Assembly: GCA_902563555.1 (NCBI GenBank)
Contig: CACEXM010000001.1
Coordinates: 1 to 64,000, forward strand
DNA: 64,000 nt
DNA from: an uncultured Pelagibacteraceae bacterium
GTDB taxonomy: Bacteria; Pseudomonadota; Alphaproteobacteria; Pelagibacterales; Pelagibacteraceae
Direction: 5' to 3'
The notes under the pieces are model-generated. The model saw only the letters and a program-made list of their open reading frames with translations, was not told the DNA's origin and made no database searches. Made by a program: the position numbers and the translations under genes. Every line of letters starts with the position of its first letter. Position 1 is the first letter of the stretch. Shown one piece after another: positions 1 to 64,000 of this stretch.

Positions 1-2
1 AA

Positions 3-176
3 ATACAAAAAATCAGAAGTAAAAATAATAAAAATTGGATGGACTTATTGAGGTTATCATTAAAACTTGACTTTAATTCTACTTCTAAAATTCTTAAGGA
101 AATTTGTAAAGATGACAAAAGAATTTCCAACCTTGCTCAGAAAATACATAGATTGAATAAATATAATGGAAAATAA
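3..176 (+). CDS. C-terminal fragment of an unidentified protein (5' end outside window)
   Basis: An open frame enters from the left edge and ends in TAA at 174-176, giving 57 residues, so only the last part of the protein is visible. It overlaps the start of the downstream sialic-acid-synthase-like gene by 11 nt, which is typical of translationally coupled genes and argues that the frame is real. The residues are Lys/Leu/Ile-rich with no recognisable motif. From the neighbour it could be another nonulosonic-acid gene such as a nucleotidyltransferase, but that is only a guess from context. Confidence 0.5.
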   Translation: MQKIRSKNNKNWMDLLRLSLKLDFNSTSKILKEICKDDKRISNLAQKIHRLNKYNGK

Positions 177-1185
177 AGTGTTTTTCATAGCAGAAATCTC
201 AGCAAACCATTGCGGAAACTTTAAATTAGCAAAGAATTTAATTAAATGTGCTTATGTAAATGGTGCTGATGCTGTAAAACTTCAAACCTATACTGCTAAT
301 ACAATGACATTAAAATCTAATAAAAAGTATTTCAAAATTAAACAGGGTTTGTGGAAAGGTTATACGCTTTGGGATTTATACAATAAAGCACACACTCCAT
401 TAAAATGGCATAAAGAACTTTTTAAATATGGAAAATCTTTAGGTATAAAAGTATTTAGTACACCATTTGATGATACTGCTGTTGATTTTTTAGAAAAATT
501 AAAGTGTCCAATATATAAAATTGCCTCATTTGAAATGACTGATTTGAATTTAGTTAAAAAGGTATCTCAAACCAAAAAACCTATCATAATATCTACAGGA
601 ATGGCAAACTTAGAAGAAATTGAAACAACTATTAAAGTAGCAAAAAAAAATGGAGCAAAAAACATTACTCTATTGTATTGTGTCAGTAATTATCCATCAT
701 CAATTAGTGATTTTAATTTAAACAATATCAAAATTTTAAAAGACAAATTTAAATGTAGAGTAGGGATTTCAGACCACTCGACAGATAATAGAGTTGCTAT
801 TGCTGCTATCGCTAGTGGGGCAGAAGTTATTGAAAAACATATCGCTTTAGATAATCAAAAAAAAGGTTTTGATATTGATTTTTCATTGAAAGGAAAAGAA
901 ATTAAGAAATTAAGAGATGATATTGATGTTGCTTTTAAACTTTTAGGTAAGAATAGTTTTTTTAGAAATAAAAGTGAAAATAAATCTAAAATTTTTAGAA
1001 GGTCAATATTTACAACTAAGAATATAAAAAAAGGTGAAAAGTTTACTAAAGATAATATAAGAGTTATTAGACCTGGTTACGGTTTAATGCCTAAATACTT
1101 CAATAAAATTTTAAATAAAAGGTCTCCAGTAAATATTTCTAAAGATGAACCATTAAAACCTATTGTATTAAAGAATTTATATTAG
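166..1185 (+). CDS. pseI: Pseudaminic acid synthase (NeuB/PseI family)
   Basis: Condenses phosphoenolpyruvate with a 6-deoxy-hexose (the altro sugar in the PseI branch) to make a nonulosonic acid for surface glycans or protein glycosylation. The 339 residues are the normal family length. The NeuB barrel covers about 5-260, with AEISANH at 9-15, STGM at 143-146, ISDHS at 201-205 and EKHI at 223-226. A C-terminal SAF (antifreeze-like) domain runs about 280-338. The stretch LWKGYTLWDLY (62-72) followed by a WHKELF segment is closer to PseI than to N-acetylneuraminate synthase, so I prefer pseudaminic over sialic acid. The start ATG overlaps the preceding gene. It is probably the last gene of a surface-sugar operon lying mostly left of the window. 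Confidence 0.85.
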   Translation: MENKVFFIAEISANHCGNFKLAKNLIKCAYVNGADAVKLQTYTANTMTLKSNKKYFKIKQGLWKGYTLWDLYNKAHTPLKWHKELFKYGKSLGIKVFSTPFDDTAVDFLEKLKCPIYKIASFEMTDLNLVKKVSQTKKPIIISTGMANLEEIETTIKVAKKNGAKNITLLYCVSNYPSSISDFNLNNIKILKDKFKCRVGISDHSTDNRVAIAAIASGAEVIEKHIALDNQKKGFDIDFSLKGKEIKKLRDDIDVAFKLLGKNSFFRNKSENKSKIFRRSIFTTKNIKKGEKFTKDNIRVIRPGYGLMPKYFNKILNKRSPVNISKDEPLKPIVLKNLY

Positions 1186-1195
1186 GATTTCTAAA

Positions 1196-1248
1196 CCCTA
1201 CTCTCCACATATCGTCTAATTAAGTTTTCGACTATAAATGAGTAGGGG
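1196..1248. repeat. Inverted repeat CCCTACTC...GAGTAGGG next to ssrA-like repeat A
   Basis: CCCTACTC at 1196-1203 is the exact reverse complement of GAGTAGGG at 1240-1247, with about 36 nt between. The right arm runs into the ssrA-like repeat beginning at 1241. It could be an integrase arm or core inverted repeat, or a weak hairpin after pseI. No T-run follows, so it is not a canonical terminator. Confidence 0.45.
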
Positions 1249-1300
1249 CGTTCTGTTGCCAGGTGCCCCGAACTTTGTACCATTATTTGCTAATAATTAA
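1241..1300 (-). repeat. ssrA 3'-end duplicate A (putative attachment-site scar)
   Basis: Positions 1241-1269 match the extreme 3' end of ssrA (2732-2761) except for one missing G in the G run. On the minus strand this folds as GGGGC...GCCCC around CTG-GCAA-CAG. Past the hairpin the similarity resumes in degenerate form with TTTGCTAATAATTAA at 1286-1300, matching TTTGCTTAATTAA of ssrA at 2771-2783. Same orientation as ssrA. The copy carries no tRNA-like domain and no tag, so it is a fragment, as expected of an att site left by integration at the ssrA 3' end. Confidence 0.7.
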
Positions 1301-1301
1301 T

Positions 1302-2096
1302 TTAATCATTTTTTGAGCATATCGCTGTATAAGAATATTCTAGTCTATGTGAAATATGCTCGACTTTAAAATTTGCACTTTTAAGATCGTTTTCTAATTC
1401 TTCTTTTGTAAAATATTTAGCAAAAGATGGATTTAACTGGTCAAAGATAACATAACTTCTGTGCTTGAATGACCATTTATTAAATGCACCAAGAAAATAT
1501 TTTTTTAATGGTAATGAGATAAAGTTACATAAATATCCATAAGGATAAGTTAGTATAGTTAAAATCTTTGATAATATTCTTAAAGTAAAATCTGGTAGTA
1601 AAATTGTCACTCTTCTTAAATTGTTAAAAATAAATAGATACAATTCATTTCCTTCCTTTCCATATACCCAAATTATAAATCTACCGTTCTTTTTTAGTGA
1701 TTTTTGTATTTTTTTTAAAACTTCTCGATATTCTGGTATATGGTGTATTACCCCTATAGAAAATACATAATCAAATTTGTTTTCAAAATTAATATCTTGT
1801 CCTTTAATATTAAAAAATTCAACTTTGTTGGATTTTATATTCTTTTTTGCAACCTCTATAGCTGCAGATGGTTCAATTCCAAAAATTTTATTTGGATTGT
1901 ATTTAAGTAGGTTATTAGATATTCTTCCACTTCCAACTCCAATTTCAGCAATTTCTTTTTCTTTAATTAGATTTAAATCAAACGGATGAACAATTTCCTC
2001 TAGTAATTTAATGCTACCCCAATTTCCATTGATATCTCCATCAATAGTAAACTGTTCACCAAAATCTTGATAACTTTCTTTATGATCAATTTTCAT
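1302..2096 (-). CDS. Class I SAM-dependent methyltransferase
   Basis: A 264-residue Rossmann-fold methyltransferase. Motif I (EIGVGSGRIS) lies at residues 51-60, an acidic motif II follows in FGIEPS (about 72-77), and a VFSIGVIHHIPE segment corresponds to motif IV/post-motif. It resembles Methyltransf_11/25-type small-molecule methyltransferases common in O-antigen and surface-sugar islands; the acceptor cannot be told from sequence. It stands alone, bounded by ssrA-like repeat A just past its stop and repeat B about 50 nt upstream of its start, so it looks like a captured single-gene module. Confidence 0.75.
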   Translation of the reverse strand: MKIDHKESYQDFGEQFTIDGDINGNWGSIKLLEEIVHPFDLNLIKEKEIAEIGVGSGRISNNLLKYNPNKIFGIEPSAAIEVAKKNIKSNKVEFFNIKGQDINFENKFDYVFSIGVIHHIPEYREVLKKIQKSLKKNGRFIIWVYGKEGNELYLFIFNNLRRVTILLPDFTLRILSKILTILTYPYGYLCNFISLPLKKYFLGAFNKWSFKHRSYVIFDQLNPSFAKYFTKEELENDLKSANFKVEHISHRLEYSYTAICSKND

Positions 2097-2144
2097 TAAC
2101 TTTTAAAGTTTAAATTTAACATATTTTAAATATTTTTCCCTCTT

Positions 2145-2207
2145 AAGGGGGCGTTCTGTTTCCCGGCAATAGATTAGAAATTAGCATATTTGCTTACTTA
2201 ATCAAAC
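2145..2207 (-). repeat. ssrA 3'-end duplicate B (degenerate)
   Basis: GGGGGCGTTCTGTT at 2147-2160 is identical to the ssrA terminus at 2736-2749. After a diverged stretch, TTTGCTTACTTAATCAAAC at 2189-2207 resembles TTTGCTTAATTAACAAAG of ssrA (2771-2788). Order, spacing and orientation match the other copies, but the GCAA-capped hairpin has decayed. It separates the methyltransferase from the small secreted protein gene. Confidence 0.55.
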
Positions 2208-2209
2208 TT

Positions 2210-2275
2210 CTTCGTTGAAAACTTCGTTGATAGGTCTCCTTATTTTGTCCAAGGTTTGCCTTTTGACTTCGTTGA
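2210..2275 (+). repeat. Three short direct repeats CTTCGTTGA
   Basis: CTTCGTTGA occurs at 2210-2218, 2222-2230 and 2267-2275, upstream of the small secreted protein gene and just after ssrA-like repeat B. Their reverse complement, TCAACGAAG, loosely resembles the tag-coding part of ssrA, so they may be decayed ssrA sequence. They could equally be a local slippage product. No function is implied. Confidence 0.3.
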
Positions 2276-2306
2276 AAAACCTCAGGGGTTAGATTACTCT
2301 TACTTT

Positions 2307-2732
2307 ATGAAAAAACTATCTCTATATTTCTTTCTTGGTTTATTTATATTTAATTCTGCTTACGCAGAAGTTTATTATTGCACTGATGGAGCGATTACAG
2401 GGTTTAATAGTAAAAAAGATAGTTACGGGACTTACAGTGAAGACTCGGTTTATTTTAAACCACAAAGATTTACTGCACATATAAATTTTGAAAAATTACA
2501 ATTTGGTACCAAGGAACTTTCTGAATTTTTGCAAATTAAAAGAGATGACGGCACCACACTTTTTGCTGCCACTTGTGAGTGGGGTTTTGGTCAAACTCAT
2601 ATGGGTTGTGTTAGTAATAATAAGACTGATCTATTTTCAATAAGAGTAGAAAATTTGGAGTATGTTAGGTCAAAAAATTTTGGTGGTGGAGATAGTATTT
2701 TAATTGCTTATGGAAAATGTGAAAAATTTTAA
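2307..2732 (+). CDS. Small secreted/periplasmic protein of unknown function
   Basis: 141 residues from the ATG at 2307. The N-terminus KKLSLYFFLGLFIFNSAYA is a clear Sec signal peptide with an AYA|E cleavage site, which is why I prefer this start to an upstream TTG at 2256. The mature part has cysteines near its start, middle and end (YYCTDG, ATCEWG, MGCVSN, GKCEKF), consistent with disulfides in the periplasm. I do not recognise the family. It lies between ssrA-like repeats B and C and ends 3 nt before the end of ssrA on the opposite strand, so it is a likely accessory gene. Confidence 0.6.
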   Translation: MKKLSLYFFLGLFIFNSAYAEVYYCTDGAITGFNSKKDSYGTYSEDSVYFKPQRFTAHINFEKLQFGTKELSEFLQIKRDDGTTLFAATCEWGFGQTHMGCVSNNKTDLFSIRVENLEYVRSKNFGGGDSILIAYGKCEKF

Positions 2733-2788
2733 GTAGGGGGCGTTCTGTTGCCAGGTGCCCCAAAACCCCGTTTGCTTAATTAACAAAG
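2733..2788 (-). repeat. ssrA 3' end, copy C (intact reference copy of the repeat)
   Basis: The terminal hairpin of ssrA: on the minus strand GGGGC (2761-2757) pairs with GCCCC (2741-2737), enclosing CTG-GCAA-CAG (2754-2745). The neighbouring TTAATTAAGCAAA segment belongs to the region after the tag. These are the parts found again at 1241-1300 and 2145-2207, which suggests that this gene end is an integration target. Confidence 0.65.
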
Positions 2789-2995
2789 TTAATTAGGCAG
2801 CAAGTGCGTAACTTTCGTTAGCAATTATAAATAGCCCTTTTCGGAGGTACAATTCCGAACGAAAGAACAGCCTTTAGTCATCCGTCGAATCTAGTTCACC
2901 CCCATAAGTTGAAAATGGTGGAGGTGGTGGGTACTGCCCCCACGTCCGCAATGGTTATTACGAAATTCGTTTATCGTCATAGTTGGAAAACCAAC
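2736..2995 (-). ncRNA. ssrA: tmRNA, circularly permuted two-piece alphaproteobacterial form
   Basis: Rescues stalled ribosomes by adding a degradation tag. On the minus strand the acceptor piece comes first: a T-arm-like GTGGG-GGCAGTA-CCCAC, then CACCTCC and ACCA ending at 2916. A 12-nt spacer (2915-2904) follows, then the coding piece starts at 2903 with GGGGGTGAACTAGATTCGACGG, the normal tmRNA 5' motif. GGGGGTG pairs with CACCTCC to rebuild the 7-bp acceptor stem with one G-U pair. The tag frame is GCT AAC GAA AGT TAC GCA CTT GCT GCC TAA (2822-2793), encoding ANESYALAA. The 5' end (about 2995) is set from the promoter and the 3' end from the terminal hairpin; both are approximate to a few nt. 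Confidence 0.92.
2793..2822 (-). other. tmRNA proteolysis-tag reading frame (ANESYALAA)
   Basis: Nine codons and a TAA stop inside the coding piece of ssrA. The resume codon is GCT (2822-2820). The terminal ALAA matches the ClpXP/ClpAP-recognised end of most bacterial tags; the first half, ANESY, differs from the E. coli ANDENY. Confidence 0.88.
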
Positions 2996-3001
2996 ATGAT
3001 T

Positions 3002-3029
3002 AATATAAAAGTAATTCTGAAAGATTCAA
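3002..3029 (-). promoter_or_regulatory. Putative sigma70-type promoter of ssrA
   Basis: On the minus strand TTGAAT (3029-3024), a 16-nt spacer and TATATT (3007-3002). Predicted initiation near 2995 gives an acceptor piece of about 80 nt, a sensible size for two-piece tmRNA. It lies just upstream of the divergent thyX. Confidence 0.5.
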
Positions 3030-3039
3030 TAAATTATTC

Positions 3040-3987
3040 ATGAAATTAACTAAAGAACAACAACAGGAAATTAAAGATCAACAATCTCAAGAAAATAAAA
3101 CAAAAAGAGTCACTGTTGCAGAATTAGAAAATATTCTATATGAGGCAATTCCCATTTTAGATCATGGTTTTATTAGAGTGATTGATTATATGGGAGATGA
3201 TACGTCAATAGTTCAAGCAGCAAGAGTTTCTTACGGTAAGGGTACTAAAAAAGTTTCAACTGACTCCGGGTTAATAAAATATTTAATGAGGCACTGGCAT
3301 AGTACTCCATTTGAAATGTGTGAAATTAAATATCACGTTAAACTTCCAATTTTTATTGCAAGGCAATGGATTAGGCACAGAACTGCGAATGTAAATGAAT
3401 ATTCTGCAAGATATTCAATTTTAGACAAGGAATTTTATTTACCGTCCTTAGAAAATTTAGCTGCACAATCTCAAAGTAATAGACAGGGTAGAGGTGACGT
3501 TCTTACAGGAGAGCAAGCAAAAAAAGTTCTAGACTTATTAAAGAAGGATGCTGAACAAACCTATGATAACTATGAAACTATGCTTAATGAAAGATATGAT
3601 GGCTCAGTAATAGATGAAAAACAAGTTGGTTTAGCTAGAGAGCTTGCAAGAATGAATTTAACATTAAATACTTACACCCAGTGGTATTGGAAAACAGATC
3701 TTTTAAATTTAATGAATTTTTTAAGATTAAGAGCAGATCATCATGCTCAATTTGAGATTAGGGCTTACGCAGATGTTATGCTTGATACTGTAAAAAAATG
3801 GGTTCCAATTACCTATGAAGCTTTTATGGATTATAGAGTAGGTGGTACAGAAATCTCGTCTAAAGGTAAGAAAGTGATTCAAAAGTTAATAAGTGGAGAA
3901 AAAGTGGATATTGATAAATCAGGATTATCAAAAAGAGAATGGAATGAGCTTATGTCTGTTTTAGAACTTAAAGATAAATTGATTTAA
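3040..3987 (+). CDS. thyX: Flavin-dependent thymidylate synthase ThyX
   Basis: Makes dTMP from dUMP using FAD, NADPH and methylene-tetrahydrofolate. The ThyX signature RHRx7S is present as [11 protein letters not shown], with RHR at 112-114 and S122. Other conserved pieces are ARVSYG (61-66), the HWHSTPFEM dUMP/FAD-binding segment (85-93) and the C-terminal helix rich in [12 protein letters not shown]. The first 25 residues are a charged Lys/Gln-rich extension before the domain. No ThyA is seen in the window. It ends in a 20-nt tail-to-tail overlap with the mrp gene on the other strand. Confidence 0.95.
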
Positions 3988-4792
3988 TTTTTTTAGCTAT
4001 GTCTAAATAAATCTGAGATATTTCATTCTCTGGATTACTTTCGACAATAGGTTTTCCTTGATCTCCGGACTTACCAACTTCAGGATTAATTGGTATTTCA
4101 GCTAAAAATTCTTTATTATATTCTTCCGCTGTTCTTTTAACTCCACCTTCTCCAAAAATTGCATATTTTTTTCCATCATCTCCGGTAAAAGAGCTCATAT
4201 TATCTATAAGACCTAAAATTTTTACCCCAAGCTTATCAAACATTTTTATTCCTCTTTTAACATCTAAAAGAGCTACTTCTTGTGGGGTAGATACTATGAT
4301 TGCTCCATTCATTTCGATGCCTTGAGAAAAAGTTAATTGAGTATCACCAGTTCCAGGTGGCATATCTACAATTATAAAATCTAAATCTTTCCAATTTACT
4401 TTTTGAACGAATGTTTTAATTGCACTTGTCACCATTGGACCTCTCCATATCATTGGAGTTTTTTCATCTGTCAGAAAACCTATAGACATACATTGAATAT
4501 CGTATTTAACTATAGGCTCCAACTTTTGACCATCACTCTTTGGTTTCTCATTTATCCCAAACATTTTAGGTATAGAAGGTCCATATATGTCAGCATCTAA
4601 CAACCCAACTTTACAGCCGATTTGTTTTAATGCTAGAGCAAGGTTTGTTGCAAAAGTTGACTTTCCAACTCCACCTTTAGCACTTGAAATTGCAATAGTG
4701 AATTTTGTTCCATTAATTGGCTTTCTTTCTGCTGATTTTCGACTTAATTTTTTTCGCATTGCGTCACTTAATTCTGGCTTTTCTTTAGGCAT
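3968..4792 (-). CDS. mrp: Mrp/NBP35-family P-loop ATPase (iron-sulfur cluster carrier)
   Basis: A 274-residue ParA/MinD-like ATPase of the Mrp/ApbC group, which carries Fe-S clusters to apoproteins in the cytoplasm. The deviant Walker A is [10 protein letters not shown] at about 36-45, followed by the DADIYGPS switch (67-74) and VDMPPGTGD (about 142-150). Full-length Mrp is about 350 residues with an N-terminal MIP18/DUF59 domain; that domain is absent here and only a charged 25-residue leader precedes the ATPase. The CPHC cluster motif is also missing: the equivalent stretch reads [20 protein letters not shown]. It is divergent from hflK across about 52 nt. Confidence 0.88.
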
Positions 4793-4844
4793 AATGTGAT
4801 CTTACCTTGTTTTTCAGCATAAAGACATTATATAGATTGCCAGT

Positions 4845-5948
4845 ATGTCAGATGATTTTAGACAAAGCGGTGGAAGTCCTTGGGGCAAGCCCCCAGGAGG
4901 AGGAAGCGGAAATGGTTCAGGTAGAGGACCGACACCTCCAGATGTCGATAAAATTATACGAGAATTTCAAGAAAAACTTAAAAAGTTTTTACCAGGAGGA
5001 AGTTCCTCTGGTGGAAAACAAGCTATCTTAGTTTTACTTATTTTAGGTTTTGTTTGGTTGGCAAGCGGTCTTTACAGAGTATTGCCAGATGAACAAGGCG
5101 TAGTATTAAGATTTGGAAAATTTGTAAAAACTACTCAACCAGGATTAAATTATCATATTCCTTTTCCCGTTGAGTCTGTACTTACTCCAAAGGTTACAAA
5201 AGTGAACAGAATAGATATAGGTTTTAGGTCTGAGAGGGATAGTGGATTTTCTTCTCAAGGTGGTGTTGCTGATGTTCCACAAGAAAGCTTAATGTTAACT
5301 GGTGATGAAAATATTGTGAATATAGACTTTTCTGTTTTTTGGGTAATTAAAGATGCTGGAAATTTTTTATTTAAAATTCAAGATCCAGAGGGCACCGTAA
5401 AAGCTGCAGCAGAAACTGCAATGAGAGAAGTTATTGCTCGATCAAATATTCAACCTATTCTTACAGAGGGAAGATCTTTAATAGAAACTGATACACAAGA
5501 GATTATTCAAAAAATTTTAGATGAATACACAAGTGGTATTCAAATCACTCAAGTCCAAACGCAAAAAGCTGATCCACCAGATCAAGTAATTGACGCTTTT
5601 AGAGATGTGCAAGCAGCAAGAGCTGATATGGAAAGATCCAAGAACGAGGCTGAAGCATATGCAAATGATGTTATACCAAGAGCTCGAGGGGAAGCAGCTA
5701 AAATATTACAAGCTGCTGAAGCGTATAAAAAAGAAGTTGTTGCAAAAGCAGAAGGTGAAGCAAGTAGATTTTTAGCAATTTATAATGAGTACAAAAATGC
5801 TAAATCAGTAACACAAGAAAGAATGTATTTAGAAACTATGGAAAAAGTTTTAGCAGACATAGATAAAGTAATCATTGAAAAGAATGCTGGATCGGGTGTA
5901 GTGCCATATTTACCATTACCTGAATTAAAAAAGAAAGTGACTAATTAA
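4845..5948 (+). CDS. hflK: HflK, SPFH-family regulator of FtsH protease
   Basis: Partner of HflC in the membrane complex that controls FtsH proteolysis. The 367 residues have the usual Gly/Pro-rich cytoplasmic N-terminus (SPWGKPPGGGSG), one TM segment at about 60-79, the SPFH/band 7 domain (about 80-260) and a long charged coiled-coil region (about 230-330). Only 3 nt separate it from hflC. The gene order hflK-hflC-DUF2065-degP is common in proteobacteria and supports the call. Confidence 0.95.
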   Translation: MSDDFRQSGGSPWGKPPGGGSGNGSGRGPTPPDVDKIIREFQEKLKKFLPGGSSSGGKQAILVLLILGFVWLASGLYRVLPDEQGVVLRFGKFVKTTQPGLNYHIPFPVESVLTPKVTKVNRIDIGFRSERDSGFSSQGGVADVPQESLMLTGDENIVNIDFSVFWVIKDAGNFLFKIQDPEGTVKAAAETAMREVIARSNIQPILTEGRSLIETDTQEIIQKILDEYTSGIQITQVQTQKADPPDQVIDAFRDVQAARADMERSKNEAEAYANDVIPRARGEAAKILQAAEAYKKEVVAKAEGEASRFLAIYNEYKNAKSVTQERMYLETMEKVLADIDKVIIEKNAGSGVVPYLPLPELKKKVTN

Positions 5949-5951
5949 ATT

Positions 5952-6824
5952 ATGAATATGGGAAAAATTATTGCTGGTATTAGTGTTGCAATAGCTGCAA
6001 CATTATTCTTTTCAATTTTTATTGTGAAAGAAGTAAATCAAGCTATTGTTTTACAGTTTGGTGATCCAAAAAGAATAATTGTAAAACCAGGTTTAAATTT
6101 TAAAATTCCGTTTATTCAAAACGTAGTTTTTTTAGATAAAAGAATTTTAAATTTAGATACTCCACCAGAGGAAGTTATTGCATCAGATCAAAAAAGATTA
6201 ATCGTAGATGCTTTTGCAAGATTCCAAATAGTGGATCCTTTAAAATTTTATATTTCTGTTGGTAATGAGCGGGTAGCTAGATCAAGATTGGCAACAATTA
6301 TTAATTCAAGAATTAGAAATGTTTTAGGTCAACAAGAACTTCAAACTTTGTTATCAGAAGATAGAACAAAGCAAATGGCTTTAATTCAAGAAGGAGTTAA
6401 TAATGAAGCCGAAAACTTTGGGATTAAAATCAATGATGTAAGAATTAAAAGAGCTGATCTTCCTCAGGCAAACAGTGATGCAATTTTTAGAAGAATGCAA
6501 ACTGAAAGAGAAAGAGAGGCAAAAGAATTTAGAGCAAGAGGTGCGGAGATGGCAGTAACAATCACTTCTACAGCAGACAAAGAAGTAACAGTGATTTTAG
6601 CTGACGCACAAAAAAAATCAGAGATTATGAAAGGTGAAGGTGACGGTAAAAGAAATAATATATTTGCAAGCGCCTTTGGACAAGATCCAGAGTTTTTTGC
6701 ATTTTACCGAGCAATGCAAGCGTACGAAAAAGCTTTGATAGGAGGTGAAACTTCATTGATTTTATCACCTGACAGCGAGTTTTTTAAATTTTTTGGAAAC
6801 ATTAAGCAGCCTCAATCAAATTAA
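5952..6824 (+). CDS. hflC: HflC, SPFH-family regulator of FtsH protease
   Basis: 290 residues with an N-terminal TM anchor (about 7-26) followed by an SPFH/band 7 domain whose start, VNQAIVLQFGDPKRI, is typical of HflC, then an Arg/Glu-rich coiled coil (about 165-225). It forms the periplasm-facing HflKC cage around FtsH. It follows hflK with 3 nt between and precedes the DUF2065 gene by 6 nt, so it belongs to the same operon. Confidence 0.95.
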   Translation: MNMGKIIAGISVAIAATLFFSIFIVKEVNQAIVLQFGDPKRIIVKPGLNFKIPFIQNVVFLDKRILNLDTPPEEVIASDQKRLIVDAFARFQIVDPLKFYISVGNERVARSRLATIINSRIRNVLGQQELQTLLSEDRTKQMALIQEGVNNEAENFGIKINDVRIKRADLPQANSDAIFRRMQTEREREAKEFRARGAEMAVTITSTADKEVTVILADAQKKSEIMKGEGDGKRNNIFASAFGQDPEFFAFYRAMQAYEKALIGGETSLILSPDSEFFKFFGNIKQPQSN

Positions 6825-6830
6825 AAATTA

Positions 6831-7016
6831 ATGCGTGAATTGATCATTGCTTTTGGTCTATTCTTATTTATTGAAGGCGTATTATATGCCATATTTCCAT
6901 CAAAAATGAAAAGTATGTTAAAAAAATTGGAACTAATTCCCTCAGGTCAACTTAGAACCGGTGGATTAGTTTTTGCAATAATAGGATTTGTGATTGTTTA
7001 TTATGCGAAGATTTAA
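6831..7016 (+). CDS. DUF2065 (YjeT-like) small inner-membrane protein
   Basis: 61 residues with two hydrophobic segments (about 2-20 and 42-60) separated by KMKSMLKKLELIPSGQLRTGGL, the characteristic DUF2065 connection. This family is regularly encoded next to hflC; its role is unknown. The 3' end overlaps the degP start by 14 nt, suggesting translational coupling. Confidence 0.85.
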   Translation: MRELIIAFGLFLFIEGVLYAIFPSKMKSMLKKLELIPSGQLRTGGLVFAIIGFVIVYYAKI

Positions 7017-8421
7017 AAAAAAAATAAGAATATTTTTTATCTCAATCTTGTTGTTGTGCAATAACTCACTTACCTCTTTTTCAAAGGAGATACCAGGATC
7101 ATTCGCTGATTTAGCAGAAAAATTAATGCCATCAGTCGTTAATATTTCGACTACCACAACTGTTACCACTCAATCTAATCCCTTTCCATTTCAATTTCCG
7201 CCTGGCTCACCATTTGAGGACATGTTTAAAGAATTTGGAGCTCCACAGGAAAGAAAGTCTGCTGCTCTAGGTTCAGGTTTTATTATAGATGAAAAAGGAA
7301 TAGTGATTACTAATAACCACGTAATCCAGGATGCAGAGGATATCATAGTAAGAGTTAACGGTGACAAAGAGTTTAAAGCTGAGGTAATTGGAGCAGATCC
7401 TCTTTCTGATATAGCTGTTTTAAAATTAAATTCTAATGAGAAATTCATTCCAGTTAAATTTGGAAACTCTGATAAAGCAAGAATTGGTGATTGGGTAATT
7501 GCAATTGGCAATCCTTTTGGATTTGGTGGAACTGTTACATCTGGAATAATTTCAGCAAGAAATCGTTCATTAGGCTTAACTCGATATGAAGATTACATAC
7601 AAACAGATGCATCAATTAATTCAGGAAATTCTGGTGGTCCACTTTTTGATTTAAATGGAGATGTAATTGGAATCAACACAGCAATTCTTGGAAGAAGTGG
7701 TTCTATTGGAATTGGTTTTGCAATACCATCTAATAGTGCAAAAATTGTAATAGATCAGCTGGTAAAATTTGGTGAAACTAAAAGAGGTTGGTTAGGTGTT
7801 AGAATTCAGGATGTTACAAAAGAGATTGCAGATGTTGAAAATTTAGATGAGCCTAGAGGTGCATTAGTTGCTAGTGTTGCTGATAATAGTCCTTCACAAA
7901 AAGCTGGTGTAAAGGCAGGTGATATCATACTTGAATTTAATGGTGAAAAAATAAAAGAGATGAAAGAACTTCCAACAATCGTTGCTAGAACAGAAGTTGG
8001 AAAAAATGTGAAAGTAAAAATTTGGCGAAATAAAAAAGAGATAATCAAAACGATCACACTTGGTAGACTAGAAACTTCAGAAGACTTTAAAGTTGCTGAG
8101 AAAAAAACTTCACCAAAGGAGACTTCAATAGATGAACTAAAAATAAACGTAAGGTTGATTAATAAAGAAGATATTAAAAGTAGAAATTTACCAAACCAGA
8201 CATCAGGATTGGTAATTACTAAAATTGAAAATGATAGTCCGCTCAAAGGATCTATTGAATTAAATAGTATTATTTTAGAGGCTCAAAAGAAAAAAATAAG
8301 ATCAATCGAGGACTTATCTAAAGTTGTAAATAATGTTTTGAAAAGTGATCAAAAAACAATTTTATTGGTTATTTATAATAGTCAAAATCAAAGAAGATAT
8401 ATTGGTGTTAAATTGAATTAA
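7003..8421 (+). CDS. degP: Periplasmic DegP/HtrA-type serine protease (Do family)
   Basis: Degrades or refolds damaged envelope proteins. I start at ATG 7003 (472 residues); a TTG nine nt upstream is possible but less likely. A signal peptide (MRRFKKK then a hydrophobic core, about 10-26) is followed by a trypsin-like domain with triad H106 (NNHV), D136 (SDIAVLKL) and S210 (NSGNSGGPL). A clear PDZ domain lies at about 260-345 and a diverged second one at about 375-470. The operon position behind hflKC fits an envelope quality-control cluster. Confidence 0.93.
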   Translation: MRRFKKKIRIFFISILLLCNNSLTSFSKEIPGSFADLAEKLMPSVVNISTTTTVTTQSNPFPFQFPPGSPFEDMFKEFGAPQERKSAALGSGFIIDEKGIVITNNHVIQDAEDIIVRVNGDKEFKAEVIGADPLSDIAVLKLNSNEKFIPVKFGNSDKARIGDWVIAIGNPFGFGGTVTSGIISARNRSLGLTRYEDYIQTDASINSGNSGGPLFDLNGDVIGINTAILGRSGSIGIGFAIPSNSAKIVIDQLVKFGETKRGWLGVRIQDVTKEIADVENLDEPRGALVASVADNSPSQKAGVKAGDIILEFNGEKIKEMKELPTIVARTEVGKNVKVKIWRNKKEIIKTITLGRLETSEDFKVAEKKTSPKETSIDELKINVRLINKEDIKSRNLPNQTSGLVITKIENDSPLKGSIELNSIILEAQKKKIRSIEDLSKVVNNVLKSDQKTILLVIYNSQNQRRYIGVKLN

Positions 8422-8424
8422 TTT

Positions 8425-9333
8425 ATGGATTTAAAATCCAAAATTATTTTAATCTATGGACCCACGGCATCAGGAAAATCAGAATTCGCAGTAAAACTTG
8501 CAAAAAAAATTAAGGGTGAAATTATAAACGCTGATAGTATGCAAGTATATAAAGAGCTTAAGATTTTATCTGCTAGACCATCTAAAAAAGATTACAAAAA
8601 GATTAAGCATCATTTATATGGATTTCAATCTGTAAAAAAAAATTACTCATCAGGAGATTGGCTGAAAGCTGCAAAAAAAAAAATTTCTGACATTAAAAAG
8701 AGAAAGAATGTTCCAATAATAGTTGGGGGAACTGGTTTATATTTTAAAACGTTAACTGATGGGATAGTTAATATTCCGAAAATTCCAATCCAAATAAGAG
8801 AAAAAGTTAGGAAATTGAATAGTTCTATGGGTAATAAAGTTTTTCTGAAAAAATTAAAAAAACTTGATCCAAAAATTCAAGATTACATCAATCCGTCTGA
8901 TACTCAAAGATTAATAAGAGCTTATGAAGTTAAATTATTTACCAAAAAAACATTACTTGAGTGGTTTAAGGCAACTAAATCAATTTTTGAAGATAAAGAT
9001 TTTTATAAAATCTACATCGATTACCCAAGGGATATTTTAATAAATAAGATACACAACCGTGCTAAAGACATGATCAATAAAGGCGCCATTTTAGAGGCTA
9101 AAAAATTTCTGAACATGAAGGTTTCAAAAAAAAGAACTGCAACTAAAGCAATAGGCTTAATTGAAATTAAAGACTTCATTGATAAAAAAATTGAAATTAA
9201 TGAGGTTATTGAGAGAATATCTATAAAGACTAGGCAATACGCTAAAAGACAGGTTACTTGGGGCAGAGGAAATATGATGGATTGGAACAAAATCAGGCAT
9301 ACTAGGCTGAACAAATTTCTTAAAAATATTTAG
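8425..9333 (+). CDS. miaA: tRNA dimethylallyltransferase MiaA
   Basis: Adds a dimethylallyl group to A37 of tRNAs that read UNN codons. The P-loop GPTASGKS is at 12-19, followed by INADSMQVYKEL, the Asp/Ser substrate motif, and VGGTGLYFKTLTDG. The C-terminal KRQVTWGRG is close to the RQxTWFR family pattern. 302 residues is normal length. It starts 3 nt after degP, so it is probably co-transcribed with it. Confidence 0.95.
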   Translation: MDLKSKIILIYGPTASGKSEFAVKLAKKIKGEIINADSMQVYKELKILSARPSKKDYKKIKHHLYGFQSVKKNYSSGDWLKAAKKKISDIKKRKNVPIIVGGTGLYFKTLTDGIVNIPKIPIQIREKVRKLNSSMGNKVFLKKLKKLDPKIQDYINPSDTQRLIRAYEVKLFTKKTLLEWFKATKSIFEDKDFYKIYIDYPRDILINKIHNRAKDMINKGAILEAKKFLNMKVSKKRTATKAIGLIEIKDFIDKKIEINEVIERISIKTRQYAKRQVTWGRGNMMDWNKIRHTRLNKFLKNI

Positions 9334-9351
9334 ATATTTTTTTACTTTACC

Positions 9352-9381
9352 TTGACCAATAAGCACAACTTCAGCTAGATT
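9352..9381 (+). promoter_or_regulatory. Putative promoter of ilvB giving a near-leaderless mRNA
   Basis: TTGACC (9352-9357), an 18-nt spacer and TAGATT (9376-9381). The usual start site about 7 nt beyond the -10 box falls on or beside the ilvB ATG at 9388, and no Shine-Dalgarno sequence precedes that ATG. Spacing and boxes were read by eye. Confidence 0.45.
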
Positions 9382-9387
9382 GCTTAA

Positions 9388-11153
9388 ATGTCTAAATTAT
9401 ATTCAGGAGCTGAAATTGTTTTTAAATGTCTTGAGGATCAAGACGTCGAATTTATTTTTGGTTATCCTGGGGGTGCAGTTCTTCCAATTTATGATGAATT
9501 AAAAAATCATTCTTCTATAAAGCATATATTAGTTAGACACGAACAAGGTGCTGGTCATGCAGCCGAGGGTTATGCGAGGTCATCTGGTAAACCAGGTGTT
9601 GTTCTAGTTACTTCTGGACCGGGAGCTACAAATGTAGTTACAGCCTTGACTGATGCTTATATGGACTCGGTACCATTAGTATGTATCTCAGGACAAGTAC
9701 CAACACATTTGATAGGAACAGACGCTTTTCAAGAGTGTGACACAACAGGAATTACTAGACCATGTACAAAACATAATTGGTTAGTAAAGGATATCAAGGA
9801 ATTGTCAAAAACTCTTCATGAGGCATTTAGAGTTGCAACAACAGGAAGACCAGGTCCAGTTTTAGTAGATATTCCAAAAGATATTCAATTCGCAAAAATC
9901 AAATATATGAAACCAAAAAAAGAAAAAAAATCTAATGGAAAATTGCATAGCAATTTTTCTCAAGAAGAAATTAATGAATTAGTTGACTTAATTGCGAAAG
10001 CAAAAAAACCTGTAGTTTACACTGGTGGTGGAGTTATAAACTCAGGTCCAGAAGCAAGTGAGTCGTTAAGAGAATTTGTGCGAATGATTGGTTTTCCGAT
10101 TACTTCAACATTACAAGGGTTGGGAGCTTTTCCTGGAGATGATAATCAGTTTATAGGTATGCTTGGTATGCATGGAACTTATGAAGCAAATAATGCTATG
10201 CATGATTGTGATTTATTAATAAATATTGGAGCAAGATTTGATGATAGAATTACTGGAAAGATAGACGAATTTTCTCCGAAATCTAAAAAAGTTCATATTG
10301 ATATTGACCCATCTTCGATAAATAAAATAATTAAAGTTGATTTAGCAATCGTGGGTGATGTGAATGAGGTTCTTAAAGCAGCAGTTAAAACCATTAGTCA
10401 AAAAAAAAATGGTTTTAAAAATTCAAATAAACAAAATGTTTCTAAATGGTGGGAAAAAATTGAAAAATGGAGAGAAAAAGACTCACTCGGTTTTATAAAT
10501 AGCAAAGAATCTATTAAACCTCAGCATGCGGTGCAAAGATTATACGAATTAACAAAAAATCAAGACACGTTCATTACTACAGAAGTCGGTCAACATCAGA
10601 TGTGGGCTGCACAACATTATAAATTTAATAAACCAAATAGATGGATGACATCTGGTGGTCTCGGAACAATGGGATATGGTCTTCCAGCTGCAGTAGGTGT
10701 TCAAATTGCGCATCCTGATAAGCTTGTTATTGATATTGCTGGTGAAGCATCAGTGCTAATGACTATGCAAGAGATGTCAACAGCAGTCCAGTATAATTTG
10801 CCAATTAAGATATTTGTTTTGAATAATCAATATATGGGAATGGTAAGGCAATGGCAGGAATTACTTCATGAAAAAAACTATTCTGAGAGTTATTCAGAAG
10901 CATTGCCAGATTTTGTAAAATTAGCAGAAGCATATGGGTGTAAAGGAATTAAAGCTGATAATCCAGATGAATTAGACCTTAAAATAAAAGAAATGTTAGA
11001 TCATAAAGGTCCAGTAATTTTTGATTGTAGAGTTGACCCTAATGAAAATTGCTTTCCGATGATACCATCAGGAAAACCTCACAATCAGATGATTTTAGGT
11101 CCAAATGATAAAGAAGATAATAAAATTACAGGTAAAGGAAAAGCCTTAGTTTA

Positions 11154-11154
<1 letters not shown>
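9388..11154 (+). CDS. ilvB: Acetolactate synthase large (catalytic) subunit
   Basis: ThDP enzyme that condenses two pyruvates, or pyruvate and 2-oxobutyrate, at the start of Val/Leu/Ile synthesis. 588 residues: PYR domain with the catalytic Glu in RHEQGAGHAAEGYA, a central FAD-binding domain (about 190-350), and a C-terminal PP domain. The Mg-ThDP motif reads GEAS at about 452-455 where many homologues have GDGS or GDAS; the rest (NNQYMGMVRQWQ) is intact. From memory, GEAS also occurs in other alphaproteobacteria. The stop codon shares one base with the ilvH start. Confidence 0.94.
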
Positions 11155-12745
<1,591 letters not shown>

Positions 12746-12783
12746 TTTCTTGTTCCAAATTGGGTAAATTAAGCTGATTTATT

Positions 12784-12811
12784 TTGCAATCTAAACGATA
12801 GGTTGTATATT
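12784..12811 (+). promoter_or_regulatory. Putative promoter of leuA
   Basis: TTGCAA (12784-12789), a 16-nt spacer and TATATT (12806-12811), ahead of the leuA ATG at 12829. Predicted leader is about 11 nt. It lies in the only gap of notable size (83 nt) in the ilv-leu run. Confidence 0.4.
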
Positions 12812-12828
12812 TCTTGAAAGATAATTTT

Positions 12829-15440
<2,612 letters not shown>

Positions 15441-15443
15441 AAG

Positions 15444-16673
15444 ATGGCCTCTAGCAGAGATGATTTCATAATTGCAATTCGATCTGCTTTTTTAAAAAAA
15501 AGCACTCAACAGAAATTTTCATTATTAACGCTAGTTTTTGTATCTATTTTTACAATTATTTTATCTAGTTTTGATTTTAAGTTTATAAGGTATTTAAAAG
15601 CTGGAATTAGTGAAGCTGTATATAGATCCTCTTTTATTGTCTCAATACCTGAAAATTTTTTAAAAAATACATTTTTTGAAATAAAAGAATATTCAACTTT
15701 TTTTCAAAATTATAAATCAAACAAAGAAGAGCTTAATGAGCTAAAGTCTAAAAGCATTTCAGATCAAATAACTCAATATGAAAATAAAGAATTAAAAGAG
15801 CTTATAAATAATTATACTTTAAGTTCAGACAAACTACTAGCTAAAATAATCGTTGATCATGATAGTCCATACTTAAAAAGTATTATTATTAATAAAGGTA
15901 GTAAGGATAATATCAAAATCGGAACTAATATTTATGATAGATCTTATTTAGTCGGTAGGGTAGTTGAAGTAAATTATAAAACATCAAGAGTTTTATTATT
16001 ATCCGATCTTAATTCCAACGTTCCTGTAACAATAGCTCCACAAAATATTCAAGCAATAATAACAGGCACAGGTGAAAATTATGGAGAAATAAAATATATT
16101 AAAGAGGGTATTTTAAACTTAATTTTAGAGGATAGTATTGTTTATACATCAGGCACTGGCGCAATTTTTAAAAGTGGCATTCCTATCGGAAGAATTGATG
16201 TAGCTGACACAGGAAATTCAAAAAAATTCAAAGTAGATTTTTACAGTGATTTTGGCCAATTAAAATATGTTTTTGCTGAATTAGTTACTAAAACTGAGAT
16301 TAAAAACGAAGATCAACAAGCTGAAATAGATGATACACAAAAAATCAATACTACTGATACAAAATTACAAATATTAGAAGATGAAAAAAAAATTATTGAA
16401 CAAACTAATTTAAAATTAAAAGATGAAAATGAATCATTAAAAATCACAATTAACAACTTAAATAAACAAAATGTAGACTTTAGAAATGAACTTTACGATC
16501 AAAAACAAATAATTGCTCAATATAATATTGATTTAGATGAAATTGAGTTTTTAAGACTAAATTTAAAATTTGGTCATCAATGTCGTAAGTCTTTTTTAAA
16601 TAATGATGGTTTTGAAGTAGGGACTTTGGAATATAAAAGTTGTGTAATGAGTAAAGGACAGATTAATGACTAA
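15444..16673 (+). CDS. mreC: Rod-shape-determining protein MreC with long C-terminal coiled coil
   Basis: Periplasmic scaffold linking MreB/MreD to PBP2. One TM segment (about 27-45), a short coiled coil (about 80-115), then the beta-rich MreC core (about 125-275) containing INKGSKDNIKIGTNIYD and LLLSDLNSNVPV. At 409 residues it is longer than many MreC proteins. The extra part, from about 285 on, is Lys/Glu/Asn-rich and predicted coiled coil, ending with two cysteines (GHQCRK, YKSCVM). It overlaps mreD by 8 nt. Confidence 0.9.
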   Translation: MASSRDDFIIAIRSAFLKKSTQQKFSLLTLVFVSIFTIILSSFDFKFIRYLKAGISEAVYRSSFIVSIPENFLKNTFFEIKEYSTFFQNYKSNKEELNELKSKSISDQITQYENKELKELINNYTLSSDKLLAKIIVDHDSPYLKSIIINKGSKDNIKIGTNIYDRSYLVGRVVEVNYKTSRVLLLSDLNSNVPVTIAPQNIQAIITGTGENYGEIKYIKEGILNLILEDSIVYTSGTGAIFKSGIPIGRIDVADTGNSKKFKVDFYSDFGQLKYVFAELVTKTEIKNEDQQAEIDDTQKINTTDTKLQILEDEKKIIEQTNLKLKDENESLKITINNLNKQNVDFRNELYDQKQIIAQYNIDLDEIEFLRLNLKFGHQCRKSFLNNDGFEVGTLEYKSCVMSKGQIND

Positions 16674-17172
16674 ATTTAAATCAAAAGGATTATATTTCAA
16701 ATTCTACACCTTTCTACCAATAATAGCATTATTTATTTCTGTGTTAAACGAATTTGACTTAAACTATTTAAAGCTTAAATACTTTTCTTTCAATTTTCCT
16801 TTTATCTTAATTTTTTTCTTTACATTAAAAGATTTTAAGAATTTTGACTACTTATTGGTTTTCTTAGCAGGCTTAATTAATGATACTGTTGTTGGATTGC
16901 CTTTAGGAATTAGTAGTTTATCGTATATATTAATTTGTATTGCAACATCTTACCTAAGAAATATTACCATAAGACCTAATCCAATAAAAGATTGGTTCTA
17001 TTTTTTATTTATAATAAGTTTGATAAATTCAATGAATTATTCAATTTTGTCTTTATTTTTTTCTTATGATCTTTTACTTTTAAGCTATCTAGTAAATATT
17101 TTTTTTACTTTTATACTGTATATGTTTTTCACTTATTTATTCAAATACTATCTAAAGGGTTTAAATGATTAA
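16666..17172 (+). CDS. mreD: Rod-shape-determining membrane protein MreD
   Basis: 168 residues, almost entirely hydrophobic with about five TM segments. The FLAGLINDTVVGLPLGISSLSYIL segment is the MreD signature region. Overlaps both mreC (8 nt) and mrdA (8 nt), so it is tightly coupled. The family is poorly conserved; position between mreC and the PBP2 gene makes the call secure. Confidence 0.9.
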   Translation: MTKFKSKGLYFKFYTFLPIIALFISVLNEFDLNYLKLKYFSFNFPFILIFFFTLKDFKNFDYLLVFLAGLINDTVVGLPLGISSLSYILICIATSYLRNITIRPNPIKDWFYFLFIISLINSMNYSILSLFFSYDLLLLSYLVNIFFTFILYMFFTYLFKYYLKGLND

Positions 17173-19039
17173 TTCATCAAGTGATAATGTAAAAAAATTA
17201 AATTCAATTAATCGTAGAATGTTCATAACGGGATCACTAAAGTTTTTTATAATGATTGGAATTGTGAGTAGGTTGTTCTTTCTTCAAGTTAAAGAAAATA
17301 AGAAATATCTTACACTATCGGACAAGAATAGAATTAGAGAATGGAAATTGGCTCCTGTTAGAGGAGAATTTCACGACTATTTTGGCAATGTTATAGCCGG
17401 TAACTTTGAAGCCTATCAGTTACATGTGATACCCGAGCAAGTAGAAAATTTCAAATATGTTATCTATAGGCTTAAAGATTTATTAGAGTTATCTGACACA
17501 GAGTTTAAAAAAGTTTTAAAAAGAAAAAAAGAAATTAAACCTTGGGAAACTTTGATAGTTTCAAATAATTTAAGTTGGGATAAATTCTCAAAAATAAACA
17601 ACCATTTGTATGACTTAAATGGAGTAAAACCTGTTATTTCTATCTCAAGAAATTATCCTTTTAATGATAATTTTACTCATATTATCGGTTATGTTAGTCA
17701 AGCAAATGAGCAGGATATTGAAAATACAGAACTAATAAAAAAGAATTTTGTACCTGGTCTTAAAGTTGGAAAAATTGGATTAGAAAAATCTTTTGAAGAA
17801 AAATTAATTGGAACTAATGATATTGAGAGATATGAAGTAAACGCATATGGTAGACGAATAAGTCAACTTGAGTTTCAAAAAGGTAAAAAAGGTAAAACTC
17901 TAAAACTTACAGTTGATACAGAAATCCAAAAATTAGCAAATGAGCTATTACAAGACAAAGCAGGATCTATATGTGTAATGGATATTTTTACTGGTGAAGT
18001 TATTGCTATGCATTCTTCTCCCTCATTTGACCCCAATCTATTTGTTTTTGGAATAAGTCAAGACAATTGGCAATTAATCCGTAATGACCCAATGAAGCCA
18101 CTATTGAACAAAACTTTGCAAGGTAAATATTCTCCAGGCTCAACATTAAAACCCATTGTGGCTTTATCTGCGTTAGAAAATGGAATTATAAACACAAGTT
18201 TTACAGTTAGATGCACAGGAAAAACTGAGATGTATGATCAAACCTATCATTGCTGGAAAAAAGAAGGTCATGGATATGTAAGTCTTAGAAACGCAATGAA
18301 GATGTCATGTGATACTTATTTTTATGAGATAGCAAGGAAACTTGGAGTAGATAAATTAAGCGAAACAGCAAAAAAATTTGGATTAGGAAAAAAAGTTTTT
18401 GATAATTTATTCGAAATTGAAAAAGATGGATTGATTCCTAATACTCAATGGAAAAAAAATACTTTAGGTAAAGGATGGTTATTAGGAGAAACAATTATTA
18501 CTGGAATAGGCCAAGGATATATTCAAACTACTCCAATACAATTATGCCTAATGACAGCACAAATAGCAAATGGTGGACACAAAATATATCCAAAAATAAT
18601 TATAGATGATGAAGATAAATTAAAGCCAAGAGATTATTACACTCCCCTTTATAAAAATTCTAAAAATATAAAGATTATTCAAGATGCGATGTTTGGCTCT
18701 ACCAATGAGGTAATGGGAACTTCTTATCGATCAAGAATTGATAATCCAAAATATCAATTTGCTGGTAAAACAGGTACAGCTCAAGTTAAAAAAATTACTG
18801 AGAGAGAAAGAGAGCTAGATTTAAAAACTTCTGAAATTCCTTATGAGCAAAGAGATCACGCTTTGTATATTGCTTATGGCCCATATGTTAATCCAAGATA
18901 TGCACTAAGTATTGTTGTGGAGCATGGCGGCAATGGAAGCACAACTGCTGCTCCTATGGCAAAGAAATTATTTAAACTTATTATTGATCGACATGAAATA
19001 AGACAGTCAATAAACGATAAAAAATACTTGGAGATTTAA
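17165..19039 (+). CDS. mrdA: Penicillin-binding protein 2 (elongation-specific transpeptidase)
   Basis: Cross-links peptidoglycan during side-wall growth. 624 residues with one N-terminal TM (about 20-38), a dimerisation/pedestal domain (about 50-240) and a transpeptidase domain. Active-site motifs are S326-T-L-K (SPGSTLKP), SCD (MSCDTYFYE), and KTGTAQVKK. Directly followed by rodA, its glycosyltransferase partner, with no gap. Confidence 0.96.
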   Translation: MINSSSDNVKKLNSINRRMFITGSLKFFIMIGIVSRLFFLQVKENKKYLTLSDKNRIREWKLAPVRGEFHDYFGNVIAGNFEAYQLHVIPEQVENFKYVIYRLKDLLELSDTEFKKVLKRKKEIKPWETLIVSNNLSWDKFSKINNHLYDLNGVKPVISISRNYPFNDNFTHIIGYVSQANEQDIENTELIKKNFVPGLKVGKIGLEKSFEEKLIGTNDIERYEVNAYGRRISQLEFQKGKKGKTLKLTVDTEIQKLANELLQDKAGSICVMDIFTGEVIAMHSSPSFDPNLFVFGISQDNWQLIRNDPMKPLLNKTLQGKYSPGSTLKPIVALSALENGIINTSFTVRCTGKTEMYDQTYHCWKKEGHGYVSLRNAMKMSCDTYFYEIARKLGVDKLSETAKKFGLGKKVFDNLFEIEKDGLIPNTQWKKNTLGKGWLLGETIITGIGQGYIQTTPIQLCLMTAQIANGGHKIYPKIIIDDEDKLKPRDYYTPLYKNSKNIKIIQDAMFGSTNEVMGTSYRSRIDNPKYQFAGKTGTAQVKKITERERELDLKTSEIPYEQRDHALYIAYGPYVNPRYALSIVVEHGGNGSTTAAPMAKKLFKLIIDRHEIRQSINDKKYLEI

Positions 19040-20167
19040 ATGTATCAGCATACCAGACTAACAAATAATAACTCCACATTTTTTCAAAAATTTAGAAATT
19101 TTGATTATATTTTACTAATTTGTATTTTATTGCTCGGTTTTATCAGTTTAGCAACTATGTATTCGACTGATGGCGGAAAGATTTTATTTCATACAAAAAG
19201 TCATTTTACAAAGTTAATGATTTTTACAATGATGATGCTTTTTATTTCATTTATTAATATCAAATTTTGGTTTTCTGTCGGCTATCTATCTTACATAGTT
19301 GTGGTGGGTCTATTAGTATGGACCTATTTTTTTGGAATAACTTCTTCAGGGTCAAAAAGATGGATGAACTTATATTTTATAAATTTACAACCATCAGAAC
19401 TTATGAAAATATTTATAATTTTGTGTTTGGCAAAGTATTTTCATAGAATGAAATTAGAGAATGTTAATTCTGTATATACAATTTTAACTTCACTAATAAT
19501 AATTTTATTACCTATGGGTCTAGTGATAGTTCAGCCTGATTTGGGTACTTCAGTATTAATAGCTGTTAGTGGAATTGCTGTTTTGTGGTTTGCAGGAATT
19601 AATCACAAATATTTTATCTATACTATGTTAGGTTTCGTTATTTCATTACCATTTGTAATAGCTTTTTTAAAACCTTATCAAAAATTAAGGGTTTTAACTT
19701 TTCTAAACCCAGACAAAGATCCTCTAGGTGCAGGTTATCAGATTATTCAATCTAAAATTGCAGTTGGATCTGGAGGTATTTTTGGCAAAGGTTTTTTAAA
19801 AGGTACTCAAAGTTATTTAGAATTTTTGCCAGAAAAGCATACTGATTTTATATTTACTCTGTTTTCAGAAGAGTTCGGTTTTGTCGGTTCAGTGGTTCTG
19901 TTAGTAATTTATATTATTATAATTTATCGCATAGTTGCTATTGGAGCTAATTCTAGAAGTTATTTTGCTAAACTTTTTTGTTATGGTTTTGGAGCTGCTA
20001 TTTTTGTTTTTATTACAATAAATATGAGCATGGTTCTAGGCTTGCTACCTATAGTTGGATCTCCATTGCCAATAATGTCTTACGGAGGTTCTTCAATGTT
20101 AGCTACCATGATTGGCTTTGGAATAGTAATGAGTGCGAAAGTGCACAACCAACAATTAATCGCCTAA
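19040..20167 (+). CDS. rodA: RodA, SEDS-family peptidoglycan glycosyltransferase
   Basis: Polymerises lipid II with PBP2. 375 residues and about ten TM segments. SEDS motifs seen are LQPSELMKIFII, IVQPDLGTS (with the essential Asp), FLPEKHTDFIFTLFSEEFGF, and LPIVGSPLPIMSYGGSSML. The start codon is immediately after the mrdA stop. Last gene of the shape operon; the next gene is about 50 nt on. Confidence 0.96.
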   Translation: MYQHTRLTNNNSTFFQKFRNFDYILLICILLLGFISLATMYSTDGGKILFHTKSHFTKLMIFTMMMLFISFINIKFWFSVGYLSYIVVVGLLVWTYFFGITSSGSKRWMNLYFINLQPSELMKIFIILCLAKYFHRMKLENVNSVYTILTSLIIILLPMGLVIVQPDLGTSVLIAVSGIAVLWFAGINHKYFIYTMLGFVISLPFVIAFLKPYQKLRVLTFLNPDKDPLGAGYQIIQSKIAVGSGGIFGKGFLKGTQSYLEFLPEKHTDFIFTLFSEEFGFVGSVVLLVIYIIIIYRIVAIGANSRSYFAKLFCYGFGAAIFVFITINMSMVLGLLPIVGSPLPIMSYGGSSMLATMIGFGIVMSAKVHNQQLIA

Positions 20168-20217
20168 GTATAATTTGTCGCTTAAGTTTTTTAAGAGAAT
20201 AATTGTATATTTTTTTC

Positions 20218-21459
20218 ATGAATAAAAATTTAAATGTTGGAATAATTGGTGCTGGTATTCAAGGTATTTCTAATGCTTTATTTTTACAAAAAAAAGGTTT
20301 TAAAGTAACCATATTTGATCGAGAAAAACCTGGCAGTCCTGTCGCTTCATATGGTAATGCTGGTCATTTTTCACCATACGCATCCTTATCGCTAAATAGA
20401 ACAGATATTTTAATGGATGTACCTGCAATGTTATTAAGTTCAACTGGTCCTTTAGCTCTTAAATGGAATTATGTTCCAAAAATGATTCCTTGGTTTTTAA
20501 AATTTATCTTTAATACAACTAAAAGTAAGATGATGCATACTGCAAAAAATATGCACCAAATTTTAGATTTGGCTCTTCCCGCTTATGATGAATTATTTGA
20601 AGAAATTAGTCTCGAAAACTTAGTTGAAAATAAAGGTATTCTTTATGTTTGGAATGATAAAAATCTAAAAAGTAGAGAACTAGAAATCAAAGTAAGAGAA
20701 GAGCTAGGTGTTAAACAGCAACTCGTAGGTAAAAAAGATATACATGATTTAGAACCAAATCTTAAAAAATTTTATCATGCAGGAGTTTACTACCCATACG
20801 CAAGACATGCTAGGAATCCAAAAAAGATTTTATTAAAACTTTTTGAACTTTTTTTAGCTAAAGGCGGAAAATTTCAAAATAAGAATATTACAAATATAAA
20901 TTTTGAAGAAGAGAGTCCTGTTTTGGTAAGTGAAAATGAATGTTTCAGCTGTGATAAGATTGTAATAACTTGTGGCGCTTTTTCCAAGAAACTGACTGAT
21001 AAATTGGATGAAAAAATTCCATTAGATACAGAGAGAGGTTACCATGTTCATTTTAAAGATTGTGATCATCTTTTAAATAGACCAGTCATATTTCATAATA
21101 GAGGTTTCGGTATAACGCCAATGGAACAAGGATTAAGAGTAGTTGGCACTGTTGAATTTGGTGGTTTAGATAATCCTGCCTCAAAATCAAGAATTAATAA
21201 TTTAATTAATAATGCAAAGTATATGTTAGGGGATCTTCCTGAGCATGAAGATGAGTGGTTAGGCTTCAGGCCAACATTACCAGATTTTTTGCCGGTAATG
21301 GGTCCATCTAAAAATTATAAAAACGTGTTTTATTGTTTTGGACATCATCATTTAGGATGGACATTGGGTCCAATATCTGGAAAGATAGTTTCTGGAATGA
21401 TAGCTAAAGAAAATACAAATTTAAACTTAGATCCTTATAGCTCAAGAAGGTTTTCTTGA
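20218..21459 (+). CDS. FAD-dependent D-amino-acid dehydrogenase-like oxidoreductase (DadA family)
   Basis: Probably oxidises a D-amino acid or similar secondary amine to a 2-oxo acid, feeding electrons to the membrane. 413 residues from ATG 20218; a TTG 15 nt upstream is less likely. GxGxxG dinucleotide motif IIGAGIQGIS near residue 10, then SYGNAGHFSPY, the DadA-type flavin segment, and a C-terminal FGHHHLGWTLGPISGKIV that closes the FAD site. The exact substrate is not readable. It leads a run with an EamA transporter, a 2-hydroxyacid dehydrogenase and a deacetylase-like enzyme. Confidence 0.8.
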   Translation: MNKNLNVGIIGAGIQGISNALFLQKKGFKVTIFDREKPGSPVASYGNAGHFSPYASLSLNRTDILMDVPAMLLSSTGPLALKWNYVPKMIPWFLKFIFNTTKSKMMHTAKNMHQILDLALPAYDELFEEISLENLVENKGILYVWNDKNLKSRELEIKVREELGVKQQLVGKKDIHDLEPNLKKFYHAGVYYPYARHARNPKKILLKLFELFLAKGGKFQNKNITNINFEEESPVLVSENECFSCDKIVITCGAFSKKLTDKLDEKIPLDTERGYHVHFKDCDHLLNRPVIFHNRGFGITPMEQGLRVVGTVEFGGLDNPASKSRINNLINNAKYMLGDLPEHEDEWLGFRPTLPDFLPVMGPSKNYKNVFYCFGHHHLGWTLGPISGKIVSGMIAKENTNLNLDPYSSRRFS

Positions 21460-21463
21460 TTTT

Positions 21464-22360
21464 GTGTCTAATAAAAACTATTTAGCATACCTATTTTTAG
21501 TCCTTGCAACATTTTGTTGGTCAGGCAACTTTATAGTTGGAAAATTTGCAACATTATATGAAATTCCTCCTTTAACTTTAAATGTTTTTAGGTGGATTTC
21601 TGTTTGGTTTATTCTGATACCTTTTACCTACAAAGAAATTTTCAAAAATCTATCCTATATAAAAAAAAATTGGCTTGTAATTAGTTTTATGGGAGTAATT
21701 ACAATAAGCACGTTTAATTCTGTAGTTTATTTTGCTCTTAATTATACACAAGTAATTAATGCTGTGCTTATGCTTTCAGCTATTCCTGCAGCAACAATTG
21801 TTCTTTCATCATTAATGAAAATTGAAAAAACAAATATTTTTCAGTTAATTGGATTATTAGTTTCAATACTTGGAATAGGCTCAATAATTTCAAATGGAGA
21901 TTTTCAAAAGATAATTTCTTTAGATTTTAATAAAGGTGATATATGGATGTTAGTTTGTGTAATTACCTGGTCTCTATATTCAACTTTACTAAAGAAAAAT
22001 AAGTTTAAATTTTCACAATTTACATTGATACAATTAATGGTTTCGGTAGGGATAATTTTTTTAATTCCACAATTTTTTTATGAAAAATCAATTGGCCTTG
22101 AATTAAATACAGATAAAAATTTTTTTTTAATATTGACTTATGTAGCAATTTTTCCGGCTATAGCTGCTTATTATTTTTGGCAAAAAGGAATTGAGATAAT
22201 TGGTCCAAATCGAGCTTCTATGTTTATTCAATTAATGCCGTTGTTTAGTGCCATTATGGCTATTATTATTTTCAAAGAAAAATTTGAAATGTATCATTTT
22301 GTAGGAGCATTTTTCATATTGTCTGGCATTTATTTATCTAATAAAAAAGTTTATGCTTAA
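21464..22360 (+). CDS. EamA-family (DMT superfamily) transporter
   Basis: 298 residues, about ten TM helices made of two EamA repeats (about 8-140 and 155-295). The N-terminal FCWSGNFIVGKF and the second-repeat SMFIQLMPLFSAIMAIIIFKEK are typical. Such proteins usually export amino acids or metabolites. The start is GTG, 4 nt after the DadA-like gene, and the end overlaps the next gene by 8 nt, so the three are coupled. Substrate unknown. Confidence 0.85.
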   Translation: MSNKNYLAYLFLVLATFCWSGNFIVGKFATLYEIPPLTLNVFRWISVWFILIPFTYKEIFKNLSYIKKNWLVISFMGVITISTFNSVVYFALNYTQVINAVLMLSAIPAATIVLSSLMKIEKTNIFQLIGLLVSILGIGSIISNGDFQKIISLDFNKGDIWMLVCVITWSLYSTLLKKNKFKFSQFTLIQLMVSVGIIFLIPQFFYEKSIGLELNTDKNFFLILTYVAIFPAIAAYYFWQKGIEIIGPNRASMFIQLMPLFSAIMAIIIFKEKFEMYHFVGAFFILSGIYLSNKKVYA

Positions 22361-23303
22361 AGTTGCAATTTTAGATGATTATCAAAATGTTTCACAACAA
22401 TTTGTGGATCTAAAAAAATTATCAGGAAAATATGAAATAAAAATTTTTAGTGAGCCTTTTGTAGATGAAGCTGATGCTATAGAGCAATTAGCAGAATTTG
22501 AGGCTCTCCTTATAATGAGAGAAAGAACTCCTATAACAAAAAATTTGATAGAAAATTTAACTAAATTAAAATTTATAATCACTAGCGGTTTAAGAAATAA
22601 ATCAATTGATTTAGATGCCGCAAAAAAAAGAAAAATTTTTGTCAGTGGTACTGAGAGCAATACTAATCCAACACCTGAATTAACTTGGGCATTAATACTT
22701 GGGTTAGCAAGAAACTTAAAAGAGGAAATTGATAATATGTACCAAGGTTATTGGCAAACTTCAGTTGGTGTAGAATTAAAAGGTAAAATTCTTGGTTTGA
22801 TTGGCCTTGGAAAAGTAGGAACGCAGGTTGCTAAGGTTGGCAAGGCATTTGGTATGCAGGTGATGGCTTGGAGTGAAAATTTAAATTTAGACACCTGTAA
22901 AGAATTAGACGTTCTGCCTTGTAGTAAAGAAGATCTAATAAAAAACTCTGACTTTTTATCTATTCATGTACAAGGTGGAGAGAGATATAAAAATTGTATT
23001 ACTCTTAAAGAAATGGATAAGATGAAAAAGACCTCATTTTTAATTAATACCTCTCGGGGTCCCATAATAAACGAAGACGATTTGATAATTGCATTATCAA
23101 CAAATGTAATTGCAGGTGCTGGATTAGATGTTTATGAAAAAGAGCCTTTATCAGAAAATAATAAATTAAGATTTTTACCAAATGCTTTATTAACACCTCA
23201 CATTGGATATGTGACGGCTGAAAATTATCACGTTTATTTTACTCAAATGATCGAGTCACTAGAGGCTTGTGTTAATGGGGAACCAATTCGGGTGATTGAG
23301 TAA
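22353..23303 (+). CDS. D-isomer-specific 2-hydroxyacid dehydrogenase
   Basis: 316 residues with the NAD domain inserted in the substrate domain. Rossmann motif GLIGLGKVGTQVAK near 145-158; catalytic Arg in NTSRGPIINEDDL, Glu in DVYEKEPL and His in LTPHIGYVT. The family contains phosphoglycerate, glyoxylate and other 2-oxo-acid reductases; lack of an ACT domain argues against classic SerA. Coupled to the DadA-like oxidase upstream, it might reduce the oxo acid that enzyme makes (inference). Confidence 0.85.
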   Translation: MLKVAILDDYQNVSQQFVDLKKLSGKYEIKIFSEPFVDEADAIEQLAEFEALLIMRERTPITKNLIENLTKLKFIITSGLRNKSIDLDAAKKRKIFVSGTESNTNPTPELTWALILGLARNLKEEIDNMYQGYWQTSVGVELKGKILGLIGLGKVGTQVAKVGKAFGMQVMAWSENLNLDTCKELDVLPCSKEDLIKNSDFLSIHVQGGERYKNCITLKEMDKMKKTSFLINTSRGPIINEDDLIIALSTNVIAGAGLDVYEKEPLSENNKLRFLPNALLTPHIGYVTAENYHVYFTQMIESLEACVNGEPIRVIE

Positions 23304-23304
23304 A

Positions 23305-24198
23305 ATGCATTTACCTGTAGTTAATCATGAAGATTATTTTGCTAAAATTGGCGATGATCATAAATTTCCTATTAATAAATTTGGTGATCTTGCAGATTTT
23401 TTATTAAAGAATAAGATAGTAACAAAGTTTCATAAACCATATCCATGTTCAGATGAAACTTTAAAGGGTGCTCACTCTGAAAAATATATTAAAGAAATTA
23501 AAAATAAAACACTAGATGAAATTGGAGTTAAAAAAATTGGTTTTCCATTAGTTGATAGCGTAGTTCAAAGGTCGTTAGTTGCAACAGGAGGGACAGTGCT
23601 TGCCTCTAAACTTGCAATAAATCATGGTATTGCTTGTAATACTGCAGGAGGAAGTCATCATGCGAATTATGATAGTGGTGCAGGATATTGTGTTTTTAAT
23701 GATGTAGCGGTTGCTTCTCAATTTCTATTAGATAGAGAATTGGCAAAAAGAATATTAATTGTTGATTTGGATGTTCATCAAGGAAACGGTAATTCAGATA
23801 TATTCAAGGATAATAAAAATGTTTTTACTTTTAGTATGCATTCAAAATCAAATTATCCTGCGAAAAAATCAATTAGCGATTGCGATGTTGAGCTTGAAAA
23901 TGATACGGAGGATAAGGAATACTTAAATATACTTAAATTTCATTTAAATGAATTAAATAAAGAAAATTTTGATTTTGTTTTCTATATTGCAGGGGTTGAC
24001 ATCCATTTTAATGATCGCCTAGGTAAATTAAAGATTTCAGATGATGGTATAAAAAAAAGAGATGAAATTGTTACAGAAAATTTTTTTTCTAAAAGAATTC
24101 CTCTTTGTGGAGTTTTAGGAGGTGGTTACAATAAAAATATTGATAAACTTGTTGAATTACACTCTTTTTTACACCAGTCATGTGCTAAATTAATTTAG
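23305..24198 (+). CDS. Histone-deacetylase-like Zn amidohydrolase
   Basis: 297 residues from ATG 23305, one base after the preceding stop; a TTG at 23296 would overlap. Deacetylase-family signatures are SHHANYDSGAGYCVFNDVAVA (His-His and Asp/His relay), DLDVHQGNG (Zn ligands Asp and His) and AGVDIHFNDRLGKL. In bacteria such enzymes deacetylate acetylpolyamines or small amides; the substrate here is unknown. Confidence 0.85.
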   Translation: MHLPVVNHEDYFAKIGDDHKFPINKFGDLADFLLKNKIVTKFHKPYPCSDETLKGAHSEKYIKEIKNKTLDEIGVKKIGFPLVDSVVQRSLVATGGTVLASKLAINHGIACNTAGGSHHANYDSGAGYCVFNDVAVASQFLLDRELAKRILIVDLDVHQGNGNSDIFKDNKNVFTFSMHSKSNYPAKKSISDCDVELENDTEDKEYLNILKFHLNELNKENFDFVFYIAGVDIHFNDRLGKLKISDDGIKKRDEIVTENFFSKRIPLCGVLGGGYNKNIDKLVELHSFLHQSCAKLI

Positions 24199-24203
24199 TA
24201 ATT

Positions 24204-24572
24204 ATGAATAAAAAAAATCCAAATCTCACAGCAGAACAAAAATTAGTTATGTTTGAAGAAGGCACTGAACGACCTGGATCAAGTGAATTAAATAATGAAA
24301 AGCGAGAAGGAACTTATCATTGTGCTAATTGCGATATAAAGTTATTTGATTCAAAAACAAAATATGAAAGTGGATCTGGATGGCCTTCGTTTTATGAGTC
24401 CTTACCAGATGTATTTGAAACAAAAACAGATCATTTAATAGGTTATGCTAGAACTGAATATCATTGTAAAAATTGTAATGCTCATCATGGTCATGTATTT
24501 GATGATGGACCAAAACCAACTGGTAAAAGATATTGCAATAACGGTATTTGTTTAATCTTTAAACAAAAATAG
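24204..24572 (+). CDS. msrB: Peptide methionine-(R)-S-oxide reductase MsrB
   Basis: 122 residues. Repairs R-sulfoxides of methionine. Two Zn-binding CxxC pairs (CANC, CKNC), the SGSGWPSFYE segment and the catalytic Cys in GKRYCNNGICL. Six nt after the HDAC-like gene. Converges on grxC with a 2-nt gap. Confidence 0.93.
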   Translation: MNKKNPNLTAEQKLVMFEEGTERPGSSELNNEKREGTYHCANCDIKLFDSKTKYESGSGWPSFYESLPDVFETKTDHLIGYARTEYHCKNCNAHHGHVFDDGPKPTGKRYCNNGICLIFKQK

Positions 24573-24574
24573 AA

Positions 24575-24829
24575 TTATTTTAACATTGCTTGAAGTTTAT
24601 TTTCTTTCTCTAAAGCTCTAACTTCATTATAACCACCGATGTGTTGATCATCAAAAAATATTTGTGGTATTGTTCTTTTTCCATTAGCTTTCTTTATCAT
24701 TTCATCTTTTGCACCCTCGACTTCAGCTACATTAATTTCTTTATAAGGTGCATTATTTCTTGTTAATAATCGTTTTGCTGCATCGCAATAATTACAGTAT
24801 GGTCCAGTATATATTGTAACGTTTTTCAT
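24575..24829 (-). CDS. grxC: Glutaredoxin (GrxC type) with CNYC active site
   Basis: 84-residue cytoplasmic thiol oxidoreductase. The active site reads YTGPYCNYCDAAKR, so the dithiol is CxxC but with Asn in place of the usual Pro (CPYC). TIPQIFFDDQHIGGYNEV carries the cis-Pro and GG glutathione-binding motifs. The start follows the TIGR03643 gene by 3 nt, so the two are probably co-transcribed. Confidence 0.92.
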   Translation of the reverse strand: MKNVTIYTGPYCNYCDAAKRLLTRNNAPYKEINVAEVEGAKDEMIKKANGKRTIPQIFFDDQHIGGYNEVRALEKENKLQAMLK

Positions 24830-24832
24830 AGA

Positions 24833-25147
24833 CTATAGATAATCACCTTTTTTAATTTTACTAGATATTTGTTTTCGAGAGTATTCAAATTTTTTTCTAT
24901 GTTTGATACTTTTTTCATGAACCCTTTTTCTCCATAATCTAAATGATGAAGGTTTGAGTGATCTTCGCATTATTCTTATGACATCAGATTCTCCGTAACC
25001 TGTTTTTTTTTTAATTTCCTCAAATGTGATCCTATCAGCCCAGGCAGCCCATATGACCCAATCTGGACTTTCAACACTTGGCTCAGGATTTTTGACTTTA
25101 GTGATAGGCCTGTGACCTTTTTTTTTCATAAATCCCTTATATTTCAA
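24833..25147 (-). CDS. TIGR03643-family small basic protein
   Basis: 104 residues, rich in Lys/Arg. Core SPDWVIWAAWADRITFEEIKKKTG followed by VIRIMRRSLKPSSFRLWRKRV matches the TIGR03643 family of unknown function as I know it. A second ATG near 25129 (MKKKGHRP) is an equally good start. The basic, helix-turn-like middle could bind nucleic acid, but that is not established. Upstream member of a pair with grxC. Confidence 0.75.
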   Translation of the reverse strand: MKYKGFMKKKGHRPITKVKNPEPSVESPDWVIWAAWADRITFEEIKKKTGYGESDVIRIMRRSLKPSSFRLWRKRVHEKSIKHRKKFEYSRKQISSKIKKGDYL

Positions 25148-25194
25148 AAAAATCTATAATGCATTTTTTTTTAAGACCTGATATATTGTGATTT

Positions 25195-25250
25195 GATAGT
25201 CCTTCTTAGCCATCTTTAGCTCCCGGTTTTTAAGGACTATCTTTTTTTTT
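25195..25250 (+). terminator. Strong hairpin plus T9 tract immediately before a lysE start codon (attenuator candidate)
   Basis: GATAGTCCTT (25195-25204) pairs perfectly with AAGGACTATC (25232-25241) across a 27-nt loop, and nine Ts (25242-25250) follow directly, ending at the ATG of the LysE-family gene. On the opposite strand there is no T-run, so it acts on + strand transcripts. No + strand gene lies upstream closer than msrB (24572). It therefore either ends a short leader/sRNA or attenuates lysE. Confidence 0.75.
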
Positions 25251-25865
25251 ATGCTCCCATTGGATTTTATCCTTTTTTTACAGATCATTATTTTTTTATT
25301 TATTACACCTGGTACCCCTAGAATAGTAATCATTTCTTATTCAATGAATTATGGAGTTAAAAATTGTATATGGACAGCTTTTGGAGATGTTACCGCAAAT
25401 TTACTACAGGCAACTTTAGTAATTTTTGTCATCGGCTCTTTTTTATCTGACAATCCAAATATCCTAAATATTTTTAAATGGATTGGTGTAATTTATTTAA
25501 TTTATTTAGCTTATGATGTTTACAAATCTTCACCAAAAGATGTTAATTCGAAAATAATTAGCTCAAAAGGAACTTTTTCTTTTTATAAAGATGGTTTTTT
25601 AGTTGCAGGCACAAGTCCTAAGGCTTGGTTGTTCTTTCCTTTAATATTCCCTCAATTCATTGACTTTAGTACCAATTATATCGTCCAGTTTTTTATTTTA
25701 ATAACTACTTATGTTGTTTTAGATTTTATTTCATTAATTGGTTACGCTCTGTTGGCACAAAAACTTATTACATGGATAAAAGCAAATCCAAAAACAATTA
25801 ATACAATCTCAGCGAGTGTTTTGGTAATCATAGCCTTAATTATTATTGTAACACAACAGTATTAG
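25251..25865 (+). CDS. LysE/RhtB-family amino-acid exporter
   Basis: 204 residues with about six TM helices. N-terminal LFITPGTPRIVIISYSMNYG is the LysE/RhtB signature (TPGP form altered to TPGT). The later SPKAWLFFPLIFPQF is also typical. The ATG abuts the T-tract of the terminator hairpin, so there is no room for a Shine-Dalgarno site. A later start would remove the signature. The substrate, probably an amino acid, is unknown. Confidence 0.85.
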   Translation: MLPLDFILFLQIIIFLFITPGTPRIVIISYSMNYGVKNCIWTAFGDVTANLLQATLVIFVIGSFLSDNPNILNIFKWIGVIYLIYLAYDVYKSSPKDVNSKIISSKGTFSFYKDGFLVAGTSPKAWLFFPLIFPQFIDFSTNYIVQFFILITTYVVLDFISLIGYALLAQKLITWIKANPKTINTISASVLVIIALIIIVTQQY

Positions 25866-25891
25866 CACATATGCAAAAGTTTTTTTGCCTC

Positions 25892-25920
25892 TTGCAATAC
25901 TTTAAAATTATTTATTTAAT
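25892..25920 (+). promoter_or_regulatory. Putative promoter of the first branched-chain-type transporter operon
   Basis: TTGCAA (25892-25897), 17-nt spacer and TTTAAT (25915-25920), giving a leader of about 29 nt before the ATG at 25956. A good AAAAGGAAAT ribosome site follows. Confidence 0.4.
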
Positions 25921-25955
25921 TAAGTATTAATTAATTAATAACAAAAGGAAATAAA

Positions 25956-27194
25956 ATGAAAATAAGTAGAACAATCTTGAGTTTTATTTCTGCAATAGTA
26001 ATTTTATTTTCAACTTCTGTTACATCATTTTCAAAAGTTGTTGGAGATAAGATTGTCTTAGGTGCTGCCATTTCATTAACTGGTAAATACTCATCTAATG
26101 GTGTTCATACACAAAACGGTTATAATATGGCTGTTGATAGAATTAACAACATGGGTGGAGTAAAAGTTGGTGGAAAAACTTATAAGTTTGAAATCATTTA
26201 TTACGATGATGAATCAAACCCAAAAAGAGCAGCTCAATTAGCAGAAAGATTAATCTCACAAGATGGTGTTGAGTTTATGCTTGGACCATACAGTTCAGGT
26301 TTAACAAAAGCAATTGCACCAGTTACAGAAAAATATGGTGTTCCAATGGTTGAAGCAAATGGTGCTTCTAGATCTTTGTTTACAAAAGGTTACAAATATC
26401 TATTTGCAGTATTAGCTCCAGCAAACTTATATCTTGATGTTGCTATAGATTTAGCAGTTGAAAAGAATAACGGTAAACCAGTAACAGTTGCAATGGCATT
26501 TGAACAAGATGCATTTTCTCAAGACGTAAGATTGGGAGTGCTTGATGCAATTAAAAGAACAGGCTCTAAAAAAGTAATAGACGATAAATTACCGAAAGAG
26601 TTAAATGATATGGCTGCTACATTAGTTAAGGTAAAACAAATGAAGCCAGATGTTCTTGTAGTATCAGGTCATACAAAAGGAGCACTAACTGCAATTAGAC
26701 AAATAGCTGAAATGAAAGTAGATGTGCCTATGCTAGCGATGACACACTGCGATGCTGCGAAATTATCAAAACAACATGGTAAGAATTCACAGTATGCTTT
26801 ATGTGCATCACAATGGCATAAGACATTAACTTATAAAGATAATTTCTTTAAAGATGGTATGAAATATGCAGCAGACTTTGAAAAAGAGTTTGGTTATGAT
26901 CCGCCATATCAGTCAGCAGAGTCTTCAGCTGCGCTGTTAGTATTTAAAGATGCATTTGAAAGAGCAAATTCTTTTGATCAGAAAAAAGTACGAGATGCTC
27001 TTGCAGCTACTAACATGCAAACATTTTATGGAAATATAAAGTTCGCAGAAGGTGGTCAGAATGTTGACAAGCCTATGGTTCTTTTCCAGGTAATGTGTGA
27101 TGGCTCAGGAAAATGTGAAAACAAAGTTGTAGCTCCAACTAAATGGGCTTCAGCGAAGTTAATTCACCCAATTCCTAAGTGGTCTGAAAGATAA
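25956..27194 (+). CDS. HAAT-type ABC transporter substrate-binding protein (LivK-like)
   Basis: Periplasmic binding protein of a branched-chain-amino-acid-type importer. 412 residues with a signal peptide (about 1-27), then LGAAISLTGKYSSNGVHTQNGYNMAVD, the classic type I binding-protein opening, and two alpha/beta lobes. Longer than E. coli LivK (about 370). The true ligand could be an amino acid, amide or organic acid. A terminator hairpin sits between it and the permease genes, as expected for a binding protein made in excess. Confidence 0.88.
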   Translation: MKISRTILSFISAIVILFSTSVTSFSKVVGDKIVLGAAISLTGKYSSNGVHTQNGYNMAVDRINNMGGVKVGGKTYKFEIIYYDDESNPKRAAQLAERLISQDGVEFMLGPYSSGLTKAIAPVTEKYGVPMVEANGASRSLFTKGYKYLFAVLAPANLYLDVAIDLAVEKNNGKPVTVAMAFEQDAFSQDVRLGVLDAIKRTGSKKVIDDKLPKELNDMAATLVKVKQMKPDVLVVSGHTKGALTAIRQIAEMKVDVPMLAMTHCDAAKLSKQHGKNSQYALCASQWHKTLTYKDNFFKDGMKYAADFEKEFGYDPPYQSAESSAALLVFKDAFERANSFDQKKVRDALAATNMQTFYGNIKFAEGGQNVDKPMVLFQVMCDGSGKCENKVVAPTKWASAKLIHPIPKWSER

Positions 27195-27207
27195 AAACTA
27201 ATCTATA

Positions 27208-27242
27208 AATACCCCCTAAATTCTAGGGGGTATTTTTTTTTA
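27208..27242 (+). terminator. Intra-operon terminator between binding protein and permease genes
   Basis: AATACCCCCTA (27208-27218) pairs with TAGGGGGTATT (27224-27234) around a 5-nt loop, followed by T to 27241. Probably partial, allowing more binding-protein mRNA than permease mRNA. Confidence 0.85.
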
Positions 27243-27252
27243 AGAGTTGATT

Positions 27253-28146
27253 ATGGATTTCATGGTTTTCCAATATCCAATGATTACTGTTCAAGCTTGC
27301 TTGGACGGATTACTTCTTGGTATTTTATTTGCTTTGATTGCATACGGCATGGCATTGCAATGGGGAGTTATGAATATCATAAATATTGCTCAAGGTGACC
27401 TAGTCATTCTTGGAGGGTATATTGCTTACTTCATGTATCTATATGGAATTCACCCAGCCTGGGGTGTAATTGTCTCTCCAATAATAATGTATTTTATTGG
27501 TGTCGGAATTTACAAATTAGTAATTAATAAAGTGGTCGATCGAGATTTATTCATCTCCATTCTTGCAACTTTTGGAATAAGCATTTTATTTATGCAATTA
27601 ATGAATTTTGCATTTGGCGCAGATGTTGTTCTAGCTAATTCAGGTTATGGAACAACTATGTTATTTGATAATAATGTTACTTTACCTAACTCAAAAATCT
27701 TTTCAGCAGTAATCAGTATTGTTTTTGCAATTGGTTTAGTTATTTACATGAAAAAATCAAAATTAGGGAGAGCAATTCGTGCAACAGCACAAAACTCAAG
27801 AGCTGCAAAGATTTTAGGAGTTGATACTGAGAAAGTTTATGCAGCTACATTTGGAATTAATGCTGCGCTTTGCGGAGTAGCAGGTGCTTTAATATCTATT
27901 ACATTTACAATCCATCCATACATGGGATTACCATATACAATAAGGTCTTTTATGATTGTAATTGTTGCAGGACTAGGAAATTTACCAGGAGTAGCAATGT
28001 CTGGAATGGGACTTGGAGTTTTTGAAGAATTTGCAGACTATATTTTAGGAACTGAATTTAGAATAGGTGCAGTATTTTTATTATTAGTTTTAATTCTCGT
28101 TTACAGAAGATTTAAACTGTCTAGGAAGAGAGAGTATTTAAAATAA
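27253..28146 (+). CDS. HAAT-type ABC transporter permease (LivH-like)
   Basis: 297 residues from ATG 27253, preceded by AAGAG at 27242-27246; a TTG at 27247 is less likely. About eight TM helices. The family core GMALQWGVMNIINIAQGDLVILGGYIAY and the cytoplasmic coupling segment GRAIRATAQNSRAAKILGVDTEKVYAATF are clear. It forms the membrane channel with the LivM-like protein encoded next, with a one-base stop/start overlap. Confidence 0.92.
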   Translation: MDFMVFQYPMITVQACLDGLLLGILFALIAYGMALQWGVMNIINIAQGDLVILGGYIAYFMYLYGIHPAWGVIVSPIIMYFIGVGIYKLVINKVVDRDLFISILATFGISILFMQLMNFAFGADVVLANSGYGTTMLFDNNVTLPNSKIFSAVISIVFAIGLVIYMKKSKLGRAIRATAQNSRAAKILGVDTEKVYAATFGINAALCGVAGALISITFTIHPYMGLPYTIRSFMIVIVAGLGNLPGVAMSGMGLGVFEEFADYILGTEFRIGAVFLLLVLILVYRRFKLSRKREYLK

Positions 28147-29195
28147 TGAGTAAAAATATTCTTTTATATTCAGCAATTCTAATCTTTGGATTGATAGCAC
28201 CATTTGTTTTTCCAGCATTTAAAGTTCAATTATCCATTCTATGTGTATTGATAGTTTTAGCTACAACTTGGAATATTCAGGGTGGTGAAATGGGATACAA
28301 TACATTCGGGAATATACTATTTTATGGTTTGGGTATGTATTTATGTGCATCTGTCCAAGTTGGAATGTTTTTCCCTCTTGCTGAATGGACAGAAAGTGGA
28401 GGTGAAAAAACTTTTGTTCATACTCCAGCTCAATTTTTTCAAGGTATGGCTGTTGGACTTGTTGTAGCTGCAGTAGTTCCAACGATAGTAGCTGGGTTAA
28501 TTGGTTATGCGATTTTAGGTTTAAGAGGACATTATTTTGCTATTTGTACTTTAGGTTTAGGTGTTGCAGCGGGAGAAATTTCTGGAGGTATAGAAATTAT
28601 AGGTGCAGGTCAGGGATTTACCACTCCTCCATTTCCTGAGGTTGGCGGTCTTGAGGCAAGAGGAGAATTTTTTTACTTTTTAAGTTTTGGAGCTCTCATA
28701 TTAACTTTTGTTGCTGTACGAGCAATTTATTCAACAAGATTTAGACTAATCTTAAATGCGATTAGAGATAATGAAGATAAAGCTGAGGCGATGGGTATTG
28801 AAACAATGAAATATAAAATTATTGGTTGGATGGTATCCGCATTCTTTTGTGGTTTAGCTGGTGGCATTATGGGAGGACTAGTTGGATACATCGACTCAAC
28901 TGATGTTGCTTTTGATGGTAGAGAAATGGGAGTGTTCATGGTTTTGATGGCAATCCTAGGAGGCAAAGGAACTTTATGGGGACCAGTTATTGGTGCAACA
29001 GTATTTCATATTTTTAAAGAAGGGTTTTGGACATTCTTTTTAGGTTGGCAGTATGTTGCTTTAGGAGTTTTAATTGTTGTAATCGTAATTTATTTTCCTG
29101 AAGGGATTATGGGCTGGTTAAGAGAAAAATATCCCGAAAAATTTGGTGAAGTAATTGATGAAAAAGATCGAAAGGCTCAAGTAGAACTTAAATGA
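28146..29195 (+). CDS. HAAT-type ABC transporter permease (LivM-like)
   Basis: 349 residues, about nine TM helices. LRGHYFAICTLGLGVAAGEISGG and the coupling loop FRLILNAIRDNEDKAEAMGIETMKYKIIGWMVSAFFCGLAGG mark it as LivM type. Overlaps the upstream permease gene by 1 nt and the ATPase gene by 4 nt (ATGA), indicating tight coupling. Confidence 0.92.
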   Translation: MSKNILLYSAILIFGLIAPFVFPAFKVQLSILCVLIVLATTWNIQGGEMGYNTFGNILFYGLGMYLCASVQVGMFFPLAEWTESGGEKTFVHTPAQFFQGMAVGLVVAAVVPTIVAGLIGYAILGLRGHYFAICTLGLGVAAGEISGGIEIIGAGQGFTTPPFPEVGGLEARGEFFYFLSFGALILTFVAVRAIYSTRFRLILNAIRDNEDKAEAMGIETMKYKIIGWMVSAFFCGLAGGIMGGLVGYIDSTDVAFDGREMGVFMVLMAILGGKGTLWGPVIGATVFHIFKEGFWTFFLGWQYVALGVLIVVIVIYFPEGIMGWLREKYPEKFGEVIDEKDRKAQVELK

Positions 29196-29932
29196 GTATT
29201 TTAGAGGTTAACAATGTTAGTAAATCTTTTGGCGGAGTAAAAGCTAATGTAGATATATCAATGTCAGTAGAAAAAGGTAAGATATTTGGACTTATCGGTC
29301 CAAATGGGTCTGGTAAAACAACACTGTTCAACTCTATTGTTGGAACATATCCGATAGATAATGGTTCAATAAAATTTAATGATAAAGAAGTCTCAGACTT
29401 ACCTGTACCTGTTATTGCAAAACTTGGTTTACTTAGAACTTTTCAGCAAACTAGAATTTATGGTAAATTAAATTGTGTAGATAATATGTTAATTAGTCAC
29501 AAAGGTAGTGATGAAAGTATATTAAAAATATTCTCAAAAATTCCACAGGATTTAACAGAAAAAGCCGAAAATCTTTTGAACTTCGTTGGACTTTATCAAA
29601 AAAGAAAATTAAGGGCTGGAGATTTATCTTTTGGTCAACAAAAACTTCTAGAGTTAGCAATGGCTCTGATGAATGAACCTGAAATGTTATTATTAGATGA
29701 ACCTACTGCAGGGATCAATCCTACTCTTATAAATGGTATCATCGATAGATTGATTAAAGTAAATCAAGATTTTGGTATTACACTTTTAGTAATTGAACAT
29801 AATATGAGAGTTATTATGCAACTAGCAGAAAGTATTTATTGTTTAGCACATGGTAAGATGCTTGCTAATGGGACACCTGACGAAATTAAAAATGATAAAC
29901 GTGTAATAGATGCGTACTTAGGAGCACAATAA
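29192..29932 (+). CDS. HAAT-type ABC transporter ATPase (LivG-like)
   Basis: 246 residues. Walker A GPNGSGKTT near 37-45, signature LSFGQQKLLELAMALM (usual LSGGQ has a Phe here), Walker B MLLLDEPTAG, switch His in VIEHNM. The long LivG-type middle part (FQQTRIYGKLNCVDNMLI) separates it from LivF. One-base overlap with the next gene. Confidence 0.92.
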   Translation: MSILEVNNVSKSFGGVKANVDISMSVEKGKIFGLIGPNGSGKTTLFNSIVGTYPIDNGSIKFNDKEVSDLPVPVIAKLGLLRTFQQTRIYGKLNCVDNMLISHKGSDESILKIFSKIPQDLTEKAENLLNFVGLYQKRKLRAGDLSFGQQKLLELAMALMNEPEMLLLDEPTAGINPTLINGIIDRLIKVNQDFGITLLVIEHNMRVIMQLAESIYCLAHGKMLANGTPDEIKNDKRVIDAYLGAQ

Positions 29933-30717
29933 TGTCAAATCAATATGAAGTTTTAGGAAAAGCTCCGGTAGCAGAAGACTTAAAAAAACTATCTCCAAAT
30001 AATATTCATCTTACTATTAAAAATATGAATGCTGGTTATGGTAAAATGGAAATTCTTCATAATTTCGATTTATTTGTCAGTAAAGCTCAATCCTTATGTC
30101 TGATTGGACCAAACGGAGCTGGTAAATCCACTATTCTTCACTCTATTTATGGGTTTACAAATATTTTTTCAGGGCAAATAGAAATAGATGGAAAAGAAAT
30201 CACAAATTTAACACCAGCTGAAAAATTGAAAACTGTTGGAATAGCATACATACTCCAGGATAATTCTGTCTTCCCAGATATGACTGTGGAGGAAAATTTA
30301 TTAATGGGTGGATTTATTAAAGAAAAAACAGAAGAGTCATACGCGGAAGCTGAGCGAATTTTTGAGAAATACGAAAGATTAAGAAACAGAAGAAACCAAC
30401 CTGCAAAAGTATTATCAGGTGGAGAAAGAAGATTGTTAGAAATTTCAAGAGCATTGGTAATGAAGCCATCAGTTTTATTAGTTGATGAACCATCAATTGG
30501 TTTGGAGCCAAGGTATATTGATATGGTATTTGAAATTTTAAGAGATCTCCAAGAGAATGAAAAAAAGACAATTATTTTAGTTGAACAAAATGCTAAAAAA
30601 GGACTCGAGTTCGCAGATATTGGTTACGTGCTAGTATCTGGTCAGACTGCAATTGCAGGTAAAGGGGATGATCTTTTAAATAATCCGGATGTTGGTCGCC
30701 TGTTTTTGGGTGGTTAA
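29932..30717 (+). CDS. HAAT-type ABC transporter ATPase (LivF-like)
   Basis: 261 residues. Walker A GPNGAGKST, signature LSGGERRLLEISRALV, Walker B VLLVDEPSIGLEP, and VEQNAKKGLEFAD in the switch region, typical of LivF. An extra N-terminal leader of about 25 residues (SNQYEVLGKAPVAED) precedes the fold. Its stop shares a base with the azlC start, so exporter genes follow without a break. Confidence 0.92.
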   Translation: MSNQYEVLGKAPVAEDLKKLSPNNIHLTIKNMNAGYGKMEILHNFDLFVSKAQSLCLIGPNGAGKSTILHSIYGFTNIFSGQIEIDGKEITNLTPAEKLKTVGIAYILQDNSVFPDMTVEENLLMGGFIKEKTEESYAEAERIFEKYERLRNRRNQPAKVLSGGERRLLEISRALVMKPSVLLVDEPSIGLEPRYIDMVFEILRDLQENEKKTIILVEQNAKKGLEFADIGYVLVSGQTAIAGKGDDLLNNPDVGRLFLGG

Positions 30718-31421
30718 TGATTAGTACAAAATATTTTTTAAAAGGCTTCAGTGCTATAAAAGGTGTTGGTAGTCCTGCCATAGCTTTAGGTGCAAGTTTT
30801 ATAGCTATAGGCGCACTATTAAAAAATTTAGGTTTCACAATTCAACAAAGTATTTTTTCAACTTTCCTCACATATGCTTTACCTGGCTCACTAGTGATGG
30901 CTGAGTCAATGTTAATTGGAGCATCTTTGATAAATATTTTTTTAGCCGTTTGGTTGGTTAATGCGAGATTATATCCAATGACTGTTGCGCTAATGCCGTT
31001 GTTGATGCATCAAGACCAGCCAAGATGGAAATATTATTTGTCCTGTCATTTTATAGCAGTTTCTTCCTGGCTGATAATGAAAGATAATTATGAAAATATA
31101 GAAAAAGAAAATAGAATTGATTTTTGGATTGGAATAGGAGTAGCAACTTGGTCTGTTGCGATATTCTCAACAATTGTTGGCTATGTAGCCTCTGATTTTT
31201 TTAACAAAGACATACTTATTGGTCTAGCAATTATAAATCCAATATATTTTATATGCATGATGGTTGGAGCTATGAAAACTTTTCAAATAAGTTTATCGGT
31301 TATTTTGGGTGCAACCCTTGGTCCTATTTTTTATTTTTTATCAGCTGAGTGGTGTATCTTGTTTGGTGGCTTCACTGCTGGAACTATAGCTTTTTTAATT
31401 GGAGAAAAAAATGGCAAGTAA
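30717..31421 (+). CDS. azlC: AzlC-family membrane protein (branched-chain amino-acid exporter subunit)
   Basis: 234 residues, five to six TM helices. The AzlC opening KGFSAIKGVGSPAIALGASFIAIGALLKNLGF and the NARLYPMTVALMPLL motif are characteristic. With AzlD it exports branched-chain amino acids and related compounds in studied bacteria. Here it sits in the same coupled run as an importer of the same compound class. Confidence 0.85.
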   Translation: MISTKYFLKGFSAIKGVGSPAIALGASFIAIGALLKNLGFTIQQSIFSTFLTYALPGSLVMAESMLIGASLINIFLAVWLVNARLYPMTVALMPLLMHQDQPRWKYYLSCHFIAVSSWLIMKDNYENIEKENRIDFWIGIGVATWSVAIFSTIVGYVASDFFNKDILIGLAIINPIYFICMMVGAMKTFQISLSVILGATLGPIFYFLSAEWCILFGGFTAGTIAFLIGEKNGK

Positions 31422-31734
31422 TATCTTAATTGTTATATTTGTCACATCTCTAGCCACGTATTTGTCAAGATTTTTAGGAGTTGTTAGTTCAGAAAAAATT
31501 AAAGAAACTTCAAAAATGTTCAGATGGTTTAATTGTCTTGCTTATTCAACTCTTGCTGCATTAATTGCTCGAATAGTTATTTTTCCATTAGGATCTTTAG
31601 CAGAAGTAGATTTATCAGTCAGAATTTTTGTGGTTTCTTTATGTATAATTATTTTCTTTTTAACTAAAAAAAATTTAGTTTACCCTACAATTTTCTCTGC
31701 TATCATACTATCTCTTATTACAAGTTTTGTATGA
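31411..31734 (+). CDS. azlD: AzlD-family small membrane protein
   Basis: 107 residues from ATG 31411, which has a good GGAG site; a TTG at 31399 is less likely. Four TM segments, with VTSLATYLSRFLGV near the start, as in AzlD. Partner of AzlC. Overlaps azlC by 11 nt and the glaH-like gene by 4 nt, so the three are translationally linked. Confidence 0.82.
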   Translation: MASNILIVIFVTSLATYLSRFLGVVSSEKIKETSKMFRWFNCLAYSTLAALIARIVIFPLGSLAEVDLSVRIFVVSLCIIIFFLTKKNLVYPTIFSAIILSLITSFV

Positions 31735-32645
31735 GCGAAAAGATTGATGGATTTCAAATAGAAAAACACGAACTATCATCTAGAATTGTCAATATCGACA
31801 TCGGCGATGAAGTTTTAAGTAAACTCATTTTTCCATTTAATAAGTTCGATATTACTGCTCTAGAATACAAACCTTTTACAAGATTCACTATTGCAAAAAG
31901 TTTAGACGACTTGAGTGACAATAAATTATCAAAATTTTTAAATGAAATTTTAAAAGATCGAAATACAGGATGTTTTATTATTAAACCTCAAAATTTAAAT
32001 TCAAAAATTGATGATAATTTTTTAGTTAAATTGTCAACTGCCATCTCTCATTTAGTAGGTATACCTAATTACGATGCTATGGCTGGTAAATATTATGCAA
32101 GATTTCATGTAAAGCACGTCGATAAAAGCGACTCTTATTTAAGGAAAGCGTATACAAACATGGATCTTCATACAGATGGCACTTACGTAAAAGAGAAAAC
32201 TGATTGGTTATTAATGTCAAAATTAGAGGAAAGAAATGCAGAAGGTGGTGAAACTGCCATGTTGCATCTCGATGATTGGGAACATTGTGATGAATTGTTT
32301 AATGATCCAACAGGACAGGAAAATTTTCTTTGGGGATCACCAAAAAGTAAAAATATAGACTATAAAGTTGAACATCCTATATTTTCAACAGATCAAAACG
32401 GTAGAGCTCAAATTTCTTATATAGATCAGTTTCCAGAACCAAAAAATATGAAACAAGGTATTTTTTTACAAAAGTTATCTGACAACTTAGAAGAGAGTAA
32501 AAATAAGATAATCACAAAACTTCCAGTAGGATCTTCAATTGTAGCAAACAACTATTTTTGGCTTCATGGACGAAGACCTTTTAAAGAAAATAAAGATTTA
32601 AGTAGAGAATTATTGAGAATAAGGGGTTCTTTTTTTATTAATTAA
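31731..32645 (+). CDS. glaH: Glutarate 2-hydroxylase GlaH (CsiD family), Fe(II)/2-oxoglutarate dioxygenase
   Basis: Hydroxylates glutarate to L-2-hydroxyglutarate with O2 and 2-oxoglutarate in lysine/glutarate catabolism. 304 residues, close to E. coli GlaH, which I recognise along most of its length: ALEYKPFTRF (44-53), FDAMSG-like YDAMAGKYYARFHVKHVD (114-131), then DLHTDGTYV with Fe ligands H147 and D149, and WLHGRRPF with H279. LRIRGSFF near the end holds the 2-oxoglutarate-binding Arg. ATGA overlap with azlD puts it in the transporter operon. No L-2-hydroxyglutarate oxidase of LhgO type is in the window. Confidence 0.85.
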   Translation: MSEKIDGFQIEKHELSSRIVNIDIGDEVLSKLIFPFNKFDITALEYKPFTRFTIAKSLDDLSDNKLSKFLNEILKDRNTGCFIIKPQNLNSKIDDNFLVKLSTAISHLVGIPNYDAMAGKYYARFHVKHVDKSDSYLRKAYTNMDLHTDGTYVKEKTDWLLMSKLEERNAEGGETAMLHLDDWEHCDELFNDPTGQENFLWGSPKSKNIDYKVEHPIFSTDQNGRAQISYIDQFPEPKNMKQGIFLQKLSDNLEESKNKIITKLPVGSSIVANNYFWLHGRRPFKENKDLSRELLRIRGSFFIN

Positions 32646-32675
32646 TATAAACAATTCTTTATAAGTATTTAAATT

Positions 32676-33443
32676 ATGAAATTAGGTTTTATTGGAACGG
32701 GTAAAATTACATCATCAGTTATAACTGGTATTTGTAATTCATCTTTGAAATATAACAGGATATTTGTTTCTTCACGGAATAATAAAATCTCCAAAAATCT
32801 CAAAAAAAGATTTAAAAAAATTTCTATCGAAAAAAATAATCAAAAAATAATTGATAGTTGCAGTTGGATATTTCTAGCTGTCACACCAACTGTAGGTAAA
32901 AAAATATTAAAGGATCTTAAATTTAGATCAAATCAAACTGTAATAAGTTTTATTTCAACAATCACGATACCACAATTGAAAAAAATAATAAAAGTTAAAT
33001 CAGACATTGTAAGAGCGATACCGTTACCTCCAATTTCATTAAAAAAAGGACCAGTTCCGATTTGTCCTCCAAATAAAAAAGTAAAAAGTTTTTTTGATAA
33101 ACTTGGCTCAACTGTAGAGATTAAAAATGAAAAGTTATCAATTAATTTTTGGTCAACATCAGGGATGATGGCTGCTTATTATGAAATTTTAAAGATCATG
33201 AGTGATTGGTTGGTAAAAAAAGGAGTAAAGAGACAAGATGCACAGAAATATATTACTTCTCTATTTGTAGCTTTGTCTGAAGATGCAGTTGTAAACTCAA
33301 AGAAGGAACTCAAATATTTAGTAAAAGAGTCTCAAACCCCTAAAGGATTAAATGAGCAAGGTCTTAAACTTATGAGAAGTAAAGGTGTTTATAATTCAGT
33401 TGTAAAAACTTTGAATGATATACACAAAAGACTAAGCAAATAA
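32676..33443 (+). CDS. Pyrroline-5-carboxylate-reductase-like protein (ProC family)
   Basis: 255 residues. NAD(P) motif KLGFIGTGKITSSVITGI at the start, then RAIPLPPISLKKGPVPI and a C-terminal dimerisation domain. Family members reduce pyrroline-5-carboxylate to proline or related cyclic imines. It is more diverged and very Lys-rich compared with housekeeping ProC, so a different imine substrate is possible. 30 nt after glaH and 3 nt before the next ABC ATPase. Confidence 0.72.
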   Translation: MKLGFIGTGKITSSVITGICNSSLKYNRIFVSSRNNKISKNLKKRFKKISIEKNNQKIIDSCSWIFLAVTPTVGKKILKDLKFRSNQTVISFISTITIPQLKKIIKVKSDIVRAIPLPPISLKKGPVPICPPNKKVKSFFDKLGSTVEIKNEKLSINFWSTSGMMAAYYEILKIMSDWLVKKGVKRQDAQKYITSLFVALSEDAVVNSKKELKYLVKESQTPKGLNEQGLKLMRSKGVYNSVVKTLNDIHKRLSK

Positions 33444-33446
33444 TTA

Positions 33447-34232
33447 ATGTCACAAAATATTTTAGAAATTAATAATTTGTCAAAATATTTTGGAGGACTA
33501 GCGGCAGTATCGGAATGTTCTCTTAAAGTTAAAAAGGGAACTATTACAGGTATTATTGGACCGAATGGTTCTGGCAAAACCACTTTATTTAACCTTATTG
33601 CTGGAAATTTAAAATCCTCTGCTGGCAGTGTGATTTTTAATAATGAAAATATTACTGATGTTCCTTCCTATGAATTATTTTCAAAAGGATTGCTAAGAAC
33701 TTTTCAAATAGCTCATGAATTTACAAATTTATCTGTTTTAGAAAACTTAATGATGGTTCCAGGGAATCAATCTGGAGAAAAATTGGTTAATGCCTTGTTA
33801 AAACCCTCATTAGTTGCAAAAGAAGAAAGTCAAATTAAAGAAAAGGCTATGGAAGTTATTAATTTTCTTAATCTTAGCCATTTAAAAAATGAGTTGGCGG
33901 GAAATTTATCTGGGGGACAAAAAAAATTGTTAGAATTAGGTCGAACAATGATGGTTGATGCAAAATTAGTATTGTTAGATGAGGTAGGTGCTGGTGTAAA
34001 TAGAACTTTACTAAAGGATCTTGGAACAGCTATTGAAAAACTTAATAAAGAAAAAGGTTACACTTTTTGTATGATCGAACATGACATGGATTTTATAGGA
34101 AGATTATGTAATCCAGTGATCGTAATGGCAGAAGGTTCAGTTCTTTTCGAAGGTTCAGTTGAGGATGCAAAAAAAGATGAAAAAGTTATTGAAAGTTATT
34201 TAGGTAGAGGCTCAAAATTAAAGGATAATTAA
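33447..34232 (+). CDS. HAAT-type ABC transporter ATPase, second system (LivG-like)
   Basis: 261 residues. Walker A GPNGSGKTT near 38-46, signature LSGGQKKLLELGRTMM, Walker B LVLLDEVGAGV (Glu-Val instead of Glu-Pro), switch IEHDMDFIGR. First gene of a second importer block ordered ATPase-ATPase-permease-permease, unlike the first system. Stop abuts the next start. Confidence 0.9.
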   Translation: MSQNILEINNLSKYFGGLAAVSECSLKVKKGTITGIIGPNGSGKTTLFNLIAGNLKSSAGSVIFNNENITDVPSYELFSKGLLRTFQIAHEFTNLSVLENLMMVPGNQSGEKLVNALLKPSLVAKEESQIKEKAMEVINFLNLSHLKNELAGNLSGGQKKLLELGRTMMVDAKLVLLDEVGAGVNRTLLKDLGTAIEKLNKEKGYTFCMIEHDMDFIGRLCNPVIVMAEGSVLFEGSVEDAKKDEKVIESYLGRGSKLKDN

Positions 34233-34940
34233 ATGGCATTTTTTGAAGGGAATAACATGACCGGTGGATATGGAAATGGCCCAGACATAATTAATTCATG
34301 TTCAGTAAATGTTGAAAGAGGAGAAATAGTATCGATCCTTGGACCTAACGGAGCTGGAAAATCTACCGCGATGAAAGCAATGTTAGGCTTGTTAAATTTA
34401 AAATCTGGTTCAGTAATTATCAATGGTAAAGATATTTCAAAACTTTCTCCACAAGACAGAGTAAAGGAAGGCATCTCATTCGTTCCTCAAACAAAAAATG
34501 TTTTTGCAGGTATGACAGTGGAGGAAAATTTAGAGATGGGTGCTTTCTTAATAAACGCCGAATTTAAAGAGACTATTAATGAAATCTTTGACTTATTTCC
34601 AATTCTAAAAGAAAAAAAAAATCAATTAGTTGGGGAGTTATCTGGAGGACAAAGACAACAAGTTGCATTAGGTAGAGCACTTATGATCAAGCCCTCTGTA
34701 TTAATGTTGGATGAACCAACTGCTGGCGTATCACCTATTGTGATGGATGAATTATTTGATCATATCGTAAAAGTAAAAAGAACGAACGTAGCAATTTTAA
34801 TGGTTGAGCAAAATGCAAAGCAAGCATTAAATATTTCTGATAGAGGTTATGTTTTGGTGACTGGGGAGAACCGGCACTCTGGAACTGGAAAAGAACTACT
34901 AGAAGACCCAAGAGTAAGAAGCTCATTTCTAGGCGGTTAA
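34233..34940 (+). CDS. HAAT-type ABC transporter ATPase, second system (LivF-like)
   Basis: 235 residues. Walker A GPNGAGKST, signature LSGGQRQQVALGRALM, Walker B VLMLDEPTAGVSP, and VEQNAKQALNISDRGYVL. Family-typical length, without the leader seen in the first system's LivF. Separated from its neighbours by 0 and 1 nt. Confidence 0.92.
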   Translation: MAFFEGNNMTGGYGNGPDIINSCSVNVERGEIVSILGPNGAGKSTAMKAMLGLLNLKSGSVIINGKDISKLSPQDRVKEGISFVPQTKNVFAGMTVEENLEMGAFLINAEFKETINEIFDLFPILKEKKNQLVGELSGGQRQQVALGRALMIKPSVLMLDEPTAGVSPIVMDELFDHIVKVKRTNVAILMVEQNAKQALNISDRGYVLVTGENRHSGTGKELLEDPRVRSSFLGG

Positions 34941-34941
34941 T

Positions 34942-35952
34942 ATGGACTTTGTAAATGCAATTATACTTTTATTAAATTACATTTTTGTTCCAGCTTTAGC
35001 ATACGGATCTCAACTGGCACTTGGTGCAATATTTGTAACATTGATTTACGGAATTTTACGGTTTGCGAACTTTGCTACAGGGGACATGATGTCTTTTGGG
35101 ACAATGTTTGTGATTTTATTCACTTTCTATTTTCAGTCTATTGGAATTAGTTTTGGGGTTTTACCTACAGCCCTTCTAGCAATTCCTTTTGGTATTATTT
35201 TTATGGTTGGCTACATGTTGATAATAGATAAATTAGTTTTTAAATATTACCGAATAAACAAAAGTCCCCCTGTGCAATTAGCGATGGTAAGTATTGGCGT
35301 GATGTTTGTTACTCAGGCAGTGGTTCGTATAATTATTGGCCCTTCAGATAGAAGATTTTTTGATGGAGAAAAATTTTTAATTAAAGCTGGTGAATTTAAA
35401 GAAATGACAGGATTAAACGAGGGTCTTGCAATAAAATCTACTCAAGTTATTACGATTATTGTTACGTTGATTTTAGTTTCAACTTTGTTTTGGTTTTTAA
35501 ATAAAACTAAGACTGGAAAAAGTATGAGAGCATACTCTGATAACGAGGATTTAGCATTATTATCAGGTATCGATCCCAAAAAAATTGTCATGATAACTTG
35601 GGTCATAGCAGGCATTCTTGCAACAATTGGTGGTGCTTTATATGGTTTAGATAAAAGCTTTAAACCATTCACCTACTTTAATAATATGCTACCAATATTT
35701 GCAGCGGCTATAGTGGGCGGCATTGGTAATCCATTTGGAGCCTTTCTCGGTGGATATGTAATTGCCTTCTCTGAAATATTGTTAACTTACGCTTATAGAA
35801 AATTTTTCATGTATGTTTTACCTGAAAGTATGGAGCCAGATGGTCTAATTCAATTACTCTCTACAGATTATAAATTTGCAGTATCTTTTTCAATCTTAGT
35901 CATCGTCTTACTTTATCGTCCATCAGGTATATTTAAAGGGAAGGTGTTGTGA
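34942..35952 (+). CDS. HAAT-type ABC transporter permease, second system (LivH-like)
   Basis: 336 residues, about eight TM helices. FVTLIYGILRFANFATGDMMSFGTMFVI is the LivH-type opening; GKSMRAYSDNEDLALLSGIDPKKI is the ATPase-coupling loop. Longer than typical LivH because of extended loops near 140-165 and 290-310. Overlaps the next permease gene by 4 nt. Confidence 0.9.
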   Translation: MDFVNAIILLLNYIFVPALAYGSQLALGAIFVTLIYGILRFANFATGDMMSFGTMFVILFTFYFQSIGISFGVLPTALLAIPFGIIFMVGYMLIIDKLVFKYYRINKSPPVQLAMVSIGVMFVTQAVVRIIIGPSDRRFFDGEKFLIKAGEFKEMTGLNEGLAIKSTQVITIIVTLILVSTLFWFLNKTKTGKSMRAYSDNEDLALLSGIDPKKIVMITWVIAGILATIGGALYGLDKSFKPFTYFNNMLPIFAAAIVGGIGNPFGAFLGGYVIAFSEILLTYAYRKFFMYVLPESMEPDGLIQLLSTDYKFAVSFSILVIVLLYRPSGIFKGKVL

Positions 35953-37319
35953 GAAAAAATTTAAATGTAATTGCTGCGTACAGTATAATGATGGGGCTGA
36001 TTATCCTTGTTGGTATATTCCAGTCTTGGAACATAGCTTTATCAATATTTAATCTTTGTCTAATTTCAGCAGTAATGACAATTGGTGCCAACATTCAATG
36101 GGGTTATGCTGGTCTTATTAACTTTGGGATAATGGGTTTTACAGCTTTAGGTGGTTTAGCAGCTGTTTTAATCTCAGTAGATCCTGTTCAAGAAGCATGG
36201 AGTGTAGGTGGATTTAATATTTTATTCAGTCTTTTTCTTATAACAGCAATGGTATTAGCTGTCAGGTATATTTTAAAAAATTATAAGAAATCAAAAAACA
36301 GAACTTACATAGTAGCTGCAATTATAATTTTAGGAATTATAATCATAAGATTTATTTCTGAACCAGGAATTGAAGCTATTGAGGGAGTTAATCCTGCAAA
36401 AACTGGTTTTCTTGGTGGATTAGGTCTTCCAATTATTTTTTCTTGGGTTGTTGGAGCTTTTTTTGCAGGTGGATTAGCTTTTGTTATAGGAAAAGTTGCC
36501 TTAGGTTTAAGAGCTGATTATCTTGCTATAGCAACTTTACTAATATCAGAAATTGTTATTGCAATTATAAAACACGAAGATTGGTTAACAAGAGGTGTTA
36601 AAAATGTAATTGGATTAAAAAGACCTGCACCTTATGAGGTAAATTTGCAACAAACAGAATGGTTTATAAGTCTTGTTGAAAAATTTAACTCAAGTAAATT
36701 AAATCTAATTACTGATTTAACAGAAAGACAAGCTACACTAAATCAACTTGTAATCGAGGGATCATCAGTTTTTGTAAAACTTTGTTACTCTGGATTATTT
36801 TTAGTTGTAGTAATTATTTTATTAATCTTAACTCAAAAAGCTCTTTATTCTCCTTGGGGAAGAATGATGAGAGCAATTAGAGATAACGAGGAAGCAGCTA
36901 ATGCAATGGGCAAAAATGTAGTTAAACAACACCTTTTAATTTTTGTTTTAGGTTCAGCCATTGTTGGTATTGCGGGTGCCATGTTAGTTACTCAAGATGG
37001 CTTGTTTACCCCAGGAAGTTATAGACCTTTGAGATATACTTTTTTAATTTGGGTAATGGTTATTATTGGTGGAAGTGGAAATAACTTCGGTGCAATTCTT
37101 GGAGGTTTTGTTGTTTGGTTCTTATGGATTGAGGCTGCACCAATTGGTCTTTACTTAGTAAATTTAACTACTGCTGGATTAGATGATACACACTTTTTAA
37201 AAGTACACTTAATTGAAAGTGTTCCATATTTTAGATTTTTAATGATGGGAGTAGGTCTCTTGGTCATAATGAGATATAGACCAAAAGGTATACTTCCTGA
37301 AAAAATAGAAATAAAATAA
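35949..37319 (+). CDS. HAAT-type ABC transporter permease, second system (LivM-like, enlarged)
   Basis: 456 residues, about 100 more than usual LivM. Core pieces NIQWGYAGLINFGIMGFTALGG, LGLRADYLAIATLLISEIV and GRMMRAIRDNEEAANAMGKNV are intact. The extra length lies in two inserts: a TM-containing part at about 95-155 and a hydrophilic loop at about 215-275 (PAPYEVNLQQTEWF onward). GTG is the start codon. Ends the 13-gene same-strand run. Confidence 0.88.
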   Translation: MRKNLNVIAAYSIMMGLIILVGIFQSWNIALSIFNLCLISAVMTIGANIQWGYAGLINFGIMGFTALGGLAAVLISVDPVQEAWSVGGFNILFSLFLITAMVLAVRYILKNYKKSKNRTYIVAAIIILGIIIIRFISEPGIEAIEGVNPAKTGFLGGLGLPIIFSWVVGAFFAGGLAFVIGKVALGLRADYLAIATLLISEIVIAIIKHEDWLTRGVKNVIGLKRPAPYEVNLQQTEWFISLVEKFNSSKLNLITDLTERQATLNQLVIEGSSVFVKLCYSGLFLVVVIILLILTQKALYSPWGRMMRAIRDNEEAANAMGKNVVKQHLLIFVLGSAIVGIAGAMLVTQDGLFTPGSYRPLRYTFLIWVMVIIGGSGNNFGAILGGFVVWFLWIEAAPIGLYLVNLTTAGLDDTHFLKVHLIESVPYFRFLMMGVGLLVIMRYRPKGILPEKIEIK

Positions 37320-37323
37320 GATT

Positions 37324-37395
37324 ATGAAATATATTATTACAGGTGCTGCATTGGCTTGGGCTTTATATATGGCTGATAAATACTTATTTTTTTAA
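37324..37395 (+). CDS. Possible 23-residue hydrophobic micropeptide
   Basis: ATG 37324 to TAA 37395 encodes MKYIITGAALAWALYMADKYLFF, a single short membrane segment, four nt after the livM-like stop. Position and composition suggest a small transporter accessory peptide, but a frame this short can arise by chance; no clear ribosome site precedes it. Confidence 0.3.
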   Translation: MKYIITGAALAWALYMADKYLFF

Positions 37396-37431
37396 AGTTC
37401 AGCTATTTTTAGAGAGCATTGATTAAATGTT

Positions 37432-37725
37432 TTAACTACATTGATTTTTGTACTTTTTTGATAATTTAATATACTTACCTGACGGTTTATTATATTTTTT
37501 TTGATAATTTATTTCTTTTTCATCCATAGCATTTATCATTTTTGTCATATAGCATTCACAAAATTTTAAATATTGTTTTGTTGATAATCCACTAGCTGTA
37601 AATTGTTGCATATCTTGTTGACAATATCTAATAGCGTAATTCAATTGATTTTCATTCGAACCTGCTTTTGAAGAAATCAAAATAAGAAATAATAATATCA
37701 ATAGTGTTCTTAGGGTGACAATCAC
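37432..37725 (-). CDS. Small secreted Cys-containing protein of unknown function
   Basis: About 98 residues if it begins at GTG 37725, which starts a signal-peptide-like stretch (TLRTLLILLFLILISSKAGS). A longer frame begins at 37809 but would overlap the divergent gene at 37751. The mature part has four cysteines (YCQQD, FCECY, QCS) and many Lys/Tyr. Family not recognised; start uncertain. Confidence 0.5.
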   Translation of the reverse strand: MIVTLRTLLILLFLILISSKAGSNENQLNYAIRYCQQDMQQFTASGLSTKQYLKFCECYMTKMINAMDEKEINYQKKYNKPSGKYIKLSKKYKNQCS

Positions 37726-37750
37726 AACTAAATAATATATCCTAAATTTA

Positions 37751-38221
37751 ATGAGTTCAATACTTGGATGGTTAGCTGGGGGTGTTGGAGTAATTTTTTT
37801 TCTACTCATTGGATTAGTTCAAATATTTGTAGGTTATTTAGGTATCGAATATCATCTTGGAGGTGGGTGGGCCATTGGTCTAGTAATAGCCTCAATTTTT
37901 TTTAGAATTACTTTTCCTTTAACAATAGGAACTTTTTTTGGAGCCCTTGATGTTCTTGGATGGCCTTGGTATGGGGCATTAGTTCTAACTTTACCTGGTT
38001 TATTATTAATGGTTCCAGGTGCAATGGCGATAGGTGTAGCTGGATTAGTTTCAATGTTTAAAGGAGCAAATCAAAATAATTATGAGAGAGAAACAAATTA
38101 TAGTTATCAAGATGAAGATCCAATCAACGTAACACCAAAAAAAACTCAAAAAACAAAAGTAAAAAAAATTACCCAAAAGAAAAAAACAAAAGTTATAAAA
38201 AAAAAGAGAAAATCAAAATAG
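37751..38221 (+). CDS. Small multi-TM membrane protein with basic tail
   Basis: 156 residues with three to four TM segments (about 8-30, 38-58, 70-105), Gly-rich, then a C-terminal tail (about 120-156) made almost wholly of Lys/Thr, with PKKTQKTKVKK-type repeats. The tail would be cytoplasmic and could bind RNA, DNA or anionic lipid. Function unknown. Divergent from the small secreted protein gene. Confidence 0.65.
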   Translation: MSSILGWLAGGVGVIFFLLIGLVQIFVGYLGIEYHLGGGWAIGLVIASIFFRITFPLTIGTFFGALDVLGWPWYGALVLTLPGLLLMVPGAMAIGVAGLVSMFKGANQNNYERETNYSYQDEDPINVTPKKTQKTKVKKITQKKKTKVIKKKRKSK

Positions 38222-38233
38222 AGTAAAATAATA

Positions 38234-38608
38234 ATGGTTTATCTATCAGAATTTGGAAATGGAATTCTAATAGGATTATTTTTCATGGCTAAGTTTGGTT
38301 TAGTAAATTTATGGTTAAACTATATTGAAGAGGAAGCAATAAAAGAAAGAGAAAAATTTTCTAAAAATAAAATTACACTTAATGCGCTAAAAAGATGCTT
38401 TGTTTTATCTATTATATTAACAGGTATTTTTTATTCTGCAGATGGAAGTTATTGTGTGGGACAAGATATGTATGGCTGTTATGAATATGAATATGATGAA
38501 GATTTTGTCCCTAGAACTACCAATCAAGCGTTTGAATATTTTGGTATCATCCTAACTGTGTCAGTTATCGCAAGCTATTATCGTTTGTCAAAAAGATTTT
38601 TAATATAG
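38234..38608 (+). CDS. Small membrane protein of unknown function
   Basis: 124 residues. Hydrophobic segments at about 7-30, 52-70 and 98-116; between the last two is an acidic, Tyr-rich stretch with two cysteines (YCVGQDMYGCYEYEYDED). Not recognised. It follows the previous membrane protein by 12 nt and probably shares its transcript. Confidence 0.55.
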   Translation: MVYLSEFGNGILIGLFFMAKFGLVNLWLNYIEEEAIKEREKFSKNKITLNALKRCFVLSIILTGIFYSADGSYCVGQDMYGCYEYEYDEDFVPRTTNQAFEYFGIILTVSVIASYYRLSKRFLI

Positions 38609-38665
38609 ATTAATTTATATACTAGTGATTTTTTGAAGTACCAGAAAATCAATATTTGTTTTTTT

Positions 38666-38700
38666 AAAAAAAACCCCCAACAAACTAATGCTGGGGGTTT
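38666..38700 (-). terminator. Rho-independent terminator of the minus-strand binding-protein gene
   Basis: On the minus strand an 11-bp stem (38700-38690 with 38681-38671, one G-U pair) closes an 8-nt loop and is followed by T's to 38666. It begins 15 nt beyond the stop codon of the LivK-like gene at 38716. Confidence 0.88.
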
Positions 38701-38715
38701 AAATTTTAAGATAGA

Positions 38716-39897
38716 TTATCTTTGTTTTTTAGTTTTAAATTTTCCGCCTTTAACTTCTTGTTCTAAGAAAGAACCCTCAGCTTCACCGACATTAGTAAAA
38801 GTAACTCCAGTTGCACCTTCGTAGTCAACTTTTTTACCTTTAGCTAATAAGTCTAAACCTTTTTTCAATTCACCTGGATAAATTTTTGTTCCAGGGCTGT
38901 TAGCAACATCCATCACATTTTTTGCAATTGACGCTCTATCAGCTGAGTTTCCTGCTTGCATTGCTAAAACGATTAAAGCAGCAGCATCGTAAGACTCACC
39001 TGTGTACGGACCTGAGCTATCTATGTTTGCAGCACTTGCAACTTTAGAGAATACTCCCGCACCTTTTCCTGTTGAACCTGGCATTGAACCAAAAGATTTT
39101 CTTAAGTCTTTTCCAAAAGTATCAACCAATGATTGGCCGATCATTCCATCCGATAAAATAAATTTATCAAATGCACCAGAGTCTAAAGAGGCTTGAATAA
39201 TTCCTTTACCACCTTGGTCTAGGTATCCAATTACAGCTACTGCATCCCCGCCTGCTGAGGCAAGAGTTGCTACTTCAGAGGAGTAGTCTGCTTTTCCATC
39301 TTCGTGAGCAGTTACAGTAGTAACTTTAATTCCGTGTGCTTCGACAGCTGCCTTGTAAACATCTGCCAAACCTTTTCCATAATCATTATTTGTATAGGTA
39401 ATTGCAACACTTTTAACTTTTCTGTCTTTAGTAATATCAGCTAAGATTTGACCACCTCTTGCATCTGATGGTGCAGTTCTAAAGAAATATCCTTTATCAT
39501 CAAGAGTTGTTAATCCTGGTGATGTTGCTGATGGTGAAATCATTACAACACCATTTGGAACTGCAACGTTTGATGCTATTGCACCAGTTACTCCAGAGCA
39601 ATCAGCACCCATTATTGCTGCAACTCCTTGTGAAATAACTCCTTCAGCGGCTGCAGTCGCAGCGGCAGAATCTACACATGTTGAGTCAGCTCTTATCACT
39701 GAAATTTTTTTTCCACCCAGTAGGGATCCAGAATCTGAAGCTTCCTTGAAAGCAAGCTCGGCTGATGCAGCCATAGCGGGGGTTAAAGATTCAATAGGGC
39801 CGGTGAAACCCAAAATTATACCCATTTTAATTTCTGCCAAAACATTTGTTGAAAAAGCTGAAACAAATATGAAAGCAGCAACAATTAGTCTTTTCAT
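38716..39897 (-). CDS. HAAT-type ABC transporter substrate-binding protein, probably of the second system
   Basis: 393 residues with a signal peptide (about 1-21, NVLA|E). Opening MGIILGFTGPIESLTPAMAASAELAF and two-lobed fold fit the LivK family. A cysteine pair (STCVDS about 73, GADCSG about 99) may form a disulfide. No binding protein lies in the second importer block, and this gene is the nearest candidate, although it faces the other way. It has its own promoter and a strong terminator. Confidence 0.85.
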   Translation of the reverse strand: MKRLIVAAFIFVSAFSTNVLAEIKMGIILGFTGPIESLTPAMAASAELAFKEASDSGSLLGGKKISVIRADSTCVDSAAATAAAEGVISQGVAAIMGADCSGVTGAIASNVAVPNGVVMISPSATSPGLTTLDDKGYFFRTAPSDARGGQILADITKDRKVKSVAITYTNNDYGKGLADVYKAAVEAHGIKVTTVTAHEDGKADYSSEVATLASAGGDAVAVIGYLDQGGKGIIQASLDSGAFDKFILSDGMIGQSLVDTFGKDLRKSFGSMPGSTGKGAGVFSKVASAANIDSSGPYTGESYDAAALIVLAMQAGNSADRASIAKNVMDVANSPGTKIYPGELKKGLDLLAKGKKVDYEGATGVTFTNVGEAEGSFLEQEVKGGKFKTKKQR

Positions 39898-39931
39898 TAT
39901 TATCCTTTATATTTAGTTAACAATTATTTTA

Positions 39932-39960
39932 TATAAATTTAATTAAATCCGATTTGTAAA
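39932..39960 (-). promoter_or_regulatory. Putative promoter of the minus-strand binding-protein gene
   Basis: On the minus strand TTTACA (39960-39955), 17-nt spacer and TTTATA (39937-39932), leaving a leader of about 30 nt before the ATG at 39897. The region is very AT-rich, so chance matches are likely. Confidence 0.35.
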
Positions 39961-40033
39961 GATTTTCAACAAGCAAATTATCTTATTTTATAATGCGTTT
40001 AATTAATCTAGACTTAATTCATATTAATTTAAT

Positions 40034-40780
40034 ATGAAATTAACCAAAATAGAACCTCGGTTTAAAAAAAACTCTAATCCTAGGATTGGATTAATTGCTT
40101 TAGCTACTGATTTTATGATTGAGAAGGATTTTATAAACGTAATTAAAGATAAAGAGATTGATTTTTTTGTTAATAGAATTGAATGTTATAATCCCTTAAC
40201 AAAAGAAAATTTAATAAAAATGTCTGATAAAGTAACTGAAGTTACAAATAATATTTTACCCAATGAGGATATAGATTGTGTTGTTTATGGATGTACCTCT
40301 GGAACAATAGCAACAGGTCATGATGTGATTGAGAAAAAAGTAAGGGCAGCAAAACCTAAGGCTGAGTTAACAACTCCCAGCACAGCTGCGATAAAAGCTT
40401 TAAAAAAATTAAAGGCAAAAAAATTAGCTATCTTTACTCCGTATAGTAAAAAACTAAATAATGAGGTTGTTGAATATTTCAAAGAGGAAAAATTTGAAGT
40501 GGTCTCCAATTCATATTTAGATATAGCTGCAGATTATGACATTGGAAAAGTTGATCAAGATTTTATCTATGACTCTCTAGTTAATATGAATATTGAAGAT
40601 GCTGATGCTTTATTCATTTCTTGTACAGCCTTACCGGTTTTAAAAATTATAGACAGACTAGAAAAAAAATTAAACAAACCTGTTTTATCTAGTAATCAAA
40701 CATTGATTTGGGATACTTTAGAAAAAATTGGAAAAAATAATAATATCAAAGGTTTTGGAAGTTTGTTTGCCAATTCTTAA
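40034..40780 (+). CDS. EutA/maleate-isomerase-like protein (Asp/Glu racemase superfamily)
   Basis: 248 residues. Two cysteines in the superfamily's catalytic positions: VYGCTSGT (about 84-87) and ISCTALP (about 196-199), with family motif TPSTAAIKALKKL. Relatives are maleate cis-trans isomerase, arylmalonate decarboxylase and EutA of ectoine catabolism. The next gene is DoeA-like, which makes EutA the best analogue; the reaction is not proven. It precedes that gene by 2 nt. Confidence 0.7.
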   Translation: MKLTKIEPRFKKNSNPRIGLIALATDFMIEKDFINVIKDKEIDFFVNRIECYNPLTKENLIKMSDKVTEVTNNILPNEDIDCVVYGCTSGTIATGHDVIEKKVRAAKPKAELTTPSTAAIKALKKLKAKKLAIFTPYSKKLNNEVVEYFKEEKFEVVSNSYLDIAADYDIGKVDQDFIYDSLVNMNIEDADALFISCTALPVLKIIDRLEKKLNKPVLSSNQTLIWDTLEKIGKNNNIKGFGSLFANS

Positions 40781-40782
40781 TT

Positions 40783-41952
40783 ATGCTTTTTACAAAAAAA
40801 GAATACAAACAAAGATTATCTAAAGTTCAAAAAATGATGCAAGAAAAAGGCATTGAACTTTTGATTTCTCATGACACGAATAATATCAATTACCTAACGG
40901 GGTATGATGCTTGGTCATTTTATTACGCTCAATGTGCAGTGGTTCATATAAATGCTGATGAACCTATATGTTTTGTAAGAGATCAAGATGCTGGAGGGGC
41001 TTATATAAAAACATATTTAAAAAAAGAAAACATAATTGTTTATGATGAACATTATATTCATAATTGGCCAAAACATCCTTACGATTATTTAGTTAAAGTT
41101 ATTAAAGATAAAAAGTGGGATAAACTTTCTATAGGATTAGAAATGGATGCTCATTATTTTACAGCATTTTGTTATGAAAAAATTAAACAAGGTTTGCCAA
41201 ATGCAAATTTGAAAGATTCAGAGAGACTGGTTAATTGGGCAAGGCTAGTAAAATCTGACGTTGAAATAGATTATATGAAATCTGCAGCAAAAATTTCTGA
41301 AATTGGAATGAAAACAGCTTTTGACGTAATCAAACCAGGAGTTAGACAATGTGATGCTGTTGGTGAAATTCAAAAATCTTTATTTTATGGATCGCCCGAA
41401 TTTGGTGGAGAGTATTCAAGTATCGCTACTTTATTACCAACTGGAAAAGGAACTTCAGCTTCACATTTGACTGCATCACAAGACAAATTTGTTGAGGGTG
41501 AGGCAACTATTATTGAATTATCAGGGGTTTTTAAAAGATATCACGCTCCAATGGCTAGAACAGTTCTGTTAGGAAAACCTGATCAATTAAAAATCGATAC
41601 AATGAAAAAAACTATTGAAGCAATTGATGCAGGTATAAGCGCTACTAAACCAGGTAATACTGCTAATGATGTAGCGCAAGCTTTCTGGAAAGTTTTGGAT
41701 AAGTATGGAATAGAAAAGAAATCAAGAACTGGTTATTCAATTGGCATTGGTTATCCACCAGATTGGGGAGAGCATACATTAAATATTTATAAAGGTGATA
41801 TGACTGTTCTAAAACCAAATGTTTGTTTTCATATGATCGCTGTTATGCAATTTGGAGATTGGGGCGTTGAAGCTTCAGAAGCTATTAGAGTTACTGACAA
41901 AGGATCAGAACTATTTTGTAACATGTCAAAAGAACTTCACGTTAAAAGCTAA
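40783..41952 (+). CDS. DoeA-like ectoine hydrolase (peptidase M24 family)
   Basis: 389 residues with the creatinase N-terminal domain (about 8-150) and a pita-bread M24 domain. Segments ISHDTNNINYLTGYDAWSFY, EMDAHYFTAFCYE, TGYSIGIGYPPDWGEHTLN and the TIIELSGVFKRYHAPMARTV region agree with ectoine hydrolase DoeA as I recall it. Members lack the full M24 metal set, as here (Glu/Ser where Asp ligands stand in true peptidases). Opens ectoine or 5-hydroxyectoine to N-acetyl-diaminobutyrate in known systems. DoeB- and DoeD-type partners are not in the window. Confidence 0.75.
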   Translation: MLFTKKEYKQRLSKVQKMMQEKGIELLISHDTNNINYLTGYDAWSFYYAQCAVVHINADEPICFVRDQDAGGAYIKTYLKKENIIVYDEHYIHNWPKHPYDYLVKVIKDKKWDKLSIGLEMDAHYFTAFCYEKIKQGLPNANLKDSERLVNWARLVKSDVEIDYMKSAAKISEIGMKTAFDVIKPGVRQCDAVGEIQKSLFYGSPEFGGEYSSIATLLPTGKGTSASHLTASQDKFVEGEATIIELSGVFKRYHAPMARTVLLGKPDQLKIDTMKKTIEAIDAGISATKPGNTANDVAQAFWKVLDKYGIEKKSRTGYSIGIGYPPDWGEHTLNIYKGDMTVLKPNVCFHMIAVMQFGDWGVEASEAIRVTDKGSELFCNMSKELHVKS

Positions 41953-41962
41953 TTATTTAAGG

Positions 41963-41993
41963 TTGATATTTTTTCTTACAAATGTTTTATAGT
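41963..41993 (+). promoter_or_regulatory. Weak promoter candidate before the PotA-like gene
   Basis: TTGATA (41963-41968), 19-nt spacer and TATAGT (41988-41993), 10 nt before the ATG at 42004. The spacer is long, so support is modest. Confidence 0.3.
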
Positions 41994-42003
41994 TACTTAA
42001 TTT

Positions 42004-43089
42004 ATGTCGGTTAATAAAGAATTTGTTAAGTTTGATAAAGTTGATAAAAGTTATGATGGCAAAGTTTTAGTTGTCAAAGACCTCCAATTAGACATTGCAG
42101 AAGGTGAGTTTATTACCATGTTAGGTCCCTCCGGATCAGGTAAAACCACTTGTTTAATGATGCTTGCTGGATTTGAAACACCAACCAATGGAGAAATATA
42201 CCTTGATGGAAATGCAATCTCCAGTATTCCTCCGCACAAAAGAGGTATAGGAATGGTTTTCCAAAACTATGCTTTATTTCCTCATATGACAGTGTATGAA
42301 AATTTGGCTTTTCCGTTGAGAGTTAGGAAAATTCCAAAAGATGAAGCAGATAAAAAAATTGATAAGGCTTTATCTATGGTGTCCTTACAAGGATTTGCTC
42401 AAAGGATGCCAGGTCAATTATCAGGTGGACAGCAACAGAGAGTAGCAGTAGCAAGATCTTTAGTTTTTGACCCACAATTAGTTTTGATGGACGAGCCTCT
42501 TGGAGCTTTAGATAAAAATTTAAGAGAAAGTATGCAATATGAAATTAAACACATTCATGAAAGTATTGGAGTGACTGTTGTTTATGTAACTCATGATCAA
42601 AGTGAAGCACTAACCATGTCTAACCGTATTGCAGTTTTTAATGATGGAAAGGTTCAACAACTTTCTAGTCCGGATGAGTTATATGAAAAACCTGTTAATT
42701 CTTTCGTAGCAGAATTTATTGGAGAGAATAATACTTTTGCGGGAGAAGTTTCCGATATTTCAGGTGGAAAGTGTAAAGTTAAGTTAGCGAGTGCAGATAT
42801 ATTGGCAAACCCAATCTCGGTTAAGAGAAAAGGTGAGAGAACGACAGTTTCATTAAGACCTGAAAGAGCTTTAATTAATCCAAGTGATAAAATGGATAAT
42901 ATTCACAAAGGAAAAATTGAAGAAGTAATTTACCATGGAGATCACACAAGAGTTAGAATTAATTTATTAGGTAATTCTGAATTTATTCTTAAAGTCCCCA
43001 ATAGTTCGTCTAATCTTGATATTAAATTAGGAAATGAAATTAAGATTGGTTGGAACAGTGAGGATGCTAGAGCACTAGATCCAAAATAA
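42004..43089 (+). CDS. PotA-like ABC transporter ATPase (polyamine/opine family)
   Basis: 361 residues. Walker A GPSGSGKTT near 38-46, LSGGQQQRVAVARSLV signature, Walker B LVLMDEPLGALDK, VTHDQSEAL switch and a C-terminal TOBE regulatory domain (about 280-358) with SLRPERA. These features define the PotA/CysA group. Energises uptake with the binding protein and permeases encoded next. Confidence 0.92.
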   Translation: MSVNKEFVKFDKVDKSYDGKVLVVKDLQLDIAEGEFITMLGPSGSGKTTCLMMLAGFETPTNGEIYLDGNAISSIPPHKRGIGMVFQNYALFPHMTVYENLAFPLRVRKIPKDEADKKIDKALSMVSLQGFAQRMPGQLSGGQQQRVAVARSLVFDPQLVLMDEPLGALDKNLRESMQYEIKHIHESIGVTVVYVTHDQSEALTMSNRIAVFNDGKVQQLSSPDELYEKPVNSFVAEFIGENNTFAGEVSDISGGKCKVKLASADILANPISVKRKGERTTVSLRPERALINPSDKMDNIHKGKIEEVIYHGDHTRVRINLLGNSEFILKVPNSSSNLDIKLGNEIKIGWNSEDARALDPK

Positions 43090-43129
43090 AAACCATAAAT
43101 ATCTCAATTAAACAAGTAAAAAAGGGCTG

Positions 43130-43158
43130 TTGACTCTCATTATCGATCTTGTTGTAAT
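43130..43158 (+). promoter_or_regulatory. Good sigma70-type promoter of the PotD-like binding-protein gene
   Basis: TTGACT (43130-43135), exactly 17 nt, TGTAAT (43153-43158): five of six consensus matches in each box. Initiation is expected near 43165, giving a leader of about 27 nt with a GGAGG site at 43183-43187. Confidence 0.65.
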
Positions 43159-43173
43159 AGTATTTATATAAAA

Positions 43174-43183
43174 CGTTTAAACG
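43174..43183. promoter_or_regulatory. Palindrome CGTTTAAACG over the start of the ribosome-binding site
   Basis: A perfect 10-bp palindrome about 10 nt after the expected transcription start and touching the GGAGG ribosome site. It could be a repressor operator or chance in AT-rich DNA. Confidence 0.35.
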
Positions 43184-43191
43184 GAGGAAAA

Positions 43192-44307
43192 ATGAAAAAA
43201 ATTAGTAAATTATTACTAGCCCTATCTTTTTTATTTTCTATAACTACATCAGCATTCGCAGTAACAGTTGCGTCTTGGGGTGGAGCTTATACAGAAAGTC
43301 AAAAGTTAGGTTATGGTGATCCTACTGCTAAAAAGTTAGGTATTCCGATCAATTGGGTCGACTACTCAGGTGGATTATCAGAAATTAAAGCACAGAAAGA
43401 AGCAGGCAAAATTACGTGGGATATAATGGACGTATTTGCTATGGATACTATCAATGGCTGTGATGAAGGTTTATTTGTTAAATTTGATTTTGACAAAGAC
43501 TTCCCAGCAGCTCCAGATGGAACTCCTGCAAGTAAAGATTTCTTTACTAGCATGCCAAGTGAATGTGCTGTAGGAAATATTTTATACTCTTGGAACTACG
43601 CTTATAACTCAGATAACGTTAAAGGTACTCCTAAGACTATCAAAGATTTCTTTAACACTAAAAAATTCCCTGGAAAAAGAGCTATCTACAAAGGCGCTCT
43701 AACAAACTTAGAGATTGCTTTAGCTGCAGATGGTATCAAACCAGGTAAAGGTGGAGCAAAAATCTATAAAGCTTTAAACACTGACAAAGGTGTTCAAAGA
43801 GCTATGGATAAGATCAAAAAACTTTGCACAGACCCACAAGGTGGATGTGTATTTTGGTCTGCAGGTGCTCAACCACCAGAACTATTAATGAGTGGTGAAG
43901 TTGTTATGGCAACTGGCTGGAATGGTAGATTCTTTAATGCTGCTGTTGGAGAAGGTGCTCCAATCGTACAAGTATGGGATGCTCAAGGTTTAGACTACGA
44001 GTATTTCGTATTAGTTAAAGGTTCGCCAAATGAAGCTGATGCTAAAAAAGCTTTAGCTGAGATGACAAGTACAGAAGGTTTAGCAGGAAGTGCAAAATAT
44101 ATTGCATATGCCCCTTGGAGAAAATCATCTATTGCTGTAATGGAAAAAGGTGAGCCATGGTACAAAGACGGTAAAACAAATATGGTACCTAATATGCCAA
44201 CTGCACCAGCAAACACTAAAAATTACTTCTTAGTAGATCCACTTTACTGGGCTGATAACGGAACAGAACTTGGTGAAAAATGGGAAGCAATGAAAGCAGG
44301 ATTTTAA
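43192..44307 (+). CDS. PotD/PotF-like periplasmic substrate-binding protein
   Basis: 371 residues with signal peptide (about 1-23, SAFA|V). VTVASWGGAYTESQKLGYGDPTAKKLGIPINWVDYSGG is the type II binding-protein opening of the polyamine/opine/agmatine class. FYWSAGAQPPELLMSGEV-like region (FWSAGAQPPELL) forms the second lobe. Ligand unresolved: polyamine or another cationic compound. It has its own promoter and is followed by a terminator, consistent with high expression. Confidence 0.88.
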   Translation: MKKISKLLLALSFLFSITTSAFAVTVASWGGAYTESQKLGYGDPTAKKLGIPINWVDYSGGLSEIKAQKEAGKITWDIMDVFAMDTINGCDEGLFVKFDFDKDFPAAPDGTPASKDFFTSMPSECAVGNILYSWNYAYNSDNVKGTPKTIKDFFNTKKFPGKRAIYKGALTNLEIALAADGIKPGKGGAKIYKALNTDKGVQRAMDKIKKLCTDPQGGCVFWSAGAQPPELLMSGEVVMATGWNGRFFNAAVGEGAPIVQVWDAQGLDYEYFVLVKGSPNEADAKKALAEMTSTEGLAGSAKYIAYAPWRKSSIAVMEKGEPWYKDGKTNMVPNMPTAPANTKNYFLVDPLYWADNGTELGEKWEAMKAGF

Positions 44308-44346
44308 TTTTAAGTTTTAAAGATTAAAATTTTATATTATATTGAG

Positions 44347-44374
44347 AGGGCGGTTATTACTAACCGCCCTTTTT
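44347..44374 (+). terminator. Terminator between PotD-like and PotB-like genes
   Basis: AGGGCGGTTA (44347-44356) pairs with TAACCGCCCT (44361-44370) over a TTAC loop, followed by TTTTATTT. The permease gene begins at 44379, so it is probably a partial, readthrough terminator. Confidence 0.88.
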
Positions 44375-44378
44375 ATTT

Positions 44379-45632
44379 ATGAGCTCAGAAACAAAACAAA
44401 TTTTAACAACTGACGGAATCCCTTTAGAAGTTAGCCTTAAAAAAGCAGAAAAGAAAAATAAGATTAAAGCTTTTTTACTTGTTGCTCCATTATTGTTGTT
44501 CATAATTATTACATATGTGTTTCCAATAGGCGATATGCTTATGAGAAGTGTTGACGATAAAATGGTTACTGAGATGCTTCCTAAAACTTTTAAATCCATG
44601 GAAAAATGGGACGGACAGGATCTTCCTCCTGAAGAAGTATTTGAAGCTTTCTATTTTGATTTTCAAAAATTGATTGAAGAGGAGCGAGAAGGAAAACTTT
44701 CAACACAACTAAATTATACAAAGAATGGTTTTAAAAGCATTATTAAAAAATTAAGAAGAAAGTCCAAATCTTTTGAAGAGGGTAATTATAAAGAACAAAT
44801 TATGTCTGTTCATCGAAGATGGGCTGATGTTGAATATTGGAGAGCAATTAAAAGAAGAGCTCCTGCATATACTTATCAAAAATATTTAAAGGGGATTGAT
44901 ATGTATGAAAATGAAAAAGGAGAAATAATCAATGTTCCTGAAGATAGAAGAGTTCATAGAATTTTATGGATGAGGACTTTGGAGATTGCATTCTTTGTTA
45001 CAGTGTTTTGTTTTTTAATGGCATATCCAATTGCACACTTACTGGCAACATTACCAATGAAGTATAGTAACCTGTTAATGATCTGTGTCTTACTTCCTTT
45101 TTGGACCTCATTATTAGTTAGAACTGCTAGTTGGATGATTCTTCTTCAACAGCAAGGAATAGTAAATGATTTCTTTGTCATGATTGGATTAGTAAGCGAT
45201 GATAACAGGCTAGAAATGATGTTTAATAAAACAGGTAGTTATGTTGCAATGACACAAATTTTACTGCCTTTTATGGTTCTTCCACTTTATAGCGTGATGA
45301 AAACAATCTCTCCAAGTTTAATGAGAGCCGGTAAGTCATTAGGCGGAACACCTTTCGTGGCTTTTTGGAAGGTCTATTTCCCTTTAACTATTCCAGGTAT
45401 TGGAGCGGGATGTTTATTGGTTTTTATTTTAGCAATAGGTTATTACATTACCCCAGCTTTAGTTGGCGGAGCTTCAGGTACGTTAATAAGTAACCAGATA
45501 GCATTTCATATGAAAAGTACTCTAGATTGGAGTTTTGCTTCAGCAATGGGACTTATGTTGTTAAGTGGAGTATTAGTCATTTATTGGCTGTATAATAAAT
45601 TAGTTGGAATAGATAACATTAAATTAGGATAA
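44379..45632 (+). CDS. PotB-like ABC transporter permease with a long hydrophilic insert
   Basis: 417 residues where plain PotB is about 285. TM1 is at about 33-52; then a charged segment of about 135 residues (54-190, many Lys/Glu/Arg, several Trp) precedes the remaining five TM helices. The coupling EAA-type loop (SPSLMRAGKSLGGTPFVAFWKVYFP) is normal. The insert probably faces the periplasm and could contact the binding protein. I believe similar long forms exist in other marine alphaproteobacteria. Five nt before the PotC-like gene. Confidence 0.88.
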   Translation: MSSETKQILTTDGIPLEVSLKKAEKKNKIKAFLLVAPLLLFIIITYVFPIGDMLMRSVDDKMVTEMLPKTFKSMEKWDGQDLPPEEVFEAFYFDFQKLIEEEREGKLSTQLNYTKNGFKSIIKKLRRKSKSFEEGNYKEQIMSVHRRWADVEYWRAIKRRAPAYTYQKYLKGIDMYENEKGEIINVPEDRRVHRILWMRTLEIAFFVTVFCFLMAYPIAHLLATLPMKYSNLLMICVLLPFWTSLLVRTASWMILLQQQGIVNDFFVMIGLVSDDNRLEMMFNKTGSYVAMTQILLPFMVLPLYSVMKTISPSLMRAGKSLGGTPFVAFWKVYFPLTIPGIGAGCLLVFILAIGYYITPALVGGASGTLISNQIAFHMKSTLDWSFASAMGLMLLSGVLVIYWLYNKLVGIDNIKLG

Positions 45633-45637
45633 ACAAA

Positions 45638-46492
45638 ATGGCTTTACCCAAATATACAGAACCACATTATAGAATTTGGCACTATGTTTATTTGACAATC
45701 TGTGCAGCAGTATTCTTTTTTCTTGTTGCGCCATTGTTTGTTATTTTTCCATTATCTTTTAATGCTGAGGAATTTTTAGTTTTTTCAGATGGAATGAAAC
45801 GTTTAGATCCTGATGCATTTTCTTTAAGATGGTATCAAGATATGATTTATGGGACTAAAAATCCTTGGGGATTAGCTGCAAAAAATAGTTTTATCATTGC
45901 AATCTTTGCAACAATAGGTTCAGTAATACTTGGAACAGTTGCAGCTTTGGGTTTAAGCAGCAGACATATGCCTTACAAAGGTTTAATTATGGCAGTATTA
46001 ATTTCACCTATGATAGTTCCTTTAATTATTTCAGGTGTAGCGATATTTTTCTTCATGGCTAAAGTTGGATTAGCAGCCACTCACACAGGAATAGTACTTG
46101 CACATATTATTTTAGGAACACCATTTGTAGTTATTACAGTAACCGCAACTCTATCAGGGTTCGATCATAGTGTTACAAGAGCTGCAGCCAGTTTAGGTAG
46201 TGATCCTGTAAATACATTTATGAAAATCACTTTACCACTTATTTTACCAGGAGTGATATCTGGAGGGTTGTTTGCTTTTGTTACATCATTTGATGAAGTC
46301 GTAGTAGTTCTATTTTTAGCAGGATTAGAAAACACAACCATACCAATTCAAATGTGGACAGGTTTGAGGGAACAACTAAGCCCAACAATTCTTGCTGTTG
46401 CAACTTGTTTAATTATTTTATCAACATTAATATTAGTTACCGCTGAACTTTTAAGAAGAAGATCTGAAAGACTCAGAGGTATAAATCGATAA
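45638..46492 (+). CDS. PotC-like ABC transporter permease
   Basis: 284 residues, six TM helices. The coupling loop HSVTRAAASLGSDPVNTFMKITLPLILPGVISGG is typical of the PotC group. Pairs with the PotB-like protein. Followed after 12 nt by the fused dehydrogenase/hydratase gene. Confidence 0.92.
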   Translation: MALPKYTEPHYRIWHYVYLTICAAVFFFLVAPLFVIFPLSFNAEEFLVFSDGMKRLDPDAFSLRWYQDMIYGTKNPWGLAAKNSFIIAIFATIGSVILGTVAALGLSSRHMPYKGLIMAVLISPMIVPLIISGVAIFFFMAKVGLAATHTGIVLAHIILGTPFVVITVTATLSGFDHSVTRAAASLGSDPVNTFMKITLPLILPGVISGGLFAFVTSFDEVVVVLFLAGLENTTIPIQMWTGLREQLSPTILAVATCLIILSTLILVTAELLRRRSERLRGINR

Positions 46493-46504
46493 AAATTTCA
46501 TTTC

Positions 46505-48727
46505 ATGAATATAAAAAATGTCGTAGTGATTGGATCTGGTACGATGGGAAGTGGTATAGCGGCCCATCTCTGCAATGCAAATATCCCAGTTACATTATTA
46601 GATTTAAAAACTGAAATTAGTGAAAAGGCTAGAGAAAGAATTTATAAATCTAGACCTCCATTATTAATTGATAAATCTAAAATAAATAATATTAAAGTTG
46701 GAAATATATCTGATGATTTTGATGTTGTAAAAAATGCTGATTGGATTGTTGAGGCGGTAGTTGAAAGAATAGATGTAAAACACCAAATTTATGAAAAAAT
46801 ATTTAAATCAAGAAAAGCAGGCGCAATTGTTTCATCTAATACTTCTTCGATACCCATAAAAGTTTTATCTCAAAACTTAACAGATACGGAAAAAAAAGAT
46901 TTCTGTATAACTCATTTTTTTAATCCTGTTAGATATATGGGGCTATTAGAAATTGTTAAAAATGAGAACAACGATCTAAATAAAATAAATCAATTAAAAG
47001 AATTTTGTGAAACTGAGCTAGGTAAAGGCGCAATTGTTTGTAACGATACACCAGGATTTTTAGGAAATAGAGTGGGAGTTTATGCAATGCAAATTGCAAT
47101 GACAGAAGCTTTTAAAATGAAGTTATCAGTTGAGGAGGCAGACGCTATTTTTGGAAGGCCGATGGGAATTCCAAAAACAGGTGTTTTTGGTCTCTATGAC
47201 TTGATTGGGATCGATTTAATGGCTGATGTATTAAAAAGTTTTATTAAAGAGCTGCCAGAAACAGATGAATTTCGTGAAGTTGCTAAAGAAATACCACTGG
47301 TAAAAAAATTAATTGAGACGGGTTATACGGGAAGAAAAGGTAAGGGTGGTTTTTACAGAATGAATAAATCTGGAACTACTAAAGTTATGGAGGCAATTAA
47401 TCTTGAAACAGGTGATTATTCGCCAAGCAAAAAAATTGATATTAAGTCTGACAAGGTAGATCTTTCCGGATTAATTAACAGAAAAGACAAATATGGTGAG
47501 TATGCGTGGTCCGTGATTTCAAAAATAATAAAATATGCATCATCGTTAGTTCCAGGGATTACTGAACAATTTAATGATATTGATGAGGCAATGCGGTTAG
47601 GTTTTAACTGGGCCAAAGGACCATTCGAAATGCTTGAGGAAATCGGTGTTAAAAACTTTTTTAACAAAGTTGATGATTTTAGTGGGAATAATTTTTTAGA
47701 GGAATTAAACAAAAATAAAAATGAAGATTTCTATGGAGAAAGACAGAAATACACCAATATAGAAACGCTGGGCAAAGTAAAAAAAACAGCAATGAGTTTA
47801 GATGGTAATGACTCTGCAAAGATTTATAGGTTCCAAGATTATAATATAGTTGAGTTTACCACTAAAGCTAATGCTTTAGATTACGACTCAATGGATGCTC
47901 TTAAAAAAGCTACTGACAAACCTTTAATAATTATAAATGAGAGTATGCAATTCTCTGCTGGTGTAAATCTAACTTATACCATGCAATTTGCAGACAAAAA
48001 TGATTTTAAATCAATAGAAAAATTTATTAAATATTTCCAAGAGACGTGTAAGCATTTAAAATATTCAAAACATCCTGTAATTTCTGCTCCATCGGGTTTA
48101 ACCCTTGGTGGTGGCTTTGAGGTTATGGTTCAAAGTAATTTTGTAGCATCTCATACAAATATTGTTGTAGGACTTGTTGAGACCATTGTTGGATTAATTC
48201 CTGCAGGTGGAGGATGTAAGGAAATGTTAGGCAGGTGGTTAGAGACAGAACAAGCAAAAAAAGATCCAAATTTTGCTCCACTTAAAGTTTTTGATATTAT
48301 TGGATATGGAAAGACAGCTACCTCACCTGTAGAAGCTGAACCGTTGAAATATCTAAGACCTGAAGACAAAAAAATTATGAATAGAAACAGTTTATTAGAA
48401 GTCTCAAAAAAAATTCTTAATGAGAATAAAAATTTTAAAGTACCTGAGGAACTTGTATTTAAGCTTCCTGGGGAAAGTGTCAGAAGTGAAATGAATAAGA
48501 TTATAGAAAAACTTTATAATGAAAAAGTGATATTAGACCATGGTGTACAAGTTGCAAAAGAATTGGCAAATGTTTTAAGTGGTGGGGACACAACAATAGA
48601 CAAAACATTAACCGAAGATGATTTATTTAAGTTAGAGCTAGATGCATTTATGAGATTAATCGAGACAAAAAAAACACAAGACAGAATAAAACACACCTTA
48701 GCTACTGGTAAGCCACTAGTTAATTAG
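46505..48727 (+). CDS. Fused 3-hydroxyacyl-CoA dehydrogenase / enoyl-CoA hydratase
   Basis: 740-residue beta-oxidation-type enzyme with the dehydrogenase first: NAD motif VVVIGSGTMGSGIAAHL (6-22), HFFNPVRYMGLLEIV catalytic His region, and two 3HCDH C-terminal domains to about 400. The crotonase domain follows (about 440-740), with SAGVNLTYTMQFADK, SGLTLGGGFEVMV oxyanion loop and VETIVGLIPAGGGC holding a catalytic Glu. This is the reverse of the FadB/FadJ order (hydratase first). It follows the transporter by 12 nt, suggesting CoA-ester catabolism of the imported compound or of its products. Confidence 0.9.
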   Translation: MNIKNVVVIGSGTMGSGIAAHLCNANIPVTLLDLKTEISEKARERIYKSRPPLLIDKSKINNIKVGNISDDFDVVKNADWIVEAVVERIDVKHQIYEKIFKSRKAGAIVSSNTSSIPIKVLSQNLTDTEKKDFCITHFFNPVRYMGLLEIVKNENNDLNKINQLKEFCETELGKGAIVCNDTPGFLGNRVGVYAMQIAMTEAFKMKLSVEEADAIFGRPMGIPKTGVFGLYDLIGIDLMADVLKSFIKELPETDEFREVAKEIPLVKKLIETGYTGRKGKGGFYRMNKSGTTKVMEAINLETGDYSPSKKIDIKSDKVDLSGLINRKDKYGEYAWSVISKIIKYASSLVPGITEQFNDIDEAMRLGFNWAKGPFEMLEEIGVKNFFNKVDDFSGNNFLEELNKNKNEDFYGERQKYTNIETLGKVKKTAMSLDGNDSAKIYRFQDYNIVEFTTKANALDYDSMDALKKATDKPLIIINESMQFSAGVNLTYTMQFADKNDFKSIEKFIKYFQETCKHLKYSKHPVISAPSGLTLGGGFEVMVQSNFVASHTNIVVGLVETIVGLIPAGGGCKEMLGRWLETEQAKKDPNFAPLKVFDIIGYGKTATSPVEAEPLKYLRPEDKKIMNRNSLLEVSKKILNENKNFKVPEELVFKLPGESVRSEMNKIIEKLYNEKVILDHGVQVAKELANVLSGGDTTIDKTLTEDDLFKLELDAFMRLIETKKTQDRIKHTLATGKPLVN

Positions 48728-49363
48728 CATTCTAACAGAATTAATAAAATCTGGTCTTAGTACATACTGAGATTTATCAAGATACTTAATTTTTTTTAGC
48801 GCCTCTAAACCGTAAATTACTCTACCTATAGGAGTGTATTCAGACTCGTATAACGGTTCATCTCTCAAAATTATAAAAAACTGACTATCTTCTGTATTAT
48901 AATTTTTTGATCTTGCTAATCCCACACTCCCTTTTTTAAAATCAAATGGAGTGTCTATCTCTGAATTTATTGTTCCTAAGCCAGACTTGCCAGTACCAAT
49001 CTTTGCATAATTCAAGCTTCCTTTCTTACCAAACTCTAAATCACCCGCTTGCACAAGTGTATCTTTTATCACTCTATGAAAGGCAGAATTATCATAGGCT
49101 TTAAACTCAACTAATTTCTTGAATCTTTGAACAGCATTTGGAGAAATTTGAGGATAGAGTTCAATTATAACATTTCCACAAGGAACATTTAAAATCGCAA
49201 TATTTGAGGGATTTTCAAAAGTAATTTTTGTTGGATCATAATTTTTTACAAATAAACACTTATTCTTTATTAAAAAAAAAGAGCCAAAAGAAAATATTGC
49301 TAAGGATAGTAAAAATATTAGAATTATTTTTTCTGATCTTGTTGCCTTAATTTTTTTGATCAT
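48716..49363 (-). CDS. Cyclophilin-type peptidyl-prolyl isomerase, membrane-anchored
   Basis: 215 residues with an uncleaved-looking TM anchor (about 12-33) and a cyclophilin domain (about 58-210). Typical pieces are FHRVIKDTLVQAGDLEFGKKG and SQFFIIL; FHRV carries the catalytic Arg. Probably a periplasmic foldase. Overlaps the upstream peptidase-like gene by 4 nt (ATGA) and overlaps the opposite-strand fused enzyme gene by 12 nt at the tail. Confidence 0.88.
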   Translation of the reverse strand: MIKKIKATRSEKIILIFLLSLAIFSFGSFFLIKNKCLFVKNYDPTKITFENPSNIAILNVPCGNVIIELYPQISPNAVQRFKKLVEFKAYDNSAFHRVIKDTLVQAGDLEFGKKGSLNYAKIGTGKSGLGTINSEIDTPFDFKKGSVGLARSKNYNTEDSQFFIILRDEPLYESEYTPIGRVIYGLEALKKIKYLDKSQYVLRPDFINSVRMLIN

Positions 49364-50082
49364 AGGATAAAATTTGGATCAATTTTTAACAAATTTTTTT
49401 TAATAAAATTTATTTTTTTTTCTAAGATTGGGTCTTTATTATTCAAGTTGGTTCCAATCATCAAATGAGAGAAAACTTCTGCCATATCCTCAGATGCAGT
49501 GGATTGAGAATATTCTGAGAAAAATCCTTTGGTAGTATTATAGGTTTCTAGACCTAATTTATTTGTACAGGTGGAACATTCTGCATACTTAAAATCTGTT
49601 AAATTGAATCTCGACCAAGCGCTTTCGTCAAATATATCCTTATAACTATCGTTTATTATATGAAAAACTTCATGATGAATTACTCGTTCAAAATATTTTT
49701 CGTTAAACTTTATATCAAGAATTAATGTTTTCATTACATTATCTGGAATACCTGCTGTGTTAATATTTGAGATTGATAAATCTTCACACAAAACAATATA
49801 TTTTAAATTTATTTTTTTCAAAAAAACTTGATTGTATCTGCTTAAATTTTTTTGAATAACTTTATACTTTTTATCTAAAGTTTTTTTTTCAGAGTCATAA
49901 CAATTTATATTATTATCAACTCCTATTGTGAAAGGTTGTTTAGCGTACAAATATCTAAGCTTATTTGGAGTTTTAATATCATATATTTCCAAATTTGGAA
50001 TCTTGATGAGATTATAAATGGTATCTGCTTGTGCTGAATTAATAATTATAAAAAATAATATTATATATCTAAAATAAATCAT
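49360..50082 (-). CDS. Putative secreted zinc metallopeptidase (HExxH, unassigned family)
   Basis: 240 residues with a signal peptide (about 1-19, AQA|D). HHEVFHII carries HExxH at 137-141, and ASEDMAEVFSHLM at 196-208 offers a downstream Glu as third ligand (E198 or E202), the gluzincin arrangement. This pattern recalls M34/lethal-factor-like domains, but family assignment is uncertain. A CxxC pair lies at 169-172. Co-transcribed with a cyclophilin, it probably works in the periplasm. Confidence 0.6.
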   Translation of the reverse strand: MIYFRYIILFFIIINSAQADTIYNLIKIPNLEIYDIKTPNKLRYLYAKQPFTIGVDNNINCYDSEKKTLDKKYKVIQKNLSRYNQVFLKKINLKYIVLCEDLSISNINTAGIPDNVMKTLILDIKFNEKYFERVIHHEVFHIINDSYKDIFDESAWSRFNLTDFKYAECSTCTNKLGLETYNTTKGFFSEYSQSTASEDMAEVFSHLMIGTNLNNKDPILEKKINFIKKNLLKIDPNFIL

Positions 50083-50136
50083 AAATCTTTATATAGAAGA
50101 TATTCCAAATTAAAAGAATGTGATACAGTTTTTACT

Positions 50137-51096
50137 GTGAAAAAAAAAACTAATAAAGATCCAATTCAACCTGTTAGCGGAACAAAAGTCCCTAGGTTTG
50201 CAGGACCTTCAACATTTGCTAGATTGCCAGAACTAAGAGATGTGGAGAGTTGTGATGTTGCAATTGTTGGAGTTCCATTTGATGCTGGCACAAGTTACAG
50301 ACCTGGAGCAAGATTTGGACCTCAAAGTATAAGACAGGCCTCAAGACACTTAAGAACCAATTATCATCCAAGTTATGATGTTGAACCGTTTAAAATTCAA
50401 CAAGTTGCTGATGCAGGAGATATTACCTGCAACCCTTTTAATATTAATGAAGCAATAAAGCAGATAGAAATAGGAGCTGAGGAGTTATTAAAAAAGGTTG
50501 GAGGTATTATTTGTTTAGGTGGAGATCACACGATTGCCTTTCCTCTCTTAAAAGCTGTGAATAAGATTAATAATGGACCAGTTGCATTAGTGCACTTTGA
50601 TGCTCATCTTGATACTTGGGATACATATTTTGGAGCTCCATACACTCATGGAACTCCTTTTAGAAGAGCGAGAGAAGAAAATTTATTTTTAGATGATGCA
50701 TCAATGCATGTTGGAATTAGAGGTCCTCTATATAGCAGAGATGACATTAAGAATGATGAGAGTTTTGGATTTAAAATTATTCATTGTGATGAATTTCAAT
50801 CAGAAGGTACGGATAAAATTGCTGAGAGAATTAAAAAAAGAGTAGGCAACAATCCTTTATACTTATCTATAGATATAGACGTATTAGATCCTGCTTTCGC
50901 ACCTGGAACTGGAACTCCAGAAATTGCTGGGATGACCTCAAGGGAAATGGTTAATGTTTTAAGAGGCCTTTCGGGCTTAAATCTTATATCAGCAGACGTA
51001 GTTGAAGTTTCACCAGCATATGATCATGCTGAGGTCACATCACTTGCAGCTGCTACGATTGTTTATGAATTAACTAATTTATTTGCAAAAAAATAA
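50137..51096 (+). CDS. speB: Agmatinase-like ureohydrolase (SpeB family)
   Basis: Hydrolyses agmatine or a related guanidino compound to an amine and urea. 319 residues from GTG 50137 (no in-frame ATG nearby). Mn-binding motifs are GGDHTIAFP, HFDAHLDTW and SIDIDVLDPAFAPGTGTPE. Substrate within the agmatinase/guanidinobutyrase/guanidinopropionase group is not certain. Next is an aldehyde dehydrogenase 20 nt on, consistent with amine catabolism. Confidence 0.82.
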   Translation: MKKKTNKDPIQPVSGTKVPRFAGPSTFARLPELRDVESCDVAIVGVPFDAGTSYRPGARFGPQSIRQASRHLRTNYHPSYDVEPFKIQQVADAGDITCNPFNINEAIKQIEIGAEELLKKVGGIICLGGDHTIAFPLLKAVNKINNGPVALVHFDAHLDTWDTYFGAPYTHGTPFRRAREENLFLDDASMHVGIRGPLYSRDDIKNDESFGFKIIHCDEFQSEGTDKIAERIKKRVGNNPLYLSIDIDVLDPAFAPGTGTPEIAGMTSREMVNVLRGLSGLNLISADVVEVSPAYDHAEVTSLAAATIVYELTNLFAKK

Positions 51097-51116
51097 TAAA
51101 AAGTTAGTAAAAAGTT

Positions 51117-52550
51117 ATGAAAGACAAAAAAAATTTTTATATAAATGGAAAATGGCAGGCCCCAAAAAGCAAACAACAAATTGAAATTGTTAATCCTTCA
51201 ACTGAAGAAAAATGTGCGATCATAACTCTTGGTAATAAAGAGGATGTCGATATTGCTGTAAATTCAGCTAAAGAAGCTTATGACTCTTGGGCTTTTTCAA
51301 CCAAAGATGAAAGAATAAAACTTTTAGAAAAACTTTATGAAAATTATAAAAAAAGATGGGCAGATATTTCTGAAGCAATTACTACTGAAATGGGTGCACC
51401 AAAAGACTTTGCAACGAAGCTTCAAGTAGGTACAGGAGCTGCTCATATAAAATCTTTTATAAGACATCTTAAGAATTTTGAATTTGAAAAACCCTTAGGA
51501 GATCATGCTCCCAATCAAAGACTTTTATACGAGCCTAAAGGAGTCTGTGCATTGATAACACCATGGAATTGGCCAATGAATCAGGTTTGTCTTAAGGTAA
51601 TCCCTGCACTTGCATCAGGTTGCACAATGGTTTTGAAACCATCAGAATTAGCTCCATTATCGTCAATGATTTTAACCGAAATTATTGATGAAACAAAATT
51701 TCCTCCAGGAGTATTTAATTTAATAAATGGTGATGGAAATACAACTGGTGATGCACTTACGCGACATCCAGATATTAATATGATTTCATTTACTGGTTCC
51801 ACTAGAGCTGGTGCTTTAATTTCACAAAATGCAGCTAATGATTTTAAAAGAGTGAGTTTAGAGTTAGGTGGCAAAGGAGCAAATATAATTTTTAAAGATG
51901 CTAATCCAAAAGCTATTGAATGGGGTGCTTTAAGATGTTTTAAAAATTCAGGTCAATCGTGTAATGCACCGACAAGAATGTTAATTGAGAAATCAAATTA
52001 CCCTGAAGCAATAAAAAAACTTAAAGAATATACCGATACTATTCAGGTAGGGGATCCAAAAAAAGAGGGAGAACATATTGGGCCAGTGGTATCAGAAACT
52101 CAATATAATAAAATTCAGGGTTTAATTCAAAAAGGCATTGATGAAGGGGCAAAATTAATTGCAGGTGGACTTGGAAAACCTGATGGTCATGAAAAAGGAT
52201 ATTTTGTTAAGCCAACTGTATTTATAGATGTTGACAATAGTATGGAAATCGCAAGAACTGAAATTTTTGGACCAGTATTATCTGTTATACCTTTTGAAAC
52301 AGAGGAAGATGCAATCAAAATTGCAAATGATACTCCTTATGGACTAACAAATTATATTCAAACCCAAGATCAAGAAAAAGCTAAAAGGGTTGCAAAAAAA
52401 CTCAGATCAGGAATGGTTGATGTAAATGGTGCTGGTATAGCAATAGACACACCCTTTGGAGGCTTTAAACATTCAGGAATTGGCAGAGAGGCTGGTGAAC
52501 ATGGCCTTCAAGAATTTTTAGAAGTTAAATCAGTGGGTGGTTGGAGCTAA
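51117..52550 (+). CDS. NAD(P)-dependent aldehyde dehydrogenase
   Basis: 477 residues. Catalytic Cys in NSGQSCNAPTRM (near 281), general-base Glu in LELGGKGAN (near 248), and cofactor motif FTGSTRAGALI. Broad superfamily; the position behind a ureohydrolase suggests oxidation of an aminoaldehyde such as 4-aminobutanal or 4-guanidinobutanal, or of an aldehyde from ectoine catabolism. These are inferences. Its 3' end overlaps the ArgE-like gene by 4 nt, tail to tail. Confidence 0.88.
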   Translation: MKDKKNFYINGKWQAPKSKQQIEIVNPSTEEKCAIITLGNKEDVDIAVNSAKEAYDSWAFSTKDERIKLLEKLYENYKKRWADISEAITTEMGAPKDFATKLQVGTGAAHIKSFIRHLKNFEFEKPLGDHAPNQRLLYEPKGVCALITPWNWPMNQVCLKVIPALASGCTMVLKPSELAPLSSMILTEIIDETKFPPGVFNLINGDGNTTGDALTRHPDINMISFTGSTRAGALISQNAANDFKRVSLELGGKGANIIFKDANPKAIEWGALRCFKNSGQSCNAPTRMLIEKSNYPEAIKKLKEYTDTIQVGDPKKEGEHIGPVVSETQYNKIQGLIQKGIDEGAKLIAGGLGKPDGHEKGYFVKPTVFIDVDNSMEIARTEIFGPVLSVIPFETEEDAIKIANDTPYGLTNYIQTQDQEKAKRVAKKLRSGMVDVNGAGIAIDTPFGGFKHSGIGREAGEHGLQEFLEVKSVGGWS

Positions 52551-53737
52551 TTTATTGAAGATTTTTCTCTTATACCATCGAGAAATTTTATACACTTTTT
52601 AAGCTCACTTAGTTCAATAAATTCATCAACTTTATGAGCCTGTTCAATTGAACCAGGTCCACAAACAACTGTGCTAATACCAATTTCTTGAAACAACCCG
52701 GCCTCAGTTCCAAAAGAAACAACCTCCCTAGAATTATCACCAGTAAGACTTGATACAAATTCACATGCCTCAGAATTTAGAACACGATTGAAACCTGCAA
52801 CTTCACCAATAATTTTTTTTGTAATTCTAGAATTGGTAAATACTTTCCTCATCTCTGGTAATAAAACCTCATTAGCATATTTATCAATCTCTTGATTAAG
52901 AAATATTCCATCTTCTTTAACTACTGGTCGAGTTTCCCATTCTACATGACATTTATCAGCAATAACATTATGTGCTATTCCTCCAAAAATACCTCCAACT
53001 TGTAAAGTTGAAAAAGGCGGATCAAATATAGAATCTTTTGGAGATCTTTTTTTCAATTCCTCTCTTAGTTCTATTAACTTATTAGAATATTTTGTTGCAA
53101 ATTCAACCGCGCTAACTCCTTTGTGTGGCATGGAGCTATGTCCTGCTAGCCCTTCAAAATAAGTTGTATACTCATAACATCCTTTATGTGCATCAATGAT
53201 TTTCATTTTCGTGGGCTCACCTACGATACAAATACCCTCATTAATATTTCTTTTTTTTAATTCTTTTATCAAAATAGGTGCTCCAATACATGCAGTCTCT
53301 TCATCAAAAGTGAAAGAAAAATGAATATCTCGATTTAAATCAGTTTTAGAATAAATAGGAGCGAAAGCTAATGTGCATGCAATAAAACCTTTCATGTCAC
53401 ATGAGCCTCTTCCATAAAGTTTTTCTTCTTTTATAGTCGCTTTAAAAGGATCTGTACTCCAACTCTTTGAAACTGGCACTGTATCAGTGTGACCTGATAA
53501 AATTATTGGCTTTATACCATTTGATTTTTTTGCTTTAATTGTCGCAAAAAGATTTACTCTTTTTTTTTCATCATCAAACGTCTTAAATGATGTTGCGCCA
53601 AAATTATGAAGGTAATTCTCACAGTAATTAATTAAATTACTGTTGTCTTCACCTGATATAGTTTTGAAACCTATTAAATCTGACAAAATTTTTATCGAAT
53701 TATTATATAATTTATCTAAATTAATTTCTGTACTCAT
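52547..53737 (-). CDS. argE: ArgE-like N-acyl-amino-acid deacylase (peptidase M20)
   Basis: 396 residues. M20 metal motifs: LSGHTDTVPV, GRGSCDMKGF, FTFDEETACIG (catalytic Glu pair), and VCGPGSIEQAHKVDEFI near the end. ArgE removes acetyl from N-acetylornithine; M20 relatives also act on other N-acyl diamino acids. Given the DoeA-like gene 11 kb away, N-acetyl-diaminobutyrate is conceivable, but classical DoeB belongs to another family. Confidence 0.82.
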   Translation of the reverse strand: MSTEINLDKLYNNSIKILSDLIGFKTISGEDNSNLINYCENYLHNFGATSFKTFDDEKKRVNLFATIKAKKSNGIKPIILSGHTDTVPVSKSWSTDPFKATIKEEKLYGRGSCDMKGFIACTLAFAPIYSKTDLNRDIHFSFTFDEETACIGAPILIKELKKRNINEGICIVGEPTKMKIIDAHKGCYEYTTYFEGLAGHSSMPHKGVSAVEFATKYSNKLIELREELKKRSPKDSIFDPPFSTLQVGGIFGGIAHNVIADKCHVEWETRPVVKEDGIFLNQEIDKYANEVLLPEMRKVFTNSRITKKIIGEVAGFNRVLNSEACEFVSSLTGDNSREVVSFGTEAGLFQEIGISTVVCGPGSIEQAHKVDEFIELSELKKCIKFLDGIREKSSIN

Positions 53738-53766
53738 AAATAATAATTAATATATATAAAGTGATT

Positions 53767-54108
53767 ATGAAAGAACAAATTACATACGACATATTTGATA
53801 AGGTAGATATAAGAATAGGAACTGTAATTTCTGTGAAACAAAATGAAAAAGCCAGAAAACCATCATTAGTGATCGAAGTTGACTTTGGTAAGGAAATAGG
53901 CGTAAAGCAATCATCTGCACAAATCACTCATTACTATAATGAAGAGAATTTAAAAGGGAAACAAGTGATAGGTGTTTGTAATTTCCCAGAGAAAAATATT
54001 GCAGGTATTGTTTCTCAAGTTTTAATCTTAGGTTCGATCGATAAAGAGGGAAAAGTGATATTAGTTCATCCTTCTCAAAAATCTGAGAACGGTCTTCCAA
54101 TAGCTTAA
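53767..54108 (+). CDS. csaA: CsaA-like tRNA-binding-domain protein
   Basis: 113 residues from ATG 53767 (a GTG at 53761 is the alternative). An EMAP-II-type OB fold: FDKVDIRIGTVISVKQNEKARKPSLVIEVDFG, then SSAQITHYY and VIGVCNFPEKNIAGIVSQVLILG, as in CsaA. Proposed export chaperone or tRNA-binding factor; true role not settled. Next gene starts after 1 nt. Confidence 0.88.
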   Translation: MKEQITYDIFDKVDIRIGTVISVKQNEKARKPSLVIEVDFGKEIGVKQSSAQITHYYNEENLKGKQVIGVCNFPEKNIAGIVSQVLILGSIDKEGKVILVHPSQKSENGLPIA

Positions 54109-54109
54109 A

Positions 54110-54700
54110 ATGCATCCTGAAATATTATCAATCTCTTTATTTTGGTTTGTAACCGCGTACACTCCAGGACCAAACAATGTTGTGGCCTCGTATTCAGGTT
54201 TCAATTTTGGTTTTGCAAAAACTATCCCCCATATCTTAGGGGTAACTTTAGGATTCACGTCGTTAGTTTTATTTTTATCTATCGGCCTCATAAATATATT
54301 TAAATTATTTCCTATAATACAAATTATAATTAAATATCTTGGGACTCTATTTTTAGTTTATTTGGCCTACAAAATTGCATTTTCAAAAACTTCTGATGAA
54401 ACTATTAAAGAAAACCCTGTAAAATTTATTGAAACATTCTTGTTTCAATATTTAAATCCAAAGGGAGTTACTGTAGCAATAATTGTTGTTTCTACATATG
54501 TAGAATTAGGTGAGAATTACTTAAGTTATGCGACTCAAGTTATAGCGCTGGCATTCATATTTTCGGTAACAAGTATCACTCTTTGGACTTTTATAGGAAA
54601 ATTTCTGAGGAAATTTGCGACAAATGATAAATTTATTAAGTATTTTAATTATGTTATGTCAGGGCTTCTTCTTTTGAGCATAATTACGTTCTATATATGA
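54110..54700 (+). CDS. LysE/RhtB-family amino-acid exporter
   Basis: 196 residues, about six TM helices. YTPGPNNVVASYSGFNFGFAKTIPHILGVTLGF is the standard LysE/RhtB signature; LNPKGVTVAIIV in the second half is also typical. Differs from the family member at 25251, where TPGP is TPGT. Substrate unknown. Confidence 0.88.
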   Translation: MHPEILSISLFWFVTAYTPGPNNVVASYSGFNFGFAKTIPHILGVTLGFTSLVLFLSIGLINIFKLFPIIQIIIKYLGTLFLVYLAYKIAFSKTSDETIKENPVKFIETFLFQYLNPKGVTVAIIVVSTYVELGENYLSYATQVIALAFIFSVTSITLWTFIGKFLRKFATNDKFIKYFNYVMSGLLLLSIITFYI

Positions 54701-54708
54701 TATAAAAT

Positions 54709-57378
54709 ATGAAACCAGGTACAAAAAATTCTTACAATTCACTCTCAGAAATAGATATCCAGGGTAAAAAATTTAAATATTACTCTTTAGAAAATGCTGA
54801 GAAAAATGGATTAGACGGCATTTCTAGATTACCTAAATCTTTGAAAGTGCTTTTGGAAAATCTTTTAAGATATGAAGATGATCTATCTGTTACAAAAAAA
54901 CAAATTGAGGCAATTAAAGAATGGTTGAAAGATAAAAAATCCAAAACTGAAATAGCATATAGACCTGCAAGAGTTTTGTTACAAGATTATACCGGTATAC
55001 CAGCAGTTGCTGATTTGGCTGCCATGCGAGAAGCTGTAAAAAATAAAAAAAAAGATCCAGAAAAAATCAATCCATTATCTGCTGTTGATCTTGTAATAGA
55101 CCACTCGGTCCAAGTAGATCAATCTGCAAAATCAGATTCATTTGAAAAAAATGTTGAGATAGAATTTAAAAGAAATAGTGAAAGATACTCATTTCTAAAG
55201 TGGGGACAACAAGCTTTTGATAATTTTAGAATTGTTCCCCCAGGTACAGGAATTTGTCACCAGGTCAATTTAGAATATCTATCTAAAGTAGTTTGGAATG
55301 AGAAATATAAAGGAGATGAATATATTTTCCCAGATACATTAGTCGGAACAGATAGTCATACAACAATGGTTAATGGATTATCAGTTCTAGGTTGGGGAGT
55401 AGGAGGTATTGAGGCAGAGGCAGGAATGCTAGGCCAACCAATTTCAATGTTAATACCAGAGGTGATTGGTTTTGAAGTAAAAAATAAAATGCCAGAAGGT
55501 ACAACGGCTACAGATTTAGTATTAACGGTTGTAAAAATGTTAAGAGACAAAGGTGTAGTTGGAAAATTTGTAGAATTTTACGGAGAAGGATTAAAAAATT
55601 TATCTCTTGCTGATCGAGCAACTATTGCAAATATGGCTCCAGAATATGGAGCAACATGTGGTTTTTTTCCTATTGATGAAGAAACTTTGAAGTATTTGGA
55701 ATTTTCTGGCAGAGATAATTTGACTGTAAAAATTGTCGAAAAATATGCAAAGGCACAAGGTTTATGGGCTAGTGATGATATAGATTTTACCGACAATTTA
55801 ATGTTGGATATGTCTACAATTGTACCAACAATCTCAGGACCCAAAAGACCACAAGATAAAGTTTTGTTAACTGATGCTGCTAGTAATTTTAAAAAAGTTT
55901 TTTCTGATACTACAAAGAAAAAAAATTTTTCTATATCAAAAGTGGATGGTGCTGATTTTGAAATTCAAGATGGTTCAATTTTAATTGCTGCAATAACGTC
56001 TTGCACTAACACTTCTAATCCCAATGTTTTAATCGGTGCGGGTTTAGTCGCAAAAAAAGCAGTGGATCTTGGTCTTAAGGTAAAGCCTTGGGTAAAGACC
56101 TCACTGGCGCCAGGGTCTCAAGTTGTTACAGATTACCTTGATAAAGCTGATCTATCAAAATACCTTGATAAATTAGGATTTAATTTAGTAGGTTATGGAT
56201 GCACAACATGTATTGGAAATTCTGGACCATTACCAGATAATATTGTTGATGCAATTCAAAAAGAAAATTTATACGCAGTTTCAGTTCTTTCAGGAAATAG
56301 AAATTTTGAGGGAAGGATTTCACCACACATTAAAGCTAATTATTTGGCTTCTCCTCCATTAGTTGTTGCCTATGCTTTAGCTGGGAGAATGGACTTTAAT
56401 CTCTACAACGACCCACTGGGAAAAGATAAAAATGGAAAAGATATTTATTTAAAAGATATTTGGCCCACAAATAAAGAGATTGAAGATATTTTAAAAGTTT
56501 CTTTAAGTGCGGATATGTTTATTAAGAGATACTCAAATGTTTCTGAAGGACCAAAACAATGGCAAGAAATTAAAACTGAAAAAACTAGTATTTATGATTG
56601 GGAAGAAAATTCAACCTATGTAAAAAAACCACCGTTTTTTGATGACTTACCTGATGAGCCAGAGGGATTTAAAAAGATAAAAGATGCTAGACCTTTACTA
56701 ATTTTAGGGGATATGGTTACTACTGATCATATATCTCCGGCAGGTAATATACAGAAAGATAGTCCGACTGGTGACTATTTTATGAAGCACCAAATTTTAC
56801 CAAAAGATTTTAATTCTTATGGATCAAGAAGAGGAAATCACGAAGTTATGATGAGAGGAACATTTGCAAATATTAGGATAAGAAATGAAATGGCACCAGG
56901 AACGGAAGGTGGTTTTACCAAATTATACCCTGAAGAAAAAGTTATGCCAATATATGATGCAGTTGTTGAATATAAAAAAAGAAAAACAGATTTAGTGGTT
57001 ATTGGCGGCAAAGAATATGGAACAGGTTCATCAAGAGATTGGGCTGCAAAGGGAACAAAACTTTTAGGTATTAAAGCTGTAATTGCCGAAAGTTTTGAAA
57101 GAATTCATAGATCTAATTTAATAGGTATGGGAGTTTTACCTCTTCAATTTATAGATAATATGAACAGAAAAAATTTGAATTTAAAAGGTTCAGAACTAAT
57201 AAGTGTTATTAATTTAGAAAAGGGAATAAATCCTTCTGACAAGGTTAAAATTGAAATTAAGTATTTATCTGGTGAAATTAAAAAAGTAGAAACTCTATGT
57301 AGGATAGATACAAAAAATGAATTAGAGTACTATAAGAATGGGGGAATATTACAATACGTTCTTCGTAATATGATTTAA
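54709..57378 (+). CDS. acnA: Aconitate hydratase A
   Basis: TCA-cycle isomerisation of citrate to isocitrate. 889 residues, standard AcnA/IRP type. Fe-S ligands in AAITSCTNTSNP and GYGCTTCIGNSGPL; the swivelling C-terminal domain has GGKEYGTGSSRDWAAKG and AESFERIHRSNLIGMGVLPL. Precedes a YfgM-like gene by 1 nt. Confidence 0.97.
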   Translation: MKPGTKNSYNSLSEIDIQGKKFKYYSLENAEKNGLDGISRLPKSLKVLLENLLRYEDDLSVTKKQIEAIKEWLKDKKSKTEIAYRPARVLLQDYTGIPAVADLAAMREAVKNKKKDPEKINPLSAVDLVIDHSVQVDQSAKSDSFEKNVEIEFKRNSERYSFLKWGQQAFDNFRIVPPGTGICHQVNLEYLSKVVWNEKYKGDEYIFPDTLVGTDSHTTMVNGLSVLGWGVGGIEAEAGMLGQPISMLIPEVIGFEVKNKMPEGTTATDLVLTVVKMLRDKGVVGKFVEFYGEGLKNLSLADRATIANMAPEYGATCGFFPIDEETLKYLEFSGRDNLTVKIVEKYAKAQGLWASDDIDFTDNLMLDMSTIVPTISGPKRPQDKVLLTDAASNFKKVFSDTTKKKNFSISKVDGADFEIQDGSILIAAITSCTNTSNPNVLIGAGLVAKKAVDLGLKVKPWVKTSLAPGSQVVTDYLDKADLSKYLDKLGFNLVGYGCTTCIGNSGPLPDNIVDAIQKENLYAVSVLSGNRNFEGRISPHIKANYLASPPLVVAYALAGRMDFNLYNDPLGKDKNGKDIYLKDIWPTNKEIEDILKVSLSADMFIKRYSNVSEGPKQWQEIKTEKTSIYDWEENSTYVKKPPFFDDLPDEPEGFKKIKDARPLLILGDMVTTDHISPAGNIQKDSPTGDYFMKHQILPKDFNSYGSRRGNHEVMMRGTFANIRIRNEMAPGTEGGFTKLYPEEKVMPIYDAVVEYKKRKTDLVVIGGKEYGTGSSRDWAAKGTKLLGIKAVIAESFERIHRSNLIGMGVLPLQFIDNMNRKNLNLKGSELISVINLEKGINPSDKVKIEIKYLSGEIKKVETLCRIDTKNELEYYKNGGILQYVLRNMI

Positions 57379-57379
57379 T

Positions 57380-58024
57380 ATGGACGATGATATATCAATA
57401 ATAGAATCAAATACACGTAAAGAAAAGATTAAAAATTTCCTTTTTGAAAACAAAAAAAAAATAATTATTTTTTTTGTTGCAATTATTTTGATAGTAGTTT
57501 CATTTTTTGGCTATGGTGAGTTTATTAAAATTCAAAATAAAAAAATTTCAAATCTATATTATTCGACAACAATAACTTTTGATAAGGATAATAAAGAAAA
57601 AACAACAACAAATTTAATTAAAATTATTAATAAAAAAAATTCAACTTATTCTCCACTTTCACTGTATTTTATTCTAGATAATCAGTTAATTAACGATAGA
57701 AATCAGATCAACAATTTATTTGAAATATTAATTAACAAAACATCTTTAGATAAAGAAATAAGAAATTTAATTATTTATAAGAAAGGTCTTTATAATGCTG
57801 ATCAAATATCTGAGAATGAGTTACTGAATATTTTAAATCCAATTATAAAAAACAAAAGCGTTTGGAACTCACATGCTCTTTATTTGTTAGCAGAATATTT
57901 TTACTCAAAAAATCAAAAACAAAAATCTAAAGAGTTTTTTAATCAAATAATTAACTTAAAAAACTCGAACCCAGATATAGTTGTTGAGGCTCAAAAAAGA
58001 TTAAATAGAGATTTAAGTGATTAA
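57380..58024 (+). CDS. YfgM-like membrane-anchored TPR protein
   Basis: 214 residues: a basic cytoplasmic N-terminus, one TM (about 29-48), then a helical TPR-like periplasmic domain, ending in HALYLLAEYFYSKNQKQKSKEFFNQII. It fits the TPR_21/YfgM family linked to SecYEG and periplasmic chaperones. Its position before a BamB-like gene, overlapping by 8 nt, mirrors the yfgM-bamB order. Confidence 0.75.
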   Translation: MDDDISIIESNTRKEKIKNFLFENKKKIIIFFVAIILIVVSFFGYGEFIKIQNKKISNLYYSTTITFDKDNKEKTTTNLIKIINKKNSTYSPLSLYFILDNQLINDRNQINNLFEILINKTSLDKEIRNLIIYKKGLYNADQISENELLNILNPIIKNKSVWNSHALYLLAEYFYSKNQKQKSKEFFNQIINLKNSNPDIVVEAQKRLNRDLSD

Positions 58025-59315
58025 GATTTTTTCTTTTTTTTTGGTATCACTATTAATTATTAGCTGTTCTTTAAATAAAAATTCAAAAATTTGGAACAAA
58101 AAAGATATTAAAGTTGAAGAAAATAAAGATTTGAAAATTGTACTAGATGAAAAAAAAATATCCTATAGCGAACTTAACCCAAATATTAAATTAGATTTAT
58201 CAAATATTTCAGTTGGAGGAAAAATTTTAAACAACAAAAATAATTATGGTGCTCAAAAATATTCAGGAAATTTTAAAAAAATTAAAAAATTTAAATTTTC
58301 AAAGTTCACTTTTGAGAATCAAATAGATTTTCAACCAATTTTTTTAAGAGATGGTATAATTTTGTTTGATGCCAAAGGTTCAATAATAAGATATGACAAT
58401 AATGCGAAGATTGTTTGGAAGAAAAACTTTTATAAAAAATCTGAAAAAAAAAATAATCCTAGATTATTTTTAGCAATAAAAGAAAATAGATTAATTGTAA
58501 TTGATAGTTTATCAAATTTATTTTTAGTCAATTTAGAAAATGGAAACTTGATATGGTCAACCAAAAATGAATATCCATTTAATTCTGAAATAAAGATTTT
58601 AAATGAAAAATTTTTTGCTGTAGATATAAAAAATATTTTAAGATGCTTTTATATAAAAGATGGTTCAGAGTGTTGGTCACTAGAAACGGATAAAACACTT
58701 ACATTATCTAATTCTAAAAATTCATTAATAATTTCAAACAAATTAGTTGTTTTTGTTAATAATCTAGGAGATGTAACAGCAGCAGATATACAATCGGGTG
58801 CAATGGTTTGGCAACTTCCAACCCAAAGCAGTGCTATTGCCAATTCAACTTATAGTTTTAAAAATTCTAAACTAGTCCTCGACGAGGATGAAATTTATTT
58901 TTCAAATAATTTTAATGAATTTCACTCCATTAATTTAAATAATGGATCAATTAATTGGATAAATGATATAAGCTCAAGTCTTACCCCGATCATTGTAAAT
59001 AGTTTGATTTTTACAATCTCAGAGAATGGTTACTTATTTGTTATTGATAAGAAAACGGGAAATATTATTAAAATAAAAGATGTATTTAAGAATTATAAAG
59101 ATAAAGATAAAAAAAAGATTAAACCCATGGGCTTTTCAATAAGCCAAGATAAAGTTTATTTAACTAATAGTGATGGAAAATTGACTATAATCGAATTGAA
59201 CACTGGAGATATAGCTAAGGTAGAAAATATTTCAAGAAGTTTAATTTCAAAACCATTTTTATTCAATAATAATTTATTTGTAATTAAAAATGGTGGTATT
59301 GTAAAATACGAATAA
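58017..59315 (+). CDS. bamB: BamB-like beta-propeller lipoprotein
   Basis: 432 residues from GTG 58017. A lipoprotein signal with lipobox LLIIS|C (Cys about 17) is followed by PQQ-like WD-type repeats, each with the pattern NLENGNLIWSTKN, IQSGAMVWQLPTQ, LNNGSINWINDIS. BamB assists outer-membrane protein assembly with BamA. It is adjacent to the YfgM-like gene. Confidence 0.85.
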   Translation: MIKIFSFFLVSLLIISCSLNKNSKIWNKKDIKVEENKDLKIVLDEKKISYSELNPNIKLDLSNISVGGKILNNKNNYGAQKYSGNFKKIKKFKFSKFTFENQIDFQPIFLRDGIILFDAKGSIIRYDNNAKIVWKKNFYKKSEKKNNPRLFLAIKENRLIVIDSLSNLFLVNLENGNLIWSTKNEYPFNSEIKILNEKFFAVDIKNILRCFYIKDGSECWSLETDKTLTLSNSKNSLIISNKLVVFVNNLGDVTAADIQSGAMVWQLPTQSSAIANSTYSFKNSKLVLDEDEIYFSNNFNEFHSINLNNGSINWINDISSSLTPIIVNSLIFTISENGYLFVIDKKTGNIIKIKDVFKNYKDKDKKKIKPMGFSISQDKVYLTNSDGKLTIIELNTGDIAKVENISRSLISKPFLFNNNLFVIKNGGIVKYE

Positions 59316-59316
59316 A

Positions 59317-59748
59317 ATGTTTTTAAAATTTTTAGAAAAAATTGGTCGAAAAAAAGTTGTTCTTGATAGAGGACCTTCACATCCAGAGTTTCACAAAGCA
59401 AAACCTTGGATGAATAGGTATTATGTATTGTTGAGACACCGACCAAAATGGTTTCCTTTTAATATTTTAATACATGAAATGTTGGCTGACGATCATGGAG
59501 AAGGTGTTCATAATCACACCTTTCCTTATATAACAATTATATTAAGAGGTGGATACTGGGAAACCTTAAGTACAGGTAAATTTTGGAGACCACCAGGATA
59601 TATTGGATTTAGATCTGCAAATAATCTTCATAGAGTTGATCTTGAGCCTGGAACAAAGCCATTAACAATATTTATTTCAGGACCATTTGGATTAAGAAAA
59701 GGACCTCGATCTGAGTATGGCATTGATTTTGAGACCAAAAAAGATTGA
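59317..59748 (+). CDS. Small cupin-fold protein
   Basis: 143 residues. GEGVHNHTFPYITIILRGGYWE resembles cupin motif 1 (H-H spacing) and FRSANNLHRVDLEP motif 2, so a metal-binding beta barrel is likely. Related to uncharacterised proteins; no substrate can be named. One nt after bamB and overlapping the next start (TGATG). Confidence 0.65.
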   Translation: MFLKFLEKIGRKKVVLDRGPSHPEFHKAKPWMNRYYVLLRHRPKWFPFNILIHEMLADDHGEGVHNHTFPYITIILRGGYWETLSTGKFWRPPGYIGFRSANNLHRVDLEPGTKPLTIFISGPFGLRKGPRSEYGIDFETKKD

Positions 59749-60806
59749 TGTCTAAAGACTTTGAAGAAAAATTTCTATTATATTGTAAATCAGAAAACTT
59801 AGAGGTTAATCAAAGTCAAATTAAAGTAATCAAAAGATTACAAGATTTTTTTAATCAAAATTTTACATTTAATTTTTTTAGATTTTTTTCAAAAAAAAAA
59901 TCAAAAAAAGCTTTTTATTTACATGGTGGTGTCGGTGTTGGTAAAACAATGATTTTAAATTTTTTTTTTGATTTAGTTAATCAAGATAAAAAAAGACTTC
60001 ATTTTAATGAATTTATGTTAGAGTTTCATGATTTTGTTCATACTAGAAAAGACAAAAATCAAGAGAATGTAGTAAGCACATTTGTTAAAGATTTAAAATT
60101 AAAAGTATCACTTATTTATTTTGATGAATTTCAAGTTACTAATATCGTAGATGCCATGATTTTAGGAAAGTTATTTGAGGAAATCTTTAAAGAGAATATT
60201 AAGATCATATTAACTTCAAATATTGAATTATCTGAATTGTATAAAGACGGATTACAGAGAGACCAATTTTTACCGTTCATAGAAATAATGAAAAAAAATG
60301 CTATCAACTATGAATTAAAAATTGAGGAAGATTATCGAAAATCGGAAGAAAATCAAAAACAAAGATTTTTTTTTCCTTTAAATCAAGAAACCAATTTTAA
60401 AATAAACAAATTTTTTAGAATTATTACAAAAGAAAAAAAAAACTCACCTATGAATTTAAATATTAAGGGGAGAGATTTTACAATACAAAACTTTTATGAA
60501 GGGATTTGTAGATTTAGCTTTGATGAACTTTGTAATAGAAATTTAGGTGCTGAGGATTATTTGGAAATAGTTAAAAACTCTAAATTTATTGTTATCGAAG
60601 AAATTCCATTGTTTAGCAATAATAATTCAGATCAACAACAGAGATTTATAACATTATTAGATATAATTCACGATAAAGATATTCCTTTGGCTACCACAGC
60701 TGCCCAAAGTTTGGAAAATTTCACATCTTCAAAATCTCTTAAAGCTCCTTTTGAGCGTACCATAAGTCGATTATATGATTTAACATCTAGAGAATACAAT
60801 TTATAA
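59748..60806 (+). CDS. zapE: ZapE/AFG1-like AAA-type ATPase
   Basis: 352 residues from ATG 59748. Walker A HGGVGVGKTM (about 58-67), Walker B SLIYFDEFQVTNIVDAMIL, and the LTSNIELSELYKDGLQRDQFLPFI region typical of ZapE/AFG1 (cell-division-associated or mitochondrial quality-control ATPase). In many alphaproteobacteria it neighbours TCA-cycle genes, here acnA nearby. Ends 9 nt before the convergent photolyase gene. Confidence 0.9.
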   Translation: MSKDFEEKFLLYCKSENLEVNQSQIKVIKRLQDFFNQNFTFNFFRFFSKKKSKKAFYLHGGVGVGKTMILNFFFDLVNQDKKRLHFNEFMLEFHDFVHTRKDKNQENVVSTFVKDLKLKVSLIYFDEFQVTNIVDAMILGKLFEEIFKENIKIILTSNIELSELYKDGLQRDQFLPFIEIMKKNAINYELKIEEDYRKSEENQKQRFFFPLNQETNFKINKFFRIITKEKKNSPMNLNIKGRDFTIQNFYEGICRFSFDELCNRNLGAEDYLEIVKNSKFIVIEEIPLFSNNNSDQQQRFITLLDIIHDKDIPLATTAAQSLENFTSSKSLKAPFERTISRLYDLTSREYNL

Positions 60807-60815
60807 ATTATATTA

Positions 60816-62234
60816 CTAATTTTTTAAAGTTTGAAACGCTTTTAAAGCTGAAGCTCTTGCTTGCTCATGAATAACAATTGGTTTTGGATAACTTTTTCCA
60901 ATAATTGTATTTATTGCCTCTTGATATTTAATTTCCATTTCCCATGGTTTGTGAATAAATTTTTGTGGAACCTTACTTAATTCTGGCACCCATTTTTTTA
61001 CATACTTTCCTTCTTTATCGAACTTTTCACCTTGAAGGATAGGATTGAATATTCTGAAATAAGGAGCTGCATCAGCGCCACAACCAGCAACCCATTGCCA
61101 TTGGGCAACATTATTAGCTTTATTAAAATCTAATAAACAATTTCTAAAATGTTTTTCTCCCTCAGTCCAATTTATTCTTAGATGTTTTACTAGAAACGAA
61201 CCCACGACCATTCTTATCCGGTTATGCATCCAACCAGTTTCATAAAGTTCTCTCATCCCAGCATCAACAATCGGATAACCCGTCATACCTGATTTCCATG
61301 CTTTTAAAAATTTTTCATTTTTGACCCAAGGAAACTTATCAAATTCTTTTCTATAATTTCCTTTCAAAAATTCTGGAAAATAATTGATTAAACTATGTGA
61401 AAATTCACGCCAACCTAGCTCATTAATATATTTTCTGTAACCAATTCCTTTCGATTTAATCTCACTGCACTTTTTCCAAATAGTATTTACGTGAATTTGC
61501 CCATGTTTGATATAAGGAGACAATTTCGATGTACCCTCGACAGAAGGATAATCTCTTGCAGTTCCGTAATCTTTAATTTTGCCATCAATTAGATTTTTTA
61601 GAATTTTTTTAGACTCTTCCTCAGAAACCTTCCAATATTTTTCAAACTTTTTATACCAATTTTTTCTTGGAAGAATATCTTTTGGCTCTATACAACCTTT
61701 AAAGAATGATAATGACTTTGTTTTTTTTTTGATACTATAATTTTTACTCGGCGGTGATCCTAAAAATTTTTGTTCAGCATTTCTCCAAAATGGAGTGAAT
61801 ACTTTAAAAGGTGTTCCATCATTTTTAGTTACTTCTTGAAACTCATTTAAAATATTTCCTTTAAAATATTTGTAATTAATCTGATTTTTAACAAAAATAT
61901 CTCTAATTTTTTTTCCTTTTGCAATTACGTCTGGTTCGTAAATTTTATTCCAATATATCGAAATATTGTCTTTTTTTTTAATCTTTGAAAATATATCCAG
62001 CTCATCACCTGCTAATATTTGAAGATTGATCTTAAATTTAGATAATTCAGACTTAAAGATTTCCAATGATTTTGAAAGCCACCATTTTTGTGCCTCTCTT
62101 TTGGTATCAAAGTCGTTTTTGTTGTAAATGTATAGGGCAAGTACGCTATCATGATTTTGGGTTGCGTAAGAAAGGGCAGGGTTATTTTCAATTCTAAAAT
62201 CCTCTCTTATCCAAGTGATCGCGTTTTTTGTCAT
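60816..62234 (-). CDS. phrB: Deoxyribodipyrimidine photolyase
   Basis: Light-driven repair of cyclobutane pyrimidine dimers. 472 residues: an N-terminal antenna-binding Rossmann domain (WIREDFRIENNPALSYA) and a C-terminal FAD domain with GMTGYPIVDAGMRELYETGWMHNRIRM and WQWVAGCGADAAPYFRIFNP, the class I photolyase signatures. Expected in a sunlit surface-ocean bacterium. It follows the lyase gene by 5 nt on the same strand. Confidence 0.95.
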   Translation of the reverse strand: MTKNAITWIREDFRIENNPALSYATQNHDSVLALYIYNKNDFDTKREAQKWWLSKSLEIFKSELSKFKINLQILAGDELDIFSKIKKKDNISIYWNKIYEPDVIAKGKKIRDIFVKNQINYKYFKGNILNEFQEVTKNDGTPFKVFTPFWRNAEQKFLGSPPSKNYSIKKKTKSLSFFKGCIEPKDILPRKNWYKKFEKYWKVSEEESKKILKNLIDGKIKDYGTARDYPSVEGTSKLSPYIKHGQIHVNTIWKKCSEIKSKGIGYRKYINELGWREFSHSLINYFPEFLKGNYRKEFDKFPWVKNEKFLKAWKSGMTGYPIVDAGMRELYETGWMHNRIRMVVGSFLVKHLRINWTEGEKHFRNCLLDFNKANNVAQWQWVAGCGADAAPYFRIFNPILQGEKFDKEGKYVKKWVPELSKVPQKFIHKPWEMEIKYQEAINTIIGKSYPKPIVIHEQARASALKAFQTLKN

Positions 62235-62239
62235 AAAAA

Positions 62240-63361
62240 TTATTTTCTTCCCTTAGATAGCAGTTGTTTGTAAAGTTTAACATCTGCATTACCTTCGCAT
62301 CCAATAACTAAAACATTTGAATTTTCATTAAGGTTTATCAATCTTCTAGCTTTTTGGTTGTTGCAAATTCCAATTAAAGCAATAATCCCTGGAGTAGCGC
62401 ATTCACCACCTACAATTGAAGTTTTGCTGAACTTTTTATCTTTTAGACCAGCTACTGTTTTTGCAACATTTTTATCTGAAATTGAGACACAACAATTACT
62501 AGCTTTTTTTAATATTTGCCAAGGCACAAGAGACATTTCATTACAAGACATACCACCCATAATGCTCTCTTTTCTTATCTTTATTTTCTTTAACTTGTTA
62601 TTTTTGACACTTTGAAGAACGCAATCGGCTCTATCTGGTTCGACAATAATGATTTTTGGAATTTTTTTAAAATATTTTGCCACACCAGCAACTAACCCTG
62701 CAGCTAAACCACCAACCCCTGCCTGAAGAAATATATGGGTAATATATTGATTAGTTTGTTTAGAAATTTCTTTGATTAAAATAGAGTATCCAGCCATTGT
62801 TAATTGAGGAATGTACTTATAATTATTTGTCGATACATCTTGAATAATTTTCCAATTATTTTTTTTGGATAATAATTGGCATTCTTTTAATGATGCCTCA
62901 TAATTTCCTCTTACTCTTATTACTTCAGCACCAAATTTTTTAATTTCTTTTACTCTTGTTTCACTCACGTATTGACTAACAAAAATTTTACACTGCAATT
63001 TTAGTCTTTTTGCTCCCCATGCTACAGATCTCCCATGATTACCAGCTGTTGCTGATGAAACAATTATTTTGTTAGCTTTCTTTGAAATTTTTTCTACTGC
63101 ATAAGCACCACCAAGTGCTTTAAAGGATTTTAAGTGAAATCGTTTCGATTCGTCTTTATAAAATATATTCTTAAGCTGAAGTTTTTTATTTAATTTATTT
63201 AACTTTAATAATGGAGTTGGACTATATCCTTTCCATTTAGATATACTTTTGTGAGAATTGACTAATAAATTTGATGGTAAATATTTTAGGACATAGTTTC
63301 TACTAAATTGAAAGTTTTTATTTAACAAAAATTTGGAGTATTTCCATTTGAGATTTTGCAT
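62240..63361 (-). CDS. Diaminopropionate ammonia-lyase-like PLP enzyme
   Basis: 373 residues, fold type II. KDESKRFHLKSFKALGGAYAV resembles the PLP-lysine segment of 2,3-diaminopropionate ammonia-lyase (ESxRFGLNAFKALGG), and SSATAGNHGRSVAWGAKRL plus LQAGVGGLAAGLVAG are the phosphate and Gly-rich loops. Breaks diaminopropionate to pyruvate and ammonia, or may use threonine/serine or other diamino acids. Divergent from gpsA over 66 nt. Confidence 0.8.
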   Translation of the reverse strand: MQNLKWKYSKFLLNKNFQFSRNYVLKYLPSNLLVNSHKSISKWKGYSPTPLLKLNKLNKKLQLKNIFYKDESKRFHLKSFKALGGAYAVEKISKKANKIIVSSATAGNHGRSVAWGAKRLKLQCKIFVSQYVSETRVKEIKKFGAEVIRVRGNYEASLKECQLLSKKNNWKIIQDVSTNNYKYIPQLTMAGYSILIKEISKQTNQYITHIFLQAGVGGLAAGLVAGVAKYFKKIPKIIIVEPDRADCVLQSVKNNKLKKIKIRKESIMGGMSCNEMSLVPWQILKKASNCCVSISDKNVAKTVAGLKDKKFSKTSIVGGECATPGIIALIGICNNQKARRLINLNENSNVLVIGCEGNADVKLYKQLLSKGRK

Positions 63362-63427
63362 TTTAAATTTTTTTTATATTCAAACTATAAATAAACCTAT
63401 ATTAATATTTATACAAAGAAAAACTAT

Positions 63428-64000
63428 ATGAAAAAAATATTAATCATTGGTGGTGGTGCAATGGGTTCTGCCTTTTCAGTTCCTTGTTTGGAAAATAATA
63501 ATAAAGTTACTATTACAGAACCATATAATAAAACTTTTATTAAAAACTTATCATCAAAGCAAAAATTTCACTCCGCACTAAAGCTTAATCTTCCAAAAAA
63601 GTTACAGTATAAAAAATATTCAAAAGATATTTTAAAGGAAAAATTTGATTTAATTGTTATTGCCTTAAGTCTTGCTGGAATTAATTTTATTGGAAAGGAA
63701 TTAAAAGACTTAAAAATAAAAACTCCGTTATTAGTTCTTACAAAAGGACTTAAATATGATAAAAAAAGAAATAAGCTACTTACTATTTCAGGTTTACTTA
63801 AAGATAACTTTAATGTTGCAAATGTATCAGTGCTGAAAGGACCTTGTTTAGCTAAAGAATTAGCAAAAAGAAATAATACAAGCGTAGTAGTAGCAAATAG
63901 GAATATCAAAATAGCTAAATGGATTGGAAAACAGATATCAACAAAATATTATCTGACTGAATTTTCAAGAGATGTTATTGGAGTAGAAATTTGCTCAGCA
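63428..64000 (+). CDS. gpsA: Glycerol-3-phosphate dehydrogenase [NAD(P)+], N-terminal part (runs off the window)
   Basis: 191 codons in frame to the right edge, with no stop, so the C-terminal part lies outside. ILIIGGGAMGSAFSVP is the NAD(P)-binding loop, VLTKGLKYD and VLKGPCLAKELAKRNNTSVVVA are the GpsA motifs (usual SGPSFA- region altered), and the window ends at GVEICSA. Makes glycerol-3-phosphate for phospholipids. Confidence 0.85.
   Translation, partial: MKKILIIGGGAMGSAFSVPCLENNNKVTITEPYNKTFIKNLSSKQKFHSALKLNLPKKLQYKKYSKDILKEKFDLIVIALSLAGINFIGKELKDLKIKTPLLVLTKGLKYDKKRNKLLTISGLLKDNFNVANVSVLKGPCLAKELAKRNNTSVVVANRNIKIAKWIGKQISTKYYLTEFSRDVIGVEICSA

Follow-up and report, generated by a model that had tools for sequence, protein, structure and literature searches.

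The window analysed here (64,000 nucleotides) comprises positions 1 to 64,000 of contig CACEXM010000001.1 in assembly GCA_902563555.1, from an uncultured Pelagibacteraceae bacterium. The source genome amounts to 934 kb on 25 contigs and is 78% complete. Matches of 99–100% to single-cell SAR11 records assign the window to Pelagibacteraceae. Its forward strand carries, between a LysE-family exporter gene and proC, a Liv-like ABC importer, an AzlCD pair and the glutarate 2-hydroxylase GlaH:

25251–25865, + strand: LysE-family exporter, immediately 5′ of livK (PF01810, 81.5 bits)
25956–27194, + strand: livK-like substrate-binding protein, 412 amino acids (Peripla_BP_6)
27207–27235, + strand: terminator- or attenuator-like hairpin plus T tract, in the gap between livK and livH
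27247–28146, + strand: livH-like permease (BPD_transp_2)
28146–29195, + strand: livM-like permease (profile match), 1-nt overlap with livH
29192–29932, + strand: livG-like ATPase (profile match), 4-nt overlap with livM
29932–30717, + strand: livF-like ATPase (profile match), 1-nt overlap with livG
30717–31421, + strand: divergent AzlC (PF03591), 1-nt overlap with livF
31411–31734, + strand: AzlD (PF05437), from the ATG at 31411; alternative TTG start at 31399
31731–32645, + strand: glaH (csiD), glutarate 2-hydroxylase, 304 amino acids (CsiD, 463 bits), ATGA overlap with azlD
32676–33443, + strand: proC, pyrroline-5-carboxylate reductase (NF005063, 321 bits, cut-off 254)

The genes livKHMGF-azlCD-glaH constitute a real, conserved SAR11 operon. 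On the open reading frame map, and with the ATG start of azlD, the junctions from livH to glaH overlap by 1, 4, 1, 1, 11 and 4 nt, the last through the sequence ATGA, in agreement with the overlaps of 1–11 nt given in a preliminary description of this DNA. The livK gene is uncoupled from livH by a 52-nt gap, which contains a strong terminator-like hairpin of 12 pairs followed by the T tract. Most relatives have a gap of 51–66 nt here, with the hairpin in those inspected; one of these is a sister genus within the family, where the stem differs in sequence. At the 3′ end, glaH and proC are spaced by 30 nt. The gene for the LysE-family exporter is mostly retained alongside the block, and it adjoins the block in the sister genus too.

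The importer has the composition of the HAAT type, with one Peripla_BP_6 protein, two BPD_transp_2 permeases and two ABC_tran ATPases in Pfam, and it shares this five-gene architecture with the LivKHMGF and other HAAT systems (UrtABCDE, SAR11_0655). It departs from them in its binding protein, which is about 20% identical, and in scoring under every NCBIfam equivalog: all five proteins remain far below the cut-offs of the LivK, LivH, LivM, LivG and LivF equivalog or subfamily models (for example, 90.5 versus 477 bits). We aligned LivK with E. coli LivJ and LivK at positions S79, T102, Y202 and E226 of LivJ, which we take to hold the alpha-carboxylate and alpha-ammonium of the ligand. S79 is kept and T102, Y202 and E226 are replaced by A, H and T, respectively, in a mapping that is uncertain at about 20% identity; the three replacements are invariant across 75 LivK orthologues. 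The binding protein of a second Liv operon in the same window, LivK2, keeps S79, T102 and Y202. The sequence and fold neighbours of LivK are UrtA, LivK and SAR11_0655 (8WCH), the last of which is annotated as 'Probable Leu/Ile/Val-binding', yet holds L-pyroglutamate. Because the LivJ/LivK residues are lost and the relatives include this L-pyroglutamate-binding protein, a branched-chain ligand is unlikely. AlphaFold predicts LivK with no more than moderate confidence (pLDDT 68, pTM 0.57); the fold search therefore yields the family and no pocket, and a ligand call from the structure was dropped. We found no glutarate- or aminovalerate-binding homologue, and literature text searches returned no ligand for SAR11_1361, whose livJ2 region in strain HTCC1062 is the probable counterpart of these genes.

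The AzlC and AzlD proteins form the PF03591 and PF05437 pair (77.8 bits against a cut-off of 32.1, and 48 bits, respectively) and are encoded by overlapping genes, as in the AzlCD/YgaZH amino-acid exporters. In contrast to those exporters, the pair is fixed behind an importer, and its AzlC scores 23.6 bits against the cut-off of 332 of the AzlC equivalog TIGR00346. It is about 22% identical to a canonical AzlC encoded at 97.6 kb on the same contig and clusters with the AzlC of the sister genus in a clade separate from that copy. AzlCD likely has a dedicated cargo tied to the block.

By profile, the last gene of the operon encodes a true glutarate hydroxylase, which lies well over the cut-off of the NCBIfam NF002814 equivalog (454.3 versus 333 bits) and shares 44% identity with its E. 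coli counterpart. Knorr et al. (PMC6265302) describe an enzyme in which iron is held by His160, Asp162 and His292, 2-oxoglutarate by Arg309 and glutarate by Arg311; the corresponding window residues are H147, D149, H279, R296 and R298. The first three had been singled out in the preliminary description, and all five are invariant in the 102 GlaH rows of our alignment, as each of the six active-site residues checked is kept across these sequences. Nothing in the sequence suggests a change of substrate in the SAR11 enzyme.

Of the 121 Pelagibacter-genus genomes that we searched, 77 encode GlaH (a hand count; many of the genomes are incomplete). A wide sample of 385 alphaproteobacterial genomes gave strong matches in this family alone, apart from one divergent case; genomes from the next family of the order had none of comparable strength. 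We observed livF, azlC, azlD and glaH together in 91 of 101 distinct glaH loci, and all eight genes in 82; four of the ten loci lacking livF-azlC-azlD are contig ends. Two closed genomes of the sister genus keep the order lysE-livKHMGF-azlC-azlD-glaH at identities to the window of 81% (livK), 42% (azlC) and 58–59% (glaH). Among 74 Pelagibacter genomes, 39 carry both glaH and the divergent AzlC, five glaH only, two azlC only and 28 neither (p = 4e-13, with relatedness ignored and the lists copied by hand). As the loci, the gene order in the sister genus and a clean absence of the whole block from a closed genome indicate, the linkage of glaH to the transporter and AzlCD is not chance. The linkage in relatives on which the preliminary description depended is thus borne out over family-level divergence, whereas the exact overlap of azlD and glaH is not universal. 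It amounts to 4 or 1 nt in 65 of 109 loci; elsewhere the two genes are set apart by at most about 46 nt or by an additional gene of some 170–346 codons, which in some loci encodes a pentapeptide-repeat protein. Of 111 loci, 104 share the 11-nt overlap of azlC and azlD.

The site of the block is variable and is bordered by a small gene (24833–25147) and proC; the block is gained or lost mostly as a unit, yet its parts are separable. No part of it is found at the site in loci L156, L159–L162 and L164. In the closed genome G380, end-to-end blast detected none of lysE1, livK, livH, livM, azlC, azlD and glaH; livG and livF are represented only by low-identity paralogues. This genome retains both site borders, with proC flanking the empty site, as well as the second Liv operon and the Pot genes. 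Partial blocks comprise liv and glaH without azlCD (L129, L158), azlCD and glaH without liv (L097), and liv and azlCD with glaH missing at the site (L163, L165).

Glutarate may also arise inside the cell. The source genome encodes three class III aminotransferases, one of them an omega-aminotransferase over its cut-off (527.5 versus 500 bits), and two Orn/Lys/DAP-type decarboxylases, whose best model is diaminopimelate decarboxylase and which, as partial sequences, both score below its cut-off. PotABCD-type genes, assigned by eye, lie at 42004–46492 of the window. According to the excerpted text of Noell et al. 2021 (PMC8437039), two SAR11 strains, HTCC1062 and HTCC7211, take up cadaverine, and a lysine route to succinate is postulated in which glutarate 2-hydroxylase ('gab') is named and placed after cadaverine; the excerpt mentions no linkage to an importer and AzlCD. 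Given these aminotransferases, decarboxylases and the cadaverine uptake so reported, a route to glutarate independent of the importer is plausible.

We postulate, tentatively and at somewhat less than even confidence, that livKHMGF-azlCD-glaH has been inherited as one functional unit that serves the uptake and first-step oxidation of a lysine- or cadaverine-related C5 carboxylate, either glutarate or a precursor such as 5-aminovalerate. The level of LivK would be set separately by the hairpin 3′ of its gene. LivK would capture a ligand other than a standard alpha-amino acid, and LivHMGF would import it; were this an omega-amino acid, its conversion to glutarate could fall to general aminotransferases and aldehyde dehydrogenases. 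GlaH would then convert glutarate, 2-oxoglutarate and O2 to L-2-hydroxyglutarate, succinate and CO2, and the specialised AzlCD may export what this flow yields as by-product or in excess. We observed the gene order and its conservation, the identity and active site of GlaH, the loss of LivJ residues, the distinct AzlC clade and the absence of LhgO; what the importer brings in, what AzlCD carries and what becomes of L-2-hydroxyglutarate are inferences. Save for the absence of LhgO, these observations speak for the unit, as do the joint absence of the block from G380, the L-pyroglutamate held by SAR11_0655, the omega-aminotransferase and the PotABCD-type genes. The preliminary description had suggested that the importer handles lysine-derived compounds; this reading is plausible and in part supported, by the linkage to glaH, the glutarate-binding arginine of GlaH, the non-LivJ residues of LivK and the genus-wide absence of LhgO, but not as a strict unit, since its parts are split in rare loci. 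Also against the unit, the known uptake of glutarate in E. coli proceeds via KgtP rather than a Liv-type system (PMC12622518).

Rather unlikely, though the best-surviving alternative, is an operon of convenience, in which the importer ligand is unrelated to glutarate, AzlCD acts as the safety valve of the importer, glaH serves a cadaverine/lysine route fed by PotABCD, and the linkage is explained by co-transcription in a streamlined genome. The SAR11 cadaverine uptake described above, with degradation thought to follow the lysine route, would fit such an arrangement, as would the broad amino-acid export by AzlCD of Bacillus (PMC11005379). Furthermore, two loci (L132, L168) have kept glaH but neither liv nor azlCD, and a third (L127) has it at another site; GlaH can therefore work without this importer. 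Set against this are a gene order kept over family-level divergence and the joint absence of the block from G380, although PotA and PotD homologues remain there.

The enzyme expected to follow GlaH, LhgO, had been reported as absent from the window, and a search of the remaining genome had been proposed. No LhgO over the family cut-off was found in the window or in the whole 78%-complete source genome, nor in seven Pelagibacter genomes of 96–100% completeness. At 1e-30, none was detected in the Pelagibacter-genus genomes searched, and at 1e-15, with the LhgO of the sister genus as query, none of 201 Pelagibacter genomes gave a match. The search of the 201 genomes has no positive control built in, but the family model recovers the query protein in two sister-genus genomes (G271 and G548, with 313 and 312 bits against the cut-off of 299). 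The sister-genus gene overlaps a histone-deacetylase-like gene. The genus-wide absence of LhgO is the strongest new point of this analysis. It sets Pelagibacter apart from E. coli, where glaH(csiD)-lhgD(lhgO)-gabDTP is accompanied by GlaR/CsiR (PMC6265302; NC_000913) and encodes a GlaH of the same family with the active site intact; SAR11 glaH has no gabD, gabT, gabP or glaR neighbours and lies instead beside an ABC importer and AzlCD. It also departs from the SAR11 scheme in the excerpt of PMC8437039, which lists ygaF (LhgO), for which we found no Pelagibacter orthologue.

Several candidates for the missing activity were rejected. Other FAD oxidoreductases of the source genome do not conceal an LhgO, as the best matches reach 59 and 54 bits against the cut-off of 299; the 54-bit match is a 417-amino-acid protein that by eye is sarcosine-oxidase-like. 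The FAD enzyme at 20203–21459 is D-amino-acid-dehydrogenase-like, without similarity to LhgO. The gene for a D-2-hydroxyacid dehydrogenase (22353–23303) occurs in nearly all glaH-containing regions that reach its site and is absent in six loci lacking glaH. As a strict partner it was rejected, since G380 has the gene (87% identity) without glaH, and the stereochemistry of its family is also wrong for a substitute.

Without LhgO, GlaH would drain 2-oxoglutarate, as one turn costs 2-oxoglutarate and gives succinate and L-2-hydroxyglutarate, and this drain weighs against the proposed unit as well. Therefore, either an oxidase of a new kind or export of L-2-hydroxyglutarate is needed. The loss of LhgO would also suit a SAR11 GlaH that now acts on a different compound brought in by the importer, with a product that enters metabolism without LhgO, and the gene context is new compared with five gammaproteobacterial-type loci in which lhgD adjoins glaH, all with an E. 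coli-like GlaH. We consider such a shift improbable, as the residues assigned to the binding of glutarate and 2-oxoglutarate are all invariant and the equivalog score is far over the cut-off. About equally improbable is a role of AzlCD in exporting L-2-hydroxyglutarate as a waste product of GlaH, the cell gaining succinate: none of the 201 genomes has LhgO, azlCD is coupled directly to glaH and the AzlC clade is distinct, but the carbon of 2-oxoglutarate would be wasted, AzlCD has to our knowledge been characterised for amino acids only, and the sister genus has LhgO together with azlCD-glaH, so azlCD did not arise as an LhgO replacement.

A bolder form of the inherited uptake-and-oxidation unit is doubtful on present evidence. 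It would pair a dedicated high-affinity ABC importer for glutarate or 5-aminovalerate with GlaH and AzlCD after the loss of LhgO, and L-2-hydroxyglutarate would be either excreted to seawater or oxidised by a new enzyme. GlaH ('gab') and a cadaverine–glutarate route have already been proposed for SAR11 (Noell 2021, PMC8437039). What this analysis adds is the conserved unit of transporter, AzlCD and GlaH, together with the lack of the terminal enzyme.

These observations expose a gap, namely a conserved producer of L-2-hydroxyglutarate without a known consumer. SAR11 are the most abundant bacteria of the ocean and dominate the heterotrophs of its surface, and the substrates of their few importers shape which dissolved carbon gets used. 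For an importer whose annotation reads branched-chain amino acid transport, the operon supplies a specific hypothesis. L-2-hydroxyglutarate is toxic to many cells; if released, it would be encountered by other microbes; if not, a new dehydrogenase awaits discovery.

The gap between livK and livH holds one conspicuous element:

27207-27235, strong hairpin and T tract

It recurs in the example relatives, with a different stem sequence in the sister genus, and is likely to cause the binding protein to be made in excess over the permease.

The site left of proC is variable: its counterpart to 25147 to 32676, flanked by a small gene and proC, holds pentapeptide-repeat, ROK-kinase or unknown genes in related genomes (L158, L173, L174). 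In one related locus (L127, 9531-10424), glaH lies at a different site, where its neighbours code for one ZnuA-like and one SHOCT protein and for a glucose/sorbosone dehydrogenase. A deacetylase-like gene is overlapped by lhgO in the sister genus (L188/L189), and the same gene is overlapped in Pelagibacter by 8 nt of a D-2-hydroxyacid dehydrogenase gene (window 22353-24198). Genomes of family f2, the next family of the order, encode an LhgO-like protein (~200 bits, below the cut-off); GlaH was not found at comparable strength in those searched. Judged by these matches, family f2 carries an LhgO-like protein without GlaH, the reverse of the Pelagibacter pattern.

Two further regions stand out:

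33447-37319 and 38716-39897, minus strand, second Liv-type operon (Liv-type genes)
40034-41952, EutA-like and ectoine-hydrolase-like genes, adjoining the polyamine importer genes

The EutA-like and ectoine-hydrolase-like genes both score below their cut-offs (208 against 318 bits and 459 against 613 bits, respectively). Because its binding protein retains the LivJ residues S79, T102 and Y202, the second Liv-type operon is the better candidate for amino-acid import.
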